Assembly (NCBI GenBank): GCA_951799425.1
Contig: OX637393.1
Coordinates: 19,425,744 to 19,489,743 of the forward strand
Direction of reading: 5' to 3'
Source of the DNA: Ilex aquifolium
Taxonomy: Eukaryota > Streptophyta > Magnoliopsida > Aquifoliales > Aquifoliaceae
Length of the DNA stretch: 64,000 bases
The position numbers were made by a program, and so were the translations under genes. This document shows positions 1 to 64,000 of the stretch, piece by piece; position 1 is the first letter of the stretch, and the number at the start of each line of letters is the position of its first letter. Under the pieces are notes generated by a model that saw only the letters and a program-made list of their open reading frames with translations, was not told the origin of the DNA and searched no databases.

Positions 1-1396
1 TTTGAAAAATGGTATTTTCTTTATGCTTAAATGTCAAATGTACATTGGTATTTGTTATTCTTAAGGTAGAAGATGACCAGACTCGAAAATGAAATTGCTA
101 TATAACCGACATTCGTTGAGAAACCTGACATAACCAGTGGAGAAAACGCAAAATACCATGGTAAGTTTCAAGCCTTGCGATGCTTTTGAGAGACAATCAA
201 CGTTTACTCAAGTAAGGTCTTTCACTATCTATCTTGAATAATCTCATTAAACTTGTTTTGATTGACATAACTAGAGCAATCTATTGACATATCCCACAAA
301 GAATCTGTTCATACGACACATACGTGTGCACATACTTGAGAAAGGATCTTAGGCCATTTTTGATTTAATTTTGAGCCTTAGCCATTTCTTTTACAAAATT
401 TTATCCCTAGTTAGCCGGGATTGAAAAGTGTGAATTCTCTTTCATATAACCCATATGATAACAGAGCCACAGGAAAATATATTTGACATACCTTTTGCTA
501 TCTAATTTTCTTGCACCCTCTTATAAATCAGTATGATATAGAAAAGTAAGAGAAAAAGAAAAGATGATGCTGGCTACTATTCAATAAAAGAAAATTCGGT
601 GGAAACAATTGAAAAAGAAAAGAGACATAAAAACAGAAAATGGCCAAGAAAGTGAAAAATGAGAAAAATGAATACTATTGACGTCATTATTACAACCTAT
701 AAAAAGCCCTAATTGATCTCAAGTTTGATGCATGTGTAGATCGTCAACCAAAAGTTGGGGTATGTTAAATAGTATTACTTTATTTGCATCAATATTCTTC
801 CATGAGATTATGCCAAACATGATTAGTATGTTTCCTTAGATTTCATTCCCGTACTAATTGTGCATGTGATGTTTCAATTAGTCTTCTTCTGATCACATGC
901 CCTTTGAGAGAAAAGTCACTATAATCGAAGGGAATTCTTGATGAGAGCATTCTAAGAGAGGTTTGTGAAATCAAAGCTATCAATGGAAGGTGGTAAAATG
1001 GAATGTTTGTTATATAACAATTCTTGTTGCTAGAATGATCATTCCTACTACACAGGGAATTCCAAATACCAATATATAAACTGCTCATTGTTGCATAGAG
1101 CAAGTACCTTTGAAATAGAAGTGTTTGGGATATAAGTCGAAAGTAAGGGTTGGGAGTCCCAACGACCATGATACTATCTCACTTTAAACAACAATCTCAC
1201 ATACAAATCCGTTCGACTAAAGTTTGTGGGTAGCTTCACTAAAAACCCTCACAAGACAACACTGGTCTGCTAGGGTAAACTTAGTGGTTTAACGGCTTGT
1301 TGCATATGCTAAATGCAACCGGATGACCTATGAAAATGGCATTGTAAATAAATTTGCATTCAATTTTTGTTGTATTACTATAGACTAGCAATATTT
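1..1396 (+). other. Non-coding 3' region of element E
   Basis: No convincing gene. It aligns by eye with 46900-48438 of B1 along its whole length, sharing a block ending GATCTTAGGCCAT and a stretch reading TTTGAGCCTTAGCC. Related sequence sits between pol and ORF3 in the A elements (about 8200-9760 and 35970-37300), so the block is ancient. A 108-codon antisense reading frame (843-1169, - strand) has an equal-length counterpart in B1 (47896-48222), but its coding status is doubtful. Confidence 0.6.
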
Positions 1397-1408
1397 AGGT
1401 TGGGGGTG
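1397..1408 (+). other. 3' polypurine tract of element E
   Basis: AGGTTGGGGGTG directly abuts the LTR start TGATTAG at 1409. This is the expected position of the plus-strand primer for LTR retrotransposon reverse transcription. B1 has the matching AGGTTGGGGAGTG at the same place. Confidence 0.8.
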
Positions 1409-3223
1409 TGATTAGTAGTTAAAAGTAGTATATTACTATGTCTTTTTAAGACTAATTATACTTTGATGGAGTTTAAATAATGACATTTCAGGACATAAAT
1501 TGTACAAGGGCCCAAAGGCAATGAATATCAAACTTTCATGCAACACTAGCATGTTCTGGAAGAAAATTGGAGAAGCTTGAAACAAGGAACGAACGTTCGA
1601 ATGCCAATCCATGTTCGAACGTTCTCCTGAATTATTGAGGACCAGACTGTTGAAGTGCTGATACATGGCGTGTTGCAGCTAGGAAGGAAAACACAGAGGC
1701 ACTTGAGTGCCACGTTCGAACGCCAATCCACGTTCGAACGTTGTCCTGAATTATTGAGGACCAGGCTGTTGAGTGCAAAGGGCAATAGTGCATGGCATGT
1801 GGAAGTTGCTCTCACAGAAGAACACATGCCACTTGAGTAGGATGTTCAAACTCCATCTGGCGTTCGAACGCCCATCAAGCAAAGACAGAAGACAACGTTT
1901 GAACGCCAGACAATGTTCGAACGTTGTCCCCAAACAAGCTACAGAGTGGTTGATTTCTTATCCGGACCTTGGGGCATTCACTTGGACTTTGAAGACCTTG
2001 CACTAATCCTTCACACTCCCTTGTCCCCTTCTCCTTGCCTACAAATACTCCCATTGTGGGAGCTTCAAGGGATTTAGAGTAGAGACTTGCATTTATATAG
2101 AAAACTAGAACTAGTTGTAGAGTTAGACTTAGATTTACATTTACTTGCATAAAGGAAGATATATCATCTTTTGGTTGAGGTGGAAACCCTCCAAAAGTGA
2201 CTAGCTTTCTTCTACTTTCATTATTAGTTTCATTTGCTTCCATTGTTTGAGCTTCCTTCTTCCCTTAGAGGAGTGAAACTCTTCCACTTTTCTAGAGCTT
2301 TACCAAAGCCGTGAAGGGTGGAACGTGATTCACTCATTCTTCTTCGAAGATCGGCTCCTTGTGTAGTGTGTTTTATCTTGTAACTCCTCTACTTGGAGGG
2401 ATGAACATCACTCACTTTTCTAGCTTTACAAAAGCTATGAAGAGTGAGTAGTTTCTTATTCACTCTTTAGTGAGAGGTGATGGCCATGTATAAATCATCC
2501 GGAAGTTATATTTGTGCATTTCGTTTATGCTTAATGCTTTATATTTCACTTGTTTATTGAATGGTTGAATGCAACTAGCAAAGCTAAGGTACTTTGTATA
2601 ACCGTGAGTACTTTCTATCACACAGATGACTCTTGACATAGAAAGACTCATTGGTTCAAGGAAAGTACCCCGGCTAGATCTTTATTACTATATTTTAATC
2701 TTTACCATTATTGTGCTTCATTTAAAGAATGAAATACTAATGCCATGGTTGGATGCCTTGTAGAAACACTTGCTTGTTTGTCGATAGGTTGAGTCTTGGC
2801 ACAAACAATTCTTGTAAACTTCTACAAAGACATTGGAACCATGCTATTAATTCTCACAATCCATCTTTATCTTCTGATTAACTTCATTTTTACATGGTGG
2901 TTAATTGAATTCCCAAGCACAAGTATAATAAATCGGATGGTTAACTACATGTTCGGATCCTTGAACTAAAGGGTGACTGTTACATTTAAGAACTTATTAT
3001 ATTTTGTCTAGAAAATCCCCTTGGAAAGAATCTTATATTTTGTCTAGAAAAATCCATAAACATCACAACTTTAAATCTCAAGGGTTTCAATCACAACGGT
3101 CTCTATCACTACTTACTTTGAAACACCAACATTAGTTCCCTGTGGATTCGACTACGGACTTAGCAGGATTATTACTACAACTTGACCACCTGCACTTGGG
3201 TGTACACATTTCGTATCAAGTCA
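1409..3223 (+). repeat. 3' LTR of element E (B family)
   Basis: 1815 bp, starting TGATTAG and ending AAGTCA. It is homologous along its length to the B1 LTRs at 19820-21708 and 48451-57236. It contains GTTCGAAC palindromes in U3 (1594-1922) and a decayed TATA box (CTACAAATA, 2039-2047) where both B1 LTRs have CTATAAATA. The end of the LTR has the conserved GTGGATTCGAC motif. Confidence 0.85.
1594..1922 (+). promoter_or_regulatory. GTTCGAAC palindrome array in the E LTR
   Basis: Copies of GTTCGAAC or one-mismatch variants start at 1594, 1613, 1714, 1732, 1862, 1897 and 1915. Several are pairs 18-19 bp apart. The pair at 1714/1732 lies in an imperfect repeat of the pair at 1594/1613. The array ends about 115 bp upstream of the TATA position, so it lies in U3. 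Confidence 0.65.
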
Positions 3224-3618
3224 GCTACCTATATATTCTCCTGGCATTGGACTACGTGTCCAAATGGGTGGAGGCTATCCCGACCAAGTCTAATGACCAC
3301 CGGGTCCTGGTCAAGTTTCTCAAGGAGAACATTTTTTTGAGGTTTGGGATGCTTCGTGCAAGGATAAGCGATGGTGGGTCGCATTTCTAAAATAGACCAT
3401 TTGCATCGTTGATGCATAAATATGGTGTCACACATAAGGTGTCCACCGCATATCACCCACAGACTAATGGTCAAGTCGAGTTGGCCAATAGGGAAATCAA
3501 GAATATCCTAGAGAAAAGAGTGAACCCTAATAGGAAAGATTGGTCATTTCGATAGACCGATGCCCTATGGGCCTACCGCAATGCTTACAAGATTATTCTA
3601 GGCATGTCACCCTATAGG
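3224..3618 (+). pseudogene. Integrase core fragment of element C, broken by E and A1
   Basis: Translation gives the DDE core from about YLYILLALDYVSKW through the SDGGSHF aspartate and the YHPQTNGQ motif to GMSPYR, where A1 interrupts it. There are in-frame stops after SDGGSHF (3388-3390) and near 3554. The catalytic glutamate after NGQ is still encoded. The open frame at 3142-3390 is chimeric: its first 27 or so codons are E LTR sequence and not part of the integrase. The next C fragment is at 19549. Confidence 0.85.
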
Positions 3619-5730
3619 TGATTGATCAAAAACAATCCTATTCCTAACCCTTTAACTACTATCCTTCAAATGATGCAATGTATGAGCGGAAGGAAGGATT
3701 TCTCCCCCTTTGGGATAGTGTGAAAAGAAAGGGCAATAGGAAAGGGAAATGGGATGATGTAGATATGGAATGTGTATGCACAAAAATGCTCCCCAATCGC
3801 AAGGAGACTTTCGTGAGTTGTGTTTTACTTGGAAAGTATTCCAAGGTCGATTCCACAGGGAAGGAAGTGAGCAAATGTGAAAGTGATTTAGTGCAAAAGA
3901 AAGTGTAAAATTCTTGTTGTTGGAAATTGTTTGGTGAAGTGTGTGTTGGTGAAATTAGAATGAGAAAACAAGTGTTGGCAATTCCAAGAGATCCCTCCAA
4001 TGGGTATACTATCTCAACTCAAAACACTCCTCCGATTGAGCAAGAATGAACGGTTGATTCACGGGAAGCCGAGGATGATGATGGTGAGTGCCTAAGCATA
4101 AACCGTGACTAGGCCTACGGGTTATCAAAGACTCACCAAATCATCCACCTTCAATCCGGTCAAACCGAACCATGGGACTCTAAAGGGAGGGTGTAGAAAG
4201 AGTTGAAATGGTATACCCCAATGAGGGTTCCCCTTGGTCTTGCCAACAAAAAGTGCTTAGCTACTCATACTTGAACTAGACATGATAATGTAAAGGTAAT
4301 GCATTCTAAGGCTATGGAGCTTTGAAGTAACTAAGTGTAAGAAATCCTAGACTAGAAGTGAATGAAATGAAAAACTATTTTATATCTATGAACATGAATA
4401 ACCTTCAAAACATTAATGGTGGAACATAAATGGAAGCATTCAACTAACCAAACATGAAGGGAAAACAACATTTATGGCATTCAATGAACTACTAAGATTC
4501 TTACTCAAGATTACAAGACAAATGCAGTAGGAGAAATGGTAAAATCGTCACTTTCTCTCTCTAAAAACCACTATTCATCCTCTTCTCTGCCTCGAGCTCC
4601 TCTCTCTAAAAACTATATCTAATATAATCCATGATCCATCCATCCCCCCCAAGGAGACTCTTGCTTTCCCCCCAAAACGTGCCTGGAGAGAGAGAGAGGT
4701 CTACAGAGTTGATCTCCATCACTAGGGGTGCAGCAACATGGGCTGGACAGGGGGTGAGGCAGAGATGTCTGCCCACCCAGCTTCCTTCTTCTTCTCTCTC
4801 TTCATTAATTATCAAGACTCATCCAAATCAATGCAGGGTTGAGGGAGGCTCCAGGATGTGTAAGGGATGTCAGGAAACATGTAGGAGAAGTGCATGTGGG
4901 ACCCTCCAAGCCGCAAAGTTGAGTTACAGGCTGTCTGGAGAAAAGTGCAAAAACCTTCCGGAAGGTCGACATACACCTACCGGAAAGTCGCTGAAAGAAC
5001 AGTTAAATGAAAAGAATCAGATGCAAGAACTTCCGGAAGGTCGACATCAGTAGCAAAAATCTTCCGGAAGGTTCATTCCAGTAGCCAAAACCTTCCGGAA
5101 GGTTCATTCCAGAAGACAAAACCTTCCGGAAGATTTTGGCAGTCAAAAAGAAACCCAAGGCAAAACCTTCCGGAAGGTCCATTCCAGTAGACAAGTCCTT
5201 CCGGAAGGTTTTACTCCAGTAGCTAAAATCTTCCGGAAGGTTCATTCCAGAAAACAAAACCTTCCGGAAGATTTTGGCAGTCAAAAAGAAACCCAAGGCA
5301 AAACCTTCCGGAAGGTCCATTCCAGTAGACAAGTCCTTCCGGAAGGTTTTACTCCAGTAGCTAAAATCTTCCGGAAGGTTCATTCCAGTGGAAAAAACCA
5401 TCCGGAAGGTATTAGCTGTGAACAAGGCATCCAGGGTTTTTAGCAAAACCTTCCGGAAGGACGACATACACCTTCCGGAAGGTTTTCAGACTGCGAGCAA
5501 AAATTGGATTTCTTTCCCCTCCAGACCATCCTTAAAGCTACCCCATACACTCCATTAGCCTCATAAAACACCATGGGGGGTTTAAATCATGTCATTTACA
5601 TCATTTTACATGCATTCACCCAAAATTCCATCAAGCCACAAACAAAACCAAAACACTCCCATTTATTAACAAAAAAGGTGAAACAAAAGCACATTAGCAC
5701 ACCATACATGTCATTGTTATGTGCTAATCA
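3619..5730 (-). repeat. 3' LTR of A1
   Basis: 2112 bp; on the + strand it starts TGATTGATC and ends GCTAATCA. It is nearly identical to 15757-17867 and to both A2 LTRs. It contains an inverted repeat at 3828-3845 (CTTGGAA, 4-nt loop, TTCCAAG) and a dense palindrome array at 4954-5482. Open frames across the array translate the palindrome repeat and are not genes. Confidence 0.95.
4954..5482 (-). promoter_or_regulatory. CCTTCCGGAAGG palindrome array, A1 3' LTR
   Basis: Sixteen 12-bp units matching or nearly matching CCTTCCGGAAGG start at 4954, 4976, 5029, 5060, 5091, 5122, 5166, 5197, 5229, 5260, 5304, 5335, 5367, 5398, 5449 and 5471. Successive distances are 22, 53, 31, 31, 31, 44, 31, 32, 31, 44, 31, 32, 31, 51 and 22 bp, all close to multiples of 10.5. 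In transcription orientation the array lies in the 5' half of the LTR (U3). Confidence 0.85.
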
Positions 5731-5767
5731 CACCCCCCAACTTGCGATTTGCTAGTCCCTAGCAAAT
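5731..5767 (-). other. A1 3' polypurine tract with adjacent hairpin
   Basis: On the - strand AAGTTGGGGGGTG (5731-5743) abuts the 3' LTR, the normal PPT position. Immediately upstream (5747-5767) is a perfect inverted repeat: TTGCTAG and CTAGCAA arms, extended to 9 bp, around a GGA loop. The same hairpin-plus-PPT arrangement occurs in A2, N1 and D. Confidence 0.8.
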
Positions 5768-6054
5768 ATAATTTCCAATCCCAAACCAATAAGCACACAT
5801 ACATTCATAAAATCTCAACAAGGTAAAATCAACAAAATCATATTGCAAATATGGTTTTAACTTTGTACAACGACAATCAACCCATTGTGGTATTTCATAG
5901 ACAAGTTCATTACAATGTGGGCATAATCACAACAAAAAAAAAAACGGCCAGAACTTAAGGACACTTCTACAGGCCGACACCAAAAAGAGAGTAACCCTAA
6001 TTCTCTGCTCCACCCTTACCAGACACAACAAACAAAAACAACCAAATCCTGCTT

Positions 6055-7446
6055 CTACTTCTCACCACCACCATCATCAGGATCAGGAGGTAGGTCAAAA
6101 TCACTCTCCCCCTCAGTCTCATCCTCAGACTCCTCATCAGTGTCTCCAATCTCAACCATGGTAGAGGCACAAGGGTAGGGGGAGGTTGAGCTACCCTGGC
6201 CCGGAATGGGGTTCCCTGGGAACTTGCGCTGAAAGAGCTGTGTCATCATGGCAACGATCCCCTGCACTGTCTCTTTCATCCCATGCACCTCATTCTTGAT
6301 TCCTTGAACTTCTCCCTTAACTCCCTGCACTTCACCCACCAGTGCATCGAGGCGCTGTGGAATAGCATGATCGGGGGTTGGTGCAGGAGCTGGTGCCGTA
6401 GGAGGTGGTGCTGTAGGAGGGGCTTCAGTAGAAGTTCCAGCATCAGACGGCTGTGGCTGTGGCTGGGGTCCTGGATCCCTGCTCCTCTCACCCTTAGCCC
6501 TGGCAGCCCTTTTCTGACTGCTGGCCATCCCAATTGCTCCAAACTCTGGAGGGAGCAGCTTTTCCTGGCCATAGTGCTTCACCTTCGCCTGATCACACAA
6601 CTTAGTGACCAGGTTGGGAATGGGTAGGTTCGCCTTTGGCTTCTCCGTCCGGGTAAACTCCCGCATCTCCAACCAAATATAGTAGGCCACATCAAACGCC
6701 ACCCCTGTCATAAAGGCATGCAGTAGGGACAACTTCTCCACGTTTGGATTTTTCTCCGAACCCCGGGGCATCAAGTTGTAATGTAGTACTTTGTTTATTA
6801 CCCCATAAGTGTGCTTGAGGCCCCCGACGAATGTCGTTCCCTTAAACGTGGTCGGGTCCTCATACGTGAGGTTCACATACTCCTCAAGTGTTTTGTTCCC
6901 ATCCACATTGTGTGGGTAGACAGGGGTGGATGCGGGAGGTCTCGCATACCCCATTGCCGTGGCAATTGTATCAGGGGTGACCTCAAATGATTTCCCCCTC
7001 ACATTAGTTTTCAACTTATCCCCGTCATCCCCAAAAACAAACAATTTTTGATAAAATTCTCGGCACATTCCCAGGTTGTACCCCTTCACCTCAACAAACC
7101 AAAAATCCAAACCCCGTTCCTCAATAATTTTCACAACCTCATCCGTAACACCAAGGGAGATTTTATCAACATACCTCTCACACGTCACACCTTTGTCCTC
7201 AATCCTCTTCGTTCGTTCATCATGCCTTGCCTTTGTCCTCCGCTCCGTCCTATCCTGAGAGCTAGGACCTTCCCCGGTCCTTTTCTTAGAAGCTGAGCCA
7301 GAGGGGGGTGGAGACTGAGGGCCAGTCCTCTTCGTCTTGGCCATGAGCGAGAAAAACACACCAAACCCCAAAGCGATCATGAACCACCACCATATGCTTT
7401 CAAGGGCCCCCCATGCGTCCATGGTTGCCTCATTCAATCGAGCCAT
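6055..7446 (-). CDS. ORF3 (env-like / 'putative plant transposon protein'), intact
   Basis: A 463-codon open frame downstream of pol, the position of the third ORF in Athila elements. A hydrophobic N-terminal stretch (about 18-35, SIWWWFMIALGFGVFFSL) is followed by a second in-frame Met (codon 35, MAKTKRTGP), which may be the real start since the B1 homologue has no hydrophobic lead. Residues about 80-285 form the conserved core also seen in D and A2 (GLDFWFVEVKGYNLGMCREF, later VNLTYEDPTTFKG). A basic, then Pro/Ala-rich linker follows, then heptad-like repeats of the GEVQGVK type (about 360-410) predicting a coiled coil, and an acidic tail. Function is unknown: envelope-like and DNA-binding roles are both possible. 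A palindrome array lies about 300 bp upstream. Confidence 0.85.
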   Translation of the reverse strand: MARLNEATMDAWGALESIWWWFMIALGFGVFFSLMAKTKRTGPQSPPPSGSASKKRTGEGPSSQDRTERRTKARHDERTKRIEDKGVTCERYVDKISLGVTDEVVKIIEERGLDFWFVEVKGYNLGMCREFYQKLFVFGDDGDKLKTNVRGKSFEVTPDTIATAMGYARPPASTPVYPHNVDGNKTLEEYVNLTYEDPTTFKGTTFVGGLKHTYGVINKVLHYNLMPRGSEKNPNVEKLSLLHAFMTGVAFDVAYYIWLEMREFTRTEKPKANLPIPNLVTKLCDQAKVKHYGQEKLLPPEFGAIGMASSQKRAARAKGERSRDPGPQPQPQPSDAGTSTEAPPTAPPPTAPAPAPTPDHAIPQRLDALVGEVQGVKGEVQGIKNEVHGMKETVQGIVAMMTQLFQRKFPGNPIPGQGSSTSPYPCASTMVEIGDTDEESEDETEGESDFDLPPDPDDGGGEK

Positions 7447-7740
7447 GGTAGTTGCGTAGGGTGATTTGGAGAGGGGATGGAAAAGTGGTGAACTTTGGGG
7501 GGGAAATAAACCTTACGGTTTTGCAAGAAATTATTGGGATTTCGGCTCAAAAGTTCCAAGATTCACCCTTAATCAAGGGAAAATAGGAGGCAAAGATGAT
7601 TGGAGAGGAATTTCGAAACTCAGGAAGGAGGAGGAGGAGAGGAGAGAGTTTGGGGGAGTCGGATTTGAGAAAGGCAATGAAAGGGTTTCCGAAAAAATTA
7701 GATTTAAAACCCTTGTTTTTTTTTGGGTTCCAGACTCGAT

Positions 7741-7952
7741 CTTCCGGAAGGTCGATGTGAACCTTCCGGAAGGTTTTACTCACTGCCTAATTTAAAACAG
7801 TCAGTAGGTAAGATCTTCCGGAAGGTCTATGTGAACCTTCCGGAAGGTTTCACTCACTGGACAATTAAGCACTTCCAGTAGGTAAAATCTTCCGGAAGGT
7901 CGATGTCGACCTTCCGGAAGGTTTTACTTACTGGGCAAAACCTTCCGGAAGA
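7741..7952 (-). promoter_or_regulatory. Internal CCTTCCGGAAGG array upstream of A1 ORF3
   Basis: Seven units start at 7740, 7762, 7814, 7836, 7888, 7910 and 7941, at distances 22, 52, 22, 52, 22 and 31 bp. The palindrome and the pair linker (GGTCGATGTGAACC type) are those of the element's own LTR array, but the order of distances differs. ORF3 starts about 300 bp downstream. No clean TATA box is visible here; a TTTTAAAT stretch lies just downstream of the array. Confidence 0.75.
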
Positions 7953-10048
7953 TGTTACCTTTCCAGCAAAACCTATCCTTTATTCAACAAAATCACTTCC
8001 AAACCATTCTTCCTCCATTCCAACCCCTCAAGCACCTATCTAAGGACATCTAAGCCACCCACAAACTTGGATCACATCAATCAACCACAATTGATCATGC
8101 CCACAGTCATTTCCAAACTTGCAATATGATTTAAGATTTTTATACATTCAATGTTCAAGGATTTGATTACAACCTTTATCAATCAAAATGACACCTAAAC
8201 ATGCAAATCAGATAATTAAAAACTCACGCATCCCTACATTACTTCAAATATCTGAAACTTGAGAAATATTTCCTCATTCTTGCGAGCATGGAGCTTTTTA
8301 AACAAATTTCTCAATTGAATGAACTAGATGCACATGAGCAAAACCATAGTCCCCAATGCTAGTCAGAAGTATGCACCTACTAATTAATTTTCAACTCGTG
8401 TGCATGTGAATTTAAACAAGTAATTTGGGCATTTACGAAACAGAATTCACATTCGACAGGCTAGACAAACTCAGTTTCAATGCAAAACTCACCAAGGGAC
8501 ACTCTTAAGCAAAAACCGCACTCACGTTATACAGGTATGCACTCCATGTGTACATGTGATATAGAATCTTGTATTCAAAACAAAGTGCTCACATGTAATC
8601 CAAAAATGAAGTTCATATGTGAAAATGAGGCAACCTTGGCATAGTCTCATGAATAGGATGTTAGTGCATTAGGTAGTAAGACTAAACTTATCAAAAAATT
8701 TTTTTTTACAAACATGCTTCTCCCATGCTTCTCTAGATCACTTAGGGCTTTAAAGGTTGTAATGGGGCCCTGGGGTGATATCTAGGTAAAAGAAATGAAG
8801 GAAAAAGGACAACAAAGAGGGTTGTTCCGAGTGAGAGACTTTAATGTTGGAAAAACACTTCCTTTTTTCATGGGATTTTGATTTTCTCACCATCACCACA
8901 CCCCTTGTTTATTTTCTTTATTTTTCCTAACATCTTCCTTTTCTTTTGATCACTCTTTATTCTTTTCACCCCTTTTTCTCCTTTTCTTGGATTTTCATTC
9001 AACTCCTTGAGTTTCAAGTCATTCATCCCTTTTTGTTGGAGTTTCCACACCATACTTCCTTCTCTTTTGCAATCACTCATATTCAGCTCTAGGAACAACC
9101 AAGGTGAGGTAGATTTTTTTTTTTTTTTTTTTATCATCTTGCATTGGCTTGGTTAATATGTGTGGCATAGAAACGAATTTTAAAATGGGCTCAATCACGG
9201 CACTAGGGATAAAATTTTCTCAAGAAAAAGGGCTAAGGCTCAAAGTAATCAAAAATGGCCTAAGATCACTTCCAGGTCCACATGGGGAGAGCATTACATG
9301 ATCAAGACAAATCAGTCTACTAACCAAATGCAACTAACCAAAGCAAGCATAATGAGACTATTGAACAAACTTGATATCAAAAATTGTTCTTTGAGTAAAC
9401 GTAAGTTCCCTCCAAAAAGGTTTGGCACTAAAACTCTCATGGGTCCTTACTCATCTCCACTACTTATGTCAAGCTTAAAACATGAATCCAACCCGTAAAT
9501 CACTGAAATTACAAGTTCAGAAAACACATACAGATGAGTTCGAAAATCAATCCATATGTGATACTTATGCATAGGATCCATTTCTATAGTAAGCTCATGT
9601 GCACAAGGTTCACAGCAGCAATCAACATGTCATCCAGTTCATACTCACTTCATAAGGGAATACAGATCAACTTAAAGGTATTTTTCATCAAAAATTTTCA
9701 AAAATTTCACCTATTTTTCACAATTGCAAGCAAAAATCAAAAAGAATTTCAGACAACCTTGGTGTATCATACAAATCCTTGGTGTATCATACAAATGGTG
9801 CACCTCACCCCCCAACTAGAACCATGCATTGTCCTCAATGCAACAAAAAGATATAATATGCAATGGGAGACAATAAAAAGATGAATAGGGTAAGAGAACA
9901 CCTCGCAATTTCGCTTTCGACAAAAACACCGAGATCTGGATTCAAAAGAAAACAAAGCTATACACCAACACACAAGTAAGTGACATAAAAGAAAAACATG
10001 ACATAATTAAAATAAAAGAAACTATACATGCGAACAAGGGACCAATTG
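7953..10048 (-). other. A1 non-coding region between pol and the ORF3 promoter array
   Basis: About 2.1 kb with no credible gene. It carries a conserved non-coding block shared with A2 (35466-37530), C (57437-58742) and N1, and in a different position with E and B1. It contains a poly-T run (9114-9131) and the internal PPT/hairpin at 9806-9842. Confidence 0.7.
9806..9842 (-). other. Internal polypurine tract with hairpin, A1
   Basis: On the - strand a 7-bp stem TGCATTG-AGGA-CAATGCA (9825-9842) is followed after about 7 bases by AGTTGGGGGGTGAG. The tract strongly resembles the 3' PPT but lies some 4 kb from the 3' LTR, just after pol. Equivalents are at 35672 (A2), 42261 (B1), 53013 (N1) and 57639 (C). 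A central PPT role is an inference. Confidence 0.6.
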
Positions 10049-13000
10049 TTATTCCTCAATCACTTCCGGATACACCGGGTCAGTTAACTCCTCCTCCACC
10101 ACTTGGTTTTCAAAGCCCTCAAAGAATGGCTTAAGTCTTTGGCCATTGACCTTGAATGTTTGGCCATCTTTGGGTTGGTGATCTCAACAGCTCCATTGGG
10201 GTAGGCCACCTTGACGAGGTAGGGGCCATCCCAACGGGATCTTAGCTTTCCGGGAAAAATGGAGAGGCGGGAATTATACAAGAGTACCTTTTGCCCGGGC
10301 TCGAATGATTTCCTCACTATGGAGTTATCATGAAAGATTTTCGCCCGTTCCTTTGAAATTTTTGAACTCTCGTATGCATCCCGCCGAATCTCTTCCAATT
10401 CATTCATTTCTAACATCCTATGTTTCCCGGCCATTCTCATATTGAAATTTAAAGTCTTGATGGCCCAAAAGGCCTTGTGTTCCATTTCTACCGGCAGATG
10501 GCATGCCTTTCCATAGACAAGCCGATAGGGAGACATGCCCAAAACTGTCTTGTAGGCAGTACGATATGCCCACAGGGCATCAATCAATCTCTCAGACCAA
10601 TCCTTCCTATTGGGGTTAACTGTTTTTTCAAGGATGGTCTTGATCTCCCTATTGGCTAGCTCGGCTTGGCCATTTGTTTGTGGGTGATAAGCGGTGGATA
10701 CTTTGTGAGTAACGCCATATTTAAACATTAAAGATGCAAATGGCCTGTTACAAAAGTGTGATCCACCATCACTAATAATCGCACGAGGCGTCCCGAACCT
10801 CGAAAAAATGTTCTCTTTTAAGAACTTGACTACAACCCGGTGGTCGTTAGTCTTGGTTGGGATAGCCTCCACCCATTTGGACACGTAGTCCACTGCCAGC
10901 AGAATGTATAGATAGCCAAACGACATAGAGAAGGGACCCATGAAGTCAATGCCCCAACAATTCAATATCTCTATGACAAGTACAGGGGAGAGGGGCATCA
11001 TATTCCTCCGGGTCACATTCCCCAAACGTTGGCATCTATCACATTCTTTGCAAAATGAAATACAATCCTTAATTAAAGAAGGCCAGTAGAAACCTGATTG
11101 GAGAATTTTTGAAGAATTTTTCTTGGCGGAGAAGTGGCCACCGCAGGCTTGGGAGTGACAGAAGGCAAGGACATTCCGCTGCTCATTTTCAGGCACACAT
11201 CGCCTCATGATTTGGTCTGGGCAGTACTTGAACAGATACAGATTATCGAAGTAAAAGTACTTAACGTCCGCCATAAACCTCCTTTTATCCTCAGGGCTCC
11301 AGTGTGGTGGGATTTGTCCTGTTGCAAGATAATTGCAAATATCAGCATACCAAGGACAATGAGAATGAATGGACAATAATTGCTCATCAGGGAAGGAGTC
11401 TGGGATAGGGATGTGCTCATTTGTCTCTTGTGCCACCAGTCGGGATAAGTGATCCGCCACGACATTCTCAACTCCCTTCTTGTCTTTAATGATCAAGTCA
11501 AATTCTTGTAGGAGGAGGATCCACCTAATGAGTCTTGGCTTCGCATCCTGCTTAGATAACAAGTACTTTAAAGCAGAATGGTCAGTGAAGATAACAATAG
11601 GTGAACCAATGATATATGAACGGAATTTATCAAGAGCAAACACTACAGCTAGCAATTCTTTTTCAGTGGTAGTGTAATTCATTTGTGCCTCATTAAGTGT
11701 CTTGCTAGCGTAGTGTATAACATGCGGTCGATTGTCCTTCCTCTGACCAAGCACTGCGCCAACCGCGTAGTCACTCGCGTCGCACATAAGCTCGAAAGGT
11801 AGATCCCAATTGGGTGGTCGCATGATCGGAGGCGTGACAAGCATGCTTTTTAATTTTTTAAATGATGCCTCACACTCATTCGACCACTCAAAAGGAATCT
11901 CCTTAGACAGTAAATTGGTCAGGGGTCGGACCAATGCGCTAAAATTTTGAATGAATCGGCGATAGAAACCTGCATGGCCCAGAAATGACCGGATACCCTT
12001 GATAGTTGTCGGCGTGGGAAGGTTGGAGATGGCCTCCACCTTGGATTTGTCAACTTCGATGCCCCTTGCCGACACTATGTGACCCAACACGATCCCTTCC
12101 GTCACCATAAAGTGACACTTCTCCCAATTCAGCACAAGATTCTTCTCCTCACATCTCTCCAACACCTTCCCCAAATTTTCCAAACACCCCTCAAAAGAAT
12201 CCCCGAAGACTGAGAAGTCATCCATAAACACCTCGACAATCTTCTCCACCATATCACTAAAAATCCCCATCATGCAACGTTGGAATGTTCCAGGCGCATT
12301 ACATAGCCCGAAAGGCATGCGACGATACGCAAAGGTACCGTAGGGGCAAGTGAAGGTGGTTTTCTCTTGGTCTTCAAGGGCAATCTCTATCTGATTGTAG
12401 CCAGAGTATCCATCTAAGAAGCAATAGAAAAGATGCCCCGCTACCCGTTCTAGCACTTGATCGAGGAATGGGATTGGAAAGTGGTCTTTCCTTGTGCACA
12501 AGTTGAGCTTCCGGTAATCAATACACACTCTCCATCCAGTGATTACCCTTGTTGGAATGAGTTCATTCTCCTCATTTTCTACCATAGTCACACCCGACTT
12601 CTTGGGTACTACTTGCGTGGGACTAACCCACTTACTGTCGGTAATTGGAAAGATAATGCCCACGTCAAGTAGTTTCAAAACCTCATCCCGTACCACATCC
12701 TTCATGATCGGATTTAATCTCCTTTGTGGCTGGCGAGATGGTTTTGCATCTTCTTCAAGGTAGATCCGGTGTGTGCAAATGGTAGGATTTATCCCCTTGA
12801 TATCCGCAATTGTCCACCCAATTGCTCCCTTATGTCTCCGCAGCACCTCCAAGAGATCTCCTTCTTGCTTTGCATCCAATGTCGAACTAATCACCACCGG
12901 GAATGATTCATCTTCCCCAAGATATGCATACTTTAAGTGGGAAGGTAGTGGCCTCAATTCCAAAGTAGGCTTTTGTACATCGGATGGAAATATCTTCTTC

Positions 13001-15543
13001 TCTTGGTGTGGGAGTCTTTCAAATGTTGGGATCCACTTATCCACCCCTTTCAAACTCTCCACTTCTCCATGCCCATCCAATCCTACATTCACTTCTTCCT
13101 CATCAACAAACCCGTCCTCTCTTAAACTCAAGGTGCTCATCATCTCCATGTGCTCCTCCATCAAAGTATCAATCCGGTTAACCTCATGTGCATCTTCATC
13201 GTCCCCCGGTTGCTTGGATAAGTTGAACACATTAAGCTCCATTGTCATGTTTCCAAAGGCTAGCTTCATGAGACCGTTCCTGCAATTTATCACAGCATTA
13301 GATGTCGCAAGGAAGGGTCTACCAAGAATGACAGGAATTTGGGAGCAAAGATTCGCAACAGGTTGAGTATCGAGTACAATGAAATCAACAGGAAAATAGA
13401 AATTGTCCACTTGGACTAAAACATCCTCAACCACTCCCCTTGGTGTGCGAACACTGCGATCCGCCAGCTGAAGCGTGATAGGAGTAGGTTTCAACTCCTC
13501 AAGCTTGAGTTGTTGATATACTGAGTAGGGGAGGAGATTGACACTGGCACCCAAATCAAGCAAAGCTTGTTTAACCCGGCAATCTCCAATGGTTATGGCA
13601 ATGGTGGGGCAGCCTGGGTCCTTGAACTTGGGAGGAGTGTTAGTCCTCAAAATTGAGCTCACTTGCTCGGTGAGAAATGCCCTCTTCCGGACATTCAATT
13701 TTCTTTTCACCGTGCATAGGTCCTTCAATATTTTGGCACATGACGGAATTTTCTTGATGGCATCAAGGAGCGGGATGTTGATCTTTACCTGCTTAAACAA
13801 ATTCAAAATGTCAGAATAATTAGCCACCTTGAGAGGTGGCTTCAACCGATGGGGAAAAGGGGTGGACATAGAAGGAAAGCATAAACCATCATCAATCTCA
13901 TGTTCTTTATCAACCCCATCTCTCTCACTCTTTTCACTCGACTCGCCCTTGTCGACCACACTTTCTTTGGCCTCACTTTCTTTGGCCTCACTATCAATTT
14001 CTTTTTCTTTTGGCAATGCGGCCTTTGGTGTCAACTTTGGCACCACCATCTTTTCAATTTGTTTACCACTCCTAAGTGTGGTGACAGCTTTGAGTTGCTC
14101 AAAACCCTCCTGGGAAGTCTCGGCCAACTCAACCACATTTTGACCTTTGGGATTTTGTTGGGGTTGAGAGGGAAATTTTCCCTTCTCTTGTTGAGACAAC
14201 CCAATGGGAGGTGTATATGTGTTTGAGCCATAAGGAATGGGGTTCTCATTCCTCCAACTGAAATTAGGGTGATCACGATACCCTGAATTGTAAGTGTTGG
14301 AATTTTGAGGAAATGATTGCCTCGGTTGGTTGAAGGCATTGGCCTGTTCATGGTATGTCTCTTTAAGTGCCGGAATGCTCGGACACTCCGACGTGGAATG
14401 ATCGACACCCCCACAAATAGAACAAGCCTCCTCGGCTCTTGACACATGAGACACCTCTCGTCTCCTTTCCACCTCAAGGCTATCCACTTTCCTAGACAAT
14501 TTGGAAATTTGGGAAAGTAGATCCTCACGGTCTTTTAAGTCATACATCCCTCCCCGTGGTGGTTGACTACTCACTGGCATTGTCCTAGGTACATCACTTG
14601 GGTCCCTAACATCCCACGATTGTGCATTTTCGGCCAAGGTACCAAAGTAATCAAGGGCCTCGTCAGGGTCTTTGTTCAAAAATTCACCATTGCACATCAT
14701 GTCAATAAATTGCCTATGGTTTGGTGAGATTCCTTCATAGAAGAAACTCACCAATTGCCACGATTTAAAACCATGATGTGGTATGGATTGAATCAAATCT
14801 CTATATCGCTCCCAACACTGATAGAATTGTTCATTGGGTTTTTCAGAAAAGTTTTGAATGTCTTTTTTCAATGAAGTGGTTCTATGAACCGGAAATTTTT
14901 TTTTCAAAAAGAATAAAACTATATGGTCCCAAGATAGCATGGTCCGAGGTCCCATGGAATCAAACCAAATCTTTGCCTTACCCTCCAAGGAAAAAGAGAA
15001 AAGTTTCATCCTTGCAATCTCTTCCATGTTGTAATTTGGGATAAAGGTTGCAACTATTTCCTCATAAGACTTTAGATGACTATAAGGGTTTTCCTTCTCA
15101 ACCCCATGGAATTTAGGGAGTAGTTGCAACATCCATGGTTTGATTACAAAGAGATGTGCTTGGACAGGAAGGACAAGGCATGATGGTGTGGAGCTACGGG
15201 TCGGTTGAAGGAACTCCCGCATTGTCCTTGGTGGAGGGTCAAGTTGGATGTTCCCTTCATTCCTAGGTGGGGGAAATTGCACTCGTGGGTTGGGCATCCT
15301 AGGTTGTTGGAATCCCCCACCCATTTGCCTATTCGGGTTAGCATCCTCATTATCAAAAGCATCAGGAGGGGGATATTGCATTCTTGGGTTAGGCATCCTA
15401 TTTTCGGGTAACCCCCCACCCCTTTGAGCATTTGGATTCACCCCGACATTGTCAAAATTTCAACCCCCTTGGATGTTTGGGTTGACATCCACATTTTCGA
15501 AATTGTCACCCGCATCCTCGGGTGGGTCTTGGTCGATGTTCAT
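10049..15543 (-). pseudogene. A1 gag-pol polyprotein, three lesions
   Basis: Retroelement gag-protease-RT-RNase H-integrase polyprotein. The ATG at 15541-15543 aligns with the A2 start, but codon 28 is TGA (15460-15462; GGA in A2). The remaining open frame begins at 15441. Next to 14210, 99 codons present in A2 (31041-31337) are missing, removing the gag linker between the zinc knuckle and the region before protease. A one-base deletion near 10173 shifts the last ~40 codons and moves the stop from 10049 to 10084. Visible domains are the CCHC knuckle ([14 protein letters not shown]), protease [16 protein letters not shown], RNase H CDASD/TEKE/FTDH, and integrase HHCC and DDE. The catalytic glutamate (10660-10662) is intact, unlike A2. 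Confidence 0.93.
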
Positions 15544-15666
15544 GTTGGGGCCTAAGGGTTGTCTAACTAATCGGTGATAGTCGTCCCTTCCCCACATGCA
15601 ACAAGATATCTATACAAATGAAATTGTAAACAAACAAGAATATATACACGAAACAACGTACCTCAG

Positions 15667-15696
15667 CCCGTGATGAAGATCACGGGACTTACCTCC
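15667..15696 (-). promoter_or_regulatory. Leader splice donor and hairpin, A1
   Basis: Between PBS and gag, the - strand reads GAG|GTAAGT (GT at 15691-15692), a consensus plant 5' splice site. It is followed at once by a perfect 8-bp hairpin CCCGTGAT-CTTC-ATCACGGG (15667-15686). A2 and N1 have the same pair of signals. A retrovirus-like packaging/dimerisation stem next to a major splice donor is the likely analogy. Confidence 0.6.
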
Positions 15697-15734
15697 GTTG
15701 TTCGGAAATCACTTCCTTGATTTGACACTAGCCT

Positions 15735-15752
15735 TCCCCGGCAACGGCGCCA
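15735..15752 (-). other. Primer binding site of A1 (tRNA-Asp)
   Basis: On the - strand TGGCGCCGTTGCCGGGGA is an 18-nt match to the 3' end of plant tRNA-Asp as I recall it (ending CCCCGGCAACGGCGCCA). It lies 4 bases inside the 5' LTR boundary at 15757, as expected for the minus-strand primer site. Confidence 0.9.
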
Positions 15753-15756
15753 AAAA

Positions 15757-17867
15757 TGATTGATAAAAAACAATCCTATTCCTAACCCTTTAACTACTAT
15801 CCTTCAAATGATGCAATGTATGAGCGGAAGGAAGGATTTCTCCCCCTTTGGGATAGTGTGAAAAGAAAGGGCAATAGGAAAGGGAAATGGGATGATGTAG
15901 ATATGGAATGTGTATGCACAAAAATGCTCCCCAATCGCAAGGAGACTTTCGTGAGTTGTGTTTTACTTGGAAAGTATTCCAAGGTCGATTCCACAGGGAA
16001 GGAAGTGAGCAAATGTGAAAGTGATTTAGTGCAAAAGAAAGTGTAAAATTCTTGTTGTTGGAAATTGTTTGGTGAAGTGTGTGTTGGTGAAATTAGAATG
16101 AGAAAACAAGTGTTGGCAATTCCAAGAGATCCCTCCAATGGGTATACTATCTCAACTCAAAACACTCCTCCGATTGAGCAAGAATGAACGGTTGATTCAC
16201 GGGAAGCCGAGGATGATGATGGTGAGTGCCTAAGCATAAACCGTGACTAGGCCTACGGGTTATCAAAGACTCACCAAATCATCCACCTTCAATCCGGTCA
16301 AACCGAACCATGGGACTCTAAAGGGAGGGTGTAGAAAGAGTTGAAATGGTATACCCCAATGAGGGTTCCCCTTGGTCTTGCCAACAAAAAGTGCTTAGCT
16401 ACTCATACTTGAACTAGACATGATAATGTAAAGGTAATGCATTCTAAGGCTATGGAGCTTTGAAGTAACTAAGTGTAAGAAATCCTAGACTAGAAGTGAA
16501 TGAAATGAAAAACTATTTTATATCTATGAACATGAATAACCTTCAAAGCATTAATGGTGGAACATAAATGGAAGCATTCAACTAACCAAACATGAAGGGA
16601 AAACAACATTTATGGCATTCAATGAACTACTAAGATTCTTACTCAAGATTACAAGACAAATGCAGTAGGAGAAATGGTAAAATCGTCACTTTCTCTCTCT
16701 AAAAACCACTATTCATCCTCTTCTCTGCCTCGAGCTCCTCTCTCTAAAAACTATATCTAATATAATCCATGATCCATCCATCCCCCCCAAGAAGACTCTT
16801 GCTTTCCCCCCAAAACGTGCCTGGAGAGAGAGGGAGGTCTACATAGTTGATCTCCATCACTAGGGGTGCAGCAACATGGGCTGGACAGGGGGTGAGGCAG
16901 AGATGTCTGCCCACCCAGCTTCCTTCTTCTTCTCTCTCTTCATTAATTATCAAGACTCATCCAAATCAATGCAGGGTTGAGGGAGGCTCCAGGATGTGTA
17001 AGGGATGTCAGGAAGCATGTAGGAGAAGTGCATGTGGGACCCTCCAAGCCGCAAAGTTGAGTTACAGACTGTCTGGAGAAAAGTGCAAAAACCTTCCGGA
17101 AGGTCGACATACACCTACCGGAAGGTCGCTGAAAGAACAGTTAAATGAAAAGAATCAGATGCAATAACTTCCGGAAGGTCGACATCAGTAGCAAAAATCT
17201 TCCGGAAGGTTCATTCCAGTAGCCAAAACCTTCCGGAAGGTTCATTCCAGAAGACAAAACCTTCCGGAAGATTTTGGCAGTCAAAAAGAAACCCAAGGCA
17301 AAACCTTCCGGAAGGTCCATTCCAGTAGACAAGTCCTTCCGGAAGGTTTTACTCCAGTAGCTAAAATCTTCCGGAAGGTTCATTCCAGAAAACAAAACCT
17401 TCCGGAAGATTTTGGCAGTCAAAAAGAAACCCAAGGCAAAACCTTCCGGAAGGTCCATTCCAGTAGACAAGTCCTTCCAGAAGGTTTTACTCCAGTAGCT
17501 AAAATCTTCCGGAAGGTTCATTCCAGTGGACAAAACCTTCCGGAAGGTATTAGCTGTGAACAAGGCATCCAGGGTTTTTAGCAAAACCTTCCGGAAGGAC
17601 GACATACACCTTCCGGAAGGTTTTCAGACTGCGAGCAAAAATTGGATTTCTTTCCCCTCCAGACCATCCTTAAAGCTACCCCATACACTCCATTAGCCTC
17701 ATAAAACACCATGGGGGTTTAAATCATGTCATTTACATCATTTTACATGCATTCACCCAAAATTCCATCAAGCCACAAACAAAACCAAAACACTCCCATT
17801 TATTGACAAAAAAGGTGAAACAAAAGCACATTAGCACACCATACATGTCATTGTTATGTGATAATCA
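15757..17867 (-). repeat. 5' LTR of A1
   Basis: 2111 bp, TG...CA, nearly identical to the 3' LTR at 3619-5730. It carries the CCTTCCGGAAGG array at 17092-17620 with the same spacing pattern. Followed by target duplication ATAGG (17868-17872). Confidence 0.95.
17092..17620 (-). promoter_or_regulatory. CCTTCCGGAAGG palindrome array, A1 5' LTR
   Basis: Same 16-unit arrangement as in the 3' LTR, with a few base changes, including one unit altered to CCTTCCAGAAGG. As the upstream copy relative to gag-pol it would be the one active in driving element transcription. A TATA-like stretch on the - strand (TATATTAGATATAG) lies about 330 bp downstream, near 16755-16770. Confidence 0.75.
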
Positions 17868-17876
17868 ATAGGCTAG

Positions 17877-19543
17877 TGCTTGGTTTATTCCTTCATATGC
17901 CCTAATCTCCTACCATGATTTCGGTAATGTGTATGGCTAATGCGGAGAGGGGAGTGTCACTCTCCCTCAGAATGATGCAAGAAATGGGATAAACGGGATA
18001 GTGGGTGTGAAATGAAATGTGTGTGTGTGTACAAAAGTGCTCCCCAAGCACAGAGAGACTTTCAAGTGTCGTGTCTTACTTGGAATGGGTATTCCAAGGT
18101 TGTCTCCTCTGGGAAGGAAGGCCAAATTGTGTGAAGGTGATTTTGTGAAAATAGAAAAGTGTAAAATCTTGTGAGTTTGTGTTTTGGTGATTGGAGTTTT
18201 TTGATGAAAATGAAATGGAAATAAGTGTTGGCTAATCCGAAGAGGTCATTCCAATGGGAATGCCACATCAACTCAAGACCTTCCTCCAATGGTGTCTAGA
18301 TGTTTGATTGATTCATAGGAAGCGCGGGAATAAATGAAGGTGAGGATTCAAGCATACACCATGACAAGTCTACGGTGTATCAAGAACTCATAACCATGTC
18401 CACACTTAACCTAATCAAACCAAATCAACGTACACTACAAGAGGGGAAGAAAAAGAGTTGATTTAGCATACCCAATAGGAGTTCTCCCTTGGATTAGCCA
18501 ACTTAAGGCTTAGCTACTCATATTTAATGCAAGAACATTAATGAAATGAAGAGACTTTGTAAAGAAATGAAGAATGGAACTTAAATGAATGCAAGAAAAC
18601 ATAACCTACAAAAAAGTGCATTTAATACCCATTTGAAGAACTTGAAATGAAAAGCTTGAATACAACAATGGTGAAATCCAAAATGTAGAAATAAACTTGC
18701 AATGTACTTGTAATAAATGACATTAAAACATTAAATGAAGCTTACAAGAGTCTTAAGAAAGATTACAAGTGAAATGGATGGAAGAAATATAAAAATCTAA
18801 GCTTTCTCTCTCTAACTCTGTCTTCTTTCTTGGAGCTTCTCTCTATAATGCAATACAATTTGAATAAAATGTACTCTTCTCTATATTTTCGTTCATGGTG
18901 CTCTATGGTCTGTATTGTGCAGTGTTTTCATCAATAGGGGTAGGTTTGGAAGCCTGTACCAGCAAGGTGCAGACATGCCTACACCCCCTGCCACTTTGTC
19001 AGCCCCTCTCATTCTCTCTCTTCTTCTTACATGCTTCTTCTTCCAAGTCAGACTTTTGTGTAAGAGATGGCATGGTGGTATGTGGAACATGTTAGAGAAG
19101 GTGTGGGAGAAGTGTAGGTGGTACCCCCAAGCACTTGGAGCTGAGTTGCAGAAGTCAGGCATTTTCAGTAAAACCTACTAGTAGGTCGATAGAAACCTAC
19201 CGGTAGGTTTTACTCCAGTAGGCAAAACCTATCGGTAGGTTTGTAGTAGGTGCAGGTCCAGTAGCCAAAACCTACCGGTATGGCCTACTGGTAGGTTTTC
19301 ACTGATTTTGCTCAATTCTTGGTTCCTTCATCTTCCAAGCTATCGTCAAGCCTCCACCTCATCTCTATTGATCTTAAGCATCATGATAGGGGCCTAATAT
19401 GCATCATTTAGGCTCTTTTACTTGCAACACGCCAAAACTCCATTAATAGCTTGAAATATTGCAATTCCTCTCATTTTTACCATAAGAGAGAATATGAAAG
19501 GGATGTAAATGCACACATGATATGCAATATTTTGTGCTAATCA
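17877..19543 (-). mobile_element. Solo LTR S1 (Athila-like, CCTACCGGTAGG type)
   Basis: 1667 bp, starting TGCTTGG and ending CTAATCA, with no internal domain. Flanks GCTAG (17872-17876) and GCTAT (19544-19548) form a 5-bp duplication with one change, so this is an LTR left by recombination. Removing it restores the integrase reading of element C. Orientation (-) follows from its similarity to D's LTR and the position of the CTTGGAAT-N4-ATTCCAAG inverted repeat (18079-18098). Its right-hand target lies one base from A1's duplication. Confidence 0.88.
19174..19295 (-). promoter_or_regulatory. CCTACCGGTAGG palindrome array in S1
   Basis: Units start at 19174 (CCTACTAGTAGG), 19196 (CCTACCGGTAGG), 19228 (CCTATCGGTAGG), 19271 and 19284. 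Distances are 22, 32, 43 and 13 bp. The first linker (TCGATAGAAA) matches the A and D linkers, but the palindrome arms have changed symmetrically (T to A on one side, A to T on the other). Confidence 0.8.
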
Positions 19544-19548
19544 GCTAT

Positions 19549-19819
19549 TCTATGGCAAGGCTTTCCATTTGCCGGTTGAGATGGAGCACAAAGCCTATTG
19601 GCCATAAAAACCTTGAACTTCAACATGAGAATGACCGGAGAGAATAGGAAGCTTGAAATGAATGAATTGGAAGAGATTCGTAGAGATGCGTATAAGAGCT
19701 CTAAAATTTCAAAAGAGAGGGCTAAGATCTTTTATGATAAATCCATTGTAAGGAAATCATTTGAGCCCGGACAAAAAGTGCTCTTATACAATTATCATCT
19801 CTCGATCTTTCAAGGTAAA
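19549..19819 (+). pseudogene. Integrase C-terminal fragment of element C
   Basis: Continues the C integrase after S1 ([15 protein letters not shown]), then has a one-base deletion near 19605, then an open stretch with [26 protein letters not shown] and [13 protein letters not shown]. It is cut by B1 at 19820 within LSIFQGK. Completed at 57242. Homologous to the A2 integrase C-terminus. Confidence 0.85.
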
Positions 19820-21708
19820 TGATTAGCACTTAAGATTAGCATATTACTATGCCGTTTTAAGACTGATTGTACTTTGATGGAGATTAAGTGATGTCATTTC
19901 AGGCCCTAAACTGAACAAGGACTCAAGAACAACAAGTACCACACTTGAATGCAACACCAGCACATTAGAGCACAAAATTGGAGAAGCTTGGAGCACAACC
20001 AGACCGTTCGAATGCCAACTCACGTTCGAACCACCACATTGAACTGTAGCAGACCCAACTGCTAAGAGAAGGCGTGTTGTAGCTAGGAAAGAAGACTCTG
20101 AAGCTCTGAGGCACTTGAGTGTCACGTTCGAATGCTAACTAACGTTCGAACGTGCACTTGAGTTGATTGAAGACCAGACTACTGCATAGAGTGTGGAACT
20201 GAACTTCACAGAAGACCAACAAATCACTCGAGTGAGAGGATCAGAGCATATCTAGCGTTCGAATGCCCATAGTGCAAAGACAGAAGAAACGTTTGAACGC
20301 CAACTCACGTTCGAACGTTCTCCACAGACTGGCAGCAGAGTAGTTGATTTTTCACTTGGACTTGGGCGGCATACACTATTCCTTCACCCCCTTTTGTCTC
20401 CTCCTCTTGCCTATAAATACTCCCATTGTTGGAGAGCTCAAGGGGAGCCAAGTAGAGAGGTTGATGGAGGCTTAGACTCTTACTCACATTGTAGATTTAG
20501 CTTACATTTCCTTGTATGAAGTCTTTATTATAGAGATTAGTTTGGCTTTAGTCCAACATCTCTTTGCTTGTTATAAAAGTAGTTTTATGCTTATGCTTTC
20601 ACTTACATGCATAGAAGGGAGTTAGTTCATCTTTTGGTTGAGGAAGCAACCCTCCATTCCTTGGTTGAGGAAGCCACCTTCCAAATGTGACTAGCTTTCT
20701 TCTACTTTTATTGTTTATGTACTTCACTTCCATTGCTTGAGCTTCTTTCTTTCTTAGAAGAGTGAAACTCTTCCACTTTTCTAGAGGTTTACCAAAGCCG
20801 TGAAGGGTGGAACGTGATTCACTCATTCTTTGTTAAAGATTGGCTCCTTGTTTATTGTTATTTCATTTTGTAAGTCCTCTACTTGGAGGGATAAGCATCA
20901 CCCACTTTTCTAGCTTTACGAAAGCCATGAAGAGTGAGTAGTTTCTCATTCACTCTTTAGTAAGAGGAGAAGGGCATGTATAAGTTATCCATGAATTATA
21001 TTTGTGCTCTGTTATGATGCTTAACGTTTATTTCTCCTTGCTTATTGGATGATTGATTGCATTTAGTAAAGCTAATGTACTTTGTATAACCGTGGGATCT
21101 TTCTATGACATGGATGACTCTTGCATAGGAAGACTCATCCGTTCAAGGCAAGTACCCCGGCTAGATCTTCATGACTACCCTTCAATCCTTCCCATTATTA
21201 TGCTTCACTTAAAGAATGGAATATTAATGTCATGGTTGGATGTCTTGTAGAAACACTTGCTTGTTTGTAGACGTGTTAAGTCTCGGCACAGACAATTCTT
21301 GTAAACTTCTAGAAAGACATCGGAATTATGTTCTTAATTCTCACAGTCCATCTTTATCTTCCGATTAACTTGTTGTTAAAACGGGAGTTAATTGAGTTAT
21401 CAAGTACAAGTATAATAAACTGGATAATTAACTACATGTCCAGATCCTTGAACTAAAGAGTGACTCTTTTTCATTCGAGCTTATCTCATATTTTGCTAAG
21501 AAAATTCTCTTGGAAAGAATATTATATTCTGTCCAGGAAATCTCACACCTCACAACAAATCTCAAGGGTTACAATCAATAGGTCTCCACCACTGCTTATC
21601 TCAAAAATACCAACAAAAGTTCCTTGTGGATTCGACTCCGGACTCAAACCGGATTATTACTACAGCTTGACCGCCTGCACTTGGGTGTACACATTTCGGA
21701 TCAAGTCA
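19820..21708 (+). repeat. 5' LTR of B1
   Basis: 1889 bp, starting TGATTAGCAC and ending TCAAGTCA. GTTCGAAC-type palindromes occupy U3 (20005-20317) and a canonical TATA box CTATAAATA is at 20411-20419, so the transcription start should lie near 20445. Confidence 0.93.
20005..20419 (+). promoter_or_regulatory. B1 5' LTR promoter: GTTCGAAC array plus TATA box
   Basis: About eight copies of GTTCGAAC or one-mismatch versions (GTTCGAAT, GTTTGAAC) at 20005-20317, several in pairs 17-18 bp apart with the linker GCCAACTCAC. The TATA box CTATAAATA at 20411-20419 is about 95 bp downstream. The arrangement matches the B1 internal promoter at 43159-43389. Confidence 0.75.
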
Positions 21709-21714
21709 AGTTTT

Positions 21715-21772
21715 TGGCGCCGTTGCTGGGGAACTTTGAAAGGTGTTTTAAGGTCAAAGGTAAAAAGACCTT
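21715..21772 (+). other. B1 primer binding site and leader hairpin
   Basis: PBS TGGCGCCGTTGCTGGGGA (21715-21732) matches tRNA-Asp with one change. Downstream a 6-bp stem AAGGTC/GACCTT (21750-21772) encloses AAAGGTAAAAA, a weak splice donor (GT at 21760). The order PBS, donor, hairpin resembles A1/A2/N1 although the sequences differ. Confidence 0.7.
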
Positions 21773-21824
21773 CATCTTTGTATATATTCTTTGGTACTGT
21801 GAATAACTTTGTTTTATTTTCTTT

Positions 21825-24800
21825 ATGACTGAGGGCACTCCTCACTATCAAAATTTACCGGCAGAATCTTGTAAGTTTGTGAATCAGCCTGAACCTAATT
21901 CACCTAGATCAGTAGCAGACTCTTGTGAGAGTAATACGGCAAATAATGAGAGAAGCGGAGAAGTCCCTATGAGAGAGGAGGAAGTGCCTAACTCTCGAAC
22001 TTTGCGGGATTACTTAAATCCCACAAGAAACAGTGTCCCCTCCTATTTTATATTTCCTGAAAATGCTCCCCTCTTTACTGTAAAGTCGGGGACAGTGCAG
22101 TTATTACCCGTGTTTCATGGATTGGATGCAGAAAATCCATATCTGCATATAAAAGATTTTAAGGAAGTGTATGGAACATTTCAAGACAATTATGAACTAG
22201 CCAAGATGAAACTGTTTTCCTTCTCTTTAAGGGATAGAGCTAAACAATGGCTAAATTCTTTAAAAGCTTTTTCAATACCTAACTGGCAGGCATTGCAAAA
22301 TGAATTTTTTAGAAAGTTTTTTCCTCCACACCGCACAAATGCACTAAAAATGCAAATCATGAATTTTGCGGTTAAAGAAGGAGAAACTTTTTACCAAAGT
22401 TGGGAGAGATTCAATGATCTGCTCCAATCCTGCCCACATCACGCTTTTGAGAATTGGACTTTGGTAGGATTTTTCTATGACTCATTACCCTCTAGACTAC
22501 GTCAGTTTGTCGAAATGATGGCCTAAGGAGAATTTATGGGAAAAAGTCCGGAGGAGGCATTCAATTTTTTTGACACCATATCTGACAGTTCTCATATGTG
22601 GGACTCAGCCTCTCCTATCACTATAGAAGTCAGACCATATACTTCCTAAGGAGGTAAATATGTCTTGAGAGAGGATGATGACTTGAGAGCAAAAATGTCT
22701 ACGTTGTCTCGAAAGCTTAAAGCTTTAGAGATGAAGAAAGTCCATCAATTTGATGTTAGCTCTTCCACAGAACAAGTGTGGGGAATCTGTGCGCTAACAG
22801 GACACCCTACTAGGGAGTGTCCCACCATCCCAGCGTTCAAATAGGTCTTGTTGGAACAGACAGATGCAGTTTCCAACTTCAACAAGCCTTACTCCAACCC
22901 ATACTTTGAAACATACAATCTAGGGTAGCGGAACCACCCTAAATTTAGTTGGAAGAACACACAACCAATGCCCATGAACCAACAACAAGGTTCATACCCA
23001 CCACCTCAAGGACCTCTCGTATATCAACCATACCAAACACCACAAAAGAGGAGCCTTGAGGACACACTAAATCAGTTCATGCAAAGCCAAATGAACTATA
23101 ACAATAATTCCATACAGGCTTTCACTAATTTCAAAACCCAGACCACTCAATCTTTTGAGGATCTTAAAAGCCACATCCAAAAATTGACCCAATCCATGGT
23201 TACACATGAAAAGGGCAAGTTTTCTGCCCAACCAAAGCAACCCCAAGGCCAATTCCATGCGGGGAACCCTTCAACAACAGGAAACACACAAGACCAAGTC
23301 CAAGTTGTCACTACACTAAGAAGTGGCAAGGTGATTGACAAGACCATCAGAGAAATACTCATTCCAAAGCCAAGACCTGAGTCAATCCCAGTCAACCCAT
23401 CATCTGAGCCTGAACCAATTGAGACTGAATTTGAGGAAGAACCTGAGCCTATGATTGAACAAAAGCCAGAACCTTATGAGGAAAGAGAACCTTCATGTTC
23501 CATTCCTGCTCCTTTTCCTCATAGACTCAAAACCAAACAGAAGTTGAAAAATCAACTTGAAATTTACCAGCTTTTTAAGCAAGTAAATATCAACATCCCA
23601 CTTCTGGACGCAATCAAACAAGTTCCGTCTTATGCCATGTTTCTAAAAGACTTGTGCACAGTCAAGAGAAGCCAGAATGTCCAAAAAAGAGCCTTCTTAA
23701 CAGAATAAGCCAATGCCCTTCTTCAACACAAAACCCTTCCAAAAGACAAAGACCCAGGGTGTCCGACTGTGTCATGTATCATTGGAAATTTCAGAATTGA
23801 ACAAGCACTGTTAGACCTTGGAGCTAGTGTTAATTTGCTACCCTACTCTGTCTACCAGCAGTTGGGTCTGGGTGAACTCAAACCCACTTGTGTCACACTC
23901 CAGTTAGCCGACAGATCTGTCAAAACCCCCAGAGGGATTGTTAAAGATGTGCTTGTCCAAGTGGACAACTTTGTCTTTCCTGTTGACTTTATTGTTCTGG
24001 ATACTCAGCCAGCAATACATTCGGAGAAACAAATTCCCGTCATTCTTGGTCGACATTTCCTAGCAACTTCCAATGCACTAATCAATTGTAGGAATGGAGT
24101 CATGAAATTAATTTTTGGGAATATGACTCTCGAACTGAACATTTTCAATATTGCTAAACATCTAGAAGAAGAAAAGGAAGAAAATGAAATAAACTCCATT
24201 GAATCTTTAATACAGGAACATCTGAATGACACATTCTGTGAGGACCCTACTGAATCTTCTCTGCTAAAGTTCATCCCATCCGAAACAACAGATGATGACC
24301 CAAATCCACCAAGTTGCCCTACTCATGCTATTGAGACATGGGCCCCCAAATTCGAAGAGATTTCACCAAGTGGCACAAAGCCAATCTCATCAAGTGTTAG
24401 GCCACCAAAGCCTGAATTGAAACCTCTCCCATCTGACCTCAAATATGCATTCTTAGGAGAGGACGAGTCATACCCAGTGGTAATTTCATCTAAGCTCACA
24501 GACTTGCAAGATTCTAAACTAATTGAAGTTCTTCAAAGCCATAAATGCACCATTGGGTGGACCATCGCTGACTTGAAAGGTATAAGCCCGTTAATCTGCA
24601 ATCATGCTATATACCTTGAAGAGAATTCAAAACCCTCTCATCAAATGCAGCGACAACTAAACCCTCACATAAAGGAAGTTGTGAGAACTGAGGTACTCAA
24701 GCTCTTAGATTCAGGGATAATCTTTCCCATCTCTTACAGCAAGTGGGTTAGTCCAACCCAAGTTGTGCCCAAAAATTATGGGGTCACAGTGGTAAAAAAT

Positions 24801-27350
24801 GATGCAAATGAACTAGTACCAACTCGAGTCGTCACTAGATGGCGAATGTGCATTGATTATCGAAAACTCAATTTAGTCACTAGAAAATATCATTTTCCTC
24901 TTCCATTTCTTGACCAAGTCCCAGACAGAATTGCAGGCCATGCATTCGAATGTTTCCTAGATGGATATTCTGGATACAATCAAATTGAGATAGCACTAGA
25001 TGATCAGGAGAAAACAACCTTCACATGCCCCTTTGACACCTTTGCATTTAAAAGAATGTCATTTGGACTTTGTAACGCTCCTACAACATTCCAAAGATGT
25101 ATGCTAAGCTTATTCAGTGATATGGTTGAAATTTTTTTGGAAGTATTCATGGATGATTTCTCTGTATATGGTGATTCCTTTGATTTGTGTCTGACCAATC
25201 TGGAGAAAGTGCTAATCAAATGTAAGGAAGCCAATCTAGTGCTAAATTGGGAAAAATGTCATTTCATGGTAACACAAGACATCGTCCTTGGTCACATTGT
25301 GTCGTCCGAGGGCATGAAAGTTGACAAGGCAAAAATAGATAATATTGGAAATTTGCCTGCCCCTAAGACTGTAAAGGATGTCCGATCATTCCTAGGACAT
25401 GCAGGTTTCTACAGGAGATTCATAAAAGATTTCAGTACCATAGCAAAACCCATGTGTCATCTTCTAAGTCAGGACGTAATCTTTGATTGGAATGAAGAAT
25501 GCAAAAAAGCCTTTGACAAGCTGAAAGACATGTTAATTTATGCTCCAATAATGCAACCCCCTGACTGGAATCTACCCTTTAAACTAATGTGTGATGCAAG
25601 TGATTATGCTGTAGGTGTTGTATTGGGACAAAGGAAAGATAAGAAACTCCATGTGATTTACTATGCAAGCAAAACTTTGAATGATGCTCAAATTAATTAT
25701 TCAACAACTGAAAAAGAATTGTTTGTTGTAGTTTTTGCGCTGGAAAAATTCCATTCTTATCTTGTTGGTTCTTCTGTTACTGTATTCACTGACCATGCAG
25801 CCCTAAAATTCTTGCTCACAAAGAAGGACGCCAAGCCAAGACTCTTGAGATGGATACTTTTGCTCCAAGAGTTTGATCTTGTCATCAAGGACTAGAAAGG
25901 TGTCGAGAATATGGTGGCAGATCATCTGTCCAGACTAACATATGAATTTCGTGAGGATGGACTGCCAATCAATGAAAAATTCCCCGATGAACAACTGTTC
26001 ATGATTGATAAGACACCATGGTACGCGGATATTGCTAACTTTCTTGCTACTGGTACACTCCCTCTATCCTTTACCATGCTGGACAAAAAGAAATTTCTGA
26101 GGGAGGTTCGTAACTTCTTTTGGGAGGATCCCTACGTATTCAAGTACTGTAAGGATCAAATCATAAGGCGTTGCATCCCCGCTCATGAAAGCAGCCAGGA
26201 AATAACATTTTTTCATTCTGAAGCATGAGGTGACCATTTTTCATCAAGAAAAACCGCTGCAAAAATATTGCAGTGTGGATTTTACTAGCCCACACTTTTC
26301 AAAGATGTCCATGCCTTTTGTTAAACTTGCGATAGATGCCAAAGGTTGGGAAGCATTTCTAAAAGAAACATGATGCCCTTAAACCCCATTCTGGTATTTG
26401 AAATTTTTGAATGTTGGGGCATCGATTTTATGGGACCGTTTCCCCCTTCCTTTGGCTATCTATACATTTTATTGGCTGTAGACTATGTATCCAAATGGGT
26501 TGAAGCAATTCCATGCCGAAATAATGATCACCAAACAGTGATCAAGTTTTTGAAAGAAAATATTTTGTCCCGGTTTGGAATTCCGAAATCAATCATAAGT
26601 GATGGGGGTGCTCATTTTTGCAATCGTTCCTTCTGGAATTTGATGAAAAAATACTTGATCTTTCACAAAATTGCAACTCCTTATCACCCACAGACCAATG
26701 GACAAGCTGAATTAGCTAATCGGGAGATCAAATTAATTTTAGAAAAAACGGTGAATCCAGATCGCAAAGATTGGTCATTAAAACTAACTGATGCACTATG
26801 GGCGTACCGTACTTCTTTTAAAATAATTTTAGGCATGTCTCCTTATCGATTAGTCTATGGAAAGCCGTGTCACCTACCTGTGGAATTGGAACATAGGGCA
26901 TACTGGGCTATTAAAGCATTGAATTTTAACTTGGACAAGGTTGGACTAGCAAGGAAACTTCAGATAAATGAATTGGAGGAATTGAGAAATGAAGCATATG
27001 AAAATGCTAAGATTGCTAAAACCAGGATGAAAATTTTTCATGACAAAAATATTGTGCGGAAATCTTTTGAGCCTTCTCAAAAAGTTTTGTTATTTAAATC
27101 AAGACTCCGCCTCTTTCCTGGTAAGTTGAAGTCCAGATGGACTGAACCTTACATTGTCAAAAAGGTGTTTTGACATGGAGCAGTTGAAGTGGAGAATCCA
27201 TCGAACGGTAATATTTTTACTGTTAAAGGTCAGCAGTTAAAACCATTTTTTGGAGGATTTTGTAAAAAATGTGGAAACCATTCTTTTAATGGAACCAGAA
27301 TACTCCTCCGAGATTCGTGCCTGCCGACACTCAAGTGGATCAGGTCAGGA
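21825..27350 (+). pseudogene. B1 gag-pol polyprotein with about ten in-frame stops
   Basis: One reading frame from ATG 21825 to 27173 covers gag (FSLRDRAKQWLNSL), a decayed zinc-knuckle region (GICALTGHPTREC), protease [12 protein letters not shown] with CIDYRKLNL and FMDD, RNase H ([22 protein letters not shown]) and an integrase with [15 protein letters not shown] and [10 protein letters not shown]. In-frame stops are at 22524, 22647, 22842, 22926, 23706, 25893, 26226, 26286, 26322 and 27171. No frame change occurs in this span; a shift follows near 27250. Most stops can be explained by one C-to-T change on either strand. The segment upstream of the knuckle resembles A2 gag only moderately. 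Confidence 0.92.
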
Positions 27351-27378
27351 AAAATCTAACCCAACCCGACCCACTGGG

Positions 27379-29489
27379 TGATTAGCACATAACAATGACA
27401 TGTATGGTGTGCTAATGTGCTTTTGTTTCACCTTTTTTGTCAATAAATGGGAGTGTTTTGGTTTTGTTTGTGGCTTGATGGAATTTTGGGTGAATGCATG
27501 TAAAATGATGTAAATGACATGATTTAAACCCCCATGGTGTTTTATGAGGCTAATGGAGTGTATGGGGTAGCTTTAAGGATGATCTGGAGGGGAAAGAAAT
27601 CCATTTTTTGCTCACAGTCTGAAAACCTTCCGGAAGGTGTATGTCGTCCTTCCGGAAGGTTTTGCTAAAAACCCTGGAAGCCTTGTTCACAGCTAATACC
27701 TTCCGGAAGGTTTTGTCCACTGGAATGAACCTTCCGGAAGATTTTAGCTACTGGAGTAAAACCTTCCGGAAGGACTTGTCTACTGGAATGGACCTTCCGG
27801 AAGGTTTTGCCTTGGGTTTCTTTTTGACTGCCAAAATCTTCCGGAAGGTTTTGTTTTCTGGAATGAACCTTCCGGAAGATTTTAGCTACTAGAGTAAAAC
27901 CTTCCGGAAGGACTTGTCTACTGGAAAGGACCTTCCGGAAGGTTTTGCCTTGGGTTTCTTTTTGACTGCCAAAATCTTCCGGAAGGTTTTGTCTTCTGGA
28001 ATGAACCTTCCGGAAGGTTTTGGCTACTGGAATGAACCTTCCGGAAGATTTTTGCTACTGATGTCGACCTTCCGGAAGTTCTTGCATTTGATTCTTTTCA
28101 TTTAACTGTTCTTTCAGCGACCTTCCGGTAGGTGTATGTCGACCTTCCGGGAGGTTTTTGCACTTTTCTCTAGACAGCCTGTAACTCAACTTTGCGGCTT
28201 GGAGGGTCCCACATGCACTTCTCCTACATGCTTCCTGACATCTCTTACACATCCTGGAGCCTCCCTCACCCCTGCATTTATTGGGATGAGTCTTGATAAT
28301 GAATGAAGAGAGAGAAGAAGAAGGAAGCTGGGTGGGCAGACAGCTCTGCCTCACCCCCTGTCCAGCCCATGTTGCTGCACCCCTAGTGATGGAGATCAAC
28401 TCTTTAGACCTCCCTCTCTCTCCAGGCACGTTTTGGGGGGAAAGCAAGAGTCTCCTTGGGGGGGTATTGATTCATCATGTATCACATTAGATATAGTTTT
28501 AGAAAGAGGAGCTCTAGGCAGAGAAGAGGATGAATAGTGGTTTTTAGAGAGAGAAAGTGACGATTTTACCATTTCTCCTACTGTATTTGTCTTGTAATCT
28601 TGAGTAAGAATCTTAGTAGTTCATTGAATGCCATAAATGTTGTTTTCCCTTCATGTTTGGTTAGTTGAATGCTTCCATTTATGTTCCACCATTAATGCTT
28701 TGAAGGTTATTCATGTTCATAGATATAAAATAGCTTTTCATTTCATTCACTTCTAGTCTAGGATTTCTTACACTTAGTTACTTCAAAGCTCCATAGCCTT
28801 AGAATGCATTACCTTTACATTATCATGTCTAGTTCAAGTATGAGTAGCTAAGCACTTTTTGTTGGCAAGACCAAGGGGAACCCTCATTGGGGTATACCAT
28901 TTCAACTCTTTCTACACCCTCCCTTTAGAGTCCCATGGTTCGGTTTGACTGGATTGAAGGTGGATGAATTGGTGAATCTTTGATAATCCGTAGGCCTAGT
29001 CACGGTTTATGCTTAGGCATTCACCAACATCATCCTCGGCTTTCCGTGAATCAACCGTTCATTCTTGCTCAATCGGAGGAGTGATTTGAGTTGAGATAGT
29101 ATACCTATTGGAGGGATCTCTTGGAATTGCCAACACTTGTTTTCTCATTCTAATTTCACCAACACACACTTCACCAAACAATTTCCAACAACAAGAATTT
29201 TACACTTTCTTTTGCACTAAATCACTTTCACATTTGCTCACTTCCTTCCCTGTGGAATCGACCTTGGAATACTTTCCAAGTAAAACACAACTCACGAAAG
29301 TCTCCTTGCGATTGGGGAGCATTTTTGTGCATACACATTCCATATCTACATCATCCCATTTCCCTTTCCTATTGCCCTTTCTTTTCACACTATCCCAAAG
29401 GGGGAGAAATCCTTCCTTCCGCTCATACATTGCATCATTTGAAGGATAGTAGTTAAAGGGTTAGGAATAGGATTGTTTTTTATCAATCA
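27379..29489 (+). repeat. 5' LTR of A2
   Basis: 2111 bp, starting TGATTAGCAC and ending ATCAATCA, immediately before the PBS. It holds the palindrome array at 27626-28154 and a candidate TATA-like stretch GATATAG near 28490. Confidence 0.95.
27626..28154 (+). promoter_or_regulatory. CCTTCCGGAAGG palindrome array, A2 5' LTR
   Basis: About 16 units in the same order and spacing as A1 (reverse orientation), from the 22-bp pair at 27626 to the 22-bp pair ending CCTTCCGGGAGG. A few units carry single changes. It lies in U3, roughly 340 bp upstream of the TATA-like GATATAG. Confidence 0.8.
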
Positions 29490-29493
29490 TTTT

Positions 29494-29511
29494 TGGCGCC
29501 GTTGCCGGGGA
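29494..29511 (+). other. Primer binding site of A2 (tRNA-Asp)
   Basis: TGGCGCCGTTGCCGGGGA, 4 bases after the LTR end at 29489, is identical to the A1 and N1 PBS and fully matches the tRNA-Asp 3' end as recalled. Confidence 0.9.
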
Positions 29512-29550
29512 AGGCTAGTGTCAAATCAAGGAAGTGATTTCCGAACAACG

Positions 29551-29579
29551 GAGGTAAGTCCCGTGATCTTCATCACGGG
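29551..29579 (+). promoter_or_regulatory. Leader splice donor and hairpin, A2
   Basis: GAG|GTAAGT with GT at 29554-29555, then the perfect stem-loop CCCGTGAT-CTTC-ATCACGGG (29560-29579), about 120 bp before the gag ATG. It could allow a spliced ORF3 message and/or act as a packaging signal. Confidence 0.6.
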
Positions 29580-29702
29580 CTGAGGTACGTTGTTTCGTGT
29601 ATATATTCTTGTTTGTTTACAATTTCATTTGTATAGATATCTTGTTGCATGTGGTGAAGGGACGACTATCACCGATTAGTTAGACAACCCTTAGGCCCCA
29701 AC

Positions 29703-32700
29703 ATGAACATCGACCAAGACCCACCCGAGGATGCGGGTGACAATTTCGAAAATGTGGATGTCAACCCAAACATCCAAGGGGGTGGAAATTTTGACAATGT
29801 CGGGGTGAATCCAAATGCTCAAAGGGGTGGGGGGTTACCCGAAAATAGGATGCCTAACCCAAGAATGCAATATCCCCCTCCCGATGCTTTTGATAATGAG
29901 GATGCTAACCCGAATAGGCAAATGGGTGGGGGATTCCAACAACCTAGGATGCCCAACCCACGAGTACAATTTCCCCCACCTAGGAATGAAGGGAACATCC
30001 AACTTGACCCTCCACCAAGGACAATGCGGGAGTTCCTTCAACCGACCTGTAGCTCCACACCATCATGCCTTGTCCTTCCTGTCCAAGCACATCTCTTTGT
30101 AATCAAACCATGGATGTTGCAACTACTCCCTAAATTCCATGGGGTTGAGAAGGAAAACCCTTATAGTCATCTAAAGTCTTATGAGGAAATAGTTGCAACC
30201 TTTATCCCAAATTACAACATGGAAGAGATTGCAAGGATGAAACTTTTCTCTTTTTCCTTGGAGGGTAAGGCAAAGATTTGGTTTGATTCCATGGGACCTC
30301 GGACCATGCTATCTTGGGATCATATAGTTTCATTCTTTTTGAAAAAGTTTTTTCCGGTTCATAGAACCACTTCATTGAAAAAAGACATTCAAAACTTTTC
30401 TGAAAAATCCAATGAACAATTCTATCAGTGTTGGGAGCGATATAGAGATTTGATTCAATCCATACCACATCATGGTTTTAAATCGTGGCAATTGGTGAGT
30501 TTCTTCTATGAAGGAATCTCACCCAACCATAGGCAATTTATTGACATGATGTGCAATGGTGAATTTTTGAACAAAGACCCTGACGAGGCCCTTGATTACT
30601 TTGGTACCTTGGCCGAAAATGCACAATCGTGGGATGTTAGGGATCCAAGTGATGTACCTAGGACAATGCCAGTGAGTAGTCAACCACCACGGGGAGGGAT
30701 ATATGATCTGAAAGACCGGGAGGACCTACTTTCCCAAATTTCCAAATTGTCTAGGAAAGTAGATAGCCTTGAGGTGGAAAGGAGACGAGAGGTGTCTCAT
30801 GTGTCAAGAGCCGAGGAGGCTTGCTCTATTTGTGGGGGTATCGATCATTCCACGTCGGAGTGTCCGAGCATTCCGGCACTTAAAGAGACATACCATGAAC
30901 AGGCCAATGCCTTCAACCAACCGAGGCAATCATTTCCTCAAAATTCCAACACTTACAATTCAGGGTATCGTGATCACCCTAATTTCAGTTGGAGGAATGA
31001 GAACCCCATTCCTTATGGCTCAAACACATATACACCTCCCGCACCTCCTAGGCAAGGCCAATTTCAATCCCAGGGTCAAGGGCAAGCCTCTAACTCCCAA
31101 TACCCACGGTCTAATCCGCAAGGGTATCAATCCAATCCTCCCCCACAAAATTTCTCCCAACAAGGTCCGTCTAGTTCTTCCATCTACCAACCCCCTCATA
31201 AGAAGAATTTGGAAGATATGCTCCACAATTTCATTCAAACCCAGACCACCCTCAATCAAACCTTCACTAATTTCATGCAAAGCCAAACCACCTTCAATAA
31301 GGACATTTCGGCCCAACTCACCAAGATCACCAATGCCATTGGGTTGTCTCAACAAGAGAAGGGAAAATTTCCCTCTCAACCCCAACAAAATTCCAAAGGT
31401 CAAAATGTGGTTGAGTTGGCCGAGACTTCCCAGGAGGGTTTTGAGCAACTCAAAGCTGTCACCACACTTAGGAGTGGTAAACAAATTGAAAAGATGGTGG
31501 TGCCAAAGTTGACACCAAAGGCCGCATTGCCAAAAGAAAAAGAAATTGATAGTGAGGCCAAAGAAAGTGAGGCCAAGGAAAGTGTGGTCGACAAGGGCGA
31601 GTCGAGTGAAAAGAGTGAGAGAGATGGGGTTGATAAAGAACATGTGATTGATGATGGTTTATGCTTTCCTTCTATGTCCGCCCCTTTTCCCCATCGTTTG
31701 AAGCCACCCGTCAAGGTGGCTAATTATTCTGACATTTTGGATTTGTTTAAGCAGGTAAAGATCAACATCCCGCTCCTTGATGCCATCAAGCAAATTCCGT
31801 CATGTGCCAAAATATTGAAGGACCTATGCACGGTGAAAAGAAAATTGAATGTCCGGAAGAGGGCATTTCTCACCGAGCAAGTGAGCTCAATTTTGAGGAC
31901 TAACACTCCTCCCAAGTTCAAGGACCCAGGCTGCCCCACCATTGCCATAACCATTGGAGATTGCCGGGTTGAACAAGCTTTGCTTGATTTGGGTGCCAGT
32001 GTCAATCTCCTCCCCTACTCAGTATATCAACAACTCAAGCTTGAGGAGTTGAAACCTACTCCTATCACGCTTCAGCTGGCGGATCGCAGTGTTCGCACAC
32101 CAAGGGGAGTGGTTGAGGATGTTTTAGTCCAAGTGGACAAGTTTTACTTTCCTGTTGATTTCATTGTGCTTGATACTCACCCTGTTGCTAACCTTAGCTC
32201 TCAAATCCCTGTGATTCTAGGTAGACCTTTCCTTGCTACATCTAATGCTGTGATTAATTGCAGGAATGGTCTTATGAAGCTGGCATTTGGAAACATGACA
32301 ATGGAGCTTAATGTGTTCAACCTATGCAAGCAACCGGGAGATGATGAGGATGCACATGAGGTAAATCGGATTGATACTTTGGTGGAAGAGCACATGGAAG
32401 TGATGAGCACTTTGAGTTTGAAACATGAAGAAGTGGTTGAGCATGAAGAAGTGGAAAGATTGAAAGGGGTGGATAAGTGGATTCCTACATTTGAAAGACT
32501 CCCACACCAAGAAAAGAAGATATTCCCATCTGAAGTACAAAAACCTACCTTAGAATTGAAGCCTTTACCTTCCCATTTGAAATATGCATATCTTGGGGAA
32601 GATGAATCGTTCCCGGTGGTGATTAGTTCTATATTGGATGTAAAGCAAGAGGGAGAACTCTTGGAGGTGCTGCGGAGACATAAGGGAGCAATTGGTTGGA

Positions 32701-35465
32701 CAATTGCGGATATAAAGGGGATCAACCCTACCATTTGCACACACCGGATCTACCTTGAAGAAGATGCAAAACCATCCCGCCAGCCACAAAGAAGATTAAA
32801 TCCAATCATGAAAGATGTGGTACAGGATGAAGTTCTAAAGCTACTTGACGTGGGCATTATCTTCCCAATTTCCGACAGTAAGTGGGTTAGTCCCACGCAA
32901 GTAGTCCCCAAGAAGTCGGGTGTGACTGTGGTGGAAAACGAGGAGAATGAGCTCATTCCAACAAGGGTAATCACTGGATGGAGAGTGTGTATTGATTACC
33001 GGAAGCTCAACTTGTGCACAAAGAAAGACCATTTTCCAATCCCATTCCTCGATCAAGTGCTAGAACGGGTAGCGGGGCATCTTTTCTATTGCTTCTTAGA
33101 TGGATACTCCGGCTACAATCAGATAGAGATTGCCCTTGAAGACCAGGAGAAAACCACCTTCACTTGCCCCTACGGTACCTTTGTGTATCGTCGCATGCCT
33201 TTCGGGCTATGTAATGCTCCTGGAACATTCCAACGTTGCATGATGGGGATTTTTAGTGATATGGTGGAGAAGATTGTTGAGGTGTTTATGGATGACTTCT
33301 CAGTCTTCGGGGATTCTTTTGAGGGGTGTTTGGAAAATTTGGAGAAGGTGTTGGAGAGATGTGAGGAGAAGAATCTTGTGCTGAATTGGGAGAAGTGTCA
33401 CTTTATGGTGACGGAAGGGATCGTGTTGGGTCACATAGTGTCGGCAAGGGGCATCGAAGTTGACAAATCCAAGGTGGAGGCCATCTCCAACCTTCCCACA
33501 CCGACAACTATCAAGGGTATCCGGTCATTTCTGGGCCATGCAGGTTTCTATTGCCGATTCATTCAAAATTTTAGCGCATTGGCCCGACCCCTGACCAATT
33601 TACTGTCTAAGGAGATTCCTTTTGAGTGGTCGAATGAGTGTGAGGCATCATTTAAAAAATTAAAAAGCATGCTTGTCACGCCTCCGATCATGCGACCACC
33701 CAATTGGGATCTACCTTTCGAGCTTATGTGCGACGCGAGTGACTACGCGGTTGGCGCAGTGCTTGGTCAGAGGAAGGACAATCGACCGCATGTTATACAC
33801 TACGCTAGCAAGACACTTAATGAGGCACAAATGAATTACACTACCACTGAAAAAGAATTGCTAGCTGTAGTGTTTGCTCTTGATAAATTCCGTTCATATA
33901 TCATTGGTTCAACTATTGTTATTTTCACTGACCATTCTGCTTTAAAGTACTTGTTATCTAAGCAGGATGCGAAGCCAAGACTCATTAGGTGGATCCTCCT
34001 CCTACAAGAATTTGACTTGATCATTAAAGACAAGAAGGGAGTTGAGAATGTCGTGGCGGATCACTTATCCCGACTGGTGGCACAAGAGACAAATGAGCAC
34101 ATCCCTATCCCAGACTCTTTCCCTGATGAGCAATTATTGTCCATTCATTCTCATTGTCCTTGGTATGCTAATATTTGCAATTATCTTGCAACAGGTCAAA
34201 TCCCACCACACTGGAGCCCTGAGGATAAAAGGAGGTTTATGGCGGACGTTAAGTACTTTTACTTCGATAATCCGTATCTGTTCAAGTACTGCCCAGACCT
34301 AATCATGAGGCGATGTGTGCCTGAAAATGAGCAGCGGAATGTCCTTGCCTTCTGTCACTCCCAAGCCTGCGGTGGCCACTTCTCCGCCAAGAAAACTTCT
34401 TCAAAAATTCTCCAATCAGGTTTCTACTGGCCTTCTTTAATTAAGGATTGTATTTCATTTTGCAAAGAATGTGATAGATGCCAACGTTTGGGGAATGTGA
34501 CCCGGAGGAATGTGATGCCCCTCTCCCCTGTACTTGTCATAGAGATATTCAATTGTTGGGGCATTGACTTCATGGGTCCCTTCCCTATGTCGTTTGGCTA
34601 TCTATACATTCTGCTGGCAGTGGACTACGTGTCCAAATGGGTGGAGGCTATCCCAACCAAGACTAACGACCACCGGGTTGTAGTCAAGTTCTTAAAAGAG
34701 AACATTTTTTCGAGGTTCGGGACGCCTCGTGCGATGATTAGTGATGGTGGATCACACTTTTGTAACAGGCCATTTGCATCTTTAATGTTTAAATATGGCG
34801 TTACTCACAAAGTATCCACCGCTTATCACCCACAAACAAATGGCCAAGCCAAGCTAGCCAATAGGGAGATCAAGACCATCCTTGAAAAAACAGTTAACCC
34901 CAATAGGAAGGATTGGTCTGAGAGATTGATTGATGCCCTGTGGGCATATCGTACTGCCTACAAGACAGTTTTGGGCATGTCTCCCTATCGGCTTGTCTAT
35001 GGAAAGGCATGCCATCTGCCGGTAGAAATGGAACACAAGGCCTTTTGGCCCATCAAGACTTTAAATTTCAATATGAGAATGGCCGGGAAACATAGGATGT
35101 TAGAAATGAATGAATTGGAAGAGATTCGGCGGGATGCATACGAGAGTTCAAAAATTTCAAAGGAACGGGCGAAAATCTTTCATGATAACTCCATAGTGAG
35201 GAAATCATTCGAGCCCGGGCAAAAGGTACTCTTGTATAATTCCCGCCTCTCCATTTTTCCCGGAAAGCTAAGATCCCGTTGGGATGGCCCCTACCTCGTC
35301 AAGGTGGCCTACCCCAATGGAGCTGTTGAGATCACCAACCTCAAAGATGGCCAAACATTCAAGGTCAATGGCCAAAGACTTAAGCCATTCTTTGAGGGCT
35401 TTGAAAACCAAGTGGTGGAAGAGGAGTTAACTGACCCGGTGTATCCGGAAGTGATTGAGGAATAA
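29703..35465 (+). CDS. A2 gag-pol polyprotein, uninterrupted, integrase catalytic change
   Basis: 1920 codons. Gag capsid-like domain about 180-285 ([16 protein letters not shown]), CCHC zinc knuckle from C374 (CSICGG...C), Q-rich linker about 440-550, protease DLGAS at D762, RT from about 1095 (CIDYRKLNL) with FMDD at 1195-1198, RNase H with D1344 (CDASD), E1383 region (TEKELL) and D1410 (FTDHS), integrase HHCC from about H1552, and DDE core D1622, D1681. The third catalytic position, D1681 + 36, is K1717 (codon AAG 34851-34853) where A1, B1 and C have Glu. RT and RNase H motifs look intact; integration should be impaired. Single frame as usual for Athila; processing by the encoded protease is presumed. 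Confidence 0.95.
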
Positions 35466-37529
35466 CAATTGGTCCCTTGTTTGCATGTACAGTTTCTTTT
35501 ATTTTAATTATGTCATGTTTTTATTTTATGTCACTTACTTGTGTGTTGGTGTATAGCTTTGTTTTCTTTTGAATCCAGATCTCCGTGTTTTTGTCGAAAG
35601 CGAAATTGCGAGGTGTTCTCTTACCCTATTCATCTTTTTATTGTCTCCCATTGCATATTATATCTTTTTGTTGCATTGAGGACAATGCATGGTTCTAGTT
35701 GGGGGGTGAGGTGCACTATTTGTATGATACACCAAGGTTGTCTGAAATTATTTTTGATTTTTGCTTGCAATTGTGAAAAATAGGTGAAATTTTTGAAAAT
35801 TTTTGATGAAAAATACCTTTAAGTTGATCTGTATTCCCTTATGAAGTGAGTATGAACTGGATGACATGTTGATTGTTGTTGTGAACCTTGTGCACATGAG
35901 CTTACTATAGAAATGGATCCTATGCATAAGTATCACATATGGATTGATTTTCGAACTCATCTGTATGTGTTTTCTGAACTTGTAATTTCAGTGATTTACG
36001 GGTTGGATTCATGTTTTAAGCTTGACATAAGTAGTGGAGATGAGTAAGGACCCATGAGAGTTTTAGTGCCAAACCTTTTTGGAGGGAACTTACGTTTACT
36101 CAAAGAACAATTTTTGATATCAAGTTTGTTCAATAGTCTCATTATGCTTGCTTTGGTTAGTTGCATTTGGTTAGTAGACTGATTTGTCTTGATCATGTAA
36201 TGCTCTCCCCATGTGGACCTGGAAGTGATCTTAGGCCATTTTTGATTACTTTGAGCCTTAGCCCTTTTTCTTGAGAAAATTTTATTCCTAGTGCCGTGAT
36301 TGAGCCCATTTTAAAATTCGTTTCTATGCCACACATATTAACCAAGCCAATGCAAGATGGAAAAAAAAAAAAAAAACCTACCTCACCTTGGTTGTTCCTA
36401 GAGCTGAATATAAGTGATTGCAAAAGAGAAGGAAGTATGGTGTGGAAACTCCAACAAAAAGGGATGAATGACTTGAAACTCAAGGAGTTGAATGAAAATC
36501 CAAGAAAAGGAGAAAAAGGGGTGAAAAGAATAAAGAGTGATCAAAAGAAAAGGAAGATGTTAAGAAGAGTTAAGAAAATAAACAAGGGGTGTGGTGATGG
36601 TGAGAAAATCAAAATCCCATGAAAAGGAAGTGTTTTTCCAACATTAAAGTCTCTCACTCGGAACAACCCTCTTTGTTGTCCTTTTTCCTTCATTTCTTTT
36701 ACCTAGATATCACCCCAAGGCCCCATTACAACCCTTAAAACCCTAAGTGATCTAGAGAAGCATGGGAGAAGCATATTTGTTAAAGAAATGATAAGTTTAG
36801 TCTTACTACCTAATGCACTAATATTCCATTCATGAGACTATGCCAAGGTTGCCTCATTTTCATATATGAACTTCATTTTTGGATTACATGTGAGCACTTT
36901 GTTTTGAATACAAGATTCTATATCACATGTACACATGGAGTGCATACCTGTATAACGTGAGTGCGGTTTTTGCTTAAGAGTGTCCCTTGGTGAGTTTTGC
37001 ATTGAAACTGAGTTTGTCTAGCCTGTCGAATGTGAATTCTGTTTCGTAAATGCCCAAATTACTTGTTTAAATTCACATGCACACGAGTTGAAAATTAATT
37101 GGTAGGTGCATACTTCTGACTAGCATTGGGGACTATGGTTTTGCTCATGTGCATCTAGCTCATTCAATTGAGAAATTTGTTTAAAAAGCTCCATGCTCGC
37201 AAGAATGAGGAAATATTTCTCAAGTTTCAGATATTTGAAGTAATGTAGGGATGCGTGAGTTTTTAATTATCTGATTTGCATGTTTAGGTGTCATTTTGAT
37301 TGATAAAGGTTGTAATCAAATCCTTGAACATTGAATGTATAAAAATCTTAAATCATATTGCAAGTTTGGAAATGACTGTGGGCATGATCAATTGTGGTTG
37401 ATTGATGTGATCCAAGTTTGTGGGTGGCTTAGATGTCCTTAGATAGGTGCTTGAGGGGTTGGAATGGAGGAAGAATGGTTTGGAAGTGATTTTGTTGAAT
37501 AAAGGATAGGTTTTGCTGGAAAGGTAACA
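35466..37529 (+). other. A2 non-coding region between pol and ORF3 array
   Basis: Counterpart of A1 7953-10048, with no credible gene. It includes the internal PPT/hairpin (35672-35710), a poly-A run near 36360-36376, and the conserved block with GATCTTAGGCCAT (around 36230). Confidence 0.7.
35672..35710 (+). other. Internal polypurine tract with hairpin, A2
   Basis: Stem-loop TGCATTG-AGGA-CAATGCA (35672-35689), then AGTTGGGGGGTGAG (35697-35710). Same as A1, C and N1. In B1 the stem has two compensated base pairs. Confidence 0.6.
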
Positions 37530-37741
37530 TATTCCGGAAGGTTTTGCCCAGTAAGTAAAACCATCCGGAAGGTCGACATCGACCTTCCGGAAGATTTTAC
37601 CTACTGGAAGTGCTTAATTATCCAGTGAGTGAAACCTTCCGGAAGGTTCACATATACCTTCCGGAAGTTTTACCTACTGACTGTTTTAAATTAGGCAGTG
37701 AGTAAAACCTTCCGGAAGGTTCACATCGACCTTCCGGAAGA
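37530..37741 (+). promoter_or_regulatory. Internal CCTTCCGGAAGG array upstream of A2 ORF3
   Basis: Seven units start at 37530, 37561, 37583, 37635, 37657, 37708 and 37730, at distances 31, 22, 52, 22, 51 and 22 bp. The ORF3 start (38033) lies about 290 bp downstream. Confidence 0.75.
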
Positions 37742-38032
37742 TCGAGTCTGAAACCCAAAAAAAAAAAACAAGGGTTTTAAATCTAATTTTTTCGGAAACC
37801 CTTTCATTGCCTTTCTCAAATCCGACTCCCCCAAACCCTCTCCTCCTCCTCCTTCCTGAGTTTCGAAATTCCTCTCCAATCATCTTTGCCTCCTATTTTC
37901 CCTTGATTAAGGGTGAATCTTGGAACTTTTGAGCCGAAATCCCAAGAATTTCTTGCAAAACCCTAAGGTTTATTTCCCCCCCAAAGTTCAGCACTTTTCC
38001 ATCCCCTCTCCAAATCACCCTACTCAACTACC

Positions 38033-39424
38033 ATGGCTTGATTGAATGAGGCAACCATGGACGCATGGGGGGCTCTTGAAAACATATGGTGGTGGTTCAT
38101 GATCGCTTTGGGGTTTGGTGTGTTTTTCTCGCTCATGGCCAAGACGAAGAGGACTGGCCCTGAGTCTCCACCCCCCTCTGGCTCAGCTTCTAAGAAAAGG
38201 ACCGGGGAAGGTCCTAGCTCTCAGGATAAGGCGGAGCGGAGGACAAAGGCAAGGCATGATGAACGAACGAAGAGGATTGAGGACAAAGGTGTGACGTGTG
38301 AGAGGTATGTTGATAAAATCTCCCTTGGTGTTACGGATGAGGTTGTGAAAATTATTGAGGAACGGGGTTTGGATTTTTGGTTTGTTGAGGTGAAGGGGTA
38401 CAACCTGGGAATGTGCCGAGAATTTTATCAAAAATTGTTTGTTTTTGGGGATGACGGGGATAAGTTGAAAACTAATGTGAGGGGGAAATCATTTGAGGTC
38501 ACCCCTGGTACAATTGCCACGGCAATGGGATATGCGAGACCTCCCGCATCCACCCCTGTCTACCCACACAATGTGGATGGGAATAAAACACTTGAGGAGT
38601 ATGTGAACCTCACGTATGAGGACCCGACCACGTTTAAGGGAACGACATTCGTCGGGGGCCTCAAGCACACTTATGGGGTAATGAACAAAGTACTACATTA
38701 CAACTTGATGCCCCGGGGTTCGGAGAAAAATCCAAACGTGGAGAAGTTGTCCCTACTGCATGCCTTTATGACAGGGGTGGCGTTTGATGTGGCCTACTAT
38801 ATTTGGTTGGAGATGCGGGAGTTTGCCCGGACAGAGAAGCCAAAGGCGAACCTACCCTTTCCCAACCTGGTCACTAAGTTGTGTGATTAGGCGAAGGTGA
38901 AGCACTATGGCCAGGAAAAGCTGATCCCTCCAGAGTTTGGAGCAATTGGGATGGCCAGCAGTCAGAAAAGGGCTGCCAGGGCTAAGGGTGAGAGGAGCAG
39001 GGATCCAGGACCCCAGCCACAGCCACAGCCGTCTGATGCTGGAACTTCTACTGAAGCCCCTCCTACAGCACCACCTCCTACGGCACCAGGCCCTGCACCA
39101 ACCCCCGATCATGCTATTCCACAGCGCCTCGATGCACTGGTGGGTGAAGTGCAGGGAGTTAAGGGAGAAGTTCAAGGAATCAAGAATGAGGTGCATGGGA
39201 TGAAAGAGACAGTGCAGGGGATCGCTGCCATGATGACACAGCTCTTTCAGCGCAAGTTCCCAGGGAACCCCATTCCGGGCCAGGGTAGCTCAACCTCCCC
39301 CTACCCTTGTGCCTCTACCATGGTTGAGATTGGAGACACTGATGAGGAGTCTGAGGAGGAGACTGAGGGGGAGAGTGATTTTGACCTACCTCCTGATCCT
39401 GATGATGGTGGTGGTGAGAAGTAG
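38033..39424 (+). pseudogene. A2 ORF3 (env-like), two nonsense codons
   Basis: Collinear with the intact A1 ORF3. Codon 3 is TGA (38039-38041; CGA in A1) and a TAG lies at 38888-38890 (CAG in A1). Both are C-to-T changes. If translation begins at the internal MAKTKRTGP Met (about 38135), only the second stop matters and a protein of about 250 residues covering the conserved core remains possible. The coiled-coil and acidic tail lie after the second stop. Confidence 0.9.
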
Positions 39425-39706
39425 AAGCAGGATTTGGTTGTTTTTGTTTGTTGTGTCTGGTAAGGGTGGAGCAGAGAATTAGGGTTACTCTCTTTTTGGT
39501 GTCGGCCTGTAGAAGTGTCCTTAAGTTCTGGCCGTTTTTTGTTGTGATTATGCCCACATTGTAATGAACTTGTCTATGAAATACCACAATGGGTTGATTG
39601 TCGTTGTACAAAGTTAAAACCATTTTTGCAATATGATTTTGTTGATTTTACCTTGTTGAGATTTTATGAATGTATGTGTGCATATTGGTTTGGGATTGGG
39701 AATTAT

Positions 39707-39743
39707 ATTTGCTAGGGACTAGCAAATCGCAAGTTGGGGGGTG
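39707..39743 (+). other. A2 3' polypurine tract with adjacent hairpin
   Basis: Inverted repeat with 9-bp arms (core TTGCTAG/CTAGCAA) around GGA at 39707-39727, then PPT AAGTTGGGGGGTG (39731-39743), then LTR TGATTAGC at 39744. Confidence 0.8.
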
Positions 39744-41853
39744 TGATTAGCACATAACAATGACATGTATGGTGTGCTAATGTGCTTTTGGTTCACCTTT
39801 TTTGTCAATAAATGGGAGTGTTTTGGTTTTGTTTGTGGCTTGATGGAATTTTGCGTGAATGCATGTAAAATGATGTAAATGACATGATTTAAACCCCCAT
39901 GGTGTTTTATGAGGCTAATGGAGTGTATGGGGTAGCTTTAAGGATGATCTGGAGGGGAAAGAAATCCATTTTTTGCTCACAGTCTAAAAACCTTCCGGAA
40001 GGTGTTTGTCGTCCTTCCGGAAGGTTTTGCTAAAAACCCTGGATGCCTTGTTCACAGCTAATACCTTCCGGAAGGTTTTGTCCACTGGAATGAACCTTCC
40101 GGAAGATTTTAGCTACTGGAGTAAAACCTTCCGGAAGGACTTGTCTACTAGAATGGACCTTCCGGAAGGTTTTGCCTTGGGTTTCTTTTTGACTGCCAAA
40201 ATCTTCCGGAAGGTTTTGTTTTCTGGAATGAACCTTCCGGAAGATTTTAGCTACTGGAGTAAAACCTTCCGGAAGGACTTGTCTATTGGAAAGGACCTTC
40301 CGGAAGGTTTTGCCTTGGGTTTCTTTTTGACTGCCAAAATCTTCCGGAAGGTTTTGTCTTCTCGAATGAACCTTCCGGAAGGTTTTGGCTACTGGAATGA
40401 ACCTTCCGGAAGATTTTTGCTACTGATGTCGACCTTCCGGAAGTTCTTGCATTTGATTCTTTTCATTTAACTGTTCTTTCAGCGACCTTCCGGTAGGTGT
40501 ATGTCGACCTTCCGGGAGGTTTTTGCACTTTTCTCCAGACAGCCTGTAACTCAACTTTGCGGCTTGGAGGGTCCCACATGCACTTCTCCTACATGCTTCC
40601 TGACATCTCTTACACATCCTGGAGCCTCCCTCACCCCTGCATTTATTGGGATGAGTCTTGATAATGAATGAAGAGAGAGAAGAAGAAGGAAGCTGGGTGG
40701 GCAGACAGCTCTGCCTCACCCCCTGTCCAGCCCATGTTGCTGCACCCCTAGTGATGGAGATCAACTCTTTAGACCTCCCTCTCTCTCCAGGCACGTTTTG
40801 GGGGGAAAGCAAGAGTCTCCTTGGGGGGGTATTGATTCATCATGTATCACATTAGATATAGTTTTAGAAAGAGGAGCTCTAGGCAGAGAAGAGGATGAAT
40901 AGTGGTTTTTAGAGAGAGAAAGTGACGATTTTACCATTTCTCCTACTGCATTTGTCTTGTAATCTTGAGTAAGAATCTTAGTAGTTCATTGAATGCCATA
41001 AATGTTGTTTTCCCTTCATGTTTGGTTAGTTGAATGCTTCCATTTATGTTCCACCATTAATGCTTTGAAGGTTATTCATGTTCATAGATATAAAATAGCT
41101 TTTCATTTCATTCACTTCTAGTCTAGGATTTCTTACACTTAGTTACTTCAAAGCTCCATAGCCTTAGAATGCATTACCTTTACATTATCATGTCTAGTTC
41201 AAGTATGAGTAGCTAAGCACTTTTTGTTGGCAAGACCAAGGGGAACCCTCATTGGGTATACCATTTCAACTCTTTCTACACCCTCCCTTTAGAGTCCCAT
41301 GGTTCGGTTTGACCGGATTGAAGGTGGATGAATTGGTGAATCTTTGATAATTCGTAGGCCTAGTCACGGTTTATGCTTAGGCATTCACCAACATCATCCT
41401 CGGCTTTCCGTGAATCAACCGTTCATTCTTGCTCAATCGGAGGAGTGATTTGAGTTGAGATAGTATACCTATTGGAGGGATCTCTTGGAATTGCCAACAC
41501 TTGTTTTCTCATTCTAATTTCACCAACACACACTTCACCAAACAATTTCCAACAACAAGAATTTTACACTTTCTTTTGCACTAAATCACTTTCACATTTG
41601 CTCACTTCCTTCCCTGTGGAATCGACCTTGGAATACTTTCCAAGTAAAACACAACTCACGAAAGTCTCCTTGCGATTGGGGAGCATTTTTGTGCATACAC
41701 ATTCCATATCTACATCATCCCATTTCCCTTTCCTATTGCCCTTTCTTTTCACACTATCCCAAAGGGGGAGAAATCATTCTTTCCGCTCATACATTGCATC
41801 ATTTGAAGGATAGTAGTTAAAGGATTAGGAATAGGATTGTTTTTTATCAATCA
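39744..41853 (+). repeat. 3' LTR of A2
   Basis: 2110 bp, nearly identical to 27379-29489; palindrome array at 39991-40519 with the same spacing. Followed by target duplication CTGGG (41854-41858). Confidence 0.95.
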
Positions 41854-41858
41854 CTGGG

Positions 41859-43158
41859 GCGCCTTTATAAGGCACCCAATCTTTTTCTTCTTTTTTCAAG
41901 CCAGCCGGCGCTGTTGGCCCCCCCCCCATTTCTTCTTCTTCGTCTTCTTCTTTCCTTCTTCTTCTTCTTCTCTTCTTCTTTTTCTTTTCTTCTTCATTTT
42001 TTCTGTTATCTGATAAACAACCCATGACCACACATTCTACAAACACAATCTTTTGCTTCATGTTTTGCATTTTAATCTTATATTTGCTCACGGGTGTTCT
42101 TCTCTTGTTCGCACTCACACACAAGAATTTTCAGCCTACCCAAAACCCAGATCTGCGCACAGATGAGTAATTCATGTATTTTTATTTGTAGGTTTCAGCA
42201 GATGAACATATCTCTACCATTCAACCTCATCTCCAAAGATCCGTGAACTGGTAAATTCGAAACATTGGGGACAATGTTCAGTTTAGGTTGGGGGTGAGAA
42301 CTACAGTTCATATTTGCCTGTAAATTATTTTTTAAATTTTTGCTGTTGTTGTTGTTGTTCTGATCATTTTATGTACCTTGTCTTGTATAAATTGATGATT
42401 ATGTTTGTGAATCAGCTTCAATCGTCTTTGTGACTGGCAGACGTTAAAGAACCAGATAATGAGTCTTAAAGCTTAGAAAGTATGGATGTTAAACTTTTTT
42501 GGTTTAGTTTAGGAGTTTTGCGCACTTTTCCATTTGATGTGCATACTGTAATCATGAGAAAAACAAGACTGGTAAGGAAGGCCGAAATCCAAGAAAAATA
42601 AGCGAAACCCCTCTGTAGCAGAAGAAGCTTTGCCAAACGCCGTCATGCCAAAAGACTTGGTGCTTGTAAACAGTGTGACAGAGTCTTTCACGAGAAAAGA
42701 TGCAACCAGTGTTCTGAACCAATCTCTGGTCGCGCACTCGATTGATTAGACTGGATAGTGAATGGGCTGAGTAAGGATTACCCTGATACGCCATGCTATT
42801 CCGGTACTTTGTTTAACTGGTTTGTAAGAGAGGAAATTGGGAGAGTCACTGGTTGTCCGTACTACACAGATACAGAAGGAGACTCGGATTAGATAATTTT
42901 ATGTAGGAAATTTGTACTTTTGTTGGGGATGAAAGCCAAATGTCCGAATTTTTTGTAAAAAGTGTAAAAATATTTTTGTATAAACTCTTTTGACTGAAAT
43001 GAAAATATGGGCCGAGTAAGGAATGTCCCAGAATACCAACCTGAAGCGTGGGTAGGGGCTTATCCTGAGACGCCATAGGTTTTTGATTTAAAATTGTGTG
43101 TTTAGCTCTTTCTGATTTTGTATAGTGTAGTGCAATTTTTTTTTATTTTTGACTTAAT
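41859..43158 (+). other. B1 non-coding region after pol
   Basis: No gene. It starts with GGCGCC and continues with a CTT-rich pyrimidine run (about 41933-41998), the internal PPT/hairpin (42261-42298), and two diverged copies of a segment starting GAGTAAGGA (near 42770 and 43015). It does not match the long A-family block in the same position; B1 carries that block after ORF3 instead. Confidence 0.6.
42261..42298 (+). other. Internal polypurine tract with hairpin, B1
   Basis: Stem-loop AACATTG-GGGA-CAATGTT (42261-42278), then AGGTTGGGGGTGAG (42285-42298). Relative to the A-family TGCATTG/CAATGCA stem, two base pairs differ and both are compensated. Confidence 0.6.
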
Positions 43159-43390
43159 GTTCGAACGTCAGCTGCTTGCAGTACTCAACCTCTGATGAAG
43201 CCTCTGATGGAAGTAAAAAGTACTGGGAGCTCAGCTCGTTCGAACGCCAATAGACCGTTCGAACGAGATTAACGTTCGAACGCCAATAGACCGTTCGAAC
43301 GAAGATAACTTACAGTACTTTGGCCTCTGACAGAAATCAAAAGTACTGGGAGCTCAACACGTTCGAACGTCACGACTCAGGCTATAAAAA
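43159..43390 (+). promoter_or_regulatory. Internal ORF3 promoter of B1: GTTCGAAC array plus TATA box
   Basis: GTTCGAAC occurs at 43159, 43238, 43257, 43274, 43293 and 43361. The last copy ends 13 bp before CTATAAAAA (43382-43390), a good TATA box. ORF3 starts at 43600, about 210 bp further. The palindrome is the one found in B1's LTR promoter, not that of any A-type element. Confidence 0.7.
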
Positions 43391-43599
43391 CCTGGTTCGT
43401 CTTCTTCATTTCAAAACCACCCAAAAACCCCCAAAAACCGAAAAAACCCTTAGTGACTCTTCACTACCCAGACCCCAAAACACATACCATTCTCCATTTT
43501 TATCAAAAATCAACCATCCCAAGACTATTCCCATATCAAAAAGCTCCATTTTCACAAAGAAATCCAAGATTTCAAAGCCCTCAAACTCAAAAATAAAAA

Positions 43600-44449
43600 A
43601 TGCCAAGAGTCAAGCTTCCTGCCAGGCGCAACCCAAACACCCAAGAGCCCAATTTCGTGGAGGAAGTGGTGGAAGTGAGAGAAGGAATGCCACCACTTAC
43701 GCGAAGATACGACAAAACCCGGTTCCCCATAGCTTTAAAAGTTGACTACGATAACTTCTATCAAAAACATGTTGTGGTTTGTGAGAGGGATGTTGTTTTA
43801 ATTGATTTTGTTGAATTGGGTATAATGGCGGAGATGGAAAGGAGGGGTTGGGTCTTGTATTTGCGAAACGGCGGAGATGCCGTAGTTGACTTGGTGAGGG
43901 AGTTTTACTCCAACGCCGAAATAGTCAATGGATCATTAAGGAGTTATGTGAGGGGAATCCACATCGATGTGGATGAGGATTACATAAGAGAAATTAGGCA
44001 AGAAGTGCCTCGGGTCCCAAGTCCCGCTTATCCCCCGAGAAAGAACGTAGCAATGAATGTCGTGGGGAGGGAGCTAACGTGGAATGCCTAACTTTTCTTG
44101 GACTGGAAAGAGATTTTTTAGACAAGGGGAACTCACCGACAAATATAAAATGTTGAACTTGATTGCGGTTGCCAACTTTGCTCCGCTAGGAAGAAATAAT
44201 GAAATCCTCCCCGACATGGCCCGGTTGTTGTATGCAATTGGGAAAGGGCAAAGCATCGACCTCCCCTCCCTAATTTTGACAGAGATGAAAAAAGGGTGTG
44301 ATGTGAAGCGAAATTCGCTTCCCTTCAGCACCCTAGTGACGAAATTATGTAAAGACCATGGGGTTAGGGTGAAGCCAGAAATGGAGATTCAAAAGCCAAT
44401 GGGGCCACTGAACAAGGCTTCCTTCCAGAGAAGCCAATGTCATAGTGGC
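43600..44449 (+). pseudogene. B1 ORF3 (env-like), 5' part, frameshifted
   Basis: ATG 43600 starts an open frame of 163 codons (MPRVKLPARRNPN...). The conserved ORF3 core is recognisable (DFVELGIMAEMERRGW, VREFYSNAEIVNGS). Near 44080 the frame shifts and the homologous reading continues in another frame (KYKMLNLIAVANFAPLGRNN, RLLYAIGKG, VTKLCKDHGV). Solo LTR F cuts it at 44450; the C-terminal part is at 46374. Unlike A1 there is no hydrophobic lead before the basic N-terminus. Confidence 0.85.
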
Positions 44450-44890
44450 TGATTCGCACTTTTTAGTGTGTCAGAATTATATTATTATATTACACCCAAG
44501 TATAAGTGGTCGAATTGTAGTTTTCTTGGTTTTTGAGTCCAAGTATCGATCCCACAGAGAGTTTTAGTAATTAAAATAAAATAAAATAAATAAAATAAAA
44601 ATAAAGCAATAAAAAGGTTGTTTGGAGTAGTTTGATGTTTAATCGCTTGTGGTGTGAGCTTAGTCTAATGACGGTGCTAAAAACTTGATTCTAAAATAAC
44701 AGGTGGAATAAAGGTGAGAAATAAAATGCGTACGTAAAACAAATGAATGACAGAAATATAAAAGATATCCTTCAGTTCAAGGATCCCACATGCTTTATAT
44801 TGGTCTTGTTACGGAATTGCTACCTTACATCAGTTAACTTCCATTTTACTGGCAAGCTAACCGGCAGGTCTGATGTATATATATATTATA

Positions 44891-45225
44891 ACACAGCTGC
44901 TTCTTAGGCTACACTGGTTATATTTATGTCAAATGATTAACCCAAGCAAACCAGAAGGACAAGCCATTCATGAGGAATACTTGAGTTATTCACTTGATCT
45001 CATGATTGCAAATACGTATATATATAATAAATCATAACACAGCTGCTTCTTAGGCTACACCGGTGGTAATATATAGCACAGTTGCTTCTTAGGCTACACT
45101 GGGCTTAGATGTTCCAATTGATTAATTCAAGTAAAATCTGCAGGTGGTACAGACTATCTTCCGGTGACTTGTCAGGTCAACCGGTGGTAGTTAATCATAA
45201 TACAACTGCTTCTTAGGCTACACTG
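44891..45225 (-). repeat. Dispersed 27-bp minisatellite in F (GCTGCTTCTTAGGCTACAC)
   Basis: Four copies of a unit with core TGCTTCTTAGGCTACAC at about 44891, 45037, 45075 and 45200, separated by TA-rich stretches and a recurring CCGGTGG. They lie in the downstream (R/U5) part of this LTR. Confidence 0.7.
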
Positions 45226-45319
45226 TATTTAGATATATCACCCAGAAAGTGAAGTTACTCGAACGGCATACTTGAATTATTCAATAGGTTATCTTGTAAT
45301 ATATATATATATATATAGA

Positions 45320-45595
45320 CAGTAGAACTTCCTCAGCGTTCCAGTGTAGGACTAGCCATACTGACAGGATCACCGGGGTTATTCTAGCAGGCAATATTAT
45401 TATATATATAGTAATACCGGGCGTCAGTGGAACTTCCTCAGCATTTCGGTGGAAACGCCGGGGTCATTCTAGCTGGCCCGTCTTATATATATATAATACT
45501 ATCAGGCGTCAGTGGAACTTCCTCAGCATTTCAGTGGAGGATTAACCATACCGGTAGGAACGCCGGGGTCATTCTAGCTGGCCCGTCTTGTATAT
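45320..45595 (-). repeat. Approx. 85-bp tandem repeat in F
   Basis: Two good copies (about 45420-45496 and 45506-45595) of a unit with GTGGAACTTCCTCAGCATTT, ACGCCGGGGTCATTCTAGC and GGCCCGTCTT, ending in TATATATA, plus a decayed copy before them (about 45320-45410). Confidence 0.65.
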
Positions 45596-46005
45596 ATAAT
45601 AAACGTATAAATAAAACATCAGCAATTCCAAAAACAGATCAATATTATACATGTGTTCCCCTCGAACCGGAGGATATACGGAACTACTCACGCTCCATTG
45701 CTATAGACAAGCAAGGAGAGCTAGCAGTTGTCATTACAACAGAAAGGAAAGTGCGGAATTTAAATGTCTTTCGCAGGGAACGATTGAAACACAACCACTC
45801 TTATAATCGGTTAAGATGAAAAAGTGGCGGCAGTTCAATTATTCGAATTGAAAGCTATACAAAAACTATAAAAGTACAGGACTTAGGACTGAAGTATAAC
45901 ACGGACCGGAGCATGCTTTTTCTTTTCTTTTCTCTCTTTTTCTTCTCTGAACTTCTCCTTGGAAGCTCTCGGTTCCGGCCTTGTATGAAAGCTGAAGAGT
46001 GTCCC

Positions 46006-46097
46006 TATTTATAGGCGTGGGAAGGCAAGTGGGAGAAGAGATGAGGCTGAGTCTGACAAGGGTGACCGTCCGGACGGCAGTCCCACCGTCCGGACGG
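46006..46097 (-). promoter_or_regulatory. F LTR promoter: TATA box with two CCGTCCGGACGG palindromes
   Basis: The - strand reads CCTATAAATAGGG (TATA 46006-46013). Two perfect copies of CCGTCCGGACGG (46066-46077 and 46086-46097) lie 53 bp or more upstream in transcription sense, 20 bp apart start to start. This gives the clearest promoter context for the palindromes in a fully diverged family. Confidence 0.75.
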
Positions 46098-46373
46098 TGG
46101 TGCTTTGCTGGAAACGGCCACTTGCATGCATGCTGAGTCTTCACGTTGGTTAATTACACTTTGGCCTTCATTCTTTACATTTCCTTGACATTGCTCCCTT
46201 GGTCTTGCGTTATTTCGGCATTTGTCCTGCAACTTTCAGATAAAATGTTATACCTAATATCATTCCCGCACAAACCCTAATTCACTCTAAGTACTAATTT
46301 TTAGTGCATTTATTATACTAATTTAAATTTTTTGATTTTTTAATTTATACATAATTTAGGTTTAATCAGTGGC

Positions 46374-46613
46374 GGCCCAGCGGCCAGACAGGAGATGCCC
46401 CCTACCCATGGAGTGGACGAAGTGCAAAAGGAGCTTGATGCGGAGGAGGAGGGAGAGATGGAGGAAGAGAGAGATCAGCCACAGGAGGCAGGACCTAGCA
46501 CCAGCACCCGACGCTCTTTACGAGACATCATGCTTAGCATTGAAGCTAAGCAGGATGAGATTCTTAGACTTCTGAGGGGTGGACCTGGTGGAGATGGTGG
46601 ACATGAAGAGTGA
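46374..46613 (+). pseudogene. B1 ORF3, 3' part after the F insertion
   Basis: Continues ORF3 after the GTGGC duplication; open from 46395 to the TGA at 46611-46613. It encodes an acidic segment and then a short heptad-like helix (DIMLSIEAKQDEILRLL). It is shorter than the A1 tail but keeps a helix in a comparable place. Confidence 0.75.
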
Positions 46614-48438
46614 GAGAGAGGGATCCCTATCCTTGTTCATGGTTTTTGTGTGTTTATTGCTTCTTTTTATGAGTTTCTTCTTTGATAGTTGTTAAAGATA
46701 TTGTAAGTTTTTGTGTGATTGTGGATGAATTGGATTATTGATGTTGATGTTAACTGACAATATGTTGTGAAATGAATAGTTCAATTTATCACTTTTATTT
46801 GTTTTAAATGCATATGTAGATTTAGCTTAACATTAATATATGATGGAACAAATGTGTATGATAAGAATGTTTGTTAAAGTAACTACGCACATGATCGGTT
46901 TGACACCTCAGCCTATCAACCGAAACTTAAAACCACATTTCTTGGAAAATTGGTATTCTTTCTATGCTTAAATTGTCAAATATGCATCGATATTTGTTAT
47001 TTTCAAGGAACAGGATGATTGGACTCGAAAATGGAATCGGTATATAACCGACAGCCCCTGGAAAACCCGACATAATTAGTGGAGATAACAAAGAATACCA
47101 TGGTGAGTTTCGAGCCTTAAGATGCTTTCGAGAGACAATCGATGTTTACTCAAGTAAAGTCTTTCACTCTCAATTTTTGAATAATCTCATTAATCTTGCT
47201 TTGATTGATGTAATTAAAAGTGATCTATTGACATATCCCACAGGGAACCTTCGCATACGACACATTCATGTGCACATACTTGAGAAATGATCTTAGGCCA
47301 TCTTTGATTTGATATTGAGCCTTAGCCATTTCTTTTACAAAATTATTTCCCTAGTTAGCCATGCTTGAGCCCACAATGTATGACTTCTTCTTCGATAAAC
47401 CCGTATGATTACCAAGCCACAAGAAAACATACTTGACACACCATTGCTATCTAATTTTCTTGCACCCTCTTATAAATCAATATGACACATAAATGTAAGG
47501 AAAAAGGAAAGAGCTATGAAGGCTACCATTCAAGAAGAATCGATGGGAACTATTGAAACAAAAAAGAAGCAAAAAGGCAAGAAATTGCCAAGAAAGTGAA
47601 AAATGAGAAAAATGAAAGAAAGAAATATCATCTCTGGGCAAAATATCGAAAAGCTAGAAAGAGATGTGCTACACTACATAAACAGAGGATAACTTTTGAA
47701 TACTTTTGACGTCATTTCGTTAGCCACTGACCTCTGGCCATATTACAACCTATGAAAAGCCCTAATTGATCTCAAGTCTGTTACATGCATGTGTTGTCAA
47801 TCAAAATTGGGATATGGTAAATAGTATTTCTTTAAATTGCGTCAATATTCTTTCATGAGATTATGTCAAACATGATTAGTTGCTTCCTTAAAATTTCACT
47901 CCCTTCCTAATTGTGCATGTGATTTTTCGATTGGCCACCTTCTGATCACATGACTCATGAGAAACAAGTCACTATAATCGGAGCGAACTTTTGCTGAGAG
48001 TATTCTACGAGAGGTTTGTGAAATCGAAGCTATCCATGGAAGATGGTAAAAGGGAGGGTTTGTTATATAATAATTCTTGTTGCTTGAATGATCATTCCTA
48101 CTACACAGGAAATTCCAAATACCAATGTAACATATGCTAATTTTTGCATATAATAGATACCTATGAAAGAGGGACATGCGGGATATAAGTCGAAATTGAG
48201 AGTTGGGTGCCTCAATGACCATGATGTTAATTTACTTTAATCAGCAATCTCACATACACATCTGTTCGACTGAAGTTTGAGGGTAGCATCACTGGAAACC
48301 CGCACGAGACAACACTCGTCCACTAGGGTAAACCTAGTGGTTCAACAGCTTGTTGTATAAGCTAAATGCAACCGGATGACCTAAGAAAATGGCATTAGGA
48401 GTAGATTTTTTTTGTATTACTAGAGACTAGCAATATTT
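46614..48438 (+). other. B1 3' non-coding region
   Basis: No credible gene. Collinear with E 1-1396. It contains the block with GATCTTAGGCCAT that lies between pol and ORF3 in A1/A2, so the block's position relative to ORF3 differs between lineages. It also holds the antisense 108-codon frame (47896-48222) matched by E. Confidence 0.6.
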
Positions 48439-48450
48439 AGGTTGGGGAGT
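48439..48450 (+). other. 3' polypurine tract of B1
   Basis: GGTTGGGGAGTG abutting the 3' LTR start TGATTAGCAC at 48451. A weak inverted repeat (ACTAG/CTAG with AGA) lies just upstream, a decayed version of the A-type hairpin. Confidence 0.75.
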
Positions 48451-48634
48451 GTGATTAGCACTTAAAATTAGCATATTACTATGTCGTTTTAAGACTAATT
48501 GTACTTTGATGGAGTTTAAGTGATGTCATTTCAGGCCCTAAACTGAACAATGACTCAAGAACAAGTACCACACTTGAATGCAACACCTGCACATTAGAGC
48601 ACAAAATTGGAGAAGCTTGGAGCACAACCAGAAC

Positions 48635-49066
48635 GTTCGAACGCCAACTCACGTTTGAACGGCCACATTGAACTGTAGCATACCCAACTGCTAAGAGAAG
48701 GCATGTTGCAGCTAGGAAAGAAGACTCTGAAGCTCTGAGGCACTTGAGTGTCACGTTCGAACGCCAACTCACGTTCGAACGTGCACTTGAGTTGATTGAA
48801 GACCAGACTACTGCATAGAGTGTGGAACTGAACTTCACAGAAAACCAATAGATCACTCGAGTGAGAGGATTAGAGCACATCTGGCGTTCGAACGCCCATA
48901 GTGCAAAGACAAAAGAAACGTTCGAACGGTCGACAACATTCGAACACCAACTCACGTTCGAACGTTCTCCACAGACTGGCAGCAGAGTATTTGGTTTTTC
49001 ACTTGGACTTGGGCGGCATACACTATTCCTTCACCCCCTCTTGTCTCCTCCTATTGCCTATAAATA
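48635..49066 (+). promoter_or_regulatory. B1 3' LTR GTTCGAAC array plus TATA box
   Basis: About nine GTTCGAAC-type sites from 48635 to 48963, many perfect, some in 18-bp pairs with linker GCCAACTCAC, then TATA CTATAAATA at 49058-49066. More sites are perfect here than in the 5' LTR, where several have become GTTCGAAT. Confidence 0.75.
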
Positions 49067-49467
49067 CTCCCATTCTTGGAGAGCTCAAGGGGAGCCAAGT
49101 AGAGAGGTTGATGGAGAGGCTTAGACTCCCACTCACATTGTAGATTTAGCTTACATTTCCTTGTATGAATTCTTTATTTTAGAGATTAGTTTGGCTTTAG
49201 TCCAACATCTCTTTGCTTGTTATAAAAGTAGTTTTATGCTTATGCTTTCACTTACATGCATAAAAGGGAGTTAGTTCATCTTTTGGTTGAGGAAGCAACC
49301 CTCCATTCCTTGGTTAAGGAAGCCACCCTCCAAATGTGACTAGTTTCTTCTACTTTTATTGTTTATGTACTTCACTTCCATTGCTTGAGCTTCTTTCTTT
49401 CTTAGAAGAGTGAAACTCTTCCACTTTTCTAGAGGTTTACCAAAGCCGTGAAGGGTGGAACGTGATT

Positions 49468-51294
49468 TGATTGGTGGGAAATGCGGTGTTGTTTCCTAAC
49501 CTCTAAACATCACCCTCACCCTCAATGTGTGTATGTGGCTTATAGTGATGGGGGAGTGTCACACTCCCTCCGGGTAATGCAAAAGATTAGGCAACAACGA
49601 ACAAATGGTGGGAAATGGATGAACAAAATATATGTGAAATGGAGAATGTGTGTGCACAAAAATGCTCCCCAATCGAAAGGAGTCTTTTGTGGTCGTGTGT
49701 TTTACTTGGAAAATATTCCAAGGTCGTCTCCTCAGGGAAGGAAAGGGAGTTTTGTGAAAGTGATTTTGCAAAAGTGAAAAGAAAGTGTAAAATCTTGTAT
49801 TTGTGTTTTGGTGAGTTTTGTTCAAAATGAAAATGCAAGAAAGCAAGTGTTGGCTAATCCAAAGGGTTCATTCCAATGGGAATACCAAATCAACTCAAAG
49901 CCTTCCTCCGATTGAGCATGAATGAACGATTAATTCGGGGGAAGCTAGGGACGAGATTGGTGAGTAATCTAAGCATAAACCGTGACTAGGCCTACGGAAT
50001 ATCAAAGGCTCACCAACTCATCCACTCTCAACCCCGTCAAACCGAACCATTTGACTCTAAAGGGAGGAATGAAGAAGATTTGAACATGGTATTCCCAAGA
50101 GGAATTTTCCCTTGGATTAACCAACTTAAATCTAGCTACTCATGCTTGAAAGGAAAGACATTAATGTAAATGGAAGACATGTAGAAGAAATGAAGCATGG
50201 AACTTAACTAAATGCAAGAAATCTTAAACTAAGAAGAAAGAAATACAATACCCAATTTAAAACATGAAAATGAAGAACTTGAAAGCATAAATGGTGAAAT
50301 GAAGAACATGTAACTAACTTGCAATATACTTGAAATAAAGGAGATTACAATGTAAGAAATGAAGATTAAAAGAGGAATGTAGCTTACAGCAATGACATGG
50401 ATGAAGAAAATGCAAAAATGAAATTACTATTCATCATCTTCAACCTTGGAGCTTTCTACATCTACTCCTAAGCTTAGGTAGCCAACCTTTTACAAAATGA
50501 ATGGAATGCTGAATATAATGGAGTGTAGAGACATGTCAAAACGTCCAAGAGGCTCCCCCCTAGCTGTGTGTACGAGCTCCCATCAAGAGAGGGCTGAATG
50601 GATGGCTTTGACAGGCTAGGAGATCATAGCCTGGGCAGCCCACTTCCCCCCATTCCTCCTTTAATGCATTGGCCTTTAAAGTCTTCCACATGAGTGTAGG
50701 AGGCCTGTAAATGTGTAAGGAAATGTTGGGATAGGCGTGGGAGAAGTGTAGGTGGGACCCCCAAGCCTCAAAGTTGAGTTACAGGCTGTTTTCGCGACCA
50801 GAAGGTCCGGAGTACCGGTACTAGGTACCGGTACTGTTTTTCTGCACTGGACCACCTTCGGTAGAATCGGAATAACTCTTGATCTAACCGTTGGATTGGG
50901 CTGAAAGTTTGACACCAAACAGAAGACACCCATATCTACAACTTTCATGTTTTTAACTTTTCCGAATTCTGCATAGATCATGGTCAAAATGGAGGAATTC
51001 CGAGGCAGTGCTTCCAATTGTTGCTGCAGCTGGTGCCTTTGTTCCCAAGCACCAATGCCTTCTTGATTTCTTCACTTTTAAGCCTCCAATTCTTCATGTA
51101 TTGTGTCCATGCCTTCACCACACATCCAAAATAGTTGCAATGTCCTAAAATACATGATTTAAGCAATAAAAGGTTGCAACATCAAAATATCAACATTATA
51201 GACAATTTTGGCTAACACTAAGTATTAAAATGCAAAAGTTGAGTTATAATGCATGTAATGAGCCCTTCAAATATGCAATATTATGCGCTCATCA
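49468..51294 (-). repeat. 3' LTR of N1
   Basis: 1827 bp, nearly identical to 54487-56342 except that it lacks a 29-bp block of TACCGGTA palindromes present at 55850-55880. Palindromes are at 50811-50836. Confidence 0.92.
50811..50836 (-). promoter_or_regulatory. TACCGGTA palindromes, N1 3' LTR
   Basis: AGTACCGGTACT followed by GGTACCGGTACT, two overlapping-frame palindromes 13 bp apart. The 5' LTR copy has four. Confidence 0.75.
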
Positions 51295-51330
51295 CACCCC
51301 CCAACTTAAGCTTTGCTAGTCCCTAGCAAA
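51295..51330 (-). other. N1 3' polypurine tract with hairpin
   Basis: On the - strand AAGTTGGGGGGTG (51295-51307) abuts the 3' LTR; the inverted repeat TTTGCTAG/CTAGCAAA with GGA loop is at 51312-51330. Identical design to A1/A2 although the rest of the element differs. Confidence 0.8.
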
Positions 51331-53012
51331 CAAAATGTAAAAGCAAGCAAACAAAAATAAACCTATACTAATTCCGCAATTGCATTTAGCACATGCAACA
51401 AGCCTTTAAACCCCTAGGTGATCCCTAGTGGACGAGTTTTGTCTCGTGAAGGTTTCCAGTGAAGGTACCTACAAACTTCTTGCTAATATCCAATATTTAA
51501 AGTATATTCCCCTATCTTAACTAGTGATGGGATTTCAATAAAACAACTATGTTCAAAACATCCTAACTAAAAACACATGCAACACATTATAGCTTTAAAT
51601 GCTATTCTAGAGTATCCACATACACATTTCCTTTCAAAACTCGTGTGTGTGTGAAATGAACATGTAATTTAAACATTTACACAATGGAGTTCACATTCAC
51701 GTGGCTATCCAAATTAAGCTTTGATGCAAAAACTCACCAAGGGTTTCTCTAAAAAATGAATAACTCAATGATTATCCTAGCATGCACTCCATGTGTATAT
51801 GTGAGATAGAATCTTATTCACAAACCAAAATGCTCACATATAATCCAAAAATGAAGCACATGTATACAAATGAAACAACCTTGGCATAATCTCATGAAAG
51901 GAATGCTAGGGCATTAGATAGTAAAATTAACTTCTCTTTTTCTTTAAAAGTATGCATCCCCCATGCTTCTCTAGATCTTTTAGGACTTTCATGGGTTGTA
52001 ATGAGGCCTTGGGGTGATGTTGTGGTAAGGGAAACGAAGGATATAGGATAACAAATAGGGTTGTTCCGGGTGAATGACCTTAATCTTAGAAAAACACTTC
52101 CCTTTTATGGGATTTTGATTTTCACACCATCACCACACCCTTTGTTTCTTTTCTTTCTTTTCCTTTACATTTTTCCCTTTTCTTTTTCTCATTCTTTTTC
52201 TCCTTTTTCACTCCCTTTCTCTCCTTTTCTTGGATTTTCATTCTTTTTCCATTGAACTCTTTTGAGTTTCAACATCCTTCATCCCTTTTGTTTGAGTTTC
52301 CACACCATCATTCCTTTTCTTTTATCATCACCCAACTTAGCACTAGGAACAACCAAGGTAAGGTAGATATTTATCATTTTCATTGGCTTGGTTACATGTG
52401 TGGCATAGAAACGAATTCAATTAAGGCTCAATCATGGCACTAGGGATAAAATTTCACAAGAAAAAGGCAAAGGCTCAAAGCATTTCAAAGATGGCCTAAG
52501 ATCATCTCTAGATAAGCATAGGAGGAACATTTTGCGTTTCAAGACAAAGTCAATCAACTACCCAAAAGCACCTAACCAAAACAAACATAATGAGATTATT
52601 GAACAAATTTAGAATTTGAAAAATTGTTCCTTGAGTAAATGTAAGTTCCCTCCAAACAAGGATTGGCATTAAAGCTCACATGGGTTCTTACTCATCTCCA
52701 CTATTCATGTCAAGCACTCAAATGTGAACTCAATCCGTAAATTGTCCAAATTACACATTCAAGGTGCACAATGGTTGAGTTTGAAAGAAAACACATATGT
52801 GATACTCAAGCATAAGATAAACTTCTATAATGTGCTCATGTATTCAAAGTTCAAAATGAAGATCAAGCAATTCACAAATCCCATAACAATTAGGATAAAG
52901 GAATATAGTTCAATATTGACTATTTTTCACAAAAATTGTCCAAAATTTTTCAAAATTTTCACATTTCCAACTTATTCTATACACAAAGTGGTGGAACATG
53001 TGAATGGTGCAC
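51331..53012 (-). other. N1 non-coding internal region
   Basis: No credible gene. It is homologous to the A-family region after pol (for example GATCTTAGGCCATC near 52490 on the - strand). Frames such as 52061-52255 come from low-complexity T-rich sequence. Confidence 0.6.
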
Positions 53013-53051
53013 CTCACCCCCCAACTTAAACTATGCATTGTCCTCAATGCA
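53013..53051 (-). other. Internal polypurine tract with hairpin, N1
   Basis: On the - strand stem-loop TGCATTG-AGGA-CAATGCA (53034-53051) then AGTTGGGGGGTGAG (53013-53026). A second PPT-like stretch (TAAGTTGGGGGGTGTA) is at about 53162-53177. Confidence 0.6.
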
Positions 53052-53262
53052 CAAGGGATCATGCAATGAAAACAATGAAGGTAAAATGGGAAATGAGATA
53101 CCCTTTTTTTTTTTTATAATATATATAAACATAAAAGAGAAAAAGAAACACACAAAGCTCATTTACACCCCCCAACTTAGACTAGAACATGGGGGAGAAA
53201 TGCTGGTGATGCCCTCAAAGCAGGTGGAGCAGCATTGCAGAGATTGGGTCTGTCAGGCAAAC

Positions 53263-53363
53263 AGTACCGGTACTGGGTACCGGTACTGCGATTCCAGTAG
53301 ACTTTTAGTACCGGTACTGGGTACCGGTACTGCGATTCCAGTAGACTTTTAGTACCGGTACTG
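53263..53363 (-). promoter_or_regulatory. Internal TACCGGTA palindrome array of N1 (44-bp tandem)
   Basis: A 44-bp unit with two palindromes (AGTACCGGTACT, GGTACCGGTACT) starts at 53263 and 53307, with a third partial unit at 53351. On the - strand a TATA-rich stretch (TTTATATATATTATAA, about 53115-53131) lies roughly 130 bp downstream. The palindrome type matches N1's own LTR. No ORF3 remains for it to drive. Confidence 0.65.
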
Positions 53364-53523
53364 TTCTGCTTTGTCTGCTTTCTGATTCTTAAACAAGCTT
53401 TATGTTAAAAACTAAACTACAATGATACTCACCATTATACTACAATGACATGAAAAATAAAAATATAACAATAAAAGAGATCTAACTACTATGTACATGG
53501 AAACAAAACAACAAGGGCTCATG

Positions 53524-54366
53524 TCAATCCGGCTTCAATTCGGATATGACCTTACGCCCATGGATTTTTTTGATTTTAAAATTTTTTTGTTGTATAAATG
53601 CCATTTCTATCCAATCTATCCAACCATACAAGGGATAATAATTCAAAAATCTCAACTGAACCAAGATGTATGCGAGTTTATGCAATGCAACAAATGGAAT
53701 ATACAATTTCTCATTAAGAACACTTGACTCCATTTCAATGCCCTCCCCAAGTTGAGAAATGTGAATCTCAACACCACTCAAAGATGGCAAAATGACCTTG
53801 GGCTCATTAGCCTCATATGAGATAATAACTTCATTAAATGTTTCACAATCTAGAGTGGTGGGAGATTCAACATTAATATGCATTTCATTGGGGGGATCAT
53901 TCTCAATATATTGACTATGCTCAAGGTGTTGTTCTTCATGCATAACAATTATAGCATTAGTCAATGTATCAAGTTGTTGAGTTATTTGGGCATTGAATTC
54001 CATTTGGCTTTGCATAAACTCGCCTAATTGGGCATTGAATTCCAATTGGCATTGCATAAACTCGCAAAAAGTATTTTCCAATGCTTGTTCGGTTAAGTCC
54101 TCATACGTTGGGTAATGGCAAAATTCATTTGGTGGTGTGAGATTGGATGGAAAATTATACGGTTCATTCTCCCAACCATAACTCGGATAACTCGGTGAAA
54201 CATAATGGTTGGGGTAAAAGTTTTCGCATGCAAAGTCTTGAACCGGATAATTTATTTGGCACATACAAGAGATGAGCCCAAGGTCATCACAAATCTCACA
54301 CACATTTTCATAATAAGGGGCATTTGATACATTTTCATAATAATTATAAGACATTATATAAAACAA
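53524..54366 (-). CDS. N1 ORF: gag-remnant protein of unknown function
   Basis: 280 codons. The N-terminal part has ENVCEICDDLGLISCMCQ, which looks like a decayed CCHC knuckle lacking the histidine, followed by a Tyr/Pro/Asn-rich segment (PSYGWENEPYNF) and the repeat FMQCQLEFNAQ / FMQSQMEFNAQITQQLDTL. That repeat resembles the gag linker of A2 ([19 protein letters not shown]) and B1. The capsid-like N-terminus is absent. The C-terminal ~100 residues (from VILPSLSG to the stop, with LRFLNYYPLYGWIDW) match nothing I recognise. It sits between the leader (start about 120 bp from the PBS) and the internal palindrome array. Uninterrupted in a recent copy, so it may be expressed. Confidence 0.7.
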   Translation of the reverse strand: MFYIMSYNYYENVSNAPYYENVCEICDDLGLISCMCQINYPVQDFACENFYPNHYVSPSYPSYGWENEPYNFPSNLTPPNEFCHYPTYEDLTEQALENTFCEFMQCQLEFNAQLGEFMQSQMEFNAQITQQLDTLTNAIIVMHEEQHLEHSQYIENDPPNEMHINVESPTTLDCETFNEVIISYEANEPKVILPSLSGVEIHISQLGEGIEMESSVLNEKLYIPFVALHKLAYILVQLRFLNYYPLYGWIDWIEMAFIQQKNFKIKKIHGRKVISELKPD

Positions 54367-54396
54367 AATATTTACAAGTTAGACGACATACCTTGG

Positions 54397-54424
54397 CCCG
54401 TGATGAAAATCACAAGACTTACCT
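54397..54424 (-). promoter_or_regulatory. Leader splice donor and hairpin, N1
   Basis: On the - strand AAG|GTAAGT (GT at 54421-54422), then CTTGTGAT-TTTC-ATCACGGG (54397-54416). Two positions that differ from A1/A2 still pair as U-G in RNA. Confidence 0.6.
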
Positions 54425-54465
54425 TATGCCGTCCCAAAATCACCCTCGAACTCGACGCTTAACCT

Positions 54466-54483
54466 TCCCCGGCAACGGCGCCA
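54466..54483 (-). other. Primer binding site of N1 (tRNA-Asp)
   Basis: Same 18-nt tRNA-Asp match as A1/A2, 3 bases inside the 5' LTR boundary at 54487. Confidence 0.9.
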
Positions 54484-54486
54484 AAA

Positions 54487-56342
54487 TGATTGGTGGGAAA
54501 TGCGGTGTTGTTTCCTAACCTCTAAACATCACCCTCACCCTCAATGTGTGTATGTGGCTTATAGTGATGGGGGAGTGTCACTCTCCCTCCGGGTAATGCA
54601 AAAGATTAGGCAACAACGAACAAATGGTGGGAAATGGATGAACAAAATATATGTGAAATGGAGAATGTGTGTGCACAAAAATGCTCCCCAATCGAAAGGA
54701 GTCTTTTGTGGTCGTGTGTTTTACTTGGAAAATATTCCAAGGTCGTCTCCTCAGGGAAGGAAAGGGAGTTTTGTGAAAGTGATTTTGCAAAAGTGAAAAG
54801 AAAGTGTAAAATCTTGTATTTGTGTTTTGATGAGTTTTGTTCAAAATGAAAATGCAAGAAAGCAAGTGTTGGCTAATCCAAAGGGTTCATTCCAATGGGA
54901 ATACCAAATCAACTCAAAGCCTTCCTCCGATTGAGCATGAATGAACGATTGATTCAGGGGAAGCTAGGGACGAGATTGGTGAGTAATCTAAGCATAAACC
55001 GTGACTAGGCCTACAGAATATCAAAGGCTCACCAACTCATCCACTCTCAACCCCGTCAAACCGAACCATTTGACTCTAAAGGGAGGAATGAAGAAGATTT
55101 GAACATGGTATTCCCAAGAGGAATTTTCCCTTGGATTAACCAACTTAAATCTAGCTACTCATGCTTGAAAGGAAAGACATTAATGTAAATGGAAGACATG
55201 TAGAAGAAATGAAGCATGGAACTTAACTAAATGCAAGAAATCTTAAACTAAGAAGAAAGAAATACAATACCCAATTTAAAACATGAAAATGAAGAACTTG
55301 AAAGCATAAATGGTGAAATGAAGAACATGTAACTAACTTGCAATATACTTGAAATAAAGGAGATTACAATGTAAGAAATGAAGATTACAAGAGGAATGTA
55401 GCTTACAGCAATGACATGGATGAAGAAAATGCAAAAACAAAATTACTATTCATCATCTTCAACCTTGGAGCTTTCTACATCTACTCCTAAGCTTAGGTAG
55501 CCAACCCTTTACAAAATGAATGGAATGCTGAATATAATGGAGTGTAGAGACATGTCAAAACGTCCAAGAGGCTCCCCCCTAGCTGTGTGTACGAGCTCCC
55601 ATCAAGAGAGGGCTGAATGGATGGCTTTGACAGGCTAGGAGATCATAGCCTGGACAGCCCACTTCCCCCCATTCCTCCTTTAATGCATTGGCCTTTAAAG
55701 TCTTCCACTTGAGTGTAGGAGGCCTGTAAATGTGTAAGGAAATGTTGGGATAGGCGTGGGAGAAGTGTAGGTGGGACCCCCAAGCCTCAAAGTTGAGTTA
55801 CAGGCTGTTTTCGCGACCAGAAGGTCCGGAGTACCGGTACTAGGTACCGGTACCATTTGGTACCGGTACCAAGTACCGGTACTGTTTTTCTGCACTGGAC
55901 CACCTTCGGTAGAATCGACATAACTCTTGATCTAACCGTTGGATTGGGTTGAAATTTTGACACAAAACAGAAGACACCCATATCTACAACTTTCATGTTT
56001 TTAACTTTTCCTAATGCTGCATAGATCATGGTCAAAATGGAGGAATTCCGAGGCAGTGCTTCCAATTGTTGCTGCAGCTGGTGCCTTTGTTCCCAAGCAC
56101 CAATGCCTTCTTGATTTCTTCACTTTTAAGCCTCCAATTCTTCATGTATTGTGTCCATGCCTTCACCACACATCCAAAATAGTTGCAATGTCCTAAAATA
56201 CATGATTTAAGCAATAAAAGGTTGCAACATCAAAATATCAACATTATAGACAATTTTGGCTAACACTAAGTATTAAAATGCAAAAGTTGAGTTATAATGC
56301 ATGTAATGAGCCCTTCAAATATGCAATATTATGCGCTCATCA
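54487..56342 (-). repeat. 5' LTR of N1
   Basis: 1856 bp, nearly identical to the 3' LTR, with an extra 29 bp in the palindrome array (55830-55883). A TATA-like CCATTATATTC on the - strand near 55530 lies about 300 bp downstream of the palindromes. Confidence 0.92.
55830..55883 (-). promoter_or_regulatory. TACCGGTA palindromes, N1 5' LTR
   Basis: Four TACCGGTA cores in 54 bp, including AGTACCGGTACT and GGTACCGGTACC, two more than in the 3' LTR. Confidence 0.75.
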
Positions 56343-57241
56343 TGATTCACTCATTCTTTGTTAAAGATTGGCTCCTTGTTTATTATTATTTCATTTTGTA
56401 AGTCCTCTACTTGGAGGGATTAACATCACTCACTTTTCTAGCTTTACCAAAGCCATGAAGATTGAGTAGTTTCTCATTCACTCTTTAGTAAGAGGAGAAG
56501 GGCATATATAAGTTATCCGAGAATTATATTTGTGCTCTGTTCTGATGCTTAACGTTTATTTCTCCTTGCTTATTGGATCATTGATTTCATCTAGCAAAGC
56601 TAAGGTACTTTGTATAACCGTGGGATCTTTCTATGACACAGATGACTCTTGCATAGAAAGACTCATCCGTTCAAGGAAAGTACCCCGGCTAGATCTTCAT
56701 GACTACCCTTCAATCCTCCCTATTATTGTGCTTCACTTAAAGAATGGAATATTAATGTCATGGTTGGATGTCTTGTAGAAACACTTGCTTTTTTGTAGAC
56801 GGGTTAAGTCTCGACACAGACAATTCTTGTAAACTTCTGGAAAGACATCGAAATCATGTTCTTAATTCTCACAGTCCATCTTTATCTTCCAATTAAATTG
56901 TTGTTAACACGGGAGTTAATTGAGTTATCAAGCACAAGTATAATAAACTGGATAATTAACTACATGTCCAGATCCTTGAACTAAATAGTGACTCTTTTTC
57001 ATTCGAGCTTATCTCATATTTTGTTAAGAAAATTATCTTGGAAAGAATCTTATATTCTGTCCAGGAAATCTCACACCTCATAACAAATCTCAAGGGTTAC
57101 AATCAATAGGTCTCCACCACTGCTTATCTCAAAAATACCAACAAAAGTTCCCTGTGGATTCGACTCTGGACTCAAACCGGATTATTACTACAGCTTGACC
57201 GCCTGCACTTGGGTGTACACATTTCGGATCAAGTCAGTAAA

Positions 57242-57436
57242 CTTCGATCCCGTTGGGATGACCCCTATCTTGTCAAGGTGGCCTACCCCAATGGAGCTAT
57301 GGAAGTCACAAACCCCGAAGATGGCAAGACATTCAAGGTCAATGGCCAAAGACTTAAGCCATTTTTCGAGGGTTTTGAAGGACAAGGAGTGGAGGAAGAT
57401 TTGATGGATTCGGTCTACCCAGACTTGTTGGAGTAA
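57242..57436 (+). pseudogene. Integrase C-terminus of element C
   Basis: Open to the TAA at 57434-57436, encoding the chromodomain-less C-terminal tail ([35 protein letters not shown]) typical of the A family. It continues the fragment at 19549-19819 after removal of B1. Confidence 0.85.
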
Positions 57437-58742
57437 TAACTGTTCATAGGATTTTTAGTGTACAATCGTTTTTACTTACTTTATCTGTTTATGTTTACTT
57501 ACTTTATCTTTACATGTAGTGTTATTTTTCTTAGTTGCAGATATTGGTGTTTTTTTTTCAAAAGCTCAAGTGAGAGGTGTTCTCTAACCCTACTCATTTT
57601 TTTTTACAGTCCTTCAGTGCATATCATATCTTTTTTGTTGCATTGAGGACAATGCATGATTCAAGTTGGGGGTGAGGTGCACCATTTGTATGATACACCA
57701 ATGTTTGTGAAAAATTTTTGTTTTGTGGAAATTTTTGTTGATAATACCAATTTTTGTGGTGAAAATTCACCTTTCACATATCATACAGTTTTTTGTTCAC
57801 AATAGTTGCAATTTATGTGAAAATTTTGAAATTTTTTGTGAAACTATCTGAAAGTTGATTTGTATTCCCTTATTTTGAGTGTATGGTTTGTTAATACGTT
57901 GATCTTTGTGTTGAATTTTGAATACATGAGCACATTATTGAAGTTCATCCTATGCTCGAGTATCACATATGTGTTTGCTTTTGAACTCACCAATATGTAC
58001 ACCTTAAATGTGTAATTTCATCAATTTACGGATTGAGTTCATATTTTAGTGTTTGACATAAATAGTGGAGATGAGTAAGGACCCATGAGAGCTTTAGTGC
58101 CAATCCTTGTTGGAGGGAACTTACATTTACTCAAGGAACAATTTTTCAAATTCCAAATGTGTGCAATAATCTCATTATACTTGTTTTGGTTAGGTGCATT
58201 TGGGTAGTTGATTGACTTTGTCTTGATATGTACAATGCTCTCCCATGCCTATTTAGAAATGATCTTAGGCCATCCTTCATTTGCTTTGAGTCTTAACCTT
58301 CTTTCTTGTGAAAATTGTATCCCTAGTGCAGTGATTGAGCCTTAATGGTAAATTCGTTTCCATGCCACACATTTGACCAAGCTAGTGAAAAATGATGAAA
58401 ATCAACCTCACCATGGTTGTTCCTAGAGCTGAATATAAGTGATCATAAAAGAGAAGGAATTGTGTTGCGGAAACTTAACCAAAAGGATGAATGAAGTTGA
58501 ACGAAAAAGAATGAAAAATCCAAGAAAAGGAGAAAAAGGGGGTGAATGAAGAAAGATTGATCAAAAAGAAAAGGAAAATGTTAAGGAAAAGAAATAAAAG
58601 AAACAAAGAGTGTGGTGATGGTGTTGGACTGAAATCCCATTAAAATGGAGATGTTTTGAATTAAAAGTCATTCACTCGGAACAACCCTCTTTGTTATCCT
58701 ATATCCTTCATTTCATTTGCCTCAATATCACCCCAAGGCCCC
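57437..58742 (+). other. Element C region after pol
   Basis: No gene. Homologous to A2 35466-36730. It contains the internal PPT/hairpin: TGCATTG-AGGA-CAATGCA (57639-57656) then AGTTGGGGGTGAG (about 57664-57676). Interrupted by D at 58743; GCCCC (58738-58742) is the likely left target duplication. Confidence 0.7.
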
Positions 58743-59371
58743 TGCTTGGATTATTCCGTCGACCCTAATCTCTGAACATGAACCCTCAATGCGTGTGTGG
58801 CTTATATGTGTGGGTGAGTGTCACTCTCACTCGGGTTCAATGCAAGAAATGGAAAAACGGGTGTGTGAATGAAATGTGTGTGAACAAAAGTGCTCCCCAA
58901 GTGCAGAGAGACTTTCGAGTGTCGTGTTTTACTTGGAATTCGTATTCCAAGGTTGTCTCCTCAGGGAAGGAAGGTGAATTGTTTTGAAGGTGATTTTGGT
59001 GAAAAAGGAAAAGTGTAAAAATCTTTGATTTTTGTGTTTTGGTGAGTGAAGATTTTGATTAAAACGCAATGAAAACAAGTGTTGGTTAATCCAAAGAGGT
59101 CATTCCAATGGGAATGCCTAATCAACTCAAGACCTTCCTCCAATGGTGCCTAGATGTTTGATTGATTCGTAGGAAGCGCGGGACTAAAATGGAGGTGAGG
59201 ATTCAAGCATAGACCGTGACAAGTCTACGGTGTATCAAGAACTCACAACCATGTCCACACTCAACCTAGTCAAACCAAATCAACGTACACTACGAGGAGG
59301 AATGAAAAAGAGTTGAATTAGCATACCCAAGGGGAACTCTCCCTTGATTAGCCAACTTGAAGCTTAGCTAC

Positions 59372-61254
59372 TGATTGATGAAAATGGTTGTTGTTTCCAA
59401 CCCCTAAACATCACCATTTGACATGTGTATATGGCTTATGTGTGAAAGGGAGTGTCACTCTCCCTCGGGGTGATGCAAGAGATTAGGCAACAACGGATTG
59501 GTGGAAAATGGAATGAACAAAATGTGAAATGAAATGTGAACAAAAGTGCTCCCCAATCGCAAGGAGTCTTTCGCGTGTCGTGTTTTACTTGGTGGTATTC
59601 CAAGGTCGTCTCCTCAGGGAAGGAAAGTTCAAGTGTGTGAAGGTGATTTTGTCAAAAAGAGAAAGTGTAAAATCTTTTAGTTTGTTTTGGTGAGTGGAGT
59701 TTGTAAATGAAAATGCAAGAAAACAAGTGTTGGTTAATCAAAAGGGGTCATTCCAATGGGAATACCAAATCAACTCCAATCCTTCCTCCAATGGTGCATA
59801 GACGAACGATTGATTTGTGGGAAGCTAGGGATGAGATGGTGAGGATCCAAGCATAAACCGTGACTAGGCCTACGGAATATCAAAGACTCACAAACTCATC
59901 CACCCTCAACCCAGTCAAACCGAATCATCGTACACCGAGAGGAGGAATGGAAAAGAGTTGATGTAGCACACCCAAGAGGAATTTTTCCTTGGATTAGCCA
60001 ACTTAAATCTAGTTACTCATAATAAAAGACAAGACAATAATGTAAAATGAAAGACATTGTAGAGAGATGAAGATTTAAACTAAGTTAATGAAAGAAAACT
60101 TAACTACGAAGAGAAATATTCAATACCCATTTTAAAGCATGAAAATGAATCAAACTTGAACAACAATGGTGAAATCTAGAATATTCAACTAAACTTGCAA
60201 ATCACTTGAAGTAAATGACATTAAAAGTAATTAATGAAGCTTACAAGAGTATTCAAGAAGATTACAAGTGAAAAGATGGAAGAAAATGCAAAAACATAAA
60301 TTTCTTACACCATGAGACTATTCATTGTCTTCTTCATGGGATTTTCTAAGCTTAGGTAGCCACCCCTTTGAAATGCTTGTCAATTGTTGAATATAATGGA
60401 GTGTTTGCCTTCAAATTTCGTGCATGGTGGTCCCCCCCATGGTGTGTGCAGGCCTCCCATCAATGGGAGGCTGAATGGATGGGTCTTGACAGGCAAGACA
60501 AGCTTCACCTGCAACCCACATGGCAGCCCCCTTCTCTCTCTCTTCCATTACTGCCCAAGCCTTCAAAGTCTTCATCTTGTGTAAGGGAGGCATGTAGATG
60601 TGTAAGAGAATGATGGGGAACAAGTGGGAGAATCAATGGTGGGACCCCCAAGCAAGTGGAGAAGAGTTTGTAGGTGTTCTGGGCTGTTCTGGGAGTGTAC
60701 CGGTACTCTAAACCTTCTGGAATTCGAAGTACCGGTACGCAGTTCCTAAACGGTACCATACTAAATGGTACCATACCGGTACTGTGTACCGGTACTATTT
60801 TTTGCTCTGGACCACTTTTCGTAGAATCGGTATAAATTTTGATCCAGCCGTTGGATTGAGCTGAAATTTTGACACAATACAGAAGACATCCAGATCTACA
60901 ACTTTTATGTTTTTTAATTTTTCAGATTCGAAGCGAATCATGGTCAAAATGGAGGAATAACGAGGCTGTATTTCCAGATGGTGTGGCTACTGGTGCTTTT
61001 GTTCCCAAACACCAATACCTCCTTGATTTCTTCACTTTTAAGCCTCCAAATCTTCATGTAATGTGTACATGCCCTCACCACACATCCATCATAGTTGCAA
61101 GGTCCTAAAATCAATCATTTAAGCTATAAAAACTTGCAACATTGAAAATTCAACATTATTCATAAAATTGGCTAACACTAAGTACTTATATGCAAAAGTT
61201 GAGTTAAAATGAATGTAATGAGGCCTTCAAATATACAATATTTTGTGCTCATCA
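59372..61254 (-). mobile_element. Solo LTR S2 (TACCGGTA type)
   Basis: 1883 bp, TGATTGATG...GCTCATCA, target duplication GCTAC at 59367-59371 and 61255-61259, no internal domain. It resembles the N1 LTR. Palindromes at 60698-60796. Confidence 0.88.
60698..60796 (-). promoter_or_regulatory. TACCGGTA palindrome array in S2
   Basis: Perfect TACCGGTA cores at 60698, near 60729, near 60773 and near 60787, with a variant GGTACCATACTAAATGGTACC between the second and third that is itself a larger inverted repeat. Confidence 0.7.
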
Positions 61255-61910
61255 GCTACTCATATTTAATGTAAGAACATAAATGAAATGAAGATACATT
61301 GCGAAGAAATGAAGATTGGAACTTAAATTAATGCAAGAAAACATAAACTACAGAAAAATGCATTTAATACCCATTTGAAGAACTTGAGATGAAAACTTAA
61401 ATGCAACAATGGTAGAATCTAAGATACTCAACTAAACTTGCAATGTACGTGAATTAAATGACATTAAAGACAATAAATGAAGCTTACAAGAGTATTCAAG
61501 AAGATTACAAGTGAAATGGATGGAAGAAATGCAAAAATCTGAGCTTTCTCTCACTAAAATAATGTCTTCTTCCTAGAGATTCTCTCTCTACAATGTAATA
61601 CAATCTGAATAATGTGCAAGCCATGATGCATTTTTGTCCATTGAGCTCCCTCTAGGTGTGTGATAGGCTTCCCATCCATATGAGGCTGATTGGATGACAT
61701 TGGGCAGGCTAGGACAGGCCTAGCCTGCACTTCCCTGGAAAACTTCTTCTTTCTCCTCCTCATTAATGCCATTGCCTTCAAAGTCCAAGCATGGGTGTTG
61801 GGAGGCATGTAGATGTGTAAGGGATGTCAGGGGACAAGTGGGACAAGTGTAGGTGGGGCCCCCAAATGGCAGAGCTTGAGTTGTAGGCTGTCTGGGCATT
61901 CTGGGTAAAA

Positions 61911-62072
61911 CCTTCTGGAAGGTCGATGCAAACCTTCTAGAAGGTTTGTGTAGGATCAGTTGAAAAAGCATTCCAGTGAGAAAAACCTTCCGGAAGGTTT
62001 ATTCCAATAGAAAAAACCTTCCGGAAGGTTTTGGCAGTGAATAGGCAGACCAAGTGCAAACCTTCTGGAAGG
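61911..62072 (-). promoter_or_regulatory. CCTTCYGGAAGG palindrome array in D LTR
   Basis: Units at 61911 (CCTTCTGGAAGG), 61933 (CCTTCTAGAAGG), 61986 and 62017 (CCTTCCGGAAGG), 62061 (CCTTCTGGAAGG). Distances 22, 53, 31 and 44 bp, the same set of values as in A. Confidence 0.8.
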
Positions 62073-62319
62073 TTTTCATCAAATTTGCCTTTTTCTTGGT
62101 TTCTTCACCTACCAATCCTTCCTTGAAGCTATCCCCTCATCTTCATTGATTTCAAACACTTCAATGGGGGCTTAACTCAAGCCATTTACATCTTTTCACC
62201 TACATTTACACAAAATTCCATAAAAGAGAAAATTCAACGCATTTCTCCCCAAAATCACAACAAAAGCAAGTATAAAAGGGCATATCAACATACAATATAT
62301 GCAATATTTTGTGCTAACA

Positions 62320-62360
62320 CCCCCCCCCCCCCAACTTGAGCTTTGCTAGTCCCTAGCAAA
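62320..62360 (-). other. D 3' polypurine tract with hairpin
   Basis: On the - strand CAAGTTGG then a long G-run (62320-62336) abuts the LTR; the inverted repeat TTTGCTAG/CTAGCAAA with GGA loop is at 62342-62360. The C-run looks like expansion of the PPT. Confidence 0.75.
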
Positions 62361-62643
62361 CATTATTTCAAACCACAAGCTATAAACTAAAACAAAATCC
62401 ATTCATACAAGTAAATATCCAAACATTCAAAATCCAAATATACATTGCAATTAAAAATAAACTTGGGCAATGATAAAATGTAACAACTGTGGTATTTTCA
62501 TTGATCATTCTTAAAAGTTCTTTACAACGGGTTCGAGTTTCAAAAAAAATGGCCCAAAGCCTAAAGACACTTCTACTGGCCGACAAAAGTAACCCTAGCT
62601 ATGTACAATCTAAACTCAAAAGAAACAACACACAACAACTATC

Positions 62644-63850
62644 CTAATCATCGTCCTCATCGAAGGCATCCTCCTCCTCGGTCTCCTCATCCTCATCATC
62701 GTCGTCGTCGTCGCCCACCTCCATAGTAATAGAAGGTATAGAGGCAGTGACCGATGGTCCAGCTGGCTGTGGCGGAGGTCCACTGGGGATGGGCTCACCC
62801 GAGAATGTATGTTGGAACAGTCTCGTCACCATAACCGACAACCCGTACATGGTAGACTCTAAAGCATCCATACACTACGATATAGTGTGGGTTGGGGCAG
62901 GTGCAGGATGTGTTGAATAGGAGGGACTTGCTGCAGATGGCTCTGGGCCTCTCTCCCCGAGTCCTGGCAGCCTTCTTACTGCTTGACTTCCCGATGGCTC
63001 TAGTCTCCGGGGGAAGCAGAGTATCGTAAGCGTAGTGCTTCACATTGGCCTGATTGCATAGACATGTGACGAGGTTGCCAAATGGGAGATTCGCCTTTGG
63101 CTTTGCAGCCTTGGCAAACTCCCGCATCTCCTCCCATATCTAATAAGCTACATCAATCGCCACCCCCGTCATGAATGCGTGGAGGAGGGCCAGCTTCTCG
63201 ATGTTCGGGTTCTTCTCCGAACCCCAGGGCATCAGGTTGTAGTGCAGTACCTTGTTCATTACCCCGTACGAGTGCTTGAGGCCTCCGACCAAAGTTGTTC
63301 CCTTGAAGGTGGTCGGGTCCTCATAGGTGAGAGCTACATAATCTGTGAGAGTTCTACCCCCTTCCACGTTGTGTGGGTAGACCGGGGTAGTCGGGGGAGG
63401 CCTCTCATACTCCATCACTGTAGCAATCATGTCAGGGATCACCTCGAAGGTATTCCCCTACACGTTGGTCCTCAACCTACCCCCATCCTCACCAAACACT
63501 GACAACTTCTTGTAAAATTCACGGCACAAACCTAAATTGCAACCCTTAACCTCTTGAAACCAAATATTCAACCCACGAGCCTCGATTATCCTCACAACTT
63601 CATCATTTGGTCCAAGGGAGACTTTGTCAACGTATCTCTCGCACGTGACATTTTTCTCCTCTATTAGTTGTCTCCGTGCATCGTGCCTCGGCTTAGTCCT
63701 CCTCTCCTCCCTATGTTGACTACTTGGGCCATCCCCGCCCCTTTTGCGGAAGCTCGTGGCCATAGGTGGTGGCGGGTCCGGGCCCGTCCTCTTTGTGCGG
63801 GCCATGAGGGACAACAGTGCCCCAACACCAAGGATAGACAAAATCAACAT
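62644..63850 (-). pseudogene. D ORF3 (env-like), broken
   Basis: Homologous to A1 ORF3 throughout: hydrophobic lead and MARTKRTGP (Met near 63805), core with GLNIWFQEVKGCNLGLCREF, ALTYEDPTTFKG and VGGLKHSYGVMNKVLHYNL, MREFAKAAKPKANL, then an acidic tail. In-frame stops at 63458-63460 and 63140-63142, and a frame change near 62900. The acidic tail is encoded by a GTC/CAT-rich simple repeat (about 62690-62715). Confidence 0.85.
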
Positions 63851-64000
63851 TCACACCCATTCAATGGGCTCACAAATGTCAAGGGATGATTTTCCCAATC
63901 ATGCCATCACAAGGGAGTTTAAAATTTTGAAGAGGATCAAAAAGGATTTGGGGGAACTTTGGAGACCTAGGGTTTCTTTGAAGACACTCAAGATTTTCGA
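63851..64000 (-). other. Region upstream of D ORF3
   Basis: 150 bp with no palindrome of the D type. In A1 the equivalent array starts about 300 bp upstream of ORF3, so it would lie just beyond the window. Confidence 0.5.

Follow-up and report, generated by a model that had tools for sequence, protein, structure and literature searches.

The window, by which we mean the whole stretch of 64,000 nucleotides analyzed here (C3:19425744-19489743, from an assembly of 800 Mb in 103 contigs), contains Ty3/gypsy elements nested in one another, namely A1, A2, B1, and D together with parts of others (table 1); B1 is interrupted in its internal region by A2 and in its 3' LTR by D. In A1 and A2, Pfam domains delineate a single frame running through gag, protease, RT, RNase H, and integrase, followed by an ORF in sense orientation (ORF3), and the position of integrase after RNase H is that of Ty3/gypsy and not that of Ty1/copia elements. 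The primer site TGGCGCCGTTGCCGGGG found 3' of the 5' LTR is identical in A1, A2, and D, differs by one change in B1, and is presumably of the tRNA-Asp type, which we take to be the Athila type. As expected of Athila, the ORF between pol and the 3' LTR carries PF20167 (Transposase_32), a domain tied to the aORF of Athila elements in sunflower (PMC11728184; papers given by PMC number were available to us as partial texts, to which our statements about them refer). On the basis of domain order, PF20167 ORF, and primer site, we infer that the elements are Athila-like Ty3/gypsy elements. PPT-like TTGGGGG motifs also occur inside internal regions (at 35698, 9808, 53168, 53017, and 42286), well before the 3' LTR, and several PPT copies have been reported for Sireviruses too (PMC2829016).

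Table 1. Elements, palindrome arrays, and ORF3 features in the window.
Feature	Position	Strand	Details
C, 3' LTR of another B-type element	1613-1922	+	five GTTCGAAC
A1 element	LTRs 3619-5731 and 15757-17867	-
A1 3' LTR array	4954-5482	-	14 TTCCGGAA
A1 ORF3 from conserved Met	6055-7344	-	429 aa; basic N-terminus, PF20167, heptads, acidic tail
A1 internal array, upstream of ORF3	7740-7952	-	seven TTCCGGAA, spacing 22/31/52
A1 5' LTR array	17092-17620	-	14 TTCCGGAA
B1 element	5' LTR from ~19820; 3' LTR 48452-49467 + 56343-57236	+
B1 5' LTR array	20024-20316	+	three exact GTTCGAAC; TATA at 20411
A2 element	LTRs 27378-29489 and 39743-41853	+
A2 5' LTR array	27626-28154	+	14 exact TTCCGGAA + degenerate sites
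A2 internal array	37530-37741	+	six exact TTCCGGAA
A2 ORF3 from conserved Met to in-frame stop	38135-38887	+	open again 38891-39421
A2 3' LTR array	39991-40519	+	14 exact TTCCGGAA + degenerate sites
B1 internal array	43159-43368	+	six GTTCGAAC, close pairs 17-19 bp apart
B1 internal TATA box	43382-43390	+	CTATAAAAA, 13 bp past last palindrome
B1 ORF3 leader	43400-43599	+	ATG-free (0 ATG in 200 nt), G-poor
B1 ORF3, first open piece	43600-44088	+	start of PF20167; E 7.3e-8, below curated cut-off
B1 ORF3, second open piece, other frame	44096-44446	+	rest of PF20167; E 7.1e-15
X46, LTR-like piece	46066-46100	-	two CCGTCCGGACGG 20 bp apart; TATA 46014-46006 (-)
B1 3' LTR array	48635-48963	+	six GTTCGAAC; TATA at 49058
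D element	LTRs 49468-51294 and 54487-56342	-
D 3' LTR array	50811-50833	-	two TACCGGTA, spacing 13
D internal array	53263-53363	-	five TACCGGTA, spacing 13/31
D 5' LTR array	55830-55883	-	four TACCGGTA, spacing 13/16/13

Palindrome Arrays in the LTRs and Upstream of ORF3

A sequence-only reading of the locus had claimed that, in B1, six palindromes precede a TATA box and the ORF3 ATG, and that the LTRs carry the same palindrome upstream of their own TATA box; every one of these features is present. The internal copies of GTTCGAAC start at 43159, 43238, 43257, 43274, 43293, and 43361 and the ORF3 ATG lies at 43600, while in both LTRs 94 bases separate the GTTCGAAC array from CTATAAATA (at 20411 and at 49058). 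In the window as a whole, GTTCGAAC is observed 20 times (C LTR, 5; B1 5' and 3' LTRs, 3 and 6; B1 internal array, 6) against 0.45 expected, a count reached in none of 100 shuffles. Looking at GC-containing palindromic 8-mers irrespective of their sequence, the interval 42600-43600 holds 6 copies of a single one, for a maximum of 2 in 1000 shuffles, and all the 400-bp segments (50-bp steps) with at least three copies of one such 8-mer overlap LTR U3 arrays or internal arrays. The leaders of A1, A2, and B1 (289, 288, and 200 nt) are all devoid of ATG, a property that 155 of the 2552 windows of 200 nt within the analyzed stretch display as background.

The arrays upstream of ORF3 in A1 and A2 had likewise been said to be of their own LTR type, and TTCCGGAA is indeed found in both places, with 7 and 6 exact octamers in the respective internal arrays, some of the 12-mers having 1-2 mismatches. 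A TATA box follows the internal array in B1 but in neither A1 nor A2, and the A-type LTR stretches inspected are without one as well. The spacing of the sites matches too: 22, 31, and 51-53 bp recur in LTR and internal arrays of A (44 bp being found in the LTR only), the pairs of B measure 17-19 bp in the internal array and 18 bp in the LTR, and 13 bp is found in both places in D. The intervening sequence differs, the best alignment of LTR with internal array covering 37 bp in B, 26-66 bp in D, and 155-261 columns at 65-70% in A. Helical phasing was considered and rejected as a general rule: multiples of ~10.5 bp suit A, whereas the 17-19 bp of B and the 13 bp of D depart from them. A TACTGG/CCAGTA motif also recurs among palindromes of differing type (5078-5354, 27749-28025, 43221, 43344, and 53271-53338), with 30 of its 37 occurrences in the window falling in A, E, B-internal, or D-internal arrays and none in stretches of B LTRs, C, D LTRs, E2, G, and X46; it is possible that this motif is an accessory site common to several array types.

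In A, ORF3 and its array come after a conserved spacer, and in B they come before it (A2 36024-36349 matches B1 47069-47419 at 65%, when the reversed A2 control gives no match), the D array being at the B position. Because this module keeps together at differing positions in A and B, array and ORF3 seem to travel together. D itself, which the sequence-only reading does not name, keeps an internal array though it has no ORF3 match, and so does another D copy (L039), which is all that a search for an ORF3-bearing partner of D retrieved. D (49468-56342) thus represents a family devoid of pol and ORF3, with 519 genome pattern matches to its internal array motif, several per copy; these are partly arranged head-to-tail, ~5.0-5.3 kb apart (e.g., a series of five near 34.40 Mb on C4), as though LTRs were common to neighboring tandem copies.

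Conservation of the B-Type Layout across the Genome

Searching the whole genome for the B-type pattern GTTCGAACGCCAATAGACCGTTCGAACG with up to 3 mismatches returned 860 and 876 matches on the two strands and 0 for the reversed control. We considered 22 distinct loci, of which 20 stretches were picked by the internal pattern and two were added as further loci (L001-L006 are duplicates of later loci). In 19 of the 20 scored loci, CTATAAA starts 13 bp past the last exact palindrome, the exception (L017) having its box 64 bp past the last exact site with two decayed sites in between; in L012 and L026, kept outside the scoring, the box is TTATAAA, at an equivalent position on visual inspection. In 19 of 20 loci, likewise, the ATG that comes first after the box, 211-232 nt further on, is that of ORF3, and the remaining one (L025) has neither an ORF3 start after the box nor an ORF3 match. 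Downstream, a GTTCGAAC cluster, taken as the LTR by its place and TATA box, is found in 16 of the 20 loci; in the other four (L015, L016, L017, and L023), other or inverted elements come first, which we read as nested insertions. The succession of TATA box, leader, and ORF3 ATG is an established sequence feature of B-type copies.

Matching Dyads in Other ORF3 Families

To go beyond types A, B, and D, we relied on the PF20167 profile, which yielded 150 scored matches, all above cut-off, of 6661 first-look candidates and none in 14 control genomes. Ten further ORF3 copies were sampled by PF20167 match and ORF3 group, blind to the palindrome, their LTRs being assigned by a PPT-like start, or by position and TATA box, rather than by a read pair. 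Given that L034, L035, and L038 belong to the clade of L029 and L030, and L037 to the L033 group, the ten copies represent four ORF3 groups (the L029 clade, L031, the L033 group, and the L032 group), three of which can be assessed. Seven copies are assessable, as L032 and L036 lack LTR signs and the stretch available for L037 contains no LTR.

The sequence-only reading held that copies with discordant LTR and internal palindromes would speak against it. None of the seven is without any shared dyad, but the agreement is of unequal quality: L029, L031, L030, and L033 have a palindrome in common between the two places (by eye for the last two), whereas L034, L035, and L038 only share a dyad of half-sites. 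L031, from a group with a 377-aa ORF3, has seven CGTCCGGACG inside and four in its presumed LTR, with 23-bp pairs in both places and TATAAA 13 bp past the last internal palindrome. L029 carries two copies of GCGCCTAGGCGC in each place, at a distance of 62 bp in the internal region and 61 bp in the LTR, and L030 shows CAGCGCTG then CAGCGCCCC in both LTR and internal region. In L033, the internal region holds two imperfect CCGTCCGGACGG-like sites and the LTR two CGTCCGGACG, in either case at a distance of 20 bp; the core motif and spacing of the L033 LTR are also those of X46. In L034, L035, and L038, GCGCCTAGGCGC is the main palindrome of the internal region but does not occur in the LTR, and what the two places share is GCGC-N4-GCGC with a different spacer.

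A more formal test retrieved, in the 724-1000 bp before ORF3 (after gag for D), the most frequent dyad, made up of two 4-bp half-sites separated by a gap of 0-4, and counted it in every LTR, with LTR bounds taken from paired repeats (A1, A2, B1, and D) or a PPT-like start (L029, L030, L033, L034, L035, and L038); the LTR stretch of L031 was placed around a cluster already known and is thus non-blind, and the A1, A2, B1, and D arrays were also known beforehand. Nine of 11 elements, covering five dyad types, have their commonest internal dyad in their own LTR as well (14, 14, 6, 2, 3, 4, 2, 2, and 3 occurrences; 0 of 300 shuffles for each). Matches to another type are limited to two, both in the L033 LTR (the L031 dyad, 2 occurrences, and the D dyad, 1), and the GCGC dyad also occurs in LTRs of its own clade, including L030 (1). 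L030 and L033 have no repeated internal dyad, and the tied top dyad of each is absent from its own LTR; because neither has a repeated dyad, the rule is silent on them. By label permutation, agreement across five dyad types has a probability of 1 in 120 (hand calculation). The earlier proposal that the palindrome is the same within an element and differs between families applies to nine elements and five dyad types, with the reservation that three copies match by half-sites only. The matched-palindrome observation is confirmed as real and general in this genome.

Two groups call for a separate comment. The 377-aa ORF3 group of L031 occurs at 13 places with identical E-value (1.8e-29) and frame length, for which reason this family looks recently active. 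The group of L032 (L032:1655-2806) and L036 (- strand) has PF20167 open frames of ~378-387 aa, in whose surroundings, as far as read, neither LTR nor PPT signs occur; in L032, GATCGATC repeats are found upstream. The group may represent a mobile element of another kind or a family of host genes.

The ORF3 Protein

In the window, ORF3 is broken in A2, B1, and G, with the frame of B1 interrupted near 44088. PF20167 is kept in all ORF3 groups, and the sequences document purifying selection, with a median dN/dS of 0.124 over 75 pairs of 13 open B-type copies. These were the 13 of 21 copies that start with MP and remain open through 110 codons, a choice that favors low dN/dS; three of the 78 pairs were left out for dS <=0.03 or saturation, and the median dS of 1.25 is itself near saturation.

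Among coding features, a basic-cluster pattern is present in six of eight ORF3s (the exceptions, L033 and L037, have arginine-rich N-termini), acidic C-terminal ends are found in A1, L029, and L030, and an ad hoc C-terminal heptad score is equalled by 0-5 of 200 shuffles in all nine ORF3s tested. No recognized DNA-binding domain was found in ORF3, PF20167 having no function assigned to it. Profile searches of the PDB were without significant match (best E 0.31 and 0.058), the weak ones being mostly on the C-terminal helix, and AlphaFold models reached a mean pLDDT of 37 and 50, from 7 and 10 shallow rows, which is too low for use. Protein searches returned three relatives only (P0001-P0003), and IMG/VR and GTDB contigs, each queried with two peptide patterns, gave no match.

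Between A and B1, ORF3 is 28% identical in the comparable piece, as opposed to 57% for pol. Between groups, identity ranges from 16 to 39% over the segment matching the second B1 piece, except for B1 and L031, which reach 51%; the palindromes of these two, the closest ORF3s of different groups, are GTTCGAAC and GTCCGGAC, which differ by one base in each half-site. The octamer GTCCGGAC is common to L031 and L033, yet their ORF3s are only 38% identical (L033 and B1: 39%), so that the distance between ORF3s is not a simple function of the distance between palindromes. With five types only, we do not claim a trend between the two.

A Proposed Two-Promoter Model

The sequence-only reading proposed two promoters under one element-specific regulator. 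Its first half is well supported at the sequence level, as B-type loci and four other dyad types display two promoter-like sites with the same palindrome. Since arrays and spacing match within elements and the motif switches between families, one family-specific factor may act on two promoters. In our preferred model, the LTR promoter would drive genomic RNA and gag-pol and the internal promoter would drive ORF3, each family's two promoters being marked by arrays of one family-specific palindrome or dyad at a family-specific spacing. ORF3 would be a nuclear dimer, made of a basic N-terminus, a PF20167 core, and a C-terminal coiled coil; it would bind the palindrome of its own family at each of the two promoters, and either activate these or shield them from silencing, thereby closing a positive loop. 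We hold this model, taken as a whole, to be moderately probable.

That ORF3 is the regulator is our best guess: it is the best candidate on account of its coiled-coil-like end, purifying selection, position behind the putative second promoter, and faster divergence than pol, and a palindrome would call for a dimer, which the coiled coil would supply. As each palindrome type has at least one CpG, methylation could gate binding. Several facts count against the model, namely the lack of a recognized DNA-binding domain in ORF3, the discrepancy between ORF3 and palindrome distances, the D array without ORF3, the dyad-only match of L034, L035, and L038, the A-type arrays without TATA box, the absence of a repeated dyad in L030 and L033, the block exchanged in L039, and the hydrophobic stretch in the long frame of A1. 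A bolder extension, plausible to us but falling a little short of likely, would make the ORF3 of Athila-like elements a fast-evolving dimeric DNA-binding switch, with a palindrome-protein lock on both promoters of each family, new families arising by joint change of the two, and D living on a matching ORF3 in trans.

Alternatives to an ORF3 Regulator

The most serious alternative, rather unlikely in our view, is that a host transcription factor acts at both matched promoters, different factors having been adopted by different families, e.g., heat-shock factors for TTCCGGAA. Host-factor sites are well known in plant LTRs, TTCCGGAA obeys TTCnnGAA, which we take to be the heat-shock element rule, and element G carries TTCTAGAA. 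However, GTTCGAAC, TACCGGTA, GTCCGGAC, and GCGC-N4-GCGC, four of the five dyad types, depart from this rule, which rules out heat-shock elements as a general explanation and would require a separate host factor for each family, common to LTR and ORF3 promoter at matched spacing. Also in favor of host factors, database matches of Sirevirus motifs are mainly stress-factor sites (PMC2829016).

It is improbable that the arrays match by descent alone, through concerted evolution without common function, template switching or conversion having copied pieces of LTR array inside. Such exchange does happen, as the L039 internal array (L039:400-542) contains a ~55-bp block 96% like the D LTR array, and in A the best aligned LTR-versus-internal pieces (one per pair) extend over 155-261 columns at 65-70%. 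In B, by contrast, the best piece is limited to the 37 bp that surround the palindromes; even so, the sites and their spacing are preserved, at a fixed distance to TATA box and ORF3 in 19 of 20 loci. Exchange alone does not account for that placement, and may be how the match is kept rather than why.

Still less probable is that ORF3 is an env-like protein translated from a spliced mRNA, the arrays doing something else. Athila ORF3 has been called env in the literature (PMC2410132), splicing has been reported for Bagy-2 (PMC7264820), and in B1 a CAG at 43469 is preceded by a lead-in of 73% pyrimidine. By the criterion used for plant env-like proteins, however, a transmembrane helix is absent from all eight ORF3s read from the conserved Met, with Kyte-Doolittle maxima of 1.03-1.56 (19-residue windows), an extra hydrophobic stretch (1.85) being confined to the longer A1 frame that starts at the first ATG; in addition, the PF20167-bearing aORF of sunflower Athila is predicted to be nuclear (PMC11728184). 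Also at odds with a spliced env is the fact that ORF3 is preceded, in B-type copies, by a TATA box and an ATG-free leader. Finally, we give the least credence to the palindromes acting in RNA or as silencing targets (hairpins, dimerization, siRNA sources) rather than as protein sites, for although the arrays contain perfect inverted repeats and palindrome-rich plant LTRs have been linked to small RNAs, both the LTR and the internal array of B-type copies and L031 precede a TATA box, and the U3 array is absent from the 5' end of the RNA.

Significance and Comparison with Known Systems

The extra ORF of Athila was named envelope-like in the late 1990s, judging from titles in the reference list of PMC11728184. 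A family-specific palindrome before both putative promoters provides Athila ORF3 with a concrete and testable role, with a predicted binding site for five dyad types. If true, the model would also bear on the drop in LTR methylation of some sunflower Athila clades, the cause of which was left open by its authors in the part of the text available (PMC12844716).

Among extra ORFs of plant retroelements, the aORF(+) of sunflower Athila 14 resembles ORF3 in being in sense orientation, after pol, 487 aa long, with PF20167 at 133-312 and a nuclear localization signal; the accessible text describes no palindrome array ("palindrom" occurs 0 times; PMC11728184). Gene23 of Grande and TRP28 of Retand are likewise extra ORFs after pol with a proposed regulatory role, gene23 being nuclear with its own promoter and TRP28 predicted to bind DNA, but they are antisense to gag-pol and carry PF04195, and no LTR-matched palindrome is described for them in the portions available of PMC11963269 and PMC7264820.

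The sequence-only reading had offered VANDAL transposons and their VANC proteins as an analogy. The comparison is fair as regards motif switching, given that VANDALs have family-specific short motifs in repeat arrays that change along with a self-encoded protein with highly variable regions, but Sireviruses are nearer in layout; moreover, VANDALs are DNA transposons, their motif YAGTATTAY is non-palindromic, and binding and demethylation were demonstrated there (PMC5735166). The nearest worked-out mechanism is, by analogy, that of foamy virus Tas, a single DNA-binding protein that activates the LTR and an internal promoter for downstream regulatory genes, also in a retroelement (PMC8670036). 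Binding and activation are demonstrated for Tas and would be expected here, and we do not claim that Tas and PF20167 are related.

In layout, the nearest system described is the repeated motif (RM) of Sireviruses, in which palindrome arrays upstream of the LTR TATA box and of ENV were reported in 2010; the linker copies are present in nine elements with ENV and in none of four without ENV, and an internal promoter was suggested (PMC2829016). Because Sireviruses possess arrays in both places, the layout is known in Ty1/copia. The likeness lies in element-specific arrays before the LTR TATA box and an extra gene, as seen in B-type copies and L031 (the A1 and A2 arrays being without TATA box). 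The differences are that Sireviruses are Ty1/copia whereas the elements here are Ty3/gypsy, that all but one Sirevirus RM have a CGG-CCG core (PMC2829016), when CGG followed by CCG is absent, by inspection, from GTTCGAAC, TACCGGTA, TTCCGGAA, GTCCGGAC, and GCGC-N4-GCGC, and that the internal array is kept here without the extra gene (D, L039). Unlike in Sireviruses, we also find that the TATA box of B-type copies keeps a constant distance to ORF3, that spacing is matched, and that ORF3 carries PF20167, and a self-encoded regulator is not described in the available part of PMC2829016. For Athila-like Ty3/gypsy elements, we found no description of this layout in the open-licence literature, in the parts available. 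The same layout in Ty1/copia Sireviruses and in Ty3/gypsy would point to convergence on a self-controlled two-promoter plan, and what is new relative to the Sirevirus layout is an Athila-like Ty3/gypsy variant equipped with a candidate regulator.
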